Assembly: GCA_023053545.1 (NCBI GenBank)
Contig: JAKZAN010000002.1
Location: 9,234,790-9,298,789, forward strand
Direction: 5' to 3'
From: Lepidurus packardi
Lineage: Eukaryota > Arthropoda > Branchiopoda > Notostraca > Triopsidae
Length of the DNA stretch: 64,000 nucleotides
Position numbers and translations under genes: made by a program. Below, in pieces: positions 1-64,000 of this stretch (the first letter of the stretch is position 1; every line of letters starts with the position of its first letter). The notes beneath the pieces are model-generated. The model searched no databases, was not told the origin of the DNA, and saw nothing but the letters and a program-made list of their open reading frames with translations.

Positions 1-2809
1 ACCGACTAAAAGAGAATGTTATGCAACTGCTCCAGAGATGCTCTTCGTGCAACTGCAAAAGAGAACTGTTAATTGAAGTACACAACCTTTTTAAGCTTCT
101 TGCTCCTTAGATCCAAACACCGTGTACATAATTGCATTGACTCGAGCTCCCTTCCCCAAAAATTTCCAACCTATGATCGTAACCTGTAAATATAATTCCA
201 AGAAATGAAAAAGACAAACGGGGAGGTAAGACAATGCTTCCTCCTTGAGCACGATGGTTGCTTCTATTTTTACTTGCCTTGAATTTTAAAAATGTTATTC
301 AAATGACCGCAGGTGCCGCTCACTTTTCTTTTCTTTTTAAAAAAAATCTATTACGATACTTCTGTACTTTTTAAGAAAAAAACATCACTCTGTCCACCCG
401 TGGCTTATTTAGGGGATTGAAACTCCCGAAACCTAAAATCCAATGGAAAAGGAAAGAAAACAAGGTGTTGGGCTATTTGAAGCTCGTAAGTTTTGCATTT
501 AAAAAGAAAAATTGTTTGATACAAGTTGGCTCGAAATTATTTCCACACTAATTTATGTAAGCCCTGAAAATTCTAAAGACTCGTTAATAAAATCTGGGCG
601 GAAAAGTCAATACAAAGAAACATTTTCTATTTAAATGTAAAGGAGCTCACGGACGTTTATCAAACGATTGTATTTCGACACAATACGAGAAACCCACAGA
701 GTTCCGGATGTGACGACCGTCTTCAATTGTAAATGGTCCCATCTGGGGAATTTTACAACATCCGGTAAAGACCTGTACTATCGATCTGAACTTCCTTTAA
801 TTGCCGTGAAGTAATTGCGCAATTCATAAAAGTACCAATTCTTCTTGCCGAAAGACTGGCTCAATGAGTACTATATATCCCGAAACTTGGCCTCCCCTCA
901 CTAAAGTACCGCTATGGAGAACACTATACTTGTCACGACGTGAATTGGCGCTTTTGTCTGAGATAATTACTATTGTTAAGTGAGATGTCTCTTAATTATT
1001 AATTAATGACATACTTCATTTGTTCATTAGCCTTGTAAAAAAAGACCTGTCCCCCAGCTACACAGTACATGCGTCGAGGGTACGTATATTCCATAAAGTG
1101 TGCCAAATCAGTGTCACGTGATCTCGCATGGTCACAAAGTGACTAAGTTAACCTCGACCTGGATCTGGACCTTGACCCGTGAACAAACATTGTGAGATAT
1201 TTCCAAAGTGAGGGACCAAACTGAGGAGTCAGCTTACCACCAATGCGGGGCTTTCGAAACGCTTCGAGACACTTTTTATTTCTAGAATGTTGAGGGTATA
1301 AGGGAGGGTACAAACTCGTTTTTCGTTATTGCCTAGAATTTAATCCGGAAATTGCTCAAATGTTTCAGCAGAATACCGCCTCAAATTCCACGCAAGTAAA
1401 AATGTTCAAGAGTTCCTTACGCTTGCTTCATCCATTTTTTTCGTGCATCCCAATATGAATAGCATTTAGATTATAGAAACTACTCGGGTTTCTTGCTCCT
1501 GAGGATTGGAAAAACTGGATTTTGGTGCCCAAGAAGCGAAAGGCTATTTTGGAAGGGTGCCTCTTGGCTATGCAGTGGAGTTCGAATGTTCGCAGACTTT
1601 CATACATGAGCTTCCAAATGATCTTATTAGGCTAAATCGTAGCTAACGAGAATCAGAATAGAAAGCCCACAATCTACCCAGTCACCCCACGCCCCTTGGG
1701 CCAGCTCCACAATTGCTCCTCCTCGAAGTCATGATGACCACATGACCCATAGGCTCCTGGTAATGCCCCAACAGGTCAGCGAGGTCGAACCTCCGGGTTT
1801 TCCATCCAAGCTCATTTGACAGAAAGGCTCATACCTATTTTTATATAGGAAGGAGCAAAGGCCGCATTAGGTCATTCTCACAGTGTCTTTCAGCGCGAAA
1901 ACGTGTCTCTCTGAATACTACAGTCTTTCAGAGTTTGAAGCCTCTTGTTGCTTTTACCCCTTTCTTGCAAGGAGTTTCCTCCCCTAACCCCCCCCCCCCC
2001 CCCCGTCTGCAAGCAAACTGATATCGTCTGGTAAGTTCCTCCCCTTAACCCGCTTACTCCCTTGAGTTATCTCTGTTAGGTTATCGGACACTTTGCTTTT
2101 CGGGTTCTAAACCTCCACTTGAAAAAATGTTCTGAAACTACCTAGTAGTGCGTTACCGTGTGTGACAAATGCTCAGGTTGCGGATTAATACGGATGCTCC
2201 ATATTGACCTCTCGGTTGCTTTACTTTTTGCTAGTGGCACATCAGGGAGCATCCAAAAAGTGGCACCTGCTTATTCTCATTTAAGCTCGGTTAGTACGTA
2301 CCACTGTTACAGTGTTTTAAAAAAACGAGCAGCAAATGCGGTCCAGCTACCCAGGCGTGACACTTCTAACACGTGCTCTTCTTGTTCTCGCGCTGAGCAA
2401 CTTACCCCCTGCTCCCTGCTCGTCACCCCAATTAACCACGGGACACCCGTTTTGCATTGTTCCTATTACAACCCCTCAGATCTTCCGTGTAGTAAGCTGC
2501 TTGCTCTTGTTCCGATCCCACTTCGTCATTTTGACCCCGGCTAACCTTAATGCTTAGTTCCGGCGTATCAAACGCCCCAGTAGCAGCTACCTACTTATAG
2601 TGCACACCGTTTTTTAACGAGTGTCGCTTGCACTTTTTATGAAAATAATGCAGTATAATAGTTATGTAGGAAAGGTGAGGTCCAGTGATAAATCTTCTGT
2701 TGCGTAGAAAACATGCCCTTTACTAGAAACCGTACTTGTGAAATTCTTGTGTTTCGTTGTTTACGGGAAAAATAAAGTGACTAACGTTGTTTTGCGTTTG
2801 TTTTTGCAG
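1..2809. other. non-coding stretch upstream of the C2H2 gene
   Basis: I see no convincing gene here. Short ORFs such as the one at 2158-2544 lack recognisable domains or splice context. A run of 18 C lies at 1988-2005, with a loosely repeated CCTCCCC-TAACCC motif on both sides of it. The 3' end is the intron of the following zinc-finger gene: a T-rich tract leads into an acceptor CAG at 2807-2809. Earlier exons or the promoter of that gene may lie here, but I could not find them. Confidence 0.5.
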
Positions 2810-2824
2810 TAAACCGGCCAGAAA

Positions 2825-3949
2825 ATGATGAGCGTTACAGATAAGCGGGTATACGCTTGTGATCATTGCCCGTACCACACCGATCGCCGGAACAATCTCA
2901 AGCGTCATACGGTAACCATGCACGAGACCAGCGAAGCTTTACTGGAGTGTTGTGGTGAGCAGTTCGAAAACAAATCTGCTCTACGACAACACACGTCTAC
3001 GTGCCACCGTCATGGTTATGTTTGTGCCATTTGCGGACGCGTCTTCTGTCGTCGAGCCCTCTTACGACGCCACCATGCAGTCCATACTGGCATCAAGGAA
3101 TTCTCCTGTGCAGTCTGCAGCTATGCCACTTCTCATAAGAGCAATTTGGACCGCCATATGAAAATACATAGTGAGTTTACCTATGATTCCTCGACGAGCC
3201 CTTACCATGCTTCCCAATCGTCGCCCAATACAAGCCGCGACGAATCGTCAACTCCCACTCCCTTCAGCAGTAATCTCTCGCGACCCATGTACACGTTTCC
3301 TTTTCCGACACATTCGACTCCGTGTTTCCTGGGAGAAATGGCAAGCACGTACCCGCAGAGTAATTACCAGCGTGCCGCTGCTGCAGCGCTTCCATCGCGT
3401 CCACGTTCCAATGTGGACTCCACTAGTTACAGTAGCTGCCTTGAAAAGATGTTGGGTAATCCACCCACCGATCCATTGTACGTAGCAGTACATTCACCCG
3501 GCAGCAGGCAGACGTCAATAATGCCCAAAACCGGTCCATTGGATGGTAGACCTCGTCCCAAGTTGCGACATGCCATTGATGTCATCTTGGGTCATCTTTC
3601 CGACGGAGACTCCGCGGTTGGGACTTCCATGACAATGAGTTCCACCAGTCCTTTTTCCTGCAGAAGTTCGTCGTCTTCCTTGCCTGAATTGTTTAGTATG
3701 AGTCCACCACACGGCGAAACTATGGTGTCTCCTAATTCCACTCACAACAAGTCGCATTTATCAGGTGGAATTGTGACTTGTGCCGCCACAATTAAGCCAC
3801 TAGTGGACGCTGCTAATGCCATGCTGCTAGAAAACCCCATGATTGAAAACTTTGCCAGTTCCAAGTTCTCCATAGCTGACAACTGCAAGCCTGAGCAAGA
3901 ATACATTCACAAAAAGTGGCGTGTGGCCAAACGTTTTCAGCTTTCTTAA
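2825..3949 (+). CDS. C2H2 zinc-finger protein, terminal coding exon (374 aa)
   Basis: Likely a nuclear DNA-binding transcription factor. Finger 1 has C12, C15, H28, H33. Finger 2 is degenerate, with two adjacent cysteines (C42, C43) in place of a spaced pair, then H56 and H61. Finger 3 has C67, C70, H83, H87 and is joined by a TGIKEF linker, close to the classic TGEKPF, to finger 4 (C95, C98, H111, H115). Residues 116-374 are Ser/Thr/Pro-rich with no domain I recognise. The start is well supported: a pyrimidine tract and CAG acceptor end at 2809, the exon opens with an in-frame TAA at 2810-2812, and the ATG pair follows at 2825. The whole coding part is therefore in one exon, preceded by at least one 5'UTR exon. 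The poly(A) signal is 7 bp past the stop. I cannot assign an orthologue; general resemblance is to arthropod four-finger regulators. Confidence 0.85.
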   Translation: MMSVTDKRVYACDHCPYHTDRRNNLKRHTVTMHETSEALLECCGEQFENKSALRQHTSTCHRHGYVCAICGRVFCRRALLRRHHAVHTGIKEFSCAVCSYATSHKSNLDRHMKIHSEFTYDSSTSPYHASQSSPNTSRDESSTPTPFSSNLSRPMYTFPFPTHSTPCFLGEMASTYPQSNYQRAAAAALPSRPRSNVDSTSYSSCLEKMLGNPPTDPLYVAVHSPGSRQTSIMPKTGPLDGRPRPKLRHAIDVILGHLSDGDSAVGTSMTMSSTSPFSCRSSSSSLPELFSMSPPHGETMVSPNSTHNKSHLSGGIVTCAATIKPLVDAANAMLLENPMIENFASSKFSIADNCKPEQEYIHKKWRVAKRFQLS

Positions 3950-3955
3950 AATTGT

Positions 3956-3961
3956 AATAAA
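3956..3961 (+). terminator. poly(A) signal AATAAA of the C2H2 gene
   Basis: A canonical AATAAA begins 7 bp after the TAA stop at 3947-3949. If used, the 3'UTR would be only about 20-35 nt, unusually short for an animal mRNA. A longer transcript using a later signal cannot be excluded. Confidence 0.55.
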
Positions 3962-4179
3962 AACATTTATTTCAAAAGTATTACCCTTACGGACCTTTAA
4001 GATGATAAGCAATCTGACTTTGTATTTGTTCTAGTGCATTGTCTTTCATTTGTAAATGACATTCTGTCTAGTCCACAGATACCGTATCACAATACACCTT
4101 ACCTGAATTATATAACAAATTTTGTTTAAATTATAATTGATTTAATTTTTTCCCTGTTTATAGCCAATTCAGACCATGG

Positions 4180-4437
4180 TAAAACTTACATTTGTTCCAG
4201 GAACTGCGGAGATTTAAAAAGATTAACCGGATAGTAAGGCTTATGTAAACTTCGGGCCTCTTGGGTTGGCTTTCTATCGTTCCAGGAAGTTTTCTCTTGG
4301 GTTGGTGTTGTTGAGTACAATGCTGTTCCTATTTGTACGCAGTTAACCTTTCTTTCATTAATGTGCAAGAAGTAGTAAGCAAAAACCAAAACAAAAGCGA
4401 ATACTGCTAATTCCCTCAGCCTCTTAAGAACTTTCAT
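4180..4437 (-). CDS. possible first coding exon of a type II membrane protein
   Basis: The ORF starts with Met, a basic cluster (KVLKRLREL) and then one hydrophobic stretch of about 17 residues (residues 11-27), followed by a polar lumenal-type stretch. This is the layout of a Golgi type II enzyme or a signal-anchored protein. The ORF ends in GGAACAAAT followed by GTAAGT, a strong splice donor, so it may continue in a downstream exon. I found no matching exon: the neighbouring C2H2 gene is on the opposite strand and 1-2.7 kb shows no candidate. It could be chance. I do not recognise a family. Confidence 0.25.
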
Positions 4438-4742
4438 CAGGTTATTTAAGATTTCCTGTCCCGAATGACTTTGGGTTCTTCTCTTATTTTCTCGCTGTCG
4501 CTACTCTCTCGAGTGGATAGAAAAGAATCTGTCCCAAAAGTATTTTTGGTGCATTTTTTTTTGTGTGTGCACTGAGCTGTACAACGTTGGCCTTGGGGTG
4601 TGGGCAGTAGCAACCAACGTTCGAGGTCAAAAAATTCATTAGGGATTCGGATTAGGGCCTTCAAAGGCACACAGGAGAGCGGAAAAGAAGAGGAACCAAA
4701 AGACTGATCCAAGAAATTTTTTGTTTCTCTCAAGAGCCAAGC

Positions 4743-4952
4743 TCAACAAGCCTCTTTTCCTAGAATATGCTCTACTTGTATCCAACGTTCGTAGAGGTCG
4801 CCTGGACGTTCTGAATTGACTACAATGCAACAACTAGCGAAAGCAAGGTTCAGGTCGCTAGCAACTTGGGTCACAGTACAACTTGGTGGATAGAGAGGAG
4901 CAAAAACCCAGAGATGTAAAAGCAGCACGGTGATCGCGGGAATTTTACCCAT
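4743..4952 (-). CDS. possible short secreted protein (69 aa)
   Basis: The ORF opens in a good Kozak context (ACTATGG). Residues 1-20 look like a signal peptide: a short polar start, a hydrophobic core (ITVLLLHLWVFA), then small/polar residues. The mature part would have four Cys and ends with the stop directly after Cys69. It lies about 300 bp upstream of the membrane-type ORF on the same strand and could belong with it. Nothing recognisable in family terms; a chance ORF is quite possible. Confidence 0.22.
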   Translation of the reverse strand: MGKIPAITVLLLHLWVFAPLYPPSCTVTQVASDLNLAFASCCIVVNSERPGDLYERWIQVEHILGKEAC

Positions 4953-7900
4953 AGTTGTTGTCTGACCCCCATAAAATCACGGACGTCCACGTGATCGGAA
5001 AGGTCAACTAGTGTTGCCAGGACGGGTACAAAGGAACAGAGAGAAAGGGGACAGAAAGGCGTGTGCCCCTTTTAAGATTTTTTAAGGTCAATGCGAAAAA
5101 AGGGCAAAAGCCTTGATGTAGGGTTTTATGGATGCTGACCTTGGTTCCGAAAATTGGTTCATCTCTGGGGGACTTGTCGCTTCCTGTCTGGGCTGTTGCT
5201 AAGGCCGAATAATGTTGTGTCCAAAATAATGTTGTGCGTCATACTTCCCAGAAATGACCATTCGTGAGGTTCACATTGTGGGCTAAAATTTACGCACTTC
5301 AACAAGTCGGAACTTAGATGAGTACGTGTGTTTCAACAGGCGAAGTGGTTTTTATTTGGTTTAAGGTAAATACAACCTTCCTATATAGTGTGTGTTTATA
5401 ACCCGGGCTACGTGTACAAGCGTGTGTCCCAGAAACATGGAGGAGTACTTAATAAACCATCCGTTACATTATCAGAGGCGAAGGTCTATTCTAGGAATTG
5501 CTGAGGTTCGGTGTAGGAGCCGTTTGAGCACGTACACGTACACTTGGACCGTATCTTGAGACAAGGAATACAACCCTTTTATGTTTCTAGTTGGGGTTGG
5601 ATCCTAATCTTTGGTGTTCCTCGTATGACGAAGAAAACACTAAACAATTGAATTTCCTCATGTGAGTTACCCAAGAAAGCAGCATTAGATGGGTAGGGTA
5701 CATTATTACTCGCACTTGAACCTTAGCTCAGTTGAGATCATCATTTATAAATAACGCCCCAGTTCCCTCTCCGAAAAAAAGACGCATGGTCGTCGAAATC
5801 CAATCTCAGATTTTAATCAAGTTATTATGCAACCAAACGCTAGGAAGGATACTTATTTTGGGTAAAGACATTTTAGGGGCCTTATTTGACCCTTCTAGGG
5901 AAGTACTTGCTCTTTTAAGCATGTTTTAATCAACCTTCGATAGATTGGCGATTATCCCTAGACATTAACTTAGGCATCTAAGACAAGAGCAAAAAAATAT
6001 TGCCTACAATTCTATGCTGGAGTACAATTTCGACATTTTGTAATTGTTTTTCGACATTCGTATCACGAAAGTGTTTTGTAACTGTTTTCGACATTCATAT
6101 CGTGTTCAAATTTCGAAATAATGTCGACTTATCTCTAGCGAAATGAGTAGCCCATTCTGAGAAAGTTCGTTGGTTGTGCTAATTGAAAGCTTTCGCACAT
6201 TTACTAGAAGACGCAAGACGACGCCAGGATTTTCAATGTTGGACTCAATATTGGGACGTTATCCAACATGCAATTCAAGAGAGGTAGCATCACAGAATAA
6301 AGGTGCTGTATACAGTAGTATAACATGGGTTATCTTCCAATGTAAAGGTTTTGAACCGACTTTGTCAGTCCCAGGAGTAGATTCAGGTAAAAGGACAGAA
6401 TATCAAAGGGTACATTCGCAAACCTCCCAGTGCAGTTCAAAAAAGATCAAGACTGTTTCCAAAGCGTAATGCAGGTCGGACCTTACGGCAGTCCGAAACT
6501 CCCTGTGTCCCGAAAGAAAGGCCGCCGGTTTCCCGTTTTAAAAATGTTTTGACCCTTGTTCTAATAGATTAGGAATGCCTACTTGGGCGTACGATAGGCA
6601 AGTCTGTGAATCAATCCCTCCTAAAGTACCTGCACACCCCCTTTTGACCGAGAAAGCCGTTCCCAAAACCTCTCTATTGGAAGACATTGTTATCCTACTG
6701 TGTAAACGTATATACTGTAGGTAGCACTACTTGACAAAAGATATAGAGATGCATTTTGTGGATAATGTTGCTTACCCACTTAACGTATCGGCTAGTTTAA
6801 AATTTTGTACAAGAGTAAGTATCTCAGTTATAAGTTACGTGATCATGTTAATCGCTTCGTTAGGTATGTCCTTGGCTTAGGGACGCTCGAGGAAAGTGGG
6901 AACGAAGGACTGGAAAATTTACTAGTTTCTTAGAATACATACATCTCTTAGAATATATTTACTATTTCTTAGTTACAGTCTTTTACTGAAGCTGTAAGCG
7001 ATTATATTTAAAATAAAGAAAGTTTCCAATTAATGTGAAATTTTGGTTTTCATAACAACGTATTTAATTTGAGCTAATCTTTTGTCTCAACAGGTCCGTT
7101 TGAACTGCAGAATCTTCTGTCATTTTACATGTTTAGCACTAAAACAACATTAAAAACGAATACATGTATTGCGGGTTACACCGTCATATGTGCTTTTGTA
7201 ATTTTGTTGTACGCTATACAGGAGAGGATTCCAATTTTGGACTCCGGTTCTTCCGTCAGTTAAGAAGCTTCTAGTAGATGCGTTTCCGGTTTGACCTGCA
7301 AAGTCCCTCTATCGGAAAGACCAAAGCTTATGTAATAAGAGAAAATCTCCAAATAGGCGACGGCGTCCTTTGGAAATCGGTTCAGACCATTTTGTATTAT
7401 ATTTAGCCATTACACAATGACTACGAAAAGCGCGCGGGTCGTGGACAGCAACCAATACAATGCGAGTAATTCCACTCCGGGAATTAAGAAGGGAAATAGA
7501 TGCGTACAGGTACGACCAAGAACTACCTGACCTGACCCACGTCTTCCCTGATTCGTTGCAACACTAACCCTCTTTAGCAAGGATTGGCTGGGCCATCATG
7601 TGCATTCCGAGGTACAACAGATGGTCTCGTTTGACAACGGCAGTCTAGAATTCACCGAAAGGTGACTTACGAGGATTCCATAAGCGTCGTATAATAAATC
7701 AACTAACTCAATGTGTATAGTGTTTGTGTCAGCCATTTTCGTTGTGCTGTCTGTATAGTGTTTGTTAATTTTGTCTTGTTGAAGAATCAGCATTCTCAGT
7801 ATGCGCATCAGCCAAATATAGCGATCGCTCAAGCCGACTTTAGGGCCAGAGAAGGTAAGCAACAGTATTTAAGCAAGCCCTAGCAATTCGCGTTATTGAG

Positions 7901-8497
7901 GACAAAATGTGCCCTACTACCGGGTGATTTGAACAGAGACCTTCTCGAACCTGCGATCTCGTTTACCGGACCGGACCCTTGCTTGTAAGGTTTCGTAAGG
8001 ACGAAAGAGAGCAAGCACGTACCGAGGATTGCTGCTCCTCAAAGTACAGCCTTTGACAAGAAAGTTGCCACAAGAAAAGTTCTCCGTACTGGATGCGTAT
8101 CCTACCTGAGCAATAACATTCTAGGAAGCAGCAAGATCCTAACGACGTAGAAGACGACAAACCAATAGATGAATTTGGCGTACCACTGTATTAATTATTT
8201 GACCAAAGATTATGGTTTCCAATGCGGAATCTCCCAAGTGGCACCGAAGCTATAGGTACAGGCAAACTCGCTTAAGTTCATAGGCTCGAGACCGACCAGC
8301 CAGTATGAAGTTACACGAGCTAGGATCTAATCCGACAGGTGCCTATTTGTTGCAGCTAGAAATACTGGTAGAATAAAAACAATAAGAAATCTTTATATAC
8401 ATGTGTTCAGTATATTATATATAATATTTTACGTTTAAACATAAGTTAAATAAACCAATCTTTTCTACTTCTTCAAGAAATAGTCCGTATTATATAT
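4953..8497. other. anonymous intergenic DNA
   Basis: No ORF here carries a domain I recognise. The only structure I noticed is a short tandem duplication at 6036-6067 and 6074-6104, with the shared core TTTTGTAAYTGTTTTCGACA and about 85% identity by eye. Further on there is AT-rich DNA around 8370-8470. Confidence 0.5.
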
Positions 8498-8654
8498 AGT
8501 CTTTACCAAATTCGCTCCCTAGCAGCAAGAATGGGCGAAATCCACCATTTTACGTAACGTTTTCTACAAGGTTTTCTAAATGGTCTGTAGAAATGTACGT
8601 ACAATGGTGGATTGCGTTCATTCTTGCCGCTAGGGAGCGTATTTGGTAAAGACT
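8498..8654. mobile_element. foldback MITE (157 bp, near-perfect hairpin)
   Basis: The two ends are inverted repeats of about 70 bp that begin AGTCTTTACCAAATNCGCTC and end in the complement, separated by a loop of about 20 bp around 8570-8585. A TATA occurs on each side (left TATATAGT, right ACTCTATA), a possible target duplication. There is no coding capacity. Size and structure fit a non-autonomous DNA transposon of the foldback MITE type; the parent family is unknown. Confidence 0.75.
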
Positions 8655-8931
8655 CTATAGGTCTCCAGGTCTTGTGCACTTCTTCCTAGACATTTTTCTA
8701 CCACCATTTCTACAAGACACCTGATTAGGAAATCGGGAAATACAGAACGCAAAATAGAAGGCTATGAAGGGTGAAAGTTTTTTTTTCTATTATGAACTAC
8801 ATTTGAATAAAGAACTTCTGAAAGCATTTCTTTGATCTTTGATTTAGTTTAGAAGTACTCCTTTACCAATTCACGCTAGACCATAACCTACAACTCATCA
8901 ACGACTGGAATGTCCATACGAAAATTGCGGA

Positions 8932-10960
8932 ATATGGAAGAATCTTATGTAACGGAAGATGAAGCAACAGCGATTATCGCAAAATTACAATCAACAAAAG
9001 CAGGTGCCAATGATAACATTAAAGCAATAATATTAAAAAAAATGTGGGACATCATAAAAAAAAGTTTTGAACATCTATAACGATTGAATCCGATTAGGTT
9101 ACAACCCAAAATACTCGAAACCAGCAAAAGTACTCGTCCTTCCTAACTCCAACAAACCAAACTATGGCTCTTTTAAAAACTTTCGACGCTGCGCGTGGCT
9201 TCCAGTCTTAGGGAAAATGTTGGAGAAAAGTAAAAGCGATGAATGAAACTACAACTCTATTTAGGAATGAACAATTTATTAGCCGACACCCAATATGGCT
9301 TTCGAGCGGGAAGATCGACGGTAGACGCCCTAACTCACTTCAGCGATGCAGTGCTGCAAGCATTTGACGAAAGTAAAGTCCTCGTCCTCACAGCTCTACT
9401 GGTCGGTATCAGCGGTGTTTCTGTACAACGTAAGCCACAAGGAACTAGTCACCAAATTATTAGGGAAAAAACACCAACAACGCTGATTAATTGGATAAAA
9501 ACTTTCTTTGACGATTGATTAGCCTTCATATCTCATGGAGAAAACACTAGTCAGACAGTTTTCAAGGAAGCGGTCAACAGAAAATGCCCATCTCACCTGG
9601 GGACAAACACAAAATTTTCCTCAAGGAATCAGTTCGATACCTTGGCATAAACTACGACACCAAATTAAATTGGATCCCCCATTCCACATTCCTATCTAGT
9701 CAATGCAACAGATCACTGTCCCGAATAGCAAAAATCACCAAAAATATACAAATCTTTGACATGTATCCAAGCAAAAACCATATTGCAGACAACTACAATG
9801 GCTAAGATGAAGTATGTATACTGTCGAAGTCCGTCTGAATTTCGCCATTTTTAGTGTATTCGAGTTGTATTCGACTTGTATTTGACTTGCTACTTGTTCC
9901 CAGCCTGTTCATGACAAATCGAACCCTTTTTATACTACTTTTCTTAAACAACGTCCTCTCGTCGACTACTCGCAACTGGCTTTCACTATCTACGACGTAG
10001 GGTTGGGGAAGGGAAACACGAAGGAAAGAAGGGAAAGTGAAGAGGGACTTTGAAAACTGTACAGAATCATGACAGATCGTGACAATATTCAGCATGGTGC
10101 ACTATCAGCAACTCAAACCTAATCCCTTTATCGCAAATATTTAGAAAAGGCACGTAATTGTCATTGGAGCACTCAAAACAACACCTGCGTCGACCCTAGG
10201 AATAGAAACCGGACCTACCCCCTTTAAAATTAGCACTCACCAAAACACAGCTAAATTATTACGCTGCAAGAAACTGCATGGTCTGGCCGACACCCGTAAG
10301 TCCACCCAAAAGAAAAGATCACATCCTGTTCAGATCAAAGACGAGAGCTGGCAGCTCAAACATGGAACGCACAATCAGAATCCGCAGAACATACGCGTAA
10401 GTGGAACGAACAGTTCATAACTAACTCGTGGCAAAAACAATGGATCCATCAAAAACCCCCACTTAAAGACTTAAATGTTAGCCCCACCAACAGACCCTTA
10501 ATTGACTCTAAACTTCAAGATCTATACTGTCAAAAGTAATTCAAATAAGAACACTCCATTTTCCATGTCTAGAATATCTAAAGCGCATAAAAAAGGTGGA
10601 CTACGATAGATGCTCTTGCCAAACATGGACAAAACACGACGTCCCCCACCTATTATTACATTGCCCGAAATGAAAGAGAAAAACTACTGCGGGCAGTTAA
10701 GCCTTCTGAAGATTCATTTCAATGCTAAAGAAGTCCGATCCAACCCAGAAGCTTTTAACGTACTAGCTCTTTTTGCACAACCAATGAATGAAATGTAAAA
10801 AAAAAATTAATTACTAACCAATTATACCAACTAATCATAATAGAAACCAATTAGAAAGGTACTCCACCGACCCAAGTTGTTGTGATAATGTATAAAATAA
10901 CAAAATAAAAGAAAGATTTAAAAATGGACTAACAAATAAAAGATCCGACAACAGGCGCAT
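8932..10960 (+). mobile_element. decayed LINE (Jockey/I-type non-LTR retrotransposon)
   Basis: Pieces of one reverse transcriptase are found in order on the plus strand in changing frames. An N-terminal RT block lies near 8932-9080. A block reading VLPNSNKPNYGSFKNFRR lies near 9135-9190, then LPVLGKMLEK. The conserved QYGFRAGRSTVDALTHF is at about 9292-9342. A thumb-region block, VRYLGINYDTKLNW, is at about 9629-9672. The C-terminal block near 10610-10700 contains the C-x-C...H...H...C pattern usual at the LINE ORF2 end. The catalytic YADD region and about 200 residues around it are missing, and several stops and frameshifts interrupt the rest. An A-rich tail follows at 10797-10807, with TAAAATAAC-type AT-rich DNA to about 10960. 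The stretch 9800-10095 does not look like LINE and may be a later insertion. Confidence 0.8.
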
Positions 10961-13900
10961 TGACTTTTAAAAAATAAAAAAAATACTGTGGCTACGCCCT
11001 AAGGTCGTTGAGCAAGTCAGATGAGCGAAAGGGAAATGATTCAATAAACTTAGAATTAAACAGGCAATTTAGGTCTAACAAAGAGGCGTTCCTGATTAGA
11101 TCTTGGCTGTCTGGTTGTGCCTGACAGCGCGCGCCTGACGCAAACGCAGGCGAAACTTGAAAGCTAATGCAATTATGGGCGTATTGCGATGATTTCAAAG
11201 AATACGTACAAACGTTTGCAGACATTCGGCCGGTAGGATTTGTGGTTGCTGCAATCCGAACTCTCTGGAGAAAGATAGGCACTTCAGTTCTTCCGACACG
11301 TGTACTGTACATCCTGAAAAAAAAGTAAGGGTAAGGACCTTAATGCAAAAACCTTTAAGCACGGGATGGCAAACCTTTGCAAGCCGGTTAGGAGATGTTA
11401 CCGCGAATTGCTGGGTTGGGTACTTTGAAATTCCTGGTACTAAAATGTTCCCCATCTGTTTTTCTTTAAGGACGATATACCGCTGCGAGCAGGAACGCCC
11501 TACATTCACTGGCCTCTTGGGCGTTCTGTGGTCCCATTTGACCTAGGGATGGCATGTAATTCCGCAGGCTTCTCATTAATAACCCATAATGCCTCAAACA
11601 GAAGACTAAATCTTAATGGCAACAGGGCAATCTGTGCTATGCACGTTCGATCAAAGTGATGGCAGATTGAAGTGCTAATAGGTCAGCTCCCTTCCTGGTA
11701 CCACGTCCTAAAACAGGACACTGGATCATAAAAGGTATATGGCTGTCGCTGAAACTTAAACTTATCTATACAATAAGTTATTATCCTCAAAATGGGGGCC
11801 AAGGCTAAGGGAAGTTATTAATCCATCACATAAGATCTGTTGCACTCAAAGCAGCACGGATAATAAATGCGACGTGCTGCAGGTGCGAAGGGGGGAAAAC
11901 TAAATGAAACTATTATATCGTAAAGAATGAATGTATACTTACCGAGATAATGTTCACACGACGTCAGAGCACTGTTCCTCTCTCACCACATATTTGTGAC
12001 TTTGCAGTAATTTACGGCCACTTTCCTCTAAACTACCTGGAAAAATAGCATGCCGTGCGATAAATAATAAACATAACGTCGAATTTCTGCAATCTAATGC
12101 AGATCAGCGCAAGCCTGTAAGGAACCTCACCTAAGATTGAAAGAAATCCTGAAAATAATGAAATTATTAAGCCTGAAATTTAAAGTTCTTTACATCTTTT
12201 GCAGGAAATAAAAAACGTTTTTAAAGTTACTTAAAGACATAGTTTTGACCTTTCACAATGCACTCTCTCAAACTCTACAAATAGTAATAAGTAATGATGT
12301 AACAAGAAACCCAAAAATATTCACATGCAAAGATTCTGTTATTACAAAAGTTTTTAAATTTCCCGAAAAAAAAACTGGGTCTTCGAATAATTTCCATAAT
12401 CAGTTCTGCCGTTTTTTTTTCTTCTTTCGTTTTCTTTTATTTTCCTTTCCCCAGTCTCTTTTTGTTTTCTTTCACGTTGTTTTTTTTCTTATTCTCTTTT
12501 CTTCTCCTTCTTGGTAGACGCAAAAATTAACAAGATCTAAAAAGTTTAGCCTAATACAAGTTCGTTTGTCCTACACAAAAAACCTCTCGCTACGAAATAT
12601 CACAAAATCATTGAATAAATGTGAGATACCGAGTTTCAGATGCCGACTGGATTCAGTTTTGGGGGAGGGAGAGTTTTTCTTTGAATAATAATTACGGAAC
12701 CAGGAAACATGATTTCTTTTGTCGTTGGTAAATAGATTTCAGAATTTTCTTCACCCTTTCTTGCTTTGTGTTTTTTTTTTCATGGTTGTCTCCACGCGCC
12801 CAATTCTTATTTTCATTGTTCAGCTGAAATGAAAGCTTGCCGCCCAGCTTCATCATAAGTCCTAAGGGTAGCAGGCCTCTTTTGTTTGTTTGGGTTTTCT
12901 TTACAAGCAATAAACTGCGACAAAAAATTCCAAGCGCCAAAAATTTCCTTTCGCTACAAAGCACAAAGATCCCGGATTCGATTTGAAGCCCCTCCCCCTT
13001 TACAAGTGACGGTCGGTAAGAGTGTCTAAGGACTGCCGTTCTCGAACAACACCCCCCAAAAAAGCACCCAAGCCAGCAAAGGTGTAAATGGGTTTTACTT
13101 TGAATATAAAAGGGACAAGGAAAAAAAAAAAAATACAGCAGGGGAAAAAAGAGCCATTACGCACGCGCAGCCAACATTCATACACATTACTCGTTTTTTA
13201 TTTGCTTTTTTTGTTTTTTAAGATTAGGTTAGTTTCGTTAGACGGGGAGTGCAGTTTAAGATGCAATTTATGCTTTTTTGTAGACCTTTTTTCATTTTTA
13301 CTGCAGCCAAGAGGCGTGGCTTCGAAAAAGAGGCTCCTACAAAAAAAAAGTTTTCCTCTAGAAAGATAACTACACTGACTAACTTAAGCCTATAACTACG
13401 ATTGACCGTTTTTTAAAATTTACCTCATTTCTTGGGGGTCGGGGGAAGCGCGAAAAACAAGCATGCAAGTATCCTATGAGCTAAAGCAATAAATCGCATA
13501 TCCATGTCTGACCATGATTCAACACTATCCTAGCCAAAACCAAAAAAAAAAATAATAACATTGAATTTGAAACGAGTTTTGAAATCCAGGTGGGCCACGT
13601 TTAGCGTACACGTAAAAAACGATGCCCATCAAAAAAGGTGGGGGAGGGTCATGAATCAGATATTTTAGAGGAAAAAGGGAATAAAACTGGACAACACACC
13701 ATTGCTAAACAAAGCTACAGGACAGTAGTTTCCTTATTTAGAGTATTTTAAAAATAATAATCATTATTAAAAATTTTGCTTTTAATCCATTAGCCTGTGC
13801 TTTCGCAAAAAAACAACAATAAGGGGGCAAGGATCCGCCAAAAAGGGGTTTGCCACGCCCCTCTTTTTTGCTTTGTTTTTAGTTTATACACGGTTTAAAC

Positions 13901-15789
13901 CAGCGGGATATCACACCACGCCCCCTTCCTTGGCTTTTGCTACGAACCCTGTTCGCTCCTGGACGACAGAATAGACAGCCACGGATTAGCTTGGATGGCG
14001 GGGGAATTGATTTTTTTTTTACTGTATATGCGGTTTTGATCATCGGTCACATTTTTATAGGTGAAATGAATGCAATTAACATAAAAGGTGGGAAAGATGA
14101 GATAATGAAAGGGTAAGAGTGGTGCACATTTAAGGTTTTTTTTAGACGTTTCTTTTGGAAGCTATAAGAGATATACAAGGGGGATTTTTTCCAAGGGACA
14201 TTCAAAAAGGGTTTTGTTTTTAGGAAGAAGAAAGTCTAACGTCCCCAATCCCGACAAGACAGCGCAAAAAGCAGAAAATGTATCACGCATAGATGGCGCG
14301 CAAAAACCGATCCTGTTCTACTGCAAAAAGTTAGAAAGCAAAGTTTCGTTCCAGCAGACAAAAAACGGTAGCCAACAACGCTTTTGTTTTCAGCACATTT
14401 CCAGCGGGGGAAACCAAACAGCAAATATCTACTTATTAAAAAGAAAAAAAGGGGCAGCCTTTTTAAACCCAAAGAATGTGAATGTGAAAAAACATCCCCT
14501 CTCCCAGCATTGCTGAACAAGGATTTAGAGTAAACGGCGCAGGATTTTTGTTTTTCTTCTTCTTACTCAAAGTCTGCTGGGTAACTATAGAGTTTAAGTT
14601 GTTTTGTTTTGCTTTCTGGTTTAAAAAATTCATTCGTTTGTGGTTTAAACGAGACCGTGGAGACCTCAAATCACTCACTCCTCCACTCTTTCAACTTGAC
14701 CCCGGATGGCACTTTTTGATCACACCATGAATTTGAATACAAATGTCTGACTCGTTCTCACACACACGCTTGTTTTTTCCCTCCGTCTAATAATATTTAT
14801 TTAAAAAAAGACGTTTTGAGTATAAAGGAACATTCCGCGGAAAACACCATGATCTGCCCTAAATAGTAAAAAGATTTATAAGTAGAAAGTCGAGTGTTTT
14901 CTTCTTCTTACATGGCCTTTCCTTGTCTGAATTTTCAAACTAATAGTACTAAAAATAAAAAAGACTGGATTTGAGTCTCCCATGCCAATCTCGCAATTGA
15001 ATTTTCGTACTCAACTTAGTCAACAGCAAAATTGTTTGTTTTTTTCTCCATATAATAGAAAGTATTTTTCGATTTTTGCATTGCTGCCCTGTTTTCCACA
15101 GCTTCATTGCGATTGTCATGGTAAACCTTTTTTCCAGATCCAGACCAGCAATAAGCGGGGACTGTGTACGAAAAAACCCCGGCAAGTCAACTTTTCCAAT
15201 ACCTGATTTTTTCCCTAAAAAGCAAAACAAATTCTGAAAAATCCCGATATGTAAAAAATTCGTTCTTCACTTTTTTGTTGACTAGACAACAAAAGAAAAC
15301 GTTCCCTTACAAAATTTTCTAACGCGGCTTTCTCATTCTCTTCTCAAACCGTTACTGGCTTTGATTCGTGATCAAAATAAACCACCTTGCCTTTCAAAGT
15401 TTGTCTTTTCTACTTCTTCTCATTCCCTGTAGTACAAAAAAGCATGAAAAGTTGTTTTTAAACTTTCGCAAGGAGCCTCTCCTTGTTTTTGCGCAAGGAG
15501 AAGAAGCAGTGTTTTGTTTTTGCTAACGGACCTTCACAAGGTCCATTTGCCTTTAAACTGGGTAAGGAGGAGACATCTAGACACGAACGTGATAACTTCG
15601 TCTTAAGCCTTGAAAAAAAAGGCCCATTTTTCAAAAATGATATTCTACGCAGCTTTAGGATAGAGGATAAGTCCTCTTCAAAGATGTGCCCAATAGATTT
15701 TTTGAAAGAGTTTTTCAGACAACATTAGGAGTTCTCAAGATTCCCTTCATTTGCATTTTCCTTCTGAAGGAATGCAATTTCTTCTTCTT
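10961..15789. other. intergenic DNA downstream of mbl, homopolymer-rich
   Basis: No gene was recognised. From about 12.3 kb onward the sequence is strikingly rich in T, A and G runs, and the many short ORFs are low-complexity. The 3' untranslated sequence of the mbl terminal exon could extend into the right part. Confidence 0.45.
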
Positions 15790-15795
15790 TTTATT
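15790..15795 (-). terminator. mbl: candidate poly(A) signal for the short mbl 3' end
   Basis: AATAAA on the minus strand (TTTATT on plus), about 855 bp beyond the stop codon of the ZnF6 exon. It is the nearest canonical signal I noticed downstream of that stop, but closer non-canonical signals are possible. Confidence 0.25.
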
Positions 15796-16648
15796 TAGCG
15801 TGTACTGGATAATAGAAGCCCTTCCGAGTTTCATGTCTTTCCTTGTTTTTGCATCTTTTACGTCAAGAAACGTGTTCAACAATAAACTGTTTGCTGGTTC
15901 CGAAAAAAGATTGAAACTTTCTGGACAATACAAAACAAAGGAAAAGATATTTCCAATCGCTCGTTGTTCCATCACCGGGGGGCTTTTCTAACTTTTTTAA
16001 AATTCCCAAATTCAAATCAGCATATACCCACTCGATCAAACTCTTGTTCCAAAAAGACTTTTTACTGAAAAAGGGCTGGAAGTATCCCGCAACAGAACAC
16101 GGGAGAGTTAGAATTACAAACCTAAATTACTACTAAACAAACAGAAAAGAAGAAATTAGCAACAGATTTGTTCGTTAAGGAGAGAAACTTGACGGCTAAC
16201 CAGGTAAAAAATTAAAACGTCCCCCACTTTTCCGCAAATAATCCGAGTAAAGACAAACTTGGAGCGTTTTACAACTGAACAAAACGGACTTGGTCCGCCA
16301 CCCTGATTTGCCCATCACTGGCCTTTGTCAGGGGATAAAAAGGAATCCAAAAGATGACAACTGAACAACCAAAAGAAAACGATTCTCCAAGTCGCGAAAA
16401 ATTCACATGAAAAACAAATTATCATAAAAAATGAAGTCCGCATCCTTCCTGCCAGTCTTTTGTTTTTATCTTTTCTGCCGAACTTGATTGGGATTATACT
16501 TGATTGCGAGAATTCGAATTTGAGGAGGGGAGTGTCAATACGTAAAAAGAACAAAAATAATGAATGGTCCATTCCACTGTTCTCCAAGGTCACCATGTTG
16601 CAAAATTGCACTCCACAAAATTCGTTTTTTAAAAAAAGTTTTTTTTTT

Positions 16649-16851
16649 TTATGCCGCCAGGGTCCGCGGTGTAACAGAAGCCACATTGGGTTTGTCATCC
16701 CGTACTGGACGCTGGACGATTTGCTGCTGCAGTATGGACGCAGGTGGCAATAAGATTGGTATATGGTAAAATTTGCAGCGATGCCGAAAACACTGGCCCT
16801 TGACGGCATCGCGGCAAACCGTTACTTTCAAGTCCGTCATATCCACATAAT
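16649..16851 (-). CDS. mbl: mbl terminal exon carrying ZnF6
   Basis: The acceptor is CTTGCTTCCCAG, just above 16851. The exon starts with two bases of a split codon (phase 1 intron) and so completes the Asp left by the upstream exon, giving [20 protein letters not shown]. Finger 6 is C529-x7-C537-x4-C542-x3-H546, the CX7CX4CX3H form typical of the second finger of a muscleblind pair. The tail [15 protein letters not shown] and about 20 more residues lead to TAA at 16649-16651. The linker between the H of finger 5 and the C of finger 6 is 15 residues, similar to the first pair (14). This supports a genuine folded tandem unit, not a stray finger. Confidence 0.82.
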
Positions 16852-19800
16852 CTGGGAAGCAAGACAAGAAGCAATTATAACTTTGTGTAGAACTACTTCG
16901 TTATCAAAATTTGTCGTAATAATTTCGCTAGACGAGTTTGAACATCGAGAGCAGAACTTTCTTGTCGGAGAAATGAGGAAGGACTAGCGTTACAAACAAA
17001 GGGGTACGAGGGAAAAACGGGTGGTACAAGAAAAACCGAACTAAGGTTCTTTCCGAATTTTGGACTCAATACGTCAAAATTATATCTGTATGTGAAATTA
17101 GATTCTTTTGTCACAATAAATCTATCTGTAAGGCCACGGTGAACTGTAAGTAGTGGATTTTTTTGTCAAAAGATGACACTGTTGTCATACCCCTATATTA
17201 CAACAGGTTGTCACTAAATCCAGAGAACGTGTTGCTATATGAAGATAATTATGCAACTTGAAACAAAACTTAAAACACAAATTTAACAGAAATGTAACGA
17301 TAGAATTGAAAAATATCTTAATAAAAATATCTTCATAGGCTGCGTCAAAAGATTTATTTCAGAGTTATTTGATTTATTTTCAGAACTTTAATGAGTTTAA
17401 ATTAATTATATATCTAATACTTTTGAGGCAGCCTATCAAGATATGTTTAAAAAACAATTTGTCAATTATATCGTTAAATTTGTTTCAAGCTGCATAATTC
17501 TCATGATATAGGAGCAATGATACCAGTGCCATCTTTGGCAGAACGACCAACTACTTGCAGTTCACCGTGTCCTTAAAAGTAGGAGTTCAACCGGATTAAT
17601 CTTACCATCTAACGCGTGGACGAACTTACAGGCGCAGCGTTTACATTCTCCATACTTAAAATCGCGGCATACCGGGAGGGTGTCCAGCAACTGCAAAAAT
17701 GATACAAAAAAGGCATTAGTAAAAGTAATCCATAAAGTCTCTGCGCTGAGATAAGAAATTTTGTTCAAGATAAATAATAATAATATTTTCTTTTTGGCAA
17801 TTGATTTATACAACCGTTCGGATCAATAAAGCTGGTTAATATTCCAAAAGTTATGCAAACTTTTTTCTTCATCGTCAGTCACTACGGATAATAAAGGCAA
17901 AAAGCTTACCAGGGCCAAGCTTCTTCAACAGTGCAGATCAATGGCATCCCAAGGCACGTGCAAATTCAGTCAATCAAGTTTTTTTTTTTTCAAGCGGCAT
18001 AAAAATCGGCAAAATACAACAAGAAGGCGGAGAGGGAAGACGGCGGATGTATAAAAAATAGTTTCTTATTTTTGTCTATTTTGTATGTTTGTTTGTTTGT
18101 TTTAATGTCAAGTACTACGTTAGGGACATTCCAAAGTACGGGAAAATATGTAAGAAAATAAAAGGTTCAGGCGGCCGCAACCCAAAGGAAAAAAAAATCA
18201 CTGCTACCAAATTAAAGCGCGCGTTCGGAGCAAAAAAAGACCACAAACCCTTAAAAAAAATGGGTGAAGGATAAGACAAAATTAAGGCGGAGTGAACAAC
18301 TGGACGACTCCGATACAACTTGGACTTGCGCAGCAAACCTGTGTCCTCTCTCCCCAAAAAAAATTCCTCATGTGGGGGAAAGGGGCGGGGCTTGGAAAGA
18401 AATAAAGAGGAATAAGAGCACAGAGCGATTTTTTCCTACTGTAATGTAAAAGAAAGAGTATATCAAGCTGGTACTTTACTAGTAAAGGGAAAGAAAAATC
18501 CCTCTTCTAAAGCTAAAAGTGTTCTAGCTAACTTTTCTTACTGTAAACTTTCCTGGAAGGCTTAGAAGGCATAAAACTGCTTCGGTCTGACTTTCCCCTT
18601 CCCCAAGATCGAAAAAAAAACTACCAACGGCTATCTTTCTTTTCTTTTTCTTTACTACTTTTTCATTTTTTTTTCTTTTTCTTTTATTGGCAACCGAATC
18701 ATTTACTATACCTGTCCTTGTTCATCCGTGTACTGCACTGAGTAGGCATTGTTGGGAATAGGCACTCCCACACCTAACATCCAAGGTGCTGTTGTAGCTG
18801 CTAGTTATTTTTTTGTTGCGTGCAAGAGCATCCCAAGGCACATTGAAAACAAGATCACCAAAGCACCCGGTAATTCCACGTTTTTATATTTTTTTGTGTG
18901 GTGGGAACACAAAAAACAAAGGCCATTCCATTTTTTAAGGCGTTATAGGGGGAGAAGGAGGAGTTGGGAGCGGAAACATGTAAGTCATGATCGTGCAGAA
19001 CATTTTTCCAATTCAAGACAACAAGGCGGCAGCATGCGGAAGAAGTATGATAAAAAAAAAAGAATACGAAAATTAATATCCCCCCTGAAATAAATCCAAT
19101 AAAATTCGCAGTGAGCAGCTGAGACATTGAGACATTCCATTAATTCTACGGATTCCCATTTGGCAATACAGTTGGTTACTTTGTAGGAAAATGAGATTAG
19201 TACGAGCAAAAAGTAGCCATTCCAATTTTTGTTTTGTTGTTGTTTTCTTTCCATTGGACAATAACATAAAATGGTGTGTGGAGGCAAAGAGAAAATTCGC
19301 CTATACTTACAAATTCCCGTCTTGGTCATACTCCGAATGCAGGAGTAATACCGGAGCTGAGAGCACATCACACGAGAGCGAGAAAAGACAGGGAGGAATA
19401 AAACTAATTAAGAGGTTCAGGGATCAGGGTTTTCAGTCGCTCTGACGGATAAGAAACGCACATGGATGAGTATTGTGCAAGCGTCAAATAAATTAATCAC
19501 ACACAAAACAGAATTAACGCTTCAAAATGGTCTCATGAAACTCATTTTGCCTCATTGGTTTTTCCTTATTATTCCCTTCTTAGTTAGATTATAACTTGGT
19601 CAATTTGTGATTGAACTAATTCAAAAGCTATACGACCAAGCCAAACGACGGGAGTATATTTATACAGTACTGTGAAAAATAAAGTAGCCATTCTCCCCGG
19701 CAGATGCAAGACGCAGTAGAAATATTTTTTTTGGACTACTCCGCACAGTCTGGTTTCATTCTTTGTTGCTCAGAATAGTAAAGTAACAAGGCTGGTACTG

Positions 19801-22800
19801 AGAAATAATTTCTTGGGGTACCTACATAAGGTACAAAAGGCAACAGAAAAAGGCACAGTTTTTGCTTTTTTTGTCGCACGTCGCAGACAAAGAAATAAGC
19901 GGCTCCGGAATGAACGCACAATGACGTTTTTGGTAGATTTTGAAAAGCGAGGTCCAAGTGCATAGAGGTGGCGCAGGATATGAAAAGCAAAGGACAAAGG
20001 TTTCGACTTTTGGCTGGAAAAAAGGGTTTCGTGTGGCGGGTACGGAAGTTGTTTCTATGAGCAAAAATAGCAACGCTGGCAGAGGCAAAGTAGCAAAAAT
20101 ACGTGGCTGGCGAATACTTCGGCGAATAAAGGCGGTCGCTAGGTTGGAATATTTTTTTTTCCAATATATATATAATAAATATATATCAGCAGGAAAAAGA
20201 GCGCAGAGTATAAATACCGACAGAGGCGCGGAAAACTCAATAACAAGCCATTAAATTGAAGAAAACTTGGTCATGCAGTTTCACAAGCTGATTATTATTA
20301 AAAAACGAGTACATTAAAAAAAGGGCGGGGAAAACTTGGGGGTTGTAATAGAGGTTATATATATCCTATAGAGGTGGAGAGAAAAGAATAGAAGAGATAG
20401 AGACAATAGTGTAGAGTTTCTTTTCCAGAGGTTAGAGAGTCAAAAACTATAATGAAAATGGGGGTAGGGGGTGGGAGAAACTTTTGCACACATTACATCC
20501 AACAAATTGGCTGTTACACAACCAAATATACAAAAAAGCTACTAAGATAGTCACACTTTCTGACTTTTGTCTTTTTTTTCGTAACACAAAAAAGTACCAC
20601 CAATGGGGATGAGGGGAAGGAGGCGCTACTTTCAGCTCAAAAAATATTTTTGTCATGAAATTTTTAAAAATTTAAAGAAATGGGGAGGCGTTCCATGCAG
20701 AAACGCATAACCATTTTGTCAAAAAATCCAAAATTTCTAGTAATAATATATAAAAAAGAAAAATAATAAAAAAAAAAACACCACCACCTAAGGAATCGCT
20801 TTTGCAACCTACGAAACCAATGAACTTTGCCGAATGTACCGGGGGTGGAAAACGGACGGGTTTGTTGAAAAAGGAAATTCAAGAAAAATAATTCCCATGA
20901 TTTTTGGGCCATAAAAAGGTAACGAGGAAAACGATTGTATAGGCATCCTGGACCAACAACAACACAGTAATTATGTGATAGGCAAATTTTGGGATGGGAG
21001 AGGAAAATTATCTTTTTTGGTGGGGGTAATATTTTTTTTTTTGGCGAGCAATTATATACGAAATACGAAGCCTAAGAAAACTCCACTACAGAACTAAATC
21101 ACTACTGTCTCCCAGGAGTGGCATGCGACAGAAAAACAAGAACCAAACCCATGACAACTTTCTACGAAATTGGAACAACGTAATATATGTGAAATATTAT
21201 CTTAAAGAAAAAAAAAGGTGTACGGGGGCAGTTTTTCGCGTTGTTTACGGCAGGATCAATTCAAAAAAGGGTAAATTTTCCCTGCACCACTGGGATGACG
21301 GAAACTGGCTTGCAAATCTTCCAAAAAAAGGGACAGGGGGTAAAATAACTCCATAAAAGGGCAGGCAAAAAGTAAATCAAAGCTAGCACTGGGCCAAAAA
21401 ATGTAACAATCCAAAACCAATAAAAAAAATGCAAATAAGCACAACAATGCAAACTCTTCAACTACTTTTCCCACACTAACACATGTTGTTATTGGTTGGG
21501 CTACTGGATAATAAGAATTGTGTGATCAAAAACCCAATACAAAGTAATTCTCGCGTCATGCTGAGCCAGCATGGAAATTAATGCAATGTATGTTCAAAAA
21601 TTCGGGAAGGAATGCCACAGTAAAATTCGCTAAAAAAAGGATCAGAAAAATAAAAAAAATAAGAAATTCAGGGAAAATGTAGCCAAGGAAAATTAAACCT
21701 GTTCCAGTAAAAGAATTAAAGGGAAAATAGCAAAATTTTGCAAAGGGGAGGGAGGTTAAGGAAGGGGGTGGGGCATTGGGCAGAAAGAGGCGGGGTTTGT
21801 AGAGGACAAAAAGCTTGTACACAAAATAACAGGGATTCAAAACTCTCCCTTTCCAACTACAGTTAGAATACCAAATGCGCAGAAAACGTTTGCCATTCCT
21901 TTTTTGTTTTGCACATGCAGCGGAAATCAGTTTGAGGAATATTTGGCGCAAATGCAGCGTTTACAGGAGCGGAACACAAGTCCACTAACCAACCCCCTTT
22001 TCTACGTTCTTTTTCATGACACACCAAGATAAAACAGGAGGGATTTGGGGGTATATCGGATAGAAAGAGATAGATAGAAACAAACAGAGAGAGAGAGAAG
22101 GATAGAATCCAAAATATTGGCCAAAATTGGGATTTCTTTTTCTTTGTCAGAAATATAAAACTTATTAACAGCTCCTTTATGGAATGGATAAAAAGCTTAG
22201 AGATGCGTTATCACCAGGATTATCTGTCGCATTTGATACAATCAATCCCTTTAAAAAGCGAATGTAACAGTTTTACTTATAATTTTGGTCATCCTTGCGA
22301 CTGCTTTACCCTATCATATTTCTTTACTCCCTTCCTTTACTTCTTTCATTCAAATCTTGGCATTTTCATCAACTTGTTTTTTTTTTTTTTCACTGTGGAA
22401 AGGGCATTGCGAGTGGATGATGGTTACGGCATCGTGAACGCATCCAATCAACGGAAGCACCGTTTCTCAATGGATTTTTTTTCTTGTTCTCTGACTTTTT
22501 AAGAATTTCAACCTTTTTGGCAGTCAAAAGTTTTGCTTCCTTCCCCCCTAAATAGGTTTAAATACACTGGACAATCCTCTCGTGACACACTGGATTAATA
22601 ACAAACAGGGGCAAAAATCACAGGCTCGGTGGCCGTCCTTTCAAAAAATCAACACAATCTAGACCGCTTTACTATCTCACTTAACTATCTTCCTATCGCT
22701 TGTTCACATAGCGTGACTAGCTCGCTTTCAAAACCCTAAAAAAAATTTCCCGGTCTCAACCAAATCTAATTATCTCAAACTTCTGTCTCAGATTGTCCGC

Positions 22801-25800
22801 ATTTTCTTATAGGGCTGGGGTAAGCCTGACGCTGAGGCCAGTGCTGCCGCTGCGGCGGCCGCATTCGACATTCCTACTGCACCTGCTCCGGGTCCCGCGG
22901 GCATGCCGAAGGCCATGTATTGCGAGGGTAACATGCCGGCCATTCCTCCGAATTGTAGCCCCTGTCCGGCGGCGGCCGCGCCATACATGGCTTGCAAGCC
23001 ATGCGTCCCGGAAAAGTACGGATTGCCCGCGAACGGATTGCCTGCGGTACCCGAATGCAAACCCGCTAAGCCCTGGAGGCTAGACAGGCCTAAACCGTGT
23101 CCGGCAGCTGCGGCGGCGGCTGCCATATTTTGAAAACTTTGCAGACCAGGCGCATTGGGAAAGGCGGCCATGTTGGCGCCCCCAAAGGCGTTTCCGGCGC
23201 CTCCTGCTGCTAAACTGGCGTAGGCGGGATGTAAGAAGGCTTGCCCTGCTTGCGAATTCAACAAGGCCTGATACGGGTATTGTAACCCGGCAGCGGCGGC
23301 CGAGACAACTGGATTGCCGACTGCTGCCGCTGCAGCAGCGGCGGCCGCCGACTGCTGCGCTTGCTTGTTCAAAGAAACACCGGTGTAAGCCAACGCAGAC
23401 AGGTTAGGGTACCCACCCAAGCTGTACCCGGGCATTCCGCTCGAGACGGTCGTGTAGGCCGAGGACGCGGGAAATGAATAGGCGGCCGAGGAAGAAGGGG
23501 CCGAAGGAAAGGAATAGGCTGACGAGGACGGGTACGAGTACGCGAGTGTGGAAGACGGAAAGGAATAGGCGGCTGACGAAATGGCCGCCAATTGTTGCTG
23601 GATTTCCCTATCTCTAGAGGGAGTCGGACACTCGCGCTTCACGCCACCGCCGGCGTACGTCCAGCTGGCGGCCAGCTGACTTGTTTCTTGACTCGGCGTC
23701 GTGGCCAGCGTAGTAATAATGACGTCACTGGGACTCCTGTTCTGACTGGGCTCTGAGCCACTGGTACTGGACTCGAGTTCATTGACGGTGCTTCCGTTGA
23801 TGACGGAAGAACAAGTGTTGGACTGAGAAGAAGCAAGGACGTTAGCGCTCGGGCTACCGGGAGGCTCGTTAAGCAAAGAAATGGAAGAAAGGGCAGAAAC
23901 GGACGAAGCAGGAATAAAAAGCTCGCTCAACTGGGGGTTGGTTATAGTAGGTGCTGCTGTTGTTGCTGCGGCAGAGGTGGCAGTGCTAATAGTAACCCCT
24001 CCCGCGGCGGGACTAACATTGTTGCTGTTGTTGCTGTTGGTACTAGCGGTAGCGGTAGCAGGCGGAGCAACGTGAGGTTGAGTTGAGGGGTACTCACATG
24101 AAACGGGGACGAAGGGCTGCTGCAACTGCATAATGGCCTGGGCCTGTGCTTGGTGGTAAGCAGCGGCGGCGGCTGAAGCGCCAGCGGCCGAAGGTTGGTA
24201 CACTGGCATTCCCGACTTGTCACCGGCGCTCCTCTTGTAACCTTGCACCATACCCGGATACGCCTACAATACGCACACACAAACAAGAAAACAAGCTTTT
24301 ATGTTAGCGCTTCCACACAAAATTTTTGAGTGTCAAAAATAAGCAAAATACAGAATATAGACAATATAGTCTCAAATCGGGGCTCTCTTTTTCTTTCTCC
24401 TCCTCTTTTTCGAGAGGGACAACTGCCAAAACGCAAAAAAACAAACGTCCATACTATCATTCCACAAAACTACAAACACCAGCCAATAGCAATTCAAAAA
24501 AGAAAGCGTTTTCAACATAATATCTCGTCTAAAATTACAGCTATTTGTAACGTAAAAGCCTCCGTTCACTCCCCAACAGTGAAATACGTTCGCCATGTAT
24601 CACAATGAAAAAAAGAAATTCGGCACACGTAAGTAAAGGCACGAAGTGCCCCAACTTCAGTAGATGTCGGCGACCTGAAAGCGAGGTGAGTTGTGTTAAG
24701 TTGGTTTCATGCCCAGCGCCTTAAACATGTAACGTGTAGCAAGGCGTGGGACGACGCATTGGCTTTCACATGCATCTGATGGGGATTAAATTCTCGCCTC
24801 TCTTAAGTCTTTTCTCTGAGAAAAATGTCAAAAATTGACTTTACGTTTAAAGACTAGCTAAAATTTTTCCTTGTTCTTTTTTTTTTTGAAAAAAAAAAGA
24901 ATTTGTCAAAACTAATTTTTTGGGGGGCTGATCAAAGTTCTATACCAATATTTCATCCTGAAGACTCCTGTCCCATTCTCGGGGTCTCTTCCTGGTAGCC
25001 AAGTTCTGGCCCTCTAGCGGAAGGGTATTAGAAGTCGTGGCCGCCGCCGCAGCGGTAGTCATCGTCAGGGGGCAAGAGGCGATCGGCTTTATTAGTAGAC
25101 AGTAGGGCAGGCAGAAGAGTAGGCAGGCAGGAAGGCACGCACGGTTTACGAACGCAGGCATTGGACATCAGCGATTTTCAGGCAAGCAGCAGCCAAAGCA
25201 GCCAGGCAATTAAAAGGAAAAAAAAGAAGAAAAAATGGAAACAAGAAAAAAAAAGTCAGGTAAATCCGACAAAAAGTGTCCACCACTTCAAAAATGCTCG
25301 CGCGTTTTTTCTCATAAACTACTTTTGAATGATTCTCATTTCCAAGTGAAACCGCCTCGAACGTGAGACTTCCTCCAAAACTGAAGAAACCAAAGAGCCC
25401 CGAGAGAGTGGGTTAATAAATAAATGAAACGTGAAGTAAATCTCGGGAGAAAAACCTGACAGCCATAAATTTGCGAAAACAAGCCACAGCTGTCACTGAA
25501 CCAAGTCACTGAGTCTGAGTCCATTAAGGTAAAAATACACGCTACTCTGCAGCTATGACTGATCTGTGTCTCTCTTGTCTGGCGTAGTTCCCCTTCCTGG
25601 CGGAAGTTACATCCCCCAATGTGTCTAACATATTAACCTTCCGCGAGAGCACGAGGAAACCTCGTTTTGTCGGGGAATTACAATGCTTTGGCGGAAAAAA
25701 GGGCTCACGGCTTTTATATGCCTTAGTAAAAAGAAAAGAAAGAGTTTTATAATCCATCAACGTCCTATATTTTCCTTATACGGCCTTCTACCCCCTACCC

Positions 25801-28800
25801 CCTGAACCTGACAGCAAACATTACACCGCATGAAAAAGGGGGAAGGGATAGAAGAACGTTTTTCAAAATTACTGGTACTATTGAAGGTCGTTTGTGTTTC
25901 TCTCCCCACATTAATCTTCATGGCCATTTATATGTCTTTCTCCGACTCAATTACTAATGACAAAAAGCTATTAGATTCCCTTTTTGTAACGTCTTTATTT
26001 GTTTTGTTGGTTTTGTTGGTTTTGTTGAGTCTTTGGGGGGTATGACAAGAAATAACTTCATAGCAGCCGACGAAAGTAGCCCTGCAAATTGCTCTAAGCC
26101 ACGCCCTTCCCTTTCTACTAAGTAGCCGAGTTTTATTCCAATTATTTTTGGTGAACGGGGTGCAGGGGGAGGAGTAATATAAGTAATAGTAATGTTCTCT
26201 TTTTATGGTCTTGAAACGAAATGAAGGCCTTCCACTGAGTACTTAAAAAACTCCAGGCGAAGCCACACCCCATTAAAAAGCACACTCAACAGAATTATTT
26301 AGAATCAACAGCCAAAAAAATAATGCATGCAGCGAGATGCTTTGGAAGGTTTGGTGAGCGACAACTTGACTACTGAAACGCAGATAAGGACGGCCAAAAT
26401 CAAGATGCGTTGGTGCTTGCAATTCATTTTCTTTTCTTTTTTGTAAAGAAAAGTCTTCTCTTTTTTTACCGGGGTATTAGGGAGGGCGTGGTGATGGTGG
26501 TGCGGATGGCTCGTCCTTTGTTGCCGTTGTAGCAGAGCAGCGTGGAGGTGGGGCGGAGGGTGAAAGTAGCGGCAAGGGTCACGACTGCAACGCCCGCGCA
26601 TTGCGTCCATGCAAACCGTCACCACAGGCAGGTGTACAGCAAGGGTCGTCGTTGTTACGTCTGCCGCGGTAGCAACAGAAGAAGTAGCAGCAAGAGGAGA
26701 AGAAGAAGTAGCAGCAGCGGCAGTAGGAGAAATGGAAGTGGAAACTAGGGGAGTACCGCAGCCGCCTCCGGGCCCCGGACCGCTGCCGGGTTCCATACCC
26801 TGAGTCACACCCAGAGGCGAATGGGAGGCGGTGGACCCCGCAGGTTGCATCTCGATGACTACGCCATCTGGCGGGTGTGCATAACGACACTCGCTTTCCG
26901 GCCGTCGACAAGTACCGCGCTGAAACTCGCGACACACCTGCGGGCAACGAGAGGCAACACAATTTGGTGGTGTGTGGCTCAAGCTTTCTCAATTTTCTTG
27001 TTGTCTCTCCTTGTCTATTTTGCTCTTTTTATATAAATATACATCTATTTTCCTTTTCCAGATTTAGATTTTTTTATTTCTTCCAATCTTAATTTAGCTA
27101 ACTTGCCGATACCTGGCTTAAGGACACGGTGAACTGCAATAGTTGATCATTTGCGTCAAAAGATGGAACTGGTGTCATGAAAATTACGCAACTTGAAACT
27201 TGAAACAAAAAGTCTAAAATAAATTTAACGATATAATCGAAGAATTATTTTAAAAATAATATCTTAATAAAAATTTCTTGGTATGCTGCGTCAAAACATG
27301 TAGATATATCATTTATTATATTATGATTAACTTATTCAAGTTACGAAAATTTTAAAGAAATCATATATCTAAATCTTTTGACGCAGCATACCAAGAAAAT
27401 TTTATTAAGATGTTATTTTCAAAAAATTTCAATTATATCGTTAAATTTCTTTTGGATTTTTGTTTCAAGTTGCGTAGTTCTTATGATATAGCAACACGTT
27501 CTCCGGATTTAGTTACATACGTACGTAAAGTGTCCCTGGGTCAAACATGACACTAGTGTGTCATTGGCCAACAATGAATTCTTCCTTTTTCAGCTAGTGG
27601 AGTGAAAGAAAATTCAAATTTTAGCGATTCTCATCAACGAAAATTGATGAGAATCGTGAAGCTAACCTAATCTAACCTAACTTAATAACCTAACCTAAGC
27701 TAAACTAACTTAATAACCTAACCTAAGCTAACCTAATCAAACCTAAACTAACCTAATCAAACCTAAACTAACCTAACCTAAACCTATCCTAACTTAACCT
27801 AACCTAACCTAAACTAATGTATTTACAATCCAACTACCATTTTTGAATTCGAGTGACACCCGTTTGTCATTCGTTTTCCGAGAACGTTTTGAAACCATAA
27901 TAGACACTAGTGTCATTTTTATCTCGGATTTCCGAAACTGGAGAACCGGTTGGATATAGAGGTATGACATCAGTGCCATCTTTTGACAAAGATGATCACC
28001 CATTCGCAGTTCACTGTGGTCTTCACGAAAAGGAAAATTCGTTAATATAATTCCTTATTCTGCTTGTATGGAGAAATTTTGGTCGCCTTTTTAGCTTTCG
28101 GGTAAGTATACGGAATGGAATTAAAAAAAAAAGGGGATGGGTGGCGATAAGTTCTGTTTCCCGAATGCAGCAATTGCTCTGGATGCTATATCGTGCAAAG
28201 AAAAAAAAATGGGAGGGGCCAAGAGAGGACCATAACTTTGGACATTTACAGCTTCCCAGGCGAGACTCTTTTTTTTCCCTTCTTCTTGTTGGTCTCTTTA
28301 TTCGGAGGTAAAGCTCCGTTCCCCTTCGGCGTTTTAGCTTTTTACCCTAACATTTGAGGGTTAATAAGGAAACGTCGTTTACGAGCTTCACGACTGTAGA
28401 CATACAACAATGAGGTGACCACCTCCGGCGTTCCTGTCAGTACGTGGTGATTAACTCCCCCTCATCCTTTCGCTTTACGTATACTTTCGTGTTCACCTTT
28501 ATAAAGGAAAGCCACGACCTATAACTGCCCTTTCAGAAGGGGGGTGTTTGACGTGGGGGAAGGGGTAATGCCCGGCGGGGCTACCCCATGAAAAAAAGTA
28601 TCGCGTTCAACATCCCGCTGCATGCAAATGTGGCTTTTGTTTTTAAGCGGCAATTTTTTAAAAAATTATTTCCTTTTATCTCAGGGGGAAAAAAAGAGAA
28701 GAAAACTATTGTAGGTGCCGCAGATATGAAAATCGAGAAGCACCTTACAATATAGGTGGTAACGTAAATGTAAACATCAATCTGTTTCGGTGATGTGAGA

Positions 28801-31800
28801 ATCTGGTTTAAAGTGGGAGGGAGCTGAGCCAGCAGCCAATGCAAAAAAAGGCGTCTCTCTCTCTCTCTTATAATAAGAGAGATAACCGCTTGTAAGGCTT
28901 GCTAACGTCGCTTTAATTAAGGAAGGTGGAGAGGAGAAAAAAAGAAAAAAAAGACAGAAAATAATCTGGAATGGGACTTACCTCGATACGATCCGAGCGC
29001 TGCAGCTTGGTGTTGGGAGCAGGAGCATAGCCCATCATGGAAGACACTCCCTCCGGACCCACTACTTGAAGCATGGCCGGAGACGTGCCGTACGGGGAGT
29101 AGGCGCTCTGGGCGGTCAACTGGGGTATACCGGCTGCCGCCAGGTACGGTGATGCAGCCTGCATAGGCACCACGTGATGATGAGCGAAGCCTCCTATACT
29201 GCTGGCGCAACTAGTCGGCTGCGGCCAGTCAGTTAAATCGGGTTCTTTTTTACAAGTTCAACTACCAAACCACACACGAAAGCATTCTCACAATTTGCAG
29301 ATTCTTGAAAACAAAATTCCCAGTCGGTGAACAAAAAAGACAAGGCGTCGCTTATTTGTGATCACATTTGTCAAGTGCATACTGATCCTATTAATCGGCT
29401 GATTATAATACCAGTATTATCATAATAAGCGACCATCATAATATGTTCTTTAAAATTTGATTCTATAACGGGGCTGATTATAATACCGGTGATCATAATA
29501 AGCGGCGCCTACTGCAACAGAAAAAGTTGGGGGATTAAATGAGGGGGAAAATTTGGCAAAAAAGCAAATTGTGAGCACGAGCTTAAAGGCAATAGCCACC
29601 AGAAAAAGAATCATAAAAAACGACAACACAACTTTGCCTTCAAGAAACAGCGCAAGAAATCTAGTTTTCTAGTGAGTTTTTTCTTTCTATTTGCGCCAAG
29701 TAGTTGTTAAGTTATTCGCGATTTAACCAAACGTAAGTTCGATTTGACTTTTAATTAGATTTAACAAAAGTTACATCCGCGATTTAACAAAAATAGATCA
29801 CATGGCCTCCTGACGTCACAAACGTGTCGGTATCCATAACATCATTTGTTTAACACCCTGAACTGGGAAGTAAACGATAAGCAAGGTAACAAGTGCCATA
29901 AGCCACGCCACGAACACCTCTGTGACGTCACGTACCCAAACTTCGCCTTCTTATAACTCGCGAAGAGCTTACAGGAAAGATACGAAACGTTTGTCGTTCT
30001 TAGAAGAATTAATACTACAGTGTATAGCAAACTTTCAATCTAATATCCATATATCTGCCTGAAGCGTTTCTGGTGGCTAGTACCCAAAACATAATTGAAA
30101 TAAGCGATTTTTTTTCACTTACGATGGTTTGCATCTGACCGGGCAAAATATGCTGACCAGGACTCATGCCCATTTGCAACATGAGCGCATTTTTCAAGGC
30201 GAGGTGATTTCGTCCGTTAATGAGAAGCTGGTCTTTGAGGTGTTGAGGTGGATGGAAGTATTTGCACGGAGGCTTCTCGCGGTTACACCTCCCCTACGGA
30301 ATACAAAACATAAAACCCACCACAACTCATTAGTTTTTTACGCCTCTTATAATAATGCTATACTTCATTTCGTTCTGCTCAATATATTAGCGCCCCTTTT
30401 TCTTTGCCCGGACGACGGTAACCCTGCTTCTCTCTCTCTCTCTCGCCGTACCTCAAGCTTAAAGAAAACCCTCCTGAAAACTAATCAAGAGCCGAGCAGA
30501 AATTTGAAGGATTCGCCAGCAACGCTAATGAGATTAGCAAACGGTGATAAAAGAGTATAAATGGAACAGCATCGCTCTGCTAACGCCACGTGTGTAGGTA
30601 TGCGTCTGTGTCTATCATCGCCAAAGACGCCAGGACGAGGAACGAGGCAGAAAGCACACACGACACAATTCAACACAAGTGTCCTCTACAGAATTACTCT
30701 TGTTACCACGTCCCTTTTGCCACCTTCTCAACCTTTCGCATAAGAGTCCAATGATTTCCCTCACTTTCTAAATTAAAGTTGAACAAAAGTAAAAAAATGA
30801 CCATCCCAAACCTATCAACACCCATGAAAAAAAGACGAGCAATTGCCACCTATAGAGAGAATGATCGTACCCAATGCCCCAATATTGCACGCCTACTCTT
30901 TTTCTCGCTCCCATTTTCGTCCGTTTCTTTCATGGATTCCGCAGGGATGAGCGACATTTCTTCCCTGGAGGTTCCAAAAAAAGAGAAGGCCTCCAACTGG
31001 GGAATTACCTTCCCCCAGAAAAAATCTAAAATATGGCTTCCACCACGTCTACAGCAAATGAAAGACTTCGTCAGCTCCTGTACTCTGTACGTGGAGAGTG
31101 AGCTATAGCACTCACCCCCTACTCCTAAAAAAAGGCAAAAAATGCAAAAAACACCCCTGGAAATTGTGAATGCGTCTCGGGTGGCGGTCTTAGAGCGTCC
31201 GGCTCTTACTCGGTCGTCTTCGCTATGGTTTCCCTGCTTTGTCCTCGCCTTGTCTGCTCAATCCTCCGCAGGGACCTCGGACGTGGGTGGAATTTCTATG
31301 GGCAGTACCCAAATCCTAGTCCGCCATGCTCAAGCCTCGTTTTTCTTTATTCTTTATTTACACTATATTCTCGCAAGACAAAGTATGAACTAAATACGGT
31401 GACGCTTTTCAAACTCTGGATCTTTTTTCGTGTTTCAACTGTAATTCCTAAGCTGGAAAAATTGGTTATATCCCATATTTTCTTCTATACAAATACTAAG
31501 AAAAAACTAGTACGCCACACGTACATTAAGGCCAGTGTGTACTGCAACTAGTTTTTTTTTGTCAAAAGATGGCACTGATGTGATACCTCTCTATATGACA
31601 ACAGCTTTTGCGACTTGAAACAAAAATGTAAAAGAAATTTAACGATATATTTCATTTTTAAAATATCTTAATAAAAATATCGTAGAACACAAGCTTTAGA
31701 TATGATCTATTTAGAGTTATTCAAGTTATGAAAATCTTAAATCATTTATCAAAACTAAAGCAGCAGGTAAAATAGATTCTGTTATTAAGATGTTTAGAAA

Positions 31801-33837
31801 AATAATTGTTCCATTATCGCTTTGTTTCTTTTAATGCCTTGTTTAAAGTTTACGAAGTTACAGCGAGAAATGGTATGCCATCAGTACCATCTTTAGGCAA
31901 AAAAAATGATCAACTACTTGCAGTACACCGTGGCCTTAAAAAGAAGCATGCTTCTAACTCATCCACGCCTATCGATTGCTCGTGGAACTGCGGTAGTCAT
32001 TAAAAAGAAAGGGCCAGAAAAGTTACTCGCATGCGTTCCTTTCAGCAACTCGAGCTTCAACTCTCGTTCTCTTTCTGTCACAGAAAACAAATCTCCGGGA
32101 CCTGTTGTTATGCGTACTTAAAATGCGTTTTAAATTTACGCCGTGACAGCGCCGCGCTTCACACAAGTTGCCAAGTTCACACGGAAAACACAGTGTTTCC
32201 CTCGTCAAACGCAAGCCTTGTCCCATTAGTGTAGAGAAAACCAAGTGTGCTTGAAATATTTAGCACAAATCTGCTCCCTAATGTCAGGCTACAATTACCT
32301 CACTCGTTCGGCTTCGCTCTTCCTTCCTTCTTATCCTCCATTCACCCCACACTTTCGGCTCTTCAAACGTATAACAAGAGAAAAGACTCATTTGCATGCA
32401 ACAATGTGCTTAACCTGCAAGTCCCTTCGCTCTCTGTTCTGGGGGAAAAGAAACGGAAAATAAGCTCAAGCTCCTCTGTCTCCTCTTCAATTTATCTCTT
32501 TTCCTTCGCTTCCAAAAAGCGTCCTCCAAATCCTCCAGTCGTCAGAAAATTTCATTGATCATCTCTTTTACAAGATCTTCTTAAAGCATTTCCGTTTCAT
32601 GTTCTTCACGATCTCCAGTCCCCAATCCCTAAGTACGTTTCGTTTCAAGAAGCATCAACTTCTTCCACCCGGGAAAGTTTGTCCTTAATCCTCTACACTT
32701 GAGTCGTTTTTTTTTTGGGTTCTTAAATTTTATAAAATACAAATTCTTCCAAAATTAAATAAGAGTTATTCCATCGCTTTTCTTTCTCTATTGTCCCTTT
32801 AAATCACCCCCTGGCCAGGATCTCTTTATCCCCTCCCATCCCGCCATTTCCCTAAAACGCTTAACTCAACACTCTGAGGAAGTAGAACCTACAACTTGCT
32901 AATGCTATTAATTGATCCCCCCAAAGTTTATATGCTGTACCTTGATTTAACTCTCTACGAACCACTCCGTTTAAAATCGACGCTAAACTGCTTAAAACGG
33001 TCGTAAATGAGCCATTCTTTCCCATTTACAAAAATCTTTCTTTTTTACAACAAGAAATAGAAATCCCATTCCCTCCTCCAACTTCGTGGACTAATTAACT
33101 TTTCCAAATCCGCCAAGATCAGAACATAAATCGTTTAAAACAAACTAACATAATGAAACGATTTAAAGGACGGCAAAGAGCAGAGTATGTATTTCTTGTA
33201 CTGTGAAAACGAGCTCTTGAACCCATGCCTAAATTGCCCTGATCATTATCCGCGCAAGTGATCGTGCCATCTAGTACTTGGGAAGGTATACAGTCCATTC
33301 TCGCGTGCTTGACTACACTAGCAATGGCTTTTCTATGCATGCAATGGCGGCTAACGGCTTTTTGGCTTGGTCTCTCTTAGTTCGTATACAATAGCCTCAG
33401 TGTACAAGACACCCTTTAAACTATTCCATGAAAACGCGAACTTAAAAACCATGGCGTGACGCTTTGGCTAAATGCCCATTCCACAATAGCCCTGGTGAAA
33501 AAAAAAGTGCCGCACAACCGGCACTCATTCATTTGTTTTAAAACTTAAAAAATTAAAATAAAAAACTAAATTAACTAAAAATAAAATCAACTTTGACCAG
33601 GCCTCTTCTTTTTTTAAGAGAGTAAGAATGCTTTCAACATACCTTGATAGAGTCGTAGCAGGCTACGACGCGTCCATTTTGCACCTCGACGCTGGGTGGC
33701 GGGTGGGCGAATTTGCATTCCGTGTCCGATCGAGAGCATTTAGAACGCTGGTACTCGCGGCATACTTCCAGCTGGAGCCAGCGCGAGTCTTTGACGTTGA
33801 GCATGTTATTTAAGTTCATATTAACCATGGCCGCCAT
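16649..33837 (-). CDS. mbl: muscleblind: CCCH RNA-binding splicing regulator (multi-exon gene)
   Basis: The product is a nuclear/cytoplasmic RNA-binding protein that controls alternative splicing and mRNA localisation by binding YGCY-type RNA. I joined the exons by splice consensus and phase. Isoform A uses 33643-33837, 30123-30293, 28982-29218, 26470-26937, 24946-25086 and 22788-24263: 2688 bp and 895 aa. Isoform B uses the same first five exons, then 24098-24263, 18712-18797, 17606-17690 and 16649-16851: about 583 aa. Finger pairs are ZnF1-2 (C26-H79), ZnF3-4 (C203-H327) and, in isoform B only, ZnF5-6 (C496-H546). The N-terminus and first pair are very close to the fly and human proteins ([32 protein letters not shown]). 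5'UTR exons and the promoter are not identified; the gene probably extends toward higher coordinates. Drosophila mbl is likewise long and makes isoforms with different numbers of finger pairs. Confidence 0.93.
17131..17573. mobile_element. TA-flanked palindromic MITE, copy 1 (443 bp)
   Basis: The left end begins AGGCCACGGTGAACTG and the right end is its complement; both are flanked by TA, the target duplication of Tc1/mariner-type transposons. Long outer inverted repeats (GTCAAAAGATGRCACTG..., then ATTATGCARCTTGAAACAAA) surround a second inner palindrome (CTGCGTCAAAAG/CTTTTGAGGCAG). No coding sequence. It occupies most of the 754-bp intron between the ZnF5 and ZnF6 exons of mbl, and its right end is 32 bp from the ZnF5 splice donor. 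Confidence 0.85.
17606..17690 (-). CDS. mbl: mbl exon carrying ZnF5
   Basis: The acceptor is TCATTTTTGCAG and the donor GATG/GTAAGA. The exon is 85 bp, starting in phase 0 and ending with one base of a split codon that pairs with the next exon. It encodes [20 protein letters not shown] and then CKFVHALD: C496-x7-C504-x4-C509-x3-H513. This is CX7CX4CX3H, whereas the first finger of the canonical muscleblind pairs is CX7CX6CX3H. A further Cys sits between the zinc ligands (KRCAC). The phase-0 start agrees with the exon at 18712-18797. Confidence 0.82.
17691..18711. other. mbl intron
   Basis: About 1 kb between the ZnF5 exon and the preceding small exon. AT-rich, with poly-T near 17979-17990 and no ORF of interest. 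Confidence 0.6.
18712..18797 (-). CDS. mbl: mbl small linker exon before ZnF5
   Basis: The donor is GGACAG/GTATAG. Reading back from it in the frame that fits the next exon gives [20 protein letters not shown], then DEQGQ, an open and compositionally protein-like segment bounded upstream by an in-frame TAA. The acceptor is either TAACTAGCAG (exon start 18797) or TAACTAG (18800). Both leave phase 1, which matches the internal GTGAGT donor after VPVS in the next upstream exon, and both would produce a Ser at the junction. The polypyrimidine tract is poor, which fits regulated inclusion. Too short for ORF finding; called from phase, splice sites and the context of the following finger exons. Confidence 0.68.
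18801..22787. other. mbl intron and 3'UTR of the long exon
   Basis: This stretch follows the stop codon of the Ala-rich exon and would be 3'UTR in isoform A and intron in isoform B. It is rich in A, T and G homopolymers. I found no canonical minus-strand AATAAA close to the stop and saw no further exon with convincing phase. Confidence 0.45.
22788..24263 (-). CDS. mbl: mbl long exon: conserved linker plus Ala/Ser/Tyr-rich tail
   Basis: Acceptor GTATTGTAG, phase 0. The first 55 codons hold the arthropod muscleblind signature: [26 protein letters not shown], a poly-Ala insertion, then [11 protein letters not shown]. Reading on through an internal donor gives CEYPSTQ and a 436-residue low-complexity tail. 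That tail has Thr/Ala/Ser-rich runs, repeats of the type AYSFPSS (at least five), poly-Ala tracts of 9-10 residues, and Gly/Ala-rich segments with [20 protein letters not shown], ending in QPYKKMRTI and a stop. It has no known domain; low-complexity tails of this kind suggest protein-protein contacts or condensation. The DNA is GC-rich (GCGGCGGCC runs) compared with its flanks. Confidence 0.88.
   Translation of the reverse strand, partial: AYPGMVQGYKRSAGDKSGMPVYQPSAAGASAAAAAYHQAQAQAIMQLQQPFVPVSCEYPSTQPHVAPPATATASTNSNNSNNVSPAAGGVTISTATSAAATTAAPTITNPQLSELFIPASSVSALSSISLLNEPPGSPSANVLASSQSNTCSSVINGSTVNELESSTSGSEPSQNRSPSDVIITTLATTPSQETSQLAASWTYAGGGVKRECPTPSRDREIQQQLAAISSAAYSFPSSTLAYSYPSSSAYSFPSAPSSSAAYSFPASSAYTTVSSGMPGYSLGGYPNLSALAYTGVSLNKQAQQSAAAAAAAAAVGNPVVSAAAAGLQYPYQALLNSQAGQAFLHPAYASLAAGGAGNAFGGANMAAFPNAPGLQSFQNMAAAAAAAGHGLGLSSLQGLAGLHSGTAGNPFAGNPYFSGTHGLQAMYGAAAAGQGLQFGGMAGMLPSQYMAFGMPAGPGAGAVGMSNAAAAAAALASASGLPQPYKKMRTI
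24098..24263 (-). CDS. mbl: mbl long exon, short form ending at the internal splice donor
   Basis: Within the long exon the codons for V-S-C-E-Y read GTT TCA TGT GAG TAC, which contains TCAT/GTGAGT, a strong 5' splice site. Using it gives a 166-bp exon ending in phase 1, exactly the phase needed by the acceptor at 18797/18800. This alternative donor switches the product from the Ala-rich tail to the third CCCH pair. Confidence 0.65.
24264..24945. other. mbl intron
   Basis: A 682-bp intron. A 3'-end T-rich tract on the minus strand precedes the TATTGTAG acceptor. No other feature seen. Confidence 0.7.
24946..25086 (-). CDS. mbl: mbl exon with Ala/Thr stretch and basic NLS-like motif
   Basis: The acceptor is CTACTAATAAAG and the donor ATATTG/GTATAG; the exon is 141 bp, 47 codons, phase 0 at both ends. 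It encodes an Ala/Thr-rich start, then [20 protein letters not shown]. The RKRPRE cluster matches the place and type of the KRP motif after the last finger pair in other muscleblind proteins and may act as a nuclear signal. A second acceptor at 25014 (CCGCTAG) would break the reading frame with its neighbours, so I chose the longer form. Confidence 0.75.
25087..26469. other. mbl intron
   Basis: A 1383-bp intron. At 25087-25140 the minus strand has a long CTGCCTGC-rich pyrimidine tract before the acceptor. A TTTTGTTGG triplication lies near 25999-26025. The upstream exon's frame stays open into this intron as far as 26305. Confidence 0.65.
26470..26937 (-). CDS. mbl: mbl exon carrying ZnF3 and ZnF4 with an inserted linker
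   Basis: The acceptor is CGTTGCCCGCAG and the donor ACCCCG/GTAAAA; 468 bp, phase 0 at both ends. It follows RSDRIE of the previous exon exactly as human and insect proteins read RTDRLE-VCRE. ZnF3 is C203-x7-C211-x6-C218-x3-H222; ZnF4 is C310-x7-C318-x4-C323-x3-H327. Between them lie 87 residues rich in Ser, Thr, Ala and Gly, where the human protein has about 16. The frame is open throughout and I see no good splice pair inside, so the insertion appears to be translated. After ZnF4 comes [18 protein letters not shown] and then a His-rich run. The ORF stays open beyond the donor for 54 further codons, so intron retention would give a different tail. Confidence 0.9.
26938..27120. other. mbl intron, short piece before the composite element
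   Basis: This intron segment lies next to the acceptor of the ZnF3-4 exon. T-rich; nothing else seen. Confidence 0.6.
27625..27656. repeat. perfect 13-bp stem hairpin beside the CCTAA array
   Basis: CGATTCTCATCAA pairs with TTGATGAGAATCG around a six-base loop. Nine bases later the sequence reads CTAA. A hairpin about ten bases before CTRR is the 3' signature of Helitrons, but the CTAA here is also the first unit of the array, so this reading is only a possibility. Confidence 0.6.
27662..27817. repeat. degenerate CCTAA/TTAGG-like array
   Basis: About 156 bp of imperfect CTAAC/CCTAA units on the plus strand. There is some higher order: a block of about 35 bp reading CTTAATAACCTAACCTAAGC appears twice, and an 18-bp block ACCTAATCAAACCTAAACT appears twice. 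TTAGG is the arthropod telomere unit, but units here vary from 5 to 7 bp, so this is telomere-like, not a clean telomere tract. Confidence 0.85.
28023..28981. other. mbl intron, second part
   Basis: Contains a (CT)n run at about 28853-28868 that forms a small hairpin with AAGAGAGA just after it. No coding feature seen. Confidence 0.6.
28982..29218 (-). CDS. mbl: mbl linker exon between the first and second finger pairs
   Basis: The acceptor is ACTGGCCGCAG and the donor ATCGAG/GTAAGT; 237 bp, 79 codons, phase 0 at both ends. It reads from [10 protein letters not shown] through [10 protein letters not shown], a [10 protein letters not shown] motif and QVVGPEG to KLQRSDRIE. The order PYL...YSPY...GPE/D...RSDRxE is the same as in insect muscleblind. 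The final RSDRIE directly precedes ZnF3. It is a flexible linker in the protein, with no known fold of its own. Confidence 0.88.
29341..29514. mobile_element. short pogo-like MITE (about 174 bp)
   Basis: Its ends resemble those of the larger pogo-like elements at 36.4 and 60.9 kb: GCTTATTTGTGATCACATTTG at the left and the complement ending GCGGCGCCTACTG at the right. It has an internal repeat CTGATTATAATACC. No coding capacity. Lies in the mbl intron before the ZnF2 exon. Confidence 0.65.
29633..29975 (-). repeat. TGACGTCA-bearing dispersed repeat, copy 1
   Basis: Read on the minus strand, it shares GTGACGTCACAGAGGTGTTC and the following GTGGCTTAYGGC..TTG with copies at 42.3 and 48.7 kb. It also shares a right-hand part ending ACTAGAAAACTAGATTTCTT...TTTCTTGAAGGCAAAG. 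Two TGACGT motifs lie near 29811 and 29921. No protein recognised; a SINE or MITE is likely. Confidence 0.65.
30123..30293 (-). CDS. mbl: mbl exon carrying ZnF2
   Basis: The acceptor is TTTGTATTCCGTAG and the donor ACCATC/GTAAGT; 171 bp, 57 codons, phase 0. It completes ZnF2 begun in the previous exon: C60-x7-C68-x6-C75-x3-H79 ([14 protein letters not shown]), the insect-type spacing of six where vertebrates have four. [20 protein letters not shown], with residues that contact the RNA-binding face in the family, and a GMSPGQ motif follow. This exon is almost identical to the fly sequence and is the strongest single identification in the window. Confidence 0.95.
30294..33642. other. mbl intron between ZnF1 and ZnF2 exons
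   Basis: A 3.35-kb intron. It contains one palindromic MITE (31529-31936). (CT)n stands near 30430-30445. The remaining short ORFs show no domains. Confidence 0.7.
31529..31936. mobile_element. TA-flanked palindromic MITE, copy 3 (408 bp)
   Basis: TA precedes AGGCCAGTGTGTACTGCAAC on the left and follows GCAGTACACCGTGGCCT on the right. It has the same outer repeat, the same CTTGAAACAAA block and the same order of parts as copy 1. No coding capacity. In the mbl intron between the ZnF1 and ZnF2 exons. Confidence 0.85.
33643..33837 (-). CDS. mbl: mbl first coding exon carrying ZnF1
   Basis: It starts [20 protein letters not shown] and continues [20 protein letters not shown]. The donor is ATCAAG/GTATGT, phase 0. 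ZnF1 is C26-x7-C34-x6-C41-x3-H45; C60 of ZnF2 is also here. The ATG at 33837 lies in CCTGCCATGG, a good Kozak context; a second ATG at 33828 (MVNMN) matches the fly start better and could be used instead. The frame is open upstream to 33909, with a possible acceptor CGTCAAAG just before VEPLG, so a longer N-terminus is conceivable. The equivalent exon in Drosophila is also circularised (circMbl). Confidence 0.93.
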
Positions 33838-36244
33838 GGCAGGGGCGGGCACAGGCGAAGATTCAACCACACCCAGGGGCTCCACTTTGACGGTAATTAA
33901 AGGGCACACACGTATATAAGGTTGGAATTAATTGAAAGATTTTCCTCTTTTTATCTCGAGAAATGACTTTTGTCTTGTGTTTTAGTGCTTGTTCTGTGTT
34001 TTCTCGCCTGTTGGGCCTGCTGTTCTCGGGATTGGGGCAGTAATCCTGACAAACAAGTTATATATATTTATATTCTTCTTTTTTTTGCACTGGGGGATTT
34101 CTAGGACCAAAAAATCCTTGCACTGGACTGTTTCCTATGTTATATGTAAGAGTTTTCCTGGGGTGGCTTTATTTTTGTTTTATTTTACGTGAAAGTATGG
34201 TTTTTGCTGCAAAGACAGAAGAACAATCAAAAAGGGAAGGGCGAAGAAGGCAACAGGGACGTTAACCTGGTTGTGGAAAAGTGGGCGTGGTTACGGTGGA
34301 CGGTGCTAGAATGCGGGAGGTTTGCTTTCAAATCTCCGTTCACAGGGAAATGGGGGGGTTTAGTGATGTTTGTCTGTACCTTGTCAATCAATAAAGGACG
34401 GAATTTGACAGATTTTCTTCAGTTTTTTGCTGTGTTTTTCTTTGGGCGACCGATGGCAGCGAACCAGGGTTTTGTTACGTGTCGGTCTTTTCCTTTTCAA
34501 AGCTCTTTCTTTGCAACAAGGCAGCGGTAAGTGATGTGTCCGAATAGCTTGCACACGGCACAGAGAGGGAGCAACGAGTTGAATAAAGGAAGGCGGGGAA
34601 AAGGAAAGTGGGCGCGGCGTGTATGCTGGTTTCCAAACGATTAAAATATGGAGAAATTAATCAAGATTGCTTTTCCTTCCGGAAGCGTAGGGGGAAAGAA
34701 GACAGAAAAACGGCGCCAAATTCAAACGCGTTTAGTCTAGCTCGATTTTTGAACAGCTGGATGAATGATGTAGACACACACACAAGGGCTTGCGGATTTT
34801 TTTTTGCAGTAGGGCTGATTTTTTGGGTTGGCAGGTTCAAATGATGGCAGAATATCAAGTCTGAAAGAGAAAATGAGAAGCAACAATAGAAACCGTAGCT
34901 CTTGTGTTTTCCCACACACATTGTCCCACACATAAAGACAAACATAAAAGATTTCAACATATACGCACCACATACGTTACACGCATAAAGCAATTACATA
35001 CCCAAGTTATGAAACATAAATACCTACGGGAATATACAGACAAAGGCAGTGGAAAGGGTTAGAATAGGAAAACGTAAGATGAATTGAGCTCAAGTACGCA
35101 CTACGCACTTGTATCCGACCCTGACACGGGTCGAATATCTTAAACTAATTAGAAATTCTTGCGAAACTAAGCCAGGATTTGGTACATAAACTAAGAGATT
35201 CCATTCCAAAGAACAAGCCATCTTCTTTTCCTTAATTCCAATCCTTTCTTAATCCAGAAACTAAATATTTTAATAAATAAAATAACCTAGAATATGAACA
35301 AAGAAATACAATAAATAACACCCTCGCAATTCTCTAGGCCAAAGTAGGCAATTCTCTAGGCCTTGAAACAGATCATTTACGTAAGAAAACCTAAGTGAGT
35401 TTTTGACTAAAAGGAAACGCGAGTTTACTTTAGTCGTAGACACAATATAAACAACGAAGCCATTCGGCATAAATAACGTAACACGAATTCCTTTCGAATG
35501 GATTATCTTTCTTACTGTGTATTTATAATCATACACTTTGGTCGGCAGAATGTATTATATCTATCTCAACTATCTTCCGTCTCACTTTCAAGCTTTTCTT
35601 TCCTCCCTTTCTCCTCCCCGTCTATGTACTGTACGTATTCCACTCGCTCTGGGGCTCTCCCCAAGCAGCAATTACAGCCCGGGGTTATACTCCACGAGAC
35701 TTGGTATCGATTGCTGTTGCGCTACCTCCTTTTTGGCCTGTTGGTGGAGTCACAGAGGGAAAACTCGGGAGCGAGAAGGGGGTTGGGCGGAAGAGTTTAA
35801 GGTATATAACGAAGGGGAAAGATATCGAGAGAGAGGGAAAACAGAGAGAAAGAGAGAGAGAGAGTGGTACAAGGTAGAAACCCCGCAATGACTACTCCAT
35901 CCACACTTTGCCTTTTGCTCTCCTCCCAACGACTTGCTACCAAGAACCCAAAAGACGAGACGTCGAGAGGGGAAGACGCGACTCGGACTTGGCAGCCCAG
36001 CCAATATCACCAGCTTCCATGGGCAATACTCCGCGACCTATGTACCCCGGGGGCACTACTCTGCAAACTATGCAAATAACTCTGTCTCTTCTTACTTTGT
36101 CAGCCTACCCCTGAACGTCTTCCATTATAACCCTTCTCTTTGCTCCCTTCTGATCTCATCCATCTCTCTTATTTGGGTCGCAATACTCGCCTCGGAGTAT
36201 ATGTAACACATTTAGGTACCAGACTAGTGGTATCTCAATTTTTA
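33838..36244. other. upstream of the first mbl coding exon
   Basis: Contains the minus-strand sequence CTTATATACG near 33913-33921, a weak TATA-like site 75-85 bp above the mbl start codon. A direct repeat CAATTCTCTAGGCC occurs twice at about 35327-35362. An (AG)n run lies near 35847-35864. I found no gene; noncoding mbl leader exons may be here. Confidence 0.45.
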
Positions 36245-36345
36245 AAAAATATTTTGTGTTATGCGCAATTGGCCGCTTTAGTGCAGGTCACAGTCCATCG
36301 CTCGGGTACATTCCACTATTCATTGCTGAGTCACGGCCTAGACGA
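36245..36345. repeat. direct repeat left of the pogo-like element
   Basis: It carries ATTGGCCGCTTTAGTGCAGG and later CTCGGGTACATTCCACT. A second copy stands at 37133-37216 in the same orientation, on the other side of the pogo-like element, lacking about 10 bp (ACAGTCCATC). Confidence 0.7.
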
Positions 36346-36352
36346 ATAGCGC

Positions 36353-36409
36353 GTTCCACTGGCTGCACTGATGCAATACTTTTGGCACTCAAAGTGTGTC
36401 AAACATGTA
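36353..36409. mobile_element. left half of a foldback MITE interrupted by pogo-like DNA
   Basis: GTTCCACTGGCTGCACTGRTG through CAAACATGTA matches the left arm and loop of the complete foldback at 38426-38539. It stops exactly at the TA where the pogo-like element begins; the right arm is not found on the other side. Confidence 0.7.
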
Positions 36410-37124
36410 CAGTAGATGCTGCTTATTGTGATCACGTTTGTCACGTGAATATTGATCTGTTAAGCGGCGATTCTAAGAACCGAAAAAATGTGTTTTATTT
36501 TGTTTATTTCGTAACGATTTCTCAAAAATTTTGATAGAGATGACTTAGGAACTCCTAATTTAACTGCCGCTTCCTTTGTGGCATATCTTTTTAAATTTAA
36601 CTTGTCATAAGTTTCAATGAGCCACAACTTCTCTTTTACATTTAAATCAACTCTTTTCTAGTTCGTCGCCATTTTGATATAGCCACACGTCTAAATCACA
36701 ACAAACACTGGGCCTTTGAAGCCTTCTCCTACACTTTGGTAGGGTTCTCAACACGATATGCCTTCTACTTTTCCCAGTCAATTAAAGGAACTGGTCACTC
36801 AATTGAATAACCTGCTCGTTTAATTGACGAGGAGTTTCGAAGGGATTTCGCCTAAGCGTAGTAGTAGGCTGGAAATAGCAGGATTGGTCAAAACGACGTA
36901 AAAGCAATGTCATTGGTCAATACGCAACGTAGCAATCACAACTTTAGTTTCGTTACTGTACACGTGAAGATTCTTTTGAAACTGATTCTAATATCCGAAA
37001 GTGCGATTCTAATAGCCGATTAAAATGCTACGTATTTCATCATCTTGAATCGGTCCTTTAAACTTCGATCCCACAAAGCGGCTGATTCTAAAAACCTGTG
37101 ATCACAATAAACGGGCATCTTCTG
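36410..37124 (-). mobile_element. pogo/Tigger-like DNA transposon remnant A (about 715 bp)
   Basis: The left end is CAGTAGATGCTGCTTATTGT after TA; the right end is the complement (ACAATAAACGGGCATCTTCTG). On the minus strand at about 36500-36675 a reading frame gives KRVDLNVKEKLWLIETYDK, then AAVKLGVPKSSLSKFL. This is the CENP-B/pogo N-terminal helix-turn-helix of Tigger-type transposases, with one stop near its start. The rest of the transposase is missing, so the copy is a non-autonomous internal deletion. Confidence 0.78.
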
Positions 37125-37132
37125 CATTTTTT

Positions 37133-37216
37133 AACGCACAGTTGGCCGCTTTAGCGCAGGTCGCTCGGGTACATTCCACTGTTCATTATTCATTGTTGAG
37201 TCATAGCCTAGACTAA
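37133..37216. repeat. direct repeat right of the pogo-like element
   Basis: The partner of 36245-36345: GTTGGCCGCTTTAGCGCAGG, then GCTCGGGTACATTCCACT and TTGAGTCATAGCCTAGAC. Confidence 0.7.
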
Positions 37217-38425
37217 CCCTACGAGTCCGCATACGAAAACGCTAGTAGTTTTCATTTTTTTAAAAGGCCTACATGGAATAATACTAGTAAAGTAAGTGAA
37301 AGTACGCGGTCTAAACACGACAAATGAAGCACGTTTTTTTCCCCAATTTACTTTTGTATGTGCTTAACCATTGCTGGCCTGTTGACTGCATGTTCCCCTT
37401 GCAAATTTACAATATCGGGGGGCGTGGTTGGCTAGAGCTCGGCAAACCATGACATGCTTGCCCTGCACGCCGAACACGACCAAAGCGCCCGGCACCAAGG
37501 CGCCTAACAAGTACGTCACAGACAACTAATAGCGGTTTTTTTGCTCGTACTTCTACTCAGTCCGTCTGCCCATGCATCGCTCCCATTTCACCCTTGCAAT
37601 TTCTTCTTTTGTTTCCCATCTTTTTCTCTCTGTCAAACCCCACCCTACCCAAAAATGTCCCCCGTCCCACCCCCTTTATTCACCCAGCAAGTCTCAACAA
37701 TGAAAAACTCTTGTCATGTCTTTTTTTTTGTCTTCCGCCATCGAAAATCGACGACGACCATCTCAGCCGCGAATACAAAACGCAACAAGCCCACCTCTTG
37801 TTTGGGGGGAGAAACCTGAGTGAACCATCCCCACAAAAAAAAATAAACAAAAAAAAAAATAGAAAAGAAAGAGTTATATAAAGCGCTCTTGCTTTTAATA
37901 AAGTTGTAACGTAACGACGTGAAAATGTTACCCCCTCAACAATATAACAACGACTCTTAGGGGGGGTTATAGCTTTACACGGTAATAAGCTCAAGCTGTT
38001 TGTGACAAGGGTTTAGTGGAAAGTTCGCGTGATACTTTCTCCCATGGAATATGTCACTCCGCCTATATTAAGAACAACCAACCCTACTCCCCTCTTTCTC
38101 ACCCCTTACCTCCCCATTCCCCTGCTAGGTCGGGCAACAATGGTCGTCCTAGTAGTGGCACGTGGAAACGGCGCAGGCATTCAACAATCGACTCGGGGAA
38201 ATTTGACGCCAAGAAAACGCATGCATTCACCCAAGCCCCACCTACTTCACGCTCCCTTTTCACATTCCAACCAGCTTCTTGCCCCGTCAATCAAACTCGC
38301 ACTCTTGTTCACACCTTCGATTACGACGGCCTTGCCTTTCCCCTCCTTAACCTCCCCCCATCCTCAAAATGCCTACATCCCCTATTTCTTTAAAGCACTG
38401 CATGGACAGACTTGAATAATAGCGC
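37217..38425. other. no gene seen
   Basis: CT-rich on the plus strand between 37550 and 38400. The ORFs here are low-complexity, without domains. Confidence 0.45.
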
Positions 38426-38539
38426 GTTCCACTGGCTGCACTGGTGCAATATTTTTGGGACTCAGTGTGCCAAACATGTACAGTCCATCTTTACACACAC
38501 TGAGTGCCAAAAATGTTGCACCAGTGCAGCCAGTGGAAC
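38426..38539. mobile_element. complete foldback MITE (114 bp)
   Basis: The arms GTTCCACTGGCTGCACTGGT ... TCAGTGTG pair with CACACTGAGT ... GCAGCCAGTGGAAC around a loop of about 26 bp that contains ACATGTACAGTCC. Near-perfect arms of about 44 bp. No coding capacity. Confidence 0.8.
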
Positions 38540-39302
38540 CTGTTAAAAGATAAATCTAAAAGAAAAAGAAAAGTAAATTAAATTAAAAAAAGTACCCACG
38601 CCAAATAATCAAAAGATGGGAAACCAGTCCCTATAACTCGTTGCGTTAGCCCGATTTCCCTTCAGGCACTCGTGTTGGTTTCATCGGATCGAACATTCAA
38701 ATAGCCAAGAGACGATCCTTTGTTCGCCGGCTTTCGCCAAATGCGAACCACGAGATTGGCAAACATGGCATAGCAACAAGGTAAGGACACAACTCTGCTT
38801 TGCTTTGCATGCTTTGCCAACGCTGCCTATTAATTTTAAATCTCCCATTTTACCTTTTTACCCTTTTATCAACTCAGTGCAGCGAGCGTTTACCCCTCCC
38901 TTCCCATATAAAAACAAAAAAAGGAAAAAATAATGGAACTTGAATCGGCTGCCGAGAGCCAAACATGGGCAGCATAACTCATGGCAGCTCTAACAGTGTC
39001 CAGTCTGTTTCGCTCTCTCTCTCTCAACTTCAACTTGAATATACGCGGGACAGGACGGCAATGTTACTTGATACGATCAATGTCATCTGTTCCCTCTCTC
39101 CAACTCGTACTCTGCCAACCCCGAAAAACCCTCAATGTCCTATTCAATGGGGGTAAAAAATAGGCAAGAAACCAAGGAACCAAAAAAGAAAAAGAAAGTA
39201 CAAAAAACAGTAAAATAGCTACAATCACCCCAAAAAGCCTTTAGAATTTTCTACTCTTCTACGGTTTATGCTCTCCGCTTCCTTGTCACGCCAGGGCAAG
39301 GT
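38540..39302. other. no gene seen
   Basis: AT-rich DNA with a short CTCTCT run near 39011. No supported feature. Confidence 0.4.
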
Positions 39303-39560
39303 ATAACTTACGGTGTATAGCAAGTAGTTGGTCACTTTTTGTCAGAAGAGGGCACTGATGTCAAACCCTTTCGCAAAGTAATTCCATAAATTTTTAGCAA
39401 GAAATTAAAAGAACAGAAAGAGATAATCTGATTTTTTTATACAAATATCTTAACAGTAAACCTAGGGAACTGTCTGCGATTTATTTTGATATGTGATTTA
39501 TCTACATTTATTAAAATTTTCAGAACTTTGAACACTTTCAAAACTTGTAAAAATGTACAG
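39303..39560. mobile_element. palindromic MITE, copy 4 (one-ended, degraded)
   Basis: The left part reads TTACGGTGTATAGCAAGTAG then TTGTCAGAAGAGGGCACTGATG, clearly the outer repeat of the TA-flanked family. The inner part diverges and no right end could be found. The stated end is approximate. Confidence 0.55.
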
Positions 39561-40249
39561 AGAAATATGTTAAATAGACGCAGTTTCACGACTATAATGG
39601 GTAAGAGAGACATTCTGCAAGATCCGACTGGTATAGAAACTTTAAGCTCCTCGAGGTGTATAGATAGAAATACATACATACAGTTTCTCCCCCATTGCGC
39701 TGAGGGTTCTTTCTACAGATTGCCAGCAATAATAATGACGGACAGCTGCCAGATGTTATATCCCCTCGTTTTCTCCTTTTTTTAAAAAAAAAAATTAAAC
39801 TCACGCTCTACGTAACGCACTATTACTAGTTAAGCTGATCGGTTACCTGGGTAACCTGATCTAACAGCATGACGAATAATAATCCATTCGCATGCGTTAT
39901 TCTGCTTTGCTTTTCCCCAAAATATATGCGCTCCTTTGCTGCTGTTTTAAATCCCGTGATCGGCACAAAGTTCCCAACTTCTCGAAAAACACTCGAAAAA
40001 TATTTTCAAAACTGTTCACTGTCTTGAAAAAACGTTGTCCGCACACGAACCAAACTAGAAAACGTTCACTGGCACTAATGTCTTGTGTCCTTCCGTCTTT
40101 TATGCAAAATACCCAGAAGTCTGGGACTAGTTTTCTTTTCGAAAATTACGACTGTTGTTTAAAAAAAGTACTAGAGTTCTGAGTTTGTCTGGTGTGTCGA
40201 GGAAAATGAGGAGGTCTCTTACCCTTGCGTCACTCTCCCTTTCTGTCCC
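39561..40249. other. no gene seen
   Basis: It contains a small palindrome GGTTACCTGGGTAACC near 39840-39860. Otherwise no feature. Confidence 0.4.
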
Positions 40250-40760
40250 GCACTACACTAAATGATCCCTACCGATGAGCAGGACCAAAATATGCTCGGC
40301 TCTCTGCGCGTATGCTAACGGAATTTGTGCCAACGACAACGACCGCACCGTAGTCTTCGCATTCATGAGTGCGGAGAGACACGCGCCAGCCAGCCGGACG
40401 GACTGCAGGAGAGACGGCCAACTCTTCTGTGTACCACACAGTTCCACAGTCGGACCCAACCCACCCCTCACCATCACCAAGAACTGGGGGGCGCTTTGCA
40501 AAAGCCCGAAAAGGGGCGCGGCACGCCAGTGAACCGACTAGGGCTACAGGGCTACGACACAACACAACACGCGCTAGCCCCATGGGAAATAGACGGATAC
40601 GAAGAAGGGGTCAGAACGTTCCAAACCTGGATAAGCTAAACCCGCCCTTAGGCGTCTAACTTTTTTCCTACTTTTTTGCCTCCTATCTCTTGTATACACC
40701 ACCACCACCCTGCGCACCCTCCAACCCACTCCGTGACCGACTCTCTGACTGCGCATCTTT
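40250..40760. other. GC/CpG-rich island, possible 5' exon or promoter of mbl
   Basis: GC and CpG content are visibly higher than in the flanks, and frames stay open on both strands for 80-105 codons, as expected in GC-rich DNA. None of these ORFs has a domain. It lies about 6.5 kb upstream of the mbl start exon, so a noncoding leader exon or promoter is one possibility; I see no firm core promoter. Confidence 0.3.
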
Positions 40761-41199
40761 CTGATGCAGCAGACTCCCCGTCATCGCAATGATGTGACCC
40801 CAAGCTTTTTCACGCTCTCAGAAAGCCGAACGCCATATTACAAAACCCGTAAGTCAAACCGGTCAAGCCTCATGCCTCGTTTTTCCTCCAAAAGCCTTTC
40901 CCTCTATACAGCAGTCACACACACTGACACATTTACACTTTTCAAAAGCCAGCTTAAAAATGATAAAAGGCTTTTCAAATGTCCCCAAAACTGGTTAGGT
41001 AAATTTTCAGTATGAGGAATACCAGCATCTATGTTAAAACAATATGCATAACCAGTATTAAATAAATTATACTACTCCTACTATTATTAAAGACATTAAT
41101 AATATTAATTCGGCATACGTCCGCTATCGTTTCCGAAACTAGGAAGAAAAAGAATAGCAGCAACACAGTAATAAATCATACTAATGTTAATTACAGTTA

Positions 41200-41594
41200 A
41201 GGCCACGGTGTACTGCAAGTATTTGATCTTTTTTTGTCCAAAGACGGCACTAATGTCGTACCCCTATATCATGAGAATTATGCAACTTGAAACCAAACTT
41301 GAAACCTTAAAACCTGAAAACTTAAATTAAATTTAATTATATAATTCAAAAAGTTTGTTTTGATATCTTAAAACGCTGCGCCAAAAGACTTTGACGATAA
41401 ATACAAGTAAATGTGTTCTTAGTATAAATAATAATCAGCAGGACAAAGCGAAAAAAAGAAAGGAAACAAGTCTCAAATGTCAATAAGCACAAGCGAAAGC
41501 AGCGTGCATTCGAAGCCAATCAAGGTCTCTCTTTTGCTGGGATCCTATTCAAAAGATAGTCTAGCTATAGTACACTGAGTTTACTGTGGCTCCT
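41200..41594. mobile_element. TA-flanked palindromic MITE, copy 5 (about 395 bp)
   Basis: TA precedes AGGCCACGGTGTACTGCAAG. GTCCAAAGACGGCACTAATG and ATTATGCAACTTGAAACC follow, as in copy 1. The right end (GTTTACTGTGGCTCCTTA) is a diverged complement of the left, also next to TA. The middle is changed and the right arm is mostly lost. Confidence 0.7.
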
Positions 41595-42339
41595 TACTTC
41601 GTTCCATCACTGTCATGTCCTAGAACGTTAGAGCTTTTGGACTGTAAGATAAGCTCCATGCATAAGAGCCGAACCAAGATGTAACGGATTTGGGTTTACG
41701 GGAAGAGGCGGGGCCAAAGGTGGAAAACCATGACCCAGACATGGATGTCGATAATTATGCGGCTTATATGAACTCTTGTCTGTCATTTCTAAAAACTTAA
41801 ATACGCGGCGAACCTGGGGTTCCACATACATACACAAAAAAAAAGATTGGCATGAGAAGTCCCCAGTGGCAAGCTCCACCCTTTGGCCTGTGTGTCAGCG
41901 GTCGCTCTTTGGCGTCGCGACGCCGGGGCGTCCCGTCCCCGTCCCGTGTATACTCGTGTTATCGTGACTCACTAACACACTCCTTGCGGGCTGCCTTTAC
42001 TCTATTGCATTCCCCCCGAGCACACATGCAATCGTGTCACTCCTTCTCTCTCCTCCTATTTCTCAAAAAAAAAAAAAAAAAAAAAATGCCTTGCTGGCTT
42101 TCAAACTCTTCCCAAAAGTTCAAAACGCCCTTTTCCAATTGCAATAAGGGAGAAGAGAGGGGGGGAATACCTAAAAGAATTAAAACAGACAAAGTCCGCG
42201 CGCGCGCACAAAGAAATGCTTGTGGGATTTTGTGTTCCTTCTGGAATAAGTTCCTCTGTCACGGTCCCAAAGTTCATTGAAGTATCCGTACCGAAGTTTG
42301 CTCCAATTCTTTTGGATAAGCCGTCCCCGAGCCATTGGC
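41595..42339. other. no gene seen; poly-A tract
   Basis: A run of 22 A at 42065-42086 follows a CTCCT-rich stretch, and CGCGCGCGC stands near 42199-42206. ORFs here lack domains. Confidence 0.4.
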
Positions 42340-42507
42340 ATGTAAACTTTGGGTTATGACGTCACAGAGGTGTTGTCCGAAAGCCGCGAAACCCTATTTC
42401 ATGAAATCTCCTATCTGTAATAGTCTAATTACTACTCTGCGCATGATGGAAAGGAACATATAACTAGAAGCGAGATTTCTTACTCTATTTCTTAAGGCAA
42501 AGGTTTT
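42340..42507 (+). repeat. TGACGTCA-bearing dispersed repeat, copy 2 (shortened)
   Basis: TATGACGTCACAGAGGTGTTG, then a deletion relative to the other copies, then TTTCATGAAATCTCCTATCT...GCGCATGATGGAAAGGAACA and ATTTCTTACTCTATTTCTTAAGGCAAAGG. It matches both halves of copy 1 (29.8 kb, opposite strand) and copy 3 (48.7 kb). Confidence 0.65.
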
Positions 42508-45500
42508 TTGTTTTCTTTTCGGTGGCGCTTCGCCCTTTTTAAAAGCGCCTTGAGCTGCTGCAAAGTCCGATAGTAAGCAGACGGCGCTCGAAAATAGCTC
42601 GTCCTTGACTATATTTTACCCACGTTTCCTTTCACATGGAGCATCGGTTGAGCAAGCGTAGCTAAATATATGTGTTCACACCCTCCCAAATGACCTAAAC
42701 AAGGGAAATTCCGCCTCTCCTTATCTTCCCCCTTTTCCCAAACCGAGCCTATACACAAAGTCCAATATCCTGGGCAATAAGCGAGTAAACGTTACCCTCT
42801 TCTTTTCGAAAACTCTCTGGAAAAGTAGCCACATTTATCTCAGTCCGACACAACCCCTCTTGCACCCGTTTTCTAATTAACTCTCCACGCACTTTTACCA
42901 TATATCTTCTATCCCCATCTACTTCCGAAATGTCCCACAGATTACCCCGGCCGTGTACAATGAAAAGAATTATGACTGTCGCTGGCGAAAGCGATTTAAG
43001 TGCAAATTTGATGCTAATGGAAAGATTTGTAAAGACTCGCAGTAAAGCAAAAAGAGAACAAAAAACATACCACTACTGCCTTAACATCCTTATGGAGTAG
43101 GAGGATTTATATATACACGTGGAGTACGTGAGCAGCGTCACAGAGATTAGTCTGGCAACGGGCCCAAAACTCTTATCTACTTTTTTTCTGTTCGGCTTAT
43201 TCGCACAGACTTTAACACTGCCCCCAAAAAGAACGGGCTATTTACTAGCTAAGAAAAATAAAAAAAAAAGACTCGTTACTGCAAAAGACAAAAGATTCCC
43301 TACGCCAAAAAGCAGCCAGACACCCATAATAACTGCTGTTACTGTGCTCTGCGCTCAATTTACAAGAGCTTTTAGCTGAAACCTTCCAAAGGATAGGAAA
43401 ACCTGGATCAGATGAACCCACCAGAAAGCTGTTTCATTTATCAATTTGTTTCGTAAACAAATTAATGGTCAAAAAATCTTACAGAACCATCCAGAAAAAT
43501 TAACATTTTCTTTCAGAACGAAATCGTCCCAAAATTGGACTTTTTCCCCTGAAGGGAGGAGTTTTGGCAGGGCGAGGGGAAGAGGGTGGACAGCTTTAGG
43601 TATCTGAATTCATGCAAATATCCGTCCACATATTTCCTCCATCAAATCCCTGCTTTTGGGTGGATGCAAAGATGCGAGAGTCCTACCGCATAGAGAGAGC
43701 GAGCCAGGGCCATTTAACTTGGCCATACTACGGAAAACGATGACGCTACACTAAGTTTCGAAGGAAGACGACGACGAACGAGGCACAAAGAAAAACAGCT
43801 CATCATTTTTCACCGCTCGTTGGCTACGGAGTCCTCGACAATCGAATCAACGAGACCAAGCTTTATTCCTCCCCACCCCCCTTTTTTGGCTCGAGCTCGT
43901 TTCCTCATCTTCCGTCGTCTGTGGAGTCTGTGAACGGGAGAGAGAAACGATTCATTTTTTCTTATTCCTTCTTTTTCATCCTTCTTCACTTGTTTCGCTC
44001 TTTGGATGGGTGTGTATACTGTGTATATGTGATGGGCTTGGCCGTATGACGGCTGGGGAGTGAAATTGCAGTGACAAGGCCTTATAGAAAAAAAGACCTT
44101 ATAAAAAAACTTGTAAAAGGGGAAGAAACTCCCCCTCAAGTAAAACTACATATATAGTGTATATACAGTAAACCAGTAAACGCGGTTACCGAGGAATGAA
44201 GCACCATATCCAGCGTATCCCGTCTCCTGCCTTATGTGTAGAGCTTGAACTTGGCCTTTTTTTATCTTTAGGGGAGGTGGGTCAGGGTGGGAGAGGGGGA
44301 GGGGGTTGGGGAGATTGGTTATATTGCATATTGGCAGTCAATGAGGGAGTCATTCCGCATGGCTGCAACGATAGAGAAGATGTCGCTCTAATATTGCAAC
44401 TTGTCTTATCGCCATGCATGTACCCCCCTCTTCCCTTCATAAACTTCTTATTCTCGGTTATTGTCGTTTTTGGCCAATTCCGTCCCTTTGCGAATTGAAT
44501 GGCATACCATGTCTGCTGGTACAATGCGTAAAGATGTAATCGAGAGCCTTCATGTTGTCTCTTTCTCCCCTTCCCAATTAACTCAAGTTCTGGGGCGCTG
44601 GATATGGGACTCAATGCATCTCCAAACTCTTACCCTAATATGCAGAAAAAAAACGGAAAATGAAATAAAAAAAACAAAAAGGAGGTCAAAGGAATCACTG
44701 GCGAGCTCATTGAAATACAACTTGGGTTCTTGTTCAGCGACTCATCTATGACTGTGCATATTTTCACAACCCCTTCTGAAAAAAAAAGAAAAGAAAGTGA
44801 AAAAATCGATTTTCATTTTCCCGTCAGATTCTCGCTGGCTCAACAGAGAGATTTCACCAGGGAGCGTCACACACAAAAGAGCGAAGCAGACACCGGCCGT
44901 GCTCCACAGATCCATTAGAAACATCGGCGTAACCCAAGATATCCCTCAGGTATACCACACGCCGACACATGAAGAGTATTGGGCGTGGTCCCACTGGGCG
45001 TAGCCGCGACACAAAAGTAGTTTTCCTCTTTTTGGGGCCATTTTCTTTATTTTTTTGTCATTGTCGGTCTGCTTGCTGTGTTATACTCCCATTCTATCCG
45101 GAGTAACATCATGTTTCCACTTTATCAAAAAAGAAAATCCTTGCAGCCCACGTCGCTAACAGAAAAGAGAATAGGGGAAAAAATAACAATCTGCAGCACA
45201 CGGCGTAAATAAATTCCAGAGGGCGTCGTCGTTAGGGAAGTGGCAGAAAATGGGAAAGTTTGCACACGTGGATTTCACTAATTTTCGAGCTTTTTCCCGG
45301 TGCAAACTCTTGCGAGTACAAAACTATGCCGATGCAGCTGCACTCGTGTCAACTTAGGCAGATTGACGGCAACTCCGGTCCGACCGACTTTTGCAGCGGA
45401 ATCCGACACCTTTTGCGAACGCGGGGCAATTAGTCGCTCCGTAACGCGTTGTAAACAGACGTGTTACCCGTTTCTACAGCCAAGTTCCCCTCCAAAGTGA

Positions 45501-46151
45501 TTCTTGTGTCTTTTTATGCCGTCTTTTCGTGTCGCTTTTAAACTCGAGCTAATTGTGAACATTCCCAAAACCTAACAAAACATGCATAAACTACCCCAAG
45601 ATTTATGGCGACAAAACGTCTCATATCTTTTCCTTAGCGCTTTTCTTTTCAAAGGTAAAAACAGCTTGTTTGACAACTGCAGTCTTTTCTCTTACTCCTT
45701 TTTTTGTCGTCATGAATGTAGTTTTAAAGCCCCTTACTGCCTTCAACTCAGAAACTTGGTTTTTTCCCTTTCAGCACAATACTGTCCGGAAAGATTTATT
45801 GATATGTTTTTACATAACTACAGAATTCTTCTAGAACCTTTAACCTTCAGTAATCTTGTGCCATCATTCCAGGAAACTACCAAAAAGGGGTTTAACAAGT
45901 TTAACCTATTACCGTACAGGAAATGCAGCATCAGATTCCTACACATTGTCTATGGTGTGTGGTTCTTGCTGCCCTTGTTGCCTCACGTCACAAGTCTCGT
46001 CTAACGTTCACACAGTAGGTGAGCGGGGAGAACGAAGATTCATTGTTACAATTCCCACTGCGGCGCTTGAGGGCAGCACAGGACCTACTAAACGTACACC
46101 ACTACCTTTCCCCAAATGAAGCCTCCCGTCAAGCTTCGCTTCCTGAGGCAC
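42508..46151. other. no gene seen
   Basis: Anonymous DNA with short ORFs only. A CpG-richer patch lies at about 45300-45460. Nothing here supports a coding call. Confidence 0.4.
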
Positions 46152-46325
46152 GAATAGCATGGGGAAAGCAAGTGCGCTTTTACATAAACACTCTTACGCT
46201 CTTAACGGCTATTTCGTCAAAATATCTTGACAGTAATGTAGCCAGTACCAGCACACACGGTAAGGCAGTCGTGCTTTTCCCTTTTTTCTTTACATAATTT
46301 GCCAAATGCAAATGAATTTGCACAT
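46152..46325 (+). repeat. direct duplication, unit 1
   Basis: It begins GAATAGCATGGGGAA, has AAATATCTTGACAGTAAT in the middle and ends GCCAAATGCAAATGAATTTGCA. The same three blocks in the same order occur at 46632-46793. Confidence 0.65.
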
Positions 46326-46631
46326 TTCTTTAGCACCTTTGCTAAACAAGCAACATCACAGGACACCGTCATCCCCTAGACGTTATTTTAACCTATTAAA
46401 AAAAAATCATACATATTGAGTGCATGGTTTCTAAGCTATCTTGCACACCACTTTATGCGCAAAAGTAGTGCGCGGTTCATACAACCATAACAAACAAGTG
46501 CTCCTCCTAGCGGTAGCTAGGGTATAACAAGCTTAGCTGTAAGGGATTGTTCTTGTACTGTTTTTTATTCGTTGATGTACTGTTCTTTATTTCAATTAAG
46601 GCTCAACCGTATACCTTAGCTTTGTATTGGC
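46326..46631. other. spacer between the duplicated units
   Basis: About 306 bp without a recognisable feature. Confidence 0.5.
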
Positions 46632-46793
46632 GAATAGTATGGGGAATTTCGGAACAAAGTTTTGAGAAATCCAGTGCATTTAATGAAAAAAATATTTGAC
46701 AGTAATCTTGAGCTTGCTAACAGGTAGCGCACACCTATGCAAATTTTTTTCCAGTTAGTACTAAATTAGCCATATGCAAATGAAGTTTGCAAC
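46632..46793 (+). repeat. direct duplication, unit 2
   Basis: GAATAGTATGGGGAA, then AAATATTTGACAGTAATC, then GCCATATGCAAATGAAGTTTGCA. The shared ATGCAAAT is the octamer motif. No frame stays open in both units, so the conserved part is not obviously coding. Confidence 0.65.
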
Positions 46794-48699
46794 TACGAGA
46801 AATACGTTACCTAAAAACCTGTCTTGCATTAGCTGATAATAAAAGAAAAATTAAATTTTAGTGTGCTTTCAAATCTGACAAGCCGTTTTCGGGAAATCGT
46901 GCTCCGAAAGTTTGAGACTTGATGTGGGACATTGTGCTGCTACAGCATAACTGTGGTGACAAATCGTACTTTCCCGAATCAAAACAAGCGTAGAAACTTT
47001 GCGGTAATTAGCTATCTATTTCTTTTCTTACTTTCGTACGCAAGGCTTTCGCAAAACAATAACAAATCAGTGCCATCTGTGACTCTTCCCATCCATAAGC
47101 TAAGGTATACGGGAGCCTTAAGAAGTATAACAAGTGAAAAGGAAGACGAAAAATAATAATTAAAAAAAAACATTGGAAAAATCAGCATAAGCACGAAAAG
47201 GATGTAGGGTTCGAAAATTTTTTTCGGGGTGGTTTCTTAAAAAAGTCCCCTTTTTAAGACACACAGTTTCCTCACACCTTCAACTGGGGAGGGGGGGGGG
47301 GGTGTGTTCTGGTGCTGGACTTAGATACGACTTCTTTTCCAGGGTACAAAGCCAAAGTAAATCGCGGCATCTTGTGTGGGTTCTCTCTTTCTTCCTTGCT
47401 CATTTTTCATTTTCAGCTGGGAGGCCAGAAAACGCAAGCTAACCTACTTTTTTCTTTCTTTTTCCGGGAGGGGGCTTGCTCGTATATATAACTTTGTATT
47501 TATAGGTATTTGTCATGGTGTTTTCAGTTTAGAGAGCCTTGTCTTAAGAGATCTTGCCTCCGTTTTTCACACTCCCCCCCCACACAGCCTCAAACCAAAA
47601 GCTTACAAGGAACTTCTTAGCGAAACCCCCGATTCCGTGGGATATTGCGTTTCCTGACCCTGGCCCGAGTGTTGAGTGAGAAGCTGGGCTTGCTTTTGCT
47701 ATCTTCCTCGAAGCAGCCTCTTTCTCCCTTCGCTTCCTTCACGATTGACTTTCCGGGAGTGAGGGGGGGGGGGGGAGGCTATGCGTGCGTGGGGAAAGAT
47801 ATTTTCTCTTGACTTACACACAGCCTCAAACCTTATTCCGCCTTGTCTGTTATTCTAAGCGATGCGAGATGCTCTTTTCCCGCCCTAAAAATTCCGCCCG
47901 CGTGCCTGTGGTACATATACAGTGTTTATCTCGGACCTCGTCCAAAACCGAATAGGTATGTATAGTTTCGGACAGCTAATAAGTCCTAATGTCGGTCCTA
48001 TGCAAAGTTATGGTCCGTGAAGAGATGGTCCCAAGTTTGGATTTGCAACTGAATTTATTCGCCGCTCGGCGAAGAGAAAAGAATGCTATTTTTATTTTAT
48101 TATCGAATATTTTATTTTTGGCAATGGATTTTCCTTAGCCAACTTTGGTTGCGGAGCAATTTCTTTTGTCCCGTTATGCTAGACAGGAGCTAGACCAACA
48201 TGACGAAAAACTTCCTTTTCCTTTTCCTTTTCCGCGTGTCTTCTCCTCTTAAATAATACAAAGAAATGGGGGAAAAAATGGTCTGGAGTAAAGAAAAGTA
48301 AACGCCGACAGTTGATAAACGGTAACGACTCGAGCAGCTTCTTCTACTTCTTAAAAGTTCCTTTTTTTGTCTCCGCAGTAGTTTTTTCCCTTCACTTCGT
48401 ATTCAGTGTACCGGCGAAGTGGAGTAAAACCGGGTAAAAAGCCTTTGATTGGCCTTGTTCAATCACTCGTAACTAAGTCGCCGAGCTCTACTGCTGCTAC
48501 TGTTATTTTACACTCCCCTCATCTTTTTTTGACGACGCGGAGACCAAGACACATACCGCGCAAGCAAAGTTCAAAATCATTAAAATAACTTTGGACAAGT
48601 TATCACCAAAAATTACATATTCGGATTTTAATGCATCCTTGTAGTTTACGCTTTTCTGGAAACGACGACTTTTGTTTTGAATTTTTAGGATACGCCGTT
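46794..48699. other. no gene seen; poly-G tracts
   Basis: G runs stand at 47291-47302 and 47763-47775. The ORFs have no domains. Confidence 0.4.
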
Positions 48700-48965
48700 C
48701 ACGAGTTCTTGACCTGCAAATTTGGTCGTGACGTCACAGAGGTGCTATGGTGTGGCTTACGGCGCTTGCTACCACGATTAGTGTTTGCTGCCATGCCTGA
48801 AACTATAAACAAAGCTCTCGAGTGTCCATAGAAGCCCATCCCTGACGTCACACAGCCACGTGATCCTATTTTATGAACTTCTCTTATTTATTAGCTTAAC
48901 TGTTACTTCGCGCATAATGGAAGGCAATATATCACTGGAAACACGGTTTTTTGTTCTATTGTCCA
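48700..48965 (+). repeat. TGACGTCA-bearing dispersed repeat, copy 3
   Basis: The fullest plus-strand copy. CGTGACGTCACAGAGGTGCT and TGGTGTGGCTTACGGCGCTT stand at the left. A second CTGACGTCAC is near 48843. The right half reads CGCGCATAATGGAAGGCAA...TTTTTTGTTCTATT. Same order of parts as copy 1 on the other strand. Confidence 0.65.
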
Positions 48966-51900
48966 GGATTTGTTTTGGGAGGCTGTTTCCACTGTAAAGG
49001 ACCCCCCACTACTTCCATATCCCAGCGAAAATACAATCATGAAACGGAAGATGCTACTTTTGTCACCGTCATCCTCGTCCGGGCTAAATTAATCGTCGCT
49101 TTCGTTTCTTCCCTGGGTACCTGATCTTAAGAAGCTCAGGGATGCTCCTATCTCAACAAACTTAAACATCCCTTTTCCCATTTCTTCTTCTGCTTCTCAA
49201 AATAGATAACAAAGCATTTTCTCTTTTCTTGGGTGTAAGACAGGTCACCTTATAATCTTTCTCTCTCTCTTTTCTCTTTCATTTTCAGTCGTGTCCGCCA
49301 CGAGTGAGCAGCTGGCAACAAAAATCTCCTGATGAGTCACTTCAGACTTTTCAGGGACGACAAGACTTTTGCATGAGCATGGGCGAGTCCTCCTTTTAAC
49401 AGGCGGCGTCATATGCCACCGCAGCCAGGTGAAGACCAAACAATTTAAAAAAAAAAGAAATACTTAGCTGACTCATGCCGGACGTTTTTCTTTCATTTAT
49501 CTTGTTACCCTCCTCAAACCAAAATCTTTGGCTTTTCAATCAACTTGGGATCATAAGCTAGACGATCCTCGTCAGAAAATAAAGCCGAACCTTCTTATCT
49601 TTATTTTATGATTATTTTTATTTGTTTTGTTTTTTTGCTCCATCGCAGGGGCGATTGCAGCCTCCTTTTAGACTTGCAAATCTCGTTCATCCTCTCCTGT
49701 GGAAGTCCCAAAAGAAATAAAAAATAATAACAATACAAAAACGGCTGCCATCACACATGTTTTTTAAGCCCAGACTCTGTCACAGCCACCGGAAAAATAA
49801 CTTTCGCTAAGAAATTGGGAACAGCGCGAAAGAAGGGGGGAGGGGGTACTTAGGCGACAAACTTATTCATCGTCATGCCCGTTTTCTTCATCCACAATAG
49901 CCCCGCAAGTCGGCCATTTCAAATAGGTAGGACATAAACTTGCCATCCGACGAATAAAAACCGCAGCAGAAAACTCAGCAGCCGAGTCAGGAAGGTGCGG
50001 TCAACCAACGCTAAAGAGGCCAAGGAAACTCGGAAAACCGCATATAGAAAAACGCGCGTTTAGAAAAAACAAAAAAACTCGACTACCCAATTCCCAACAA
50101 ATTTTCACATTTTCTTTTCCTAGTAACGCCTCAAAAAATATCGCGAATTTTCTTGTTTTAGTACTTCATTTCCTTTCCTTTTTCCGTCGTATTTTTATGA
50201 AAAGGCAGATCCGTTCTGGACTGATTCTGACAATAAACATCATGCTCGGCTAACTGCCTTAGTCTGGGCCAAGTGTCTGCTCCCAAGAAGAGGGCCAAAA
50301 ACTCAAGCAAACTTTAATTGCTTGAATGCCTGCCAAAAAGCGTCGCCAACTTCGAGTTCCTTCGAACTTCCCTTGTTCAAATGTCTCATGCCTGCTTGAA
50401 CTCATCGTTCCTATGAGGTCGTCAGAGATGCCAATAGGAAAACCTTAAATAAGAAGAATCCCTCCAACTCTTTGCCAACTTTTTTTTCTTTGCACCAACG
50501 GAAAAAAACCACCCTTGTTATATGAGCTCGGTATTTGTGTTTCTCTCGTTCTTTTTTCTTTGTTTCAATTCATTTTTTTGCCCAAGACATTAGAATAGTT
50601 GTTTACATGGCAGAAGACAACAGGTTGCCAGCGTCTCCGCGTCTCTTTCCTCTCTATATGTGTGATAAGTGTGGGCAACTCCAAGTTCGCTGTCAATTTT
50701 CCCACGAAGATCCTGTGTTTCTCGGAGCAGAAAACTTGGAGACAGAAACTGCCTTTCTGGGACTCATATCTTGCATAAAAGCGACACAAAATGAAACAAG
50801 AATGGAACCAATCTCAAAAAAAGGATCCAAGAAATGTAAAACTCGTTCTAAGCCGAGTCCATAGAGCCGTAGATTCAGACAGACCCACCCTTCTGGACGG
50901 ATAGGCTATAGCAGACTTCCTTTAACTCTAGGAATGGAGTTAAAGGAAGACACAGTTATTTTTTCACGGATAAACAGGATAAAGACAAAAGACGAAAGAC
51001 GAAAAAAAGGTGTTGTATGTCTCACTCAGCTCCAGATTGCTTCTCACGTCAAGTTGGCTAGTTTCGGAAACAGCAGCTGTGTATCTGAGTGTGCGGATTT
51101 TCTCCAGAAAACTATTGCCGTTATGACTAACCCCCCCGCCCCCGTTTTTTCCGTCTTTTTGGGCGCTTTTATAAATTGCTTCGCGACCAAAGCCAGCACA
51201 ACTACATTTTTTGCCGTCTCTCTGCACACACATATATAGAGCCATACTCCTATACGGGGATATCACACAAATCTCCCCCTCCCGTTACGCCACCTGGCTG
51301 GCACCCATCACTGTCATTTGCATACCAGTCGTTTCATTTTCGGAGAGCGCCAGGCATTATGTGACATTACAGCGTCCCTTGGGAAATTCTTTCATTAATA
51401 AGTCGACGAAAACGCAGCTATTTGTCTCTCAGCCGTCCCCAGAAATAAGGAAATAAAAGAAAAAAGTAATAAACCAACTTGCCAATCTTTTACCTTAGCC
51501 TTAACATGGAATTGCTCAACCCAAGTTGAAACTTGAGGACCATGCAAGCAACTGTAACTTTAGGTCCACTCTCTATTGCACACGCCTTCAGCCAAGCTTA
51601 TCTAAAAGCAACGCAAGAAGGTAATTAGAAGCTCGCTCTTTTTCGTGATAATGATCTCTTGTCTCGCTAGGCACCCCCACAGAAACTCCGTTTGGGATCT
51701 TTTTTTTTATTTGTCTGTCTATCTATCTATCTCTATTTATATAAAGAAACACGTCACATCTTCTAACTTGTGCATATCCCCATGTTTGCCTGAAACTCGA
51801 TATCTAAAGAGTTTCCGTGCTTTAGCTTTTTCCTCTCCTCTCGAGTTTCACGTTTTGCTTCTCGACGCGTATACAATTCTACCGTCTCGGACTCTTTTAG

Positions 51901-54900
51901 AAAAGCGCTTTGGGTCTTGGAGAATCGTAGTCCCTTTTCCCATGCTGGGAATTTGTATATGTTACACACAACGCACAACGCTCGCTTTTGGGTTCACCTA
52001 CCCCCCTCTTCCCTCTTCCCAGAACCAAACACACAAGTATCAATTCCCTCAACAAAATGCCTCCTCCCACCCACCTTAAATCCACATCCGCAATTTGAAA
52101 GATAGCGTCTTGTTTTCTTCATTAAAGCTGTCTCAATGTGAAAACTTGACGGAAATAGGTCTCATTTTCCACAAAACTTGGGCTGAAACACTCTACTTGT
52201 ACACGACAGATCCTTTAAAACGACTCAACATCCCCTTTACCCCCAACACATGGAAGTAAACAGGGCTAACCTCAATTTCCCTTCCTTTCCGGTCTCTGTA
52301 TGTATATGTGTGTGTGTGAAAGCCTTCCAAAGTTTGCAATATCGCTATGACAACTGCCATGTCGCAGGGTGTGCAGTGATCAATGACCAAATTGACTCTG
52401 AGCCCGCATCCGTCACCCGTCGTTTATCATGTCTTTTCAGAGACACTCACTACAACGACAGATCAAAAGGACAATTCATCTTGTCTAATGCTCGGCTTCT
52501 CTCCACCCACAAACTTTTTTTTCATTTTTTTTTTTTGCCTCACAACTTCCATCTCTTCTCCTTTTTCGCTGCTCGAAAAGCTTTCTTTTTGCAATTTTGG
52601 CCCTAATTTGTATTTTCTATATTTTCCCGCCAAACGTAAAAAGCGGGGGGAAAGTACTAAATAAGAGGAAAAACAGTTCTCGACACTCAGAAAACCCTTC
52701 TGTCCTACTAAATGGGTAATTTAAGATGATACAGTACAGTATATGACGAGCTAGATAGGAAAAGCCTTCAGACTCATCATCATCTCCAGGATAAGTGCTT
52801 TCCGCTTTTTTCCCCTTTTCTTTTTAGGAATATAGACTTAATAAGAATCTTGATCTATTCCTAGCCCAATTTACCTTTTGTCTCGCCCTATTATTCACAA
52901 GAGCCTCCTAAGCATGATAAGGAAACGTGCTTTCCTCCCTCTTCCCAGTTTCCCTTAACGCGGAAACTAAAATTCCCCGAAAATCAAAGAAAATTCTAAA
53001 AATCGCTGGCAGCACACTCGCATAAGCTCCCAATCAATAAGCCGATTCGTTTATTTTCTTCTTCGTGGAGATTAGATTTATTTAACCTTCCCATGAAATA
53101 AAAAGCAACTAGTGTTTGCTCTAAAGTTAAAAAAAAAAGAAAACGCAATCCAATGCCAATCAAACTCTCTCTACTGCTCGTTTAATTTCAAATTCAATCC
53201 CTGAGAAAACATTACGTACAATAAAAAGCAAAAAAATAATAATAAAAAAGGGCATTCCCGAAATGACAGCTCAAGAGTCGATTCTTAATTGGTCCAATTT
53301 ATAATCCGCCTGTTTTTTTTCGTTCTTTCTGTATCTGATCCACCCAAGTGTTTCTTTTTTAATTCCCTGTCGTGTTCCTAAATCATCCCGTTTTCTTTCA
53401 TTCCGGGTAAGAGTATTCGAACCAACAGCTCGTCTACATAGAGGCTACTCTCGCCGACTCTTTCCCAAGATTTACTATACGCAGGTCCCCCCCTTCTCCC
53501 GACGTCCCTTGATTAATTGCCTGTCACGACCGACTAAAGTATGGAACCTAGGCAGCAAAAGTCGCTGTAATATTGCCCCAGCCAGCCAAACCCAGATAGT
53601 AGTAATAGTAGTAATAGTTTTTATCCCAAGTTCCAAGCTCCACTTTTTCTTCCCTTTTGGATGTTTACTTTTATTTTTCTTGGCTCATCTCAATCTTCCA
53701 GATGAAAATCTACTTTGGCTGTATCTGCGATGCCAAAGAGTTTTGCTCCCAAATGTTTTCTGCCATTGCAAAACATCGTCTAAAATTTGCATCCACTCCA
53801 AAACTTTCTAACACACACACTTGCCCTGCCATGGAACATTCTCCCAGCAACATTAATACTCCCAAACGGATAACATAAAATGAAATGAAAAAAAAGCAAG
53901 TGCTGCTCCTCACTCGAGGAAATGAATACCAAATTTCCCGAACTTAACCAGACGCAGAAGGAACTCCCACCCCAGAAAGAAAGCCATATATTATCCTCTC
54001 CCGCCTTTTTAAAAGAGTCTTGAAGAAAAAGGCGTCTGATACGAACATACAGGGAAAAAAAGCGATGAAATGAAATTAACGATGACGACCCCCATGGAAA
54101 AAGAAAAAAAAAAGCTGAGAGCACATAGCAGATCACCATGGCTCCAGTCCAATAAAAGAGCCGTCATAATTACTGACAGACATACGTGGAACCGGCGGAA
54201 GAAAAGAGCAATAAAATAGCGCACAAAAAAAAGGAAGAAAAAAAAACAGGCTCGCACAGATATAATAAAGGATGCTGTGTAGAGAACCTGCTTCTGTTCT
54301 GTCTGACAGAATCTTTGAGTCCGGAGAGAAAGAAGACAAAATAAAAAATAGCAATAAGCCAGGAACCCAAGCCTATTAACTTTGTCCCGCTTCACCCACG
54401 TACTCCCCTCTCCTTCCAAAAAGAAAGCAATAATAAAAACTTGAAACAAAAAACGAAATAAGCTTGTTGCCCTTTAAAACGACGACGTATATCTAGTGAC
54501 TCACTCCCAATACCGAACCAAATTAGCAAAGCGACATCTTGGCAATCTGCAGACCAAAAACAAAGTTGGTAACGGACGGACGGAAAAGCTATTTTTCTAA
54601 TTTTTAGGTTTCTAGATTTTTCTTTTTTTTAAAAAAAAACATGAAACAGCTGTTATACGTGGCTTGGAATACATTTAAGAATTTAAATTAGATTAAAAGG
54701 GTAAATAATAATAAGAAGTCATCGCGCGAAAGGTCAAAGTGGAACCCCCCTTCAAAAAAACAAAACCATTTTTTATGAGTATCCGCCCTGGACGGAAAGA
54801 AAAACAAAAACATACACCTGGCAAATAGCCAAAGTAAAGATTCACACTTTCGTTTCATTTCAGAGTAGATGGGTTGGGTGTACGTCGAAATAAAAAAAAA

Positions 54901-57900
54901 GTGCCTTGACTTACCGTCCAATACGGGCGCCAAACTCTGCATTTAGATCGTCTCAGTGGCGTCGTTTGGGCCTGGCAATCCAGCACAAGTTTGAAGCACT
55001 GCGGCAGTGGTGGGAATAGTTTTGCGTTAGAATGACATATAAGTTCAATATGCGCTCCAGTTCGGTAGACCAGAAGATGTCGACCCCGTTTCTTTTTCTG
55101 TCTTCTTTGGTTTAAACAGCAGCAGTTTGGCGTAAAAAATGGATGCGAAATTCTCCTTTCGGTGGTTTGCACAACTTCGATGTGGTTTTCTGGCTCTCTA
55201 CCGAATGCGAAGTAAGTGTGCACTGGGATTAAAAGCAAAACCCCCAAAGTCTGGCTTTGAGAACAAGGGCGAGGTTAGGCCGGGCGAATCAAGGGACAAT
55301 AGCCGAAAAAGCTGTAAGAGAAAAGGTACAATAGAAGGTATTAGTCCAATGATCGTATAGTACAAGCGTCGTAAATGTTAAAATAATAAGAAATAAATAA
55401 ACAGTTTTCTGCTCCTTCATCGGGTTTTCCCACTACAGGCGAATTTCAATTCAATTTCAATTACAGGCGTTGAAATCTTGTGAAACATTACAAAATCTAG
55501 TAAGCATGGCGCTTTTCTCTCGGTGATACAATTCCCATTCGTGAAACCCCATCTAAATGACATAATTCTCATCCTTGAGTGAATTTTACTACAACATTTA
55601 AGGGGAGAGAGAAATATTGGATACGCCAAGTTAGGAAAAAAGCAATTTTGGGTGAGCAAAATCAGAACAGGGCGTGACTTCGTAATTTTGAATCCCTGAG
55701 ATTGTTTTTCACTTTCATTTTCCTTTTTATATTTTTTCGTTTTTCGGTAAATTATGTTTCTTTCGACACCTCGTTTTTTTCGGATGTGGGAAAGCGTCCA
55801 CGTTCTTTTGACGTGTTTTCATTTCACGCTCATCTTCACTAGCATCACATTAGAAACTGGGCAAGCAGTTAAGACAGCACAGGACAGGATGCTGTAACTA
55901 ATAATTCCTCCGGCCCAGTTTTGCCTGCCTGTGCTGTTGACCCCCCAACCCCTCCTTTTCTGCTTTGCATCCTCGCTGTTATGACGCAAACCAGATAAGC
56001 TCCATAACTAACTTACTAAATACGACAGCAACAAGCCTTACAGCTTTACAAGCTATAAACTAGCCCTTTCAGGCTTTTCAAGCCAGCACCCAACCCCTCT
56101 TGTGCAACTTAATAAATTTTTGTGTGCTACTGTCCTAATAAAAAAAAATGATTATACGCCCGTGTGAATTCAAGAGCATGACCCTACCACACTTTCAGAA
56201 TTATGTGGAGGCTCCTCCATTTTTTTGTCGGTATTTTTTTCAAGGAGCTTTCAACACTTTTCTCGATTGAAAACTTCCTTCTTTTCCACCCTCTTTTTGG
56301 GTGTGTAAAAGAACGATTAGCTGGCGAGTGCTCGTGGCATTCCAACAGGAGAGACAGAGATGGATGCTGTGCTTCTTGGGGGTGGAAGTCTGGATACATG
56401 GGAACACACAATATGTGCGCATTCTGCATTCCTTAAGCATGGCTCACGGCTCTCACCTTGGCGAATTGGAAGCTTTACGTCTGCCCCGCACCTCCGAATT
56501 CCTCTTGTTTTACAAAGCATGCATCACTGCTTCACTGGCGACAAATAAAATCCGAGAAATTATCCGCAGCTGAACATAGTAATGTCAGTCGTATTGGCAA
56601 TCCCACCTTCCGGTACTTAGTACTTTCAGCGGAAAATAACAGAACACTTTCTGGAACAAAAATTCCCACACAAAGTTGTTAGCTTTTTGGACAAGATAAA
56701 ATGTGGCACAAATAGCGACACAAAAAACTCAAAGCAGTCCAATCGCCGAAAATTCCGAAAAAAAAGACATACAAGGTAGAATAATGCAACACTTTTGAAT
56801 AAGAAGCAAATACAGCACAAGCTTCTACTGGTTCGGGCTGTTGCGATTTGCTGGCGAAGCGTGCGCTGCAAGAATCCTGACTGATAACAGAACACACCGG
56901 CAGACACCGAACTTGGCAACTTCGGCGTTCAACCACCGCTCATCCGACTTGCCCCCGAAAAACTCTTGTCTTAATCCCCGCCCCCTTCCAATTCACGCTC
57001 ACGCTCCGAACGAGAACCGGATTCAAACCCTCGCCGTTCTCATTCTTTGGGCTATCGAAAACCCAAGGACTTTGCGTCCACGTGACTGCTTGCCTCTGTA
57101 GCCTACTCGGTCCCGATCCAAAACCAGGATCACCACCTTTTCCTATTTTTTATCACAATGCCTCCCCTCAGAAAAGGGTAAAAAAAAAAGAAACAAAAAT
57201 TCCGGAACAGAAAAAAAATAGAAAACAAAGAAAGGCCTCCCCCTTGTTCTTTTCTCGCCTTTTATTAAGAGCTCCTAGCAAATAAGAAATAGAGAAAAAA
57301 AAAGGCAACCACTTGGGACTGCCAGGATCACCAGTCGTTCATTTGGGACTCCCTTAGTTAAAACGGGACCAAATACAGCTCTCGCCAAGTTCCCTCCCGA
57401 ACCTAAAGCAAGCGAGCTTGCCTGGCCTGGGTGGATAATCAACGGAAAGGGAGGAAGCCACTAAATGGTAGCCCGCACCACCAACCTTAGTGTACTTTCT
57501 CTATATACACACGCTCTCGACGCTTGTTTACAAATGACGTCATCCGGGGGCTCTTAATAAGGTCCAAAAACTCTCCCGAAGCGAACTTGGGGTTTGGGAG
57601 GGCAAAGAATTACAGATCCAATTGGATGACTTTTTTCCGGCGTTGCAACCATATGGGTTTCCCAAATATCGCTCTTTGTAAAAGGTCGCGCGCTCTTGGA
57701 GTCGCTCGAATAGTACCAAATAGCACCAAAAGGGCAAAAGAAGAACAAGAGTCAAAGCAAGGACTTCTTGAGGATTGGCCGTCGACTTCAATTGCCACTT
57801 GGGAGCGTAGAGACATTCCTCCCAGAGTTTATCTGTCGCCTCAAATCTTTCATTGTTGTTGACCCCCTTTTGCGTTTATATGTCCCCGTGCCAGAAGAAC

Positions 57901-58989
57901 ACACCCAGAAAAATAAAGATAAAATGTCGAAAAAAGGAAAAATCGTTTTTTGTGTGACCAATTCTTTTTACTTCTATCTTCCCTGAGCTGGGTAAAAGGA
58001 AAGACCAACTAAACTAACAACGCCAGCAGAGTTGGACACCCCTCTCCTCCCCCGTTTGTGTGCTCCCAACTGACAATGATGAAGACAAATAGAAAGTTAC
58101 GGCTAGTCGCTAGGTTGGCTCCGTCTTTGTTCTCTGTCGCACTCCGTTCTACTTGCAGCGTCCCTCTTTCCTCTCTGTGCCTCTTGTTTTCCTCTGTGGA
58201 GCGTCTAATAGGCAAATCCGCTGGTTGAACGTTCAATTCTCGTTGCTCACAACACGGAATACGGGTATGCAAACAAGACTTACGTCGGATCCGAAACCCA
58301 AACCGCTTTTCCGTAAATGTCAGCCGATGACGCTGTGCAATCTCCTCCCTCTCTCTCTCTCTCCTCTAAAAAGAAAACAAACACGCGTGTATGTGTGTCT
58401 TTGCTCACATCTCACAGGGTTGCAACATTCCCAGAAATTCATTCGATATACTTATAGTGTACCACCAAAACGGAAACACAATGAGAGAAAGCCAACATTT
58501 CCTCATCTTGGGCACGTTGACATCACTTCAAATCCTTACAAAATCCTCCTCAAGGCTTTTTGTCCCTCCAGGCTAGGAAATAGACTATTCCCGTAACACA
58601 TCTATCCCGTATAATTTCGACTTTTACATCGATATTTACACGGAAAAGGCCATGGCCTCCTTCTCGAGCAAGCTTGCAGGCTCTACTCCCTTAGACAGAA
58701 ACGCAATACATGTACTTCAAAAGCTCACCTAGATGCACTCATTCTTGGGAACCAGTTGCACCCTTCAGATTCATTCTTGGCCTAGACCACCAGACCGTCT
58801 GGGCGCTTTGACATTCATTCTTGGGGCCAATTGGGACCCAATTCAGTCTCCTAACATGACACTACGACTGACCAACCACTTCCAAACCAGACTACAAAAG
58901 ACAAAACGCAAAAGAGAATTCCTCCGCTTATGACACTCGGCGGAAGATCTTGGTGGCGAGAGGTTCATGAGATCAAGACCCGGTCGCAC
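48966..58989. other. long anonymous stretch, no supported gene
   Basis: Ten kilobases without a recognisable domain. Weak items: a + strand ATG exon at 55139-55212 ending in CGAA/GTAAGT; overlapping ORFs on both strands at 57524-57862, of which the minus one has a hydrophobic segment; an ORF at 50535-50864 with a CDKCGQ motif. These may be pieces of genes but I cannot support them. Noncoding leader exons of mbl could also lie here. Confidence 0.4.
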
Positions 58990-58997
58990 TATATAAG
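58990..58997 (+). promoter_or_regulatory. TATA-box-like site
   Basis: TATATAAG followed by GGTCAGCTGACC and a GC-richer stretch. If it works on the plus strand, transcription would begin near 59020, just before the ORFs at 59.0-59.6 kb. The complement also resembles a TATA box. Position and composition only. Confidence 0.3.
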
Positions 58998-59219
58998 GGT
59001 CAGCTGACCCCACTCGGACCTGTCTAGGACGACCCAGCCATTGAAAGCAAGACAGGGAAACTCCCTAGAGGAGTCAGTCAGTAGCACTGGGCTCGGATGG
59101 AAGTCGCTCAAGTCCATCGGTCTTGGGGTGCAAAACTTCCTATGCTTGATGTTGATGACTCGCGGAGAACGGGGCCGAGACGGAGTGTCTTTTCCCTCCT
59201 CCTTTTCCCTTTCTTGCAG

Positions 59220-59623
59220 GTCTTTTCGGCAGCAAGGGCTCGCTCAAGAAGGCATTCTTAGGGAGTACTGGCGAGGCAGACTCTTATCGATCCTTTTTGG
59301 CACAAGAATCCCCCTCACCCCACGCCAAAACGTTCGTCGAGTTGGTCGGGTCGAGTCGGGTCCTTACCTTCTCTTCCGCGACCCCAGACATACCATCCCC
59401 GTTTAAACTCCTCGATTTCGTCCGTGTCAAAACCCGAACTCCCAGAATGCATGAATCCACGGAAGACACAGAATCCAGAATCCATTCACTCTTATCTTTG
59501 ACCCCTCCCCGAAAGTACTGGTCCGTTGAAAAACCTCGTTTACCGAGTTTGCGAGTCAAAAAGCCCTTTGGCCCACTTTTTAGGTCCATCGACTCTCGCA
59601 GAATGGCCGCGGAATCCATGTAG
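59220..59623 (+). CDS. candidate exon, unknown protein (plus strand)
   Basis: A strong acceptor (CCTCCTCCTTTTCCCTTTCTTGCAG) ends at 59219. From it one frame is open for 134 codons to a stop at about 59621. It reads LFGSKGSLKKAFLGSTGEAD and, further on, HAKTFVELVGSSRVLTF and KKPFGPLFRSIDSRRMAAES. I recognise no family. The opposite strand is open over the same DNA with its own start and donor, so only one of the two, or neither, is likely real. Confidence 0.25.
59371..59622 (-). CDS. candidate first coding exon, unknown protein (minus strand)
   Basis: An ATG in CTACATGG context at about 59622 opens 84 codons: MDSAAILRESMDLKSGPKGF ... GDGMSGVAEEK. They end at AAG/GTAAGG, a near-consensus donor, in phase 0. 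It has the same direction as mbl and lies 25.5 kb upstream of its first coding exon, so an alternative mbl leader is conceivable, although the sequence is not like any muscleblind N-terminus I know. Confidence 0.25.
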
Positions 59624-59639
59624 ACGTCGCGGAGCACAG

Positions 59640-60914
59640 GCCAGACCCCTGTTTGCCTAGCATGGTTTGTGTGTGCTGTGTGTATGTATATGTGTGTGTG
59701 TGTCTGCTGGCAAGCTCTCGATTCCTTCTTTTTTACTTTACTCGTCAGACGGTCCGGTCTGTCGGACTGCTGTTACTTTTTTCTCCTTTTCAAAACGGGC
59801 ATCGTAAAGCTTGCTACTCTTGGCAGCAATGACCTCCTTGCCTCTCTCGACCAGCAACTCCGACTCCAACTCCTCCTCCTCCTCCGCGTCTTCCGCCTAC
59901 ACGACCACCATGTTCGTCTTCTTTTTCTTCCTCCTTCGATGCAAGACTTTTTCTCTCCCCTTTCCCTGTACCTCCCTTCTTCCTCCGACTAGAAACTTCT
60001 CTCTCTCTCTTTCTCTCGGGTTTGCCTTGGCTGATGCTCCTCTATGCAGCTCTTCACATTCAAATGGCCCGAAAAACAAGCATCGACCTCGGAACTTTTT
60101 TTTTGGCGCCTTACAGACAGTATCCATCCCCCGCTTCTAGTACCACACCATCGGTTCAGGTTTCACCCCTTCTATAGGCTATCATACATCCCGCGACATA
60201 ACCGCATTTGTCCTAGCGGGCTCTTTCTTCCGTTATTTGTTTCTTTTCTACCGCGCAACAGAACCGCCAGAAAACACATGCCTTGGCTCTAGCAAATCAC
60301 TTGGTGGGCCTCGGAACACAAAAAGGAAAAAATAAAAATAAATACCCCACAAAATGGAAAGGAGAAGAACAATGTAACGAGACGCAGCGGGAAAAAATGG
60401 GTCGGTGTTTTCTATGTAAGGAATGAAGCAAACTGCTGCGCCGCCGAGGATATACCTGGGAGCCCTGTTAGCGGCCGTGAATTGTGTAAGGCAATCAATG
60501 TGGCGGAAGAAAAACATCTTTCATTTCCGGCCAAGCCTTGTGGTCTCTTTTCTCCCCGGTAGCATTTACCCGGGTAGCTCGCTAACGCTTCTAAATATTG
60601 CTATCGTCCCCCTTCACCAATTGGTGGCTGTAACTAACCATAACACGCCGAGTTTGTTTCCCAAGAATGTATAGAACAACGTAGACGTCCTTAAACACAG
60701 AAGTACAACCAGACCGCCCAATTTAATAGAACCTCCCAGCTCTTTGCCACAGCTTCCTCAACGTAACAATACAACTGACAAACAAATAAGAATTAAAACC
60801 ATAAAATATAAATAAACAATATAAGAAATACATAAAATAGGGCCAAAAATAAAACTGCAACGTAAACAGAATTACAAGCATGCAAAAGTACACATAAACC
60901 CAATTTAACATATA
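59640..60914. other. no gene seen; CT-rich low-complexity DNA
   Basis: (TG)n near 59680-59703 and CTC/TCC repeats at 59860-60020. The ORFs here follow from that composition. Confidence 0.4.
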
Positions 60915-61721
60915 CGGTTGATGCCTTTTATTGTGATCATTGGTTATTAAAATCAGCCGATTTATGGAATCCAGTTTTAAAGGACCGATTCATAATGATA
61001 AAATACATGCAATTTAATCGATTATTAGAATCGCACTTTCGAATATTAGACACAATTTCAAATGAATCTTCACAGTATAGTAACGAAACTACAGCAGTGA
61101 TTCCTACATGGACTTTGCATAATGACCAACGACATGCTTTTAAATTTTTTGATCAACCCTGCTCTTTCCAGCCTACTACTACGCTTAGGGAGAAATGGCG
61201 TCCAAACCCCCCAGTCAATAAAATGAGCAGGTTACTCAATTGAGTGGCCAGTTCCTTTAATTGACTGGGAAAATTAGAAGTGATATAGTGTTGAGAATCC
61301 CGTGAAAGCGTAGGAGTAGGCTTCAAAGGCGCAGTGTTAGTTGTGTTTCAGAAGTGTGGTTCTATAAAAATGGGGACGAACAAGAAAAGAGTTGATTTGA
61401 ATGTAAAAAAGAGCAGTTGCGGCTCACTGAAAATTACGACAAGTTACATTTAAAAGATTTGCCACAAAGGGAAGCGGACGTTAAATTACGAATTCCTCAA
61501 TCATCTCTATCAAAATTGTTGAAAAAATCGTTACGAAAAAAACAATAGTGGGTGTAGTGAATCTAGTGAAAGGAAGGCGTGTGGGAAAGTGTCAAAAAGT
61601 AGATGATGCTTCGTTTCGTTGGTTTAAACAAGCCAGTAACCGATTTTCGGTTATTAGAATCTCCGCTTAATAGAATCAATATTCACTTGACAAACGTTAT
61701 CACAATAAGCGTCATCTACTG
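60915..61721 (+). mobile_element. pogo/Tigger-like DNA transposon remnant B (about 807 bp)
   Basis: The right end is ACAATAAGCGTCATCTACTG followed by TA; the left end is a diverged complement (GGTTGATGCCTTTTATTGTG). On the plus strand, ATGGGGACGAACAAGAAAAG at about 61370 opens the same CENP-B-type N-terminus as remnant A (KKRVDLNVK), with frameshifts soon after. It shares an internal part with A in opposite orientation (AATTGAGTGGCCAGTTCCTT, CAATTAAAGGAACTGG). A non-autonomous, internally deleted copy. Confidence 0.75.
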
Positions 61722-62888
61722 TATACAGAAGTACACACTAACACAATTTAACGTATAAATGCAATACAAAATGAATAAAACGAAATCTACCTAAAATTAA
61801 ACATATATAAAATAATTCCAGCCTTACAAGAAAAAAAGCGTTTCATTAATAACTAGCTGTACTGTACAGTACGTGTTTGTAATTACTAACCACTAATAAA
61901 GTTAAACCTTCATTGAATGAATTACTTAAAAAAGACGCTTAATTATCCACTCGCACTAAACTGAATAACTTTCTATCAAAATAAGGAAAAAATACTAAAA
62001 GGAAGAAGCCTTCGTCTGGTACAAGTGCACTTCTTCCACCCAAACAAGATCTTTTCCGGGCTCCTTTTTTTTTATTCCTCACACTCCAGAACCTCCGGAA
62101 AACTGGCAGAAGCATTACAGAGGAACTGGTTGGCTCAGAAATGGCAGAAAAGTGACGAAAGATGATGATAACATAAACACGGGGGGCTCCCTCTGACCTT
62201 ATCCTTCTCTTCCACGAACACCCAAAGTGCGAGTACTCTCCCCCCCCCAAAAAAAAAGAGAAATAAAATGCACACAAGTCTAAGCAAAAGGCAACGCGAA
62301 CGGAATGCTGTTGCTTCCATCATCATCAACCCACGTGGGTAATCCATTAGACAAACGCCTCGCTCGTTACCACATTCCGTCTTCTTTCCCTTGGCGCCCA
62401 CACCGAAAATCCATTACACTCGCAAATACATCGACAAAACATCAGCTGATGATGAGCTCTCCATCTCAACGTCGCAATCAACCTCATTGCATCCCCCCTT
62501 ACTCCCCATATCGAGCTCCCACCAAACTTGTCTCCCAAGTTTACACTCCAAGAACACTTTGCAACAGGATTGAAGATTCCCCCACCCCCAATATGAAGAT
62601 TCCCCCAAGAAAAGTTGAACATCTCGCAGAAAAGATGGAATCGAAACCCACCGCTGTTGGACTGGCCCCCCCGAATTTTCTACAGAGGGCGTCTCTCGTC
62701 TAATCAGTCTCCAATCTTTCATCTTCCCTTGCAATTGCCAGTACCTTGCCAAAAACGCAGTCTTTTGTTTTCCTACATCTGGCTTGCTCAGCTTGATTCC
62801 TACCCACTATTTTTGAACCGTTATTACCAGCACATACATTTCTTCCCTCCAGTGTTTATGTACTTTCTTTTCCCTTTTCCTCGGTTAG
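61722..62888. other. no gene seen
   Basis: AT-rich to about 62000, then CT-rich. ORFs without domains. Confidence 0.4.
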
Positions 62889-62966
62889 GATGTGCACAGT
62901 ACTTTGCAATCAAGAACGTATCCGAAAGCGTCATCTCTCCGATTGCAGCCAGTGCAAAGTACCCTG
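62889..62966 (+). CDS. candidate internal exon (78 bp), unknown gene
   Basis: It is bounded by a textbook acceptor (CTTTTCCCTTTTCCTCGGTTAG) and donor (CTG/GTATGT), and all three frames are open. One frame gives LCNQERIRKRHLSDCSQCK, with three Cys that could suit a zinc site. Such exon-like triples also arise by chance; no neighbouring exon was found. Confidence 0.22.
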
Positions 62967-63732
62967 GTATGTCGTATTTTGGCCCACCTCTTACCTTTTG
63001 TATTGCAAGCGGGGAAAAAAGTAAAAAAAAAAAAACTATTTCTTTTTGGTGTTCCAGAAGCGAAATACATTTTTTCGTCTTCTTTCTTCGTTTTCGGTTG
63101 GGGGATCATCGCTGCAAGTATTTGAGGGGAAGGTAAAGGTGTCGAGGGAATGCCTTCGACCTGGGGTTCTGTGGCTGGAGCCCATAAAAAGAGGCATAAA
63201 AGTCCATGAAACGTGGATCGCTAGACTCGGACGGCGACCTCATTCGACCTTATTAGGCAGTATTTCTTCCTGGGGAAAAGCTGGCATACTGGCAAACACA
63301 GTACTATATAGTTTTCAAACTGACTAAGACTTTTGTGGCAGGCCCAGGCAGAAAACGCCCTTCCAGCAAATGAAAATACGAGAATTGAGAGGGGGAGGAA
63401 GGGGAGAAAAAGCAAAAGAAACGGCGAGCTGTCGAGTCCGGAAATTACCAAGCGGGCAATACCCATGCATGGCAAAGTACTAGCGATGTGAAGACTGGAC
63501 CTCAAAATCGAGAAATAACAAGTCTGTATGGTTCCACTCAGCTCGCGGAATCCTACGGGATTACTCTACCTCAATCCCCCTCCCCTCAGGCTATCTTATC
63601 CTCCCTCTTGTAATGTCAAATAATACCATTCATCTCTAATGGATTAGGCTACAAACCAACACAATTTACACAGAACGACTTGGACTGAAAGTAAAAAAAA
63701 AAAAAAAGTTTTCTACACGTACTACATCCTCG
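62967..63732. other. no gene seen
   Basis: Poly-A tracts lie at about 63022-63035 and 63692-63707. Nothing else supported. Confidence 0.4.
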
Positions 63733-64000
63733 AAAGCTACCGACGTTTTTTGTCCGTTTTAAGCGGAAGTTGTGTCATTACTTCAGCCTGCATTGCGAGT
63801 CCTTTCCCACCCACACTTAAAAGCTACCGAGGTTCTCGCGCCGGGTAGGCCGGAGTTGTGGCGTTACTTCAGGCTACCTTGCGTGTCCTTTACCGTTCAT
63901 GCTTAAAAGCTACCGAGGTTTTCGCGCCAGGCTAGGCCGGACGGCTGTGACGTTATTCCGGGCTGCCTTGCAGGTCTTTTCCCGTCCATATTTAAAAGCT
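63733..64000 (+). repeat. tandem satellite, 86-89 bp units, running off the window edge
   Basis: Three full units start at 63733, 63820 and 63906, and a fourth begins at 63995. Each opens AAAGCTACCGAGGTT (first unit CGACGTT), has GCGCCRGGNTAGGCCGGA in units 2 and 3, and then TTACTTCAGGCTRCCTTGC and CTTTNCCGTYCAT. Identity between units 2 and 3 looks like 80-85% by eye, and the first unit is more diverged, as expected at the edge of an array. Confidence 0.88.

Follow-up and report, generated by a model that had tools for sequence, protein, structure and literature searches.

Does the muscleblind (mbl) gene of the branchiopod Lepidurus packardi encode a third tandem pair of CCCH zinc fingers and, if so, how does its transcript reach that pair? 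A sequence-only reading of a 64,000-nucleotide stretch of contig JAKZAN010000002.1 (the whole stretch is called the window here, and positions are counted from its first letter) had proposed that two minus-strand exons, 17606..17690 and 16649..16851, encode ZnF5 and ZnF6, both of the form CX7CX4CX3H and separated by a 15-residue interfinger linker. A pattern scan and an in silico join confirmed the coordinates, the motifs and the phases, and splice-site ranking and profile scores were obtained for both exons. The ZnF5 exon runs from phase 0 to phase 1, and the ZnF6 exon, in frame with it across the phase-1 intron, carries the C-terminus to the stop; the first AATAAA 3′ of this stop lies at 15790..15795 (minus). 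Joining 24098 to 18797-18712, 17690-17606 and 16851-16649 gives a single open frame that ends with TAA at 16651-16649.

We scanned all six frames of the whole window with the pattern C-X6-9-C-X3-6-C-X3-H and obtained five matches, all five of them mbl fingers on the minus strand: ZnF1, ZnF3, ZnF4, ZnF5 (17669-17616) and ZnF6 (16816-16763). ZnF2 is absent from these matches because an intron splits it. Scored with profiles of odd and even MBNL-type fingers (four rows each, two from PDB matches and two from ZnF1-4 of the window) among 2725 window peptides, the unspliced ZnF5 frame reached 17.1 bits (E 5.7e-4) and ZnF6 32.2 bits (E 8.8e-9). Across the 119,720 peptides that 40 Markov-1 randomised windows yielded, the corresponding maxima were 11.1 and 16.2 bits; the real scores exceed all randomised controls, which rules out a chance origin for both fingers. 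All eight zinc ligands are intact, as are the splice sites and the frame. Ranked by splice-site tables among the minus-strand AG and GT sites, the ZnF5 acceptor stands at the 98.7th percentile, and the ZnF6 acceptor and the ZnF5 donor both stand at the 99.5th. The codon log-odds per codon against the gene's core exons are slightly negative (ZnF5 -0.29, ZnF6 -0.12) under a model that was trained largely on a low-complexity exon and has ZnF1 and ZnF2 in its training set. These negative values, and two AATAAA (17378, 17358) within the ZnF5-ZnF6 intron, count against the explanation that we favour below. The two exons are genuine, correctly located coding exons of a finger pair.

Both exons are located 3′ of ZnF1-4 of the muscleblind gene and share their strand. 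The gene opens with an exon at 33643..33837 (minus, like all exons described here) that encodes, from the ATG, ZnF1 and the first half of ZnF2 (MAAMVNM...VACYDSIK) and ends in phase 0 at the donor AAG|gtatgt. The remainder of ZnF2 is found in 30123..30293 (phase 0 to 0). This finger reads CX7CX6CX3H and, since insect ZnF2 differs from that of vertebrates by two extra residues between two cysteines, according to Irion 2012 (PMC3315501), the longer, insect-type spacing marks the gene as arthropod-type. Between the pairs lies an exon at 28982..29218, with a putative start, which ends ...LQRSDRIE in phase 0 at a donor (GAG|gtaagt) near the 100th percentile. A single 468-nt exon, 26470..26937 (phase 0 to 0), encodes both ZnF3 and ZnF4 and matches MBNL1 ZnF3-4 at 3e-20. 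It is followed by a probable exon at 24946..25013, ending in phase 0 at a donor of the 76th percentile and with an uncertain start (25086, 25013 or others), and by a long exon, 22788..24263, which runs to a stop after ...YKKMRTI and contains an internal phase-1 donor after 24098 (CAT|gtgagt, 99.4th percentile). The linker between ZnF3 and ZnF4 (26874-26614, minus) is rich in Ala, Ser, Thr and Gly and has 87 residues, compared with 16 in MBNL1, so that ZnF5-6 may be more compact than this canonical second pair. A stretch of the linker, 26798-26661 (138 nt, in frame), with a 97th-percentile donor on one side and an 89th-percentile acceptor on the other, could be removed as an optional intron, leaving a linker of 41 residues.

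To which family does the ZnF5-6 pair belong? It matches Pfam zf-CCCH_10 in two stretches at 3.5e-11, above the family's cut-off; zf-CCCH_3, the only other Pfam family matched, stays under its own. In a PDB search with E up to 10, 12 sequences matched ZnF5-6, the best six being MBNL-type pairs (8.6e-15 to 5e-9) and the seventh CPSF30, at an E of 0.45. The top three carry ZnF3-4 sequence, and the best of all, 2e5s, which is named just OTTHUMP00000018578, we judge from its sequence to be MBNL. By family profile, then, ZnF5-6 is an MBNL/Muscleblind tandem CCCH pair. ZnF5 scores 17.1 bits with the odd-finger profile versus 7.2 with the even one, and ZnF6 32.2 bits with the even-finger profile versus 7.0 with the odd one; the pair therefore retains the family order. 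The zinc histidine is preceded by a basic and an aromatic residue, CKFVH/CKFYH in ZnF5-6 versus CRFAH/CKYFH in MBNL1, and the linker is short, as suits a compact pair (15 residues, versus 16 in the PDB row of MBNL1 ZnF3-4). In PMC4176163, MBNL1 is given the spacing CX7CX6CX3H in odd fingers and CX7CX4CX3H in the second finger of a pair. ZnF6 conforms to this, but ZnF5, at CX7CX4CX3H, is two residues short. Finger spacing varies in the family, as the two extra residues of insect ZnF2 illustrate, and we therefore regard ZnF5-6 as a divergent member. Its family membership and kept pocket-type residues suggest that it would bind GC steps in RNA.

ZnF5-6 shares 28 of 61 aligned residues with MBNL1 ZnF3-4 (46% identity, 62% similarity), whereas ZnF3-4 of the window shares 39 of 63 (62% identity, 81% similarity). 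Because of these counts ZnF3-4 is the vertebrate-type second pair, as the sequence-only reading had held, and ZnF5-6 a divergent additional pair. With the MBNL ZnF1-2 pair ZnF5-6 has in common the family and the compact form, and with the exon-5 tandem pair of Drosophila Mbl and vertebrate ZnF3-4 it has in common the zf-CCCH_10 match, the even-finger spacing CX7CX4CX3H of ZnF6, the VTVC ahead of ZnF6 and the basic and aromatic residues before the zinc histidine. It differs from the latter in having CX4C in ZnF5 where odd fingers have CX6C, and in being encoded by two exons with a phase-1 intron rather than by a single exon; in ZnF1-2 of the window the intron falls inside ZnF2 and not in the linker. 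A recent duplication of the ZnF3-4 exon is disfavoured: ZnF5-6 is no nearer to ZnF3-4 of its own gene (25 of 61 identical, linker omitted) than to the human pair, and the intron positions are different in all three pairs. With ZnF1-2 of the window it shares 23 of 60 residues. NCBIfam, a prokaryote library, returned no family for the pair, and among 80 pattern stretches from prokaryote genome contigs and four from viral contigs there was no confirmed relative, as expected for an animal gene.

A precedent exists in the fly. The sequence-only reading had taken Drosophila mbl to make isoforms with one or two pairs; this does not capture the account of Irion 2012 (PMC3315501), where two different second pairs are separated in the fly gene. 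One, encoded by a new exon 5, is 61% identical and 80% similar to human MBNL1A; the other, found in MblF (transcript RF), is 32% identical and 49% similar. As the exon-5 pair and the MblF pair are distinct, and both come besides the first, we infer from that account a total of three pairs in the fly gene. Like ZnF5-6, the MblF pair is an extra mbl tandem CCCH pair that resembles MBNL1A only weakly and is separate from the well conserved exon-5 pair; ZnF5-6 is most likely its counterpart. The parallel between the two species is close for ZnF3-4 (62% and 81% here versus 61% and 80% in the fly) and loose for ZnF5-6 (46% and 62% versus 32% and 49%), and the higher identity of ZnF5-6 to MBNL1 is a point against its being the MblF pair. 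Moreover, MblF is described with two pairs, not with the three of the six-finger reading considered below. Elsewhere in the literature, Vicente-Crespo 2008 (PMC2238819) covers isoforms A to D and lacks the word mblF, and a 2026 review (PMC13044900) lists MblA to MblG and gives invertebrates one pair. Searches of open-licence PMC papers listed no title or abstract beginning that names a six-finger or third-pair Muscleblind, which does not imply that such a protein is unpublished. The proposal that the third pair is an extra unit thus stands in so far as this is a real MBNL-type pair on the same strand and 3′ of ZnF1-4; its novelty is reduced by MblF, and it is a modest extension of known biology.

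The route by which the transcript reaches ZnF5-6 is less firmly drawn. The pair had been proposed to be joined to the rest of the gene through a small bridging exon at 18712..18797 (minus, phase 1 to 0). Its frame and its donor (CAG|gtatag, 95.8th percentile) are consistent with this, but its acceptor ranks only at the 47th percentile, and of all the elements in the chain this exon is the least certain. It is bounded upstream by an in-frame TAA at 18807-18805, and starts at 18797, 18788 and 18773 are all in frame with a single donor, the only one within 22780-17700 to pass thresholds set from the small exon. Of 400 randomised introns, 7 contain an equally good small exon, and 1 does so for the 18773 start; these figures flatter it, as the thresholds were taken from the observed exon itself. 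Elsewhere in the window, 2 out of 19 stretches of 5080 bases contain one as good, minus-strand stretches overlapping 17700-34000 having been excluded beforehand. Its codon score is 0.31, compared with 0.26 for ZnF1 and 0.23 for ZnF2, both of which belong to the training set, and it ranks 10th among 75 candidates; of the nine above it, two are shorter versions of the small exon itself and the other seven fall within the long coding exon 24263-22788. We regard the support for the small exon as suggestive only. With its poor acceptor, its ambiguous start and an AATAAA nearby (18683..18688, minus, 23 bases beyond the exon and a possible alternative 3′ end), it is the weakest link of a six-finger protein.

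The small exon is also needed for one join only. The ZnF5 acceptor is in phase 0, as are the donors 33643, 30123, 28982, 26470 and 24946, and direct joins of these five to 17690 are open in the mbl frame, leading into LLDTLPVC. Only the donor after 24098, that of the VPVS exon, requires an adaptor to reach ZnF5: joined directly, the frame is open but is not that of mbl. The claim that phases run unbroken from ZnF1 to ZnF6 was right about the join, which is open, but this does not single out a six-finger protein, which is therefore one of several products allowed by phase. Another such product is the first pair followed by ZnF5-6.

That product corresponds to a variant of our preferred explanation, possible but in our view doubtful, in which ZnF5-6 is joined to an upstream phase-0 donor, for example 28982 (...SDRIE + LLDTLPVC), and ZnF3-4 and the VPVS exon are skipped. 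The protein would have the first pair and a divergent second pair, which is how fly MblF, with two pairs of which the second is weakly conserved, is described in PMC3315501. All five phase-0 donors could supply the join, that of 28982 rounds to the 100th percentile, and the weak small exon becomes unnecessary. Phase compatibility is common, however, and proves nothing alone; the small exon does better than random in the 400 randomised introns, and the donor after 24098, which it would serve, is strong. A somewhat unlikely alternative makes the small exon a short alternative terminal exon or part of a 3′ UTR, with ZnF5-6 reached otherwise. Consistent with this, an in-frame stop (gta tag) comes directly after the putative donor, with the AATAAA at 18688 just beyond; there is no AATAAA between 22788 and 18688, so that the 3′ UTR of the long isoform may cover the small exon, and the acceptor is mediocre. 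The good donor and a codon score resembling those of ZnF1 and ZnF2 argue the other way.

Two further explanations detach ZnF5-6 from mbl proteins altogether. It is improbable that the pair belongs to a separate short gene on the same strand, with its own promoter 3′ of mbl: the small exon does contain an in-frame ATG (PWMLGV) and the long mbl stop at 22788 is about 4 kb away, but the fly precedent (PMC3315501) is an mbl isoform and no separate gene. Even less probable, in our estimate, is that the exons are relics that now have no protein product. Their divergence from the gene's other two pairs and their weak codon scores would suit relics, but eight intact zinc ligands, together with intact splice sites and frame, are unexpected in a relic so diverged.

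The 3′ signals and other features of the window complete the description of the locus. On the minus strand between 22788 and 18688, following the long-isoform stop, we found neither AATAAA nor ATTAAA; variant AGTAAA signals occur at 22673, 22341, 22328 and 22277 (minus). The long mbl isoform may thus have a 3′ UTR of about 4 kb that overlaps the small exon, or end at one of these variant signals. In an exploratory count of YGCY sites (18 flanks of nine exons), the counts for the small, ZnF5 and ZnF6 exons were matched by 0.12 to 1.00 of background stretches. Within the 150 bases that precede the exon near 25 kb (25232-25083, minus) there are 12 sites, a number that 0.00 of background stretches reach; this cluster is a possible site of Muscleblind self-regulation, or just a pyrimidine-rich tract. 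Eight sites lie downstream of 24098 (0.02 of background), where the long exon is coding, and five upstream of the ATG exon (0.03 of background). The ZnF5-ZnF6 intron contains a MITE-like element (17122-17582) with 49-nt end repeats of 78% complementarity, and related pieces are present at 27118-27517 and 27941-28023 and within 31527-31941 and 41197-41391. On the plus strand, opposite to mbl, a 378-residue open frame at 2813-3949 shows by eye several C2H2-like zinc fingers (YACDHCPYHTDRRNNLKRH...) and had nothing above cut-off in NCBIfam, and an open frame at 9243-9518 resembles, again by eye, a reverse transcriptase fragment (LLADTQYGFRAGRSTVDALTHFSDAV).

Weighing this evidence, we consider it reasonably probable that ZnF5-6 is supplied by an alternative 3′ end of mbl as a divergent extra finger pair, the probable counterpart of the MblF pair. 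In its favour are the shared strand, the order of the exons, frames that are compatible, the MBNL-type matches and the MblF precedent. The long low-complexity terminal exon (stop 22788) would be shortened at the internal donor 24098, or skipped, and the transcript would then continue to the ZnF5-6 exons, so that the C-terminus of the protein would carry an added, divergent tandem CCCH pair. ZnF5-6 would replace the long low-complexity tail, either after ZnF3-4 or instead of ZnF3-4. From what is known of the family, the added pair is predicted to bind GC steps in pyrimidine-rich RNA and would alter the strength or the location of binding by this splicing regulator. More tentatively, and with the balance of our expectation against it, we envisage a Muscleblind of six fingers, a single protein that carries all three tandem pairs; here ZnF5-6 may also replace ZnF3-4 as a compact second RNA clamp, with splicing choosing the pair, because the ZnF3-4 linker has grown so far beyond that of MBNL1.

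As described in PMC4176163, MBNL finger pairs bind RNA and are unequal in affinity or targets, and sequestration of MBNL leads to the mis-splicing of myotonic dystrophy (PMC3315501). An isoform-specific extra pair, if common to arthropods, would provide a natural test of what happens when a pair is added or swapped, and would qualify the statement of the 2026 review (PMC13044900) that invertebrates have one pair. Given the fly precedent, the finding is only modestly surprising.
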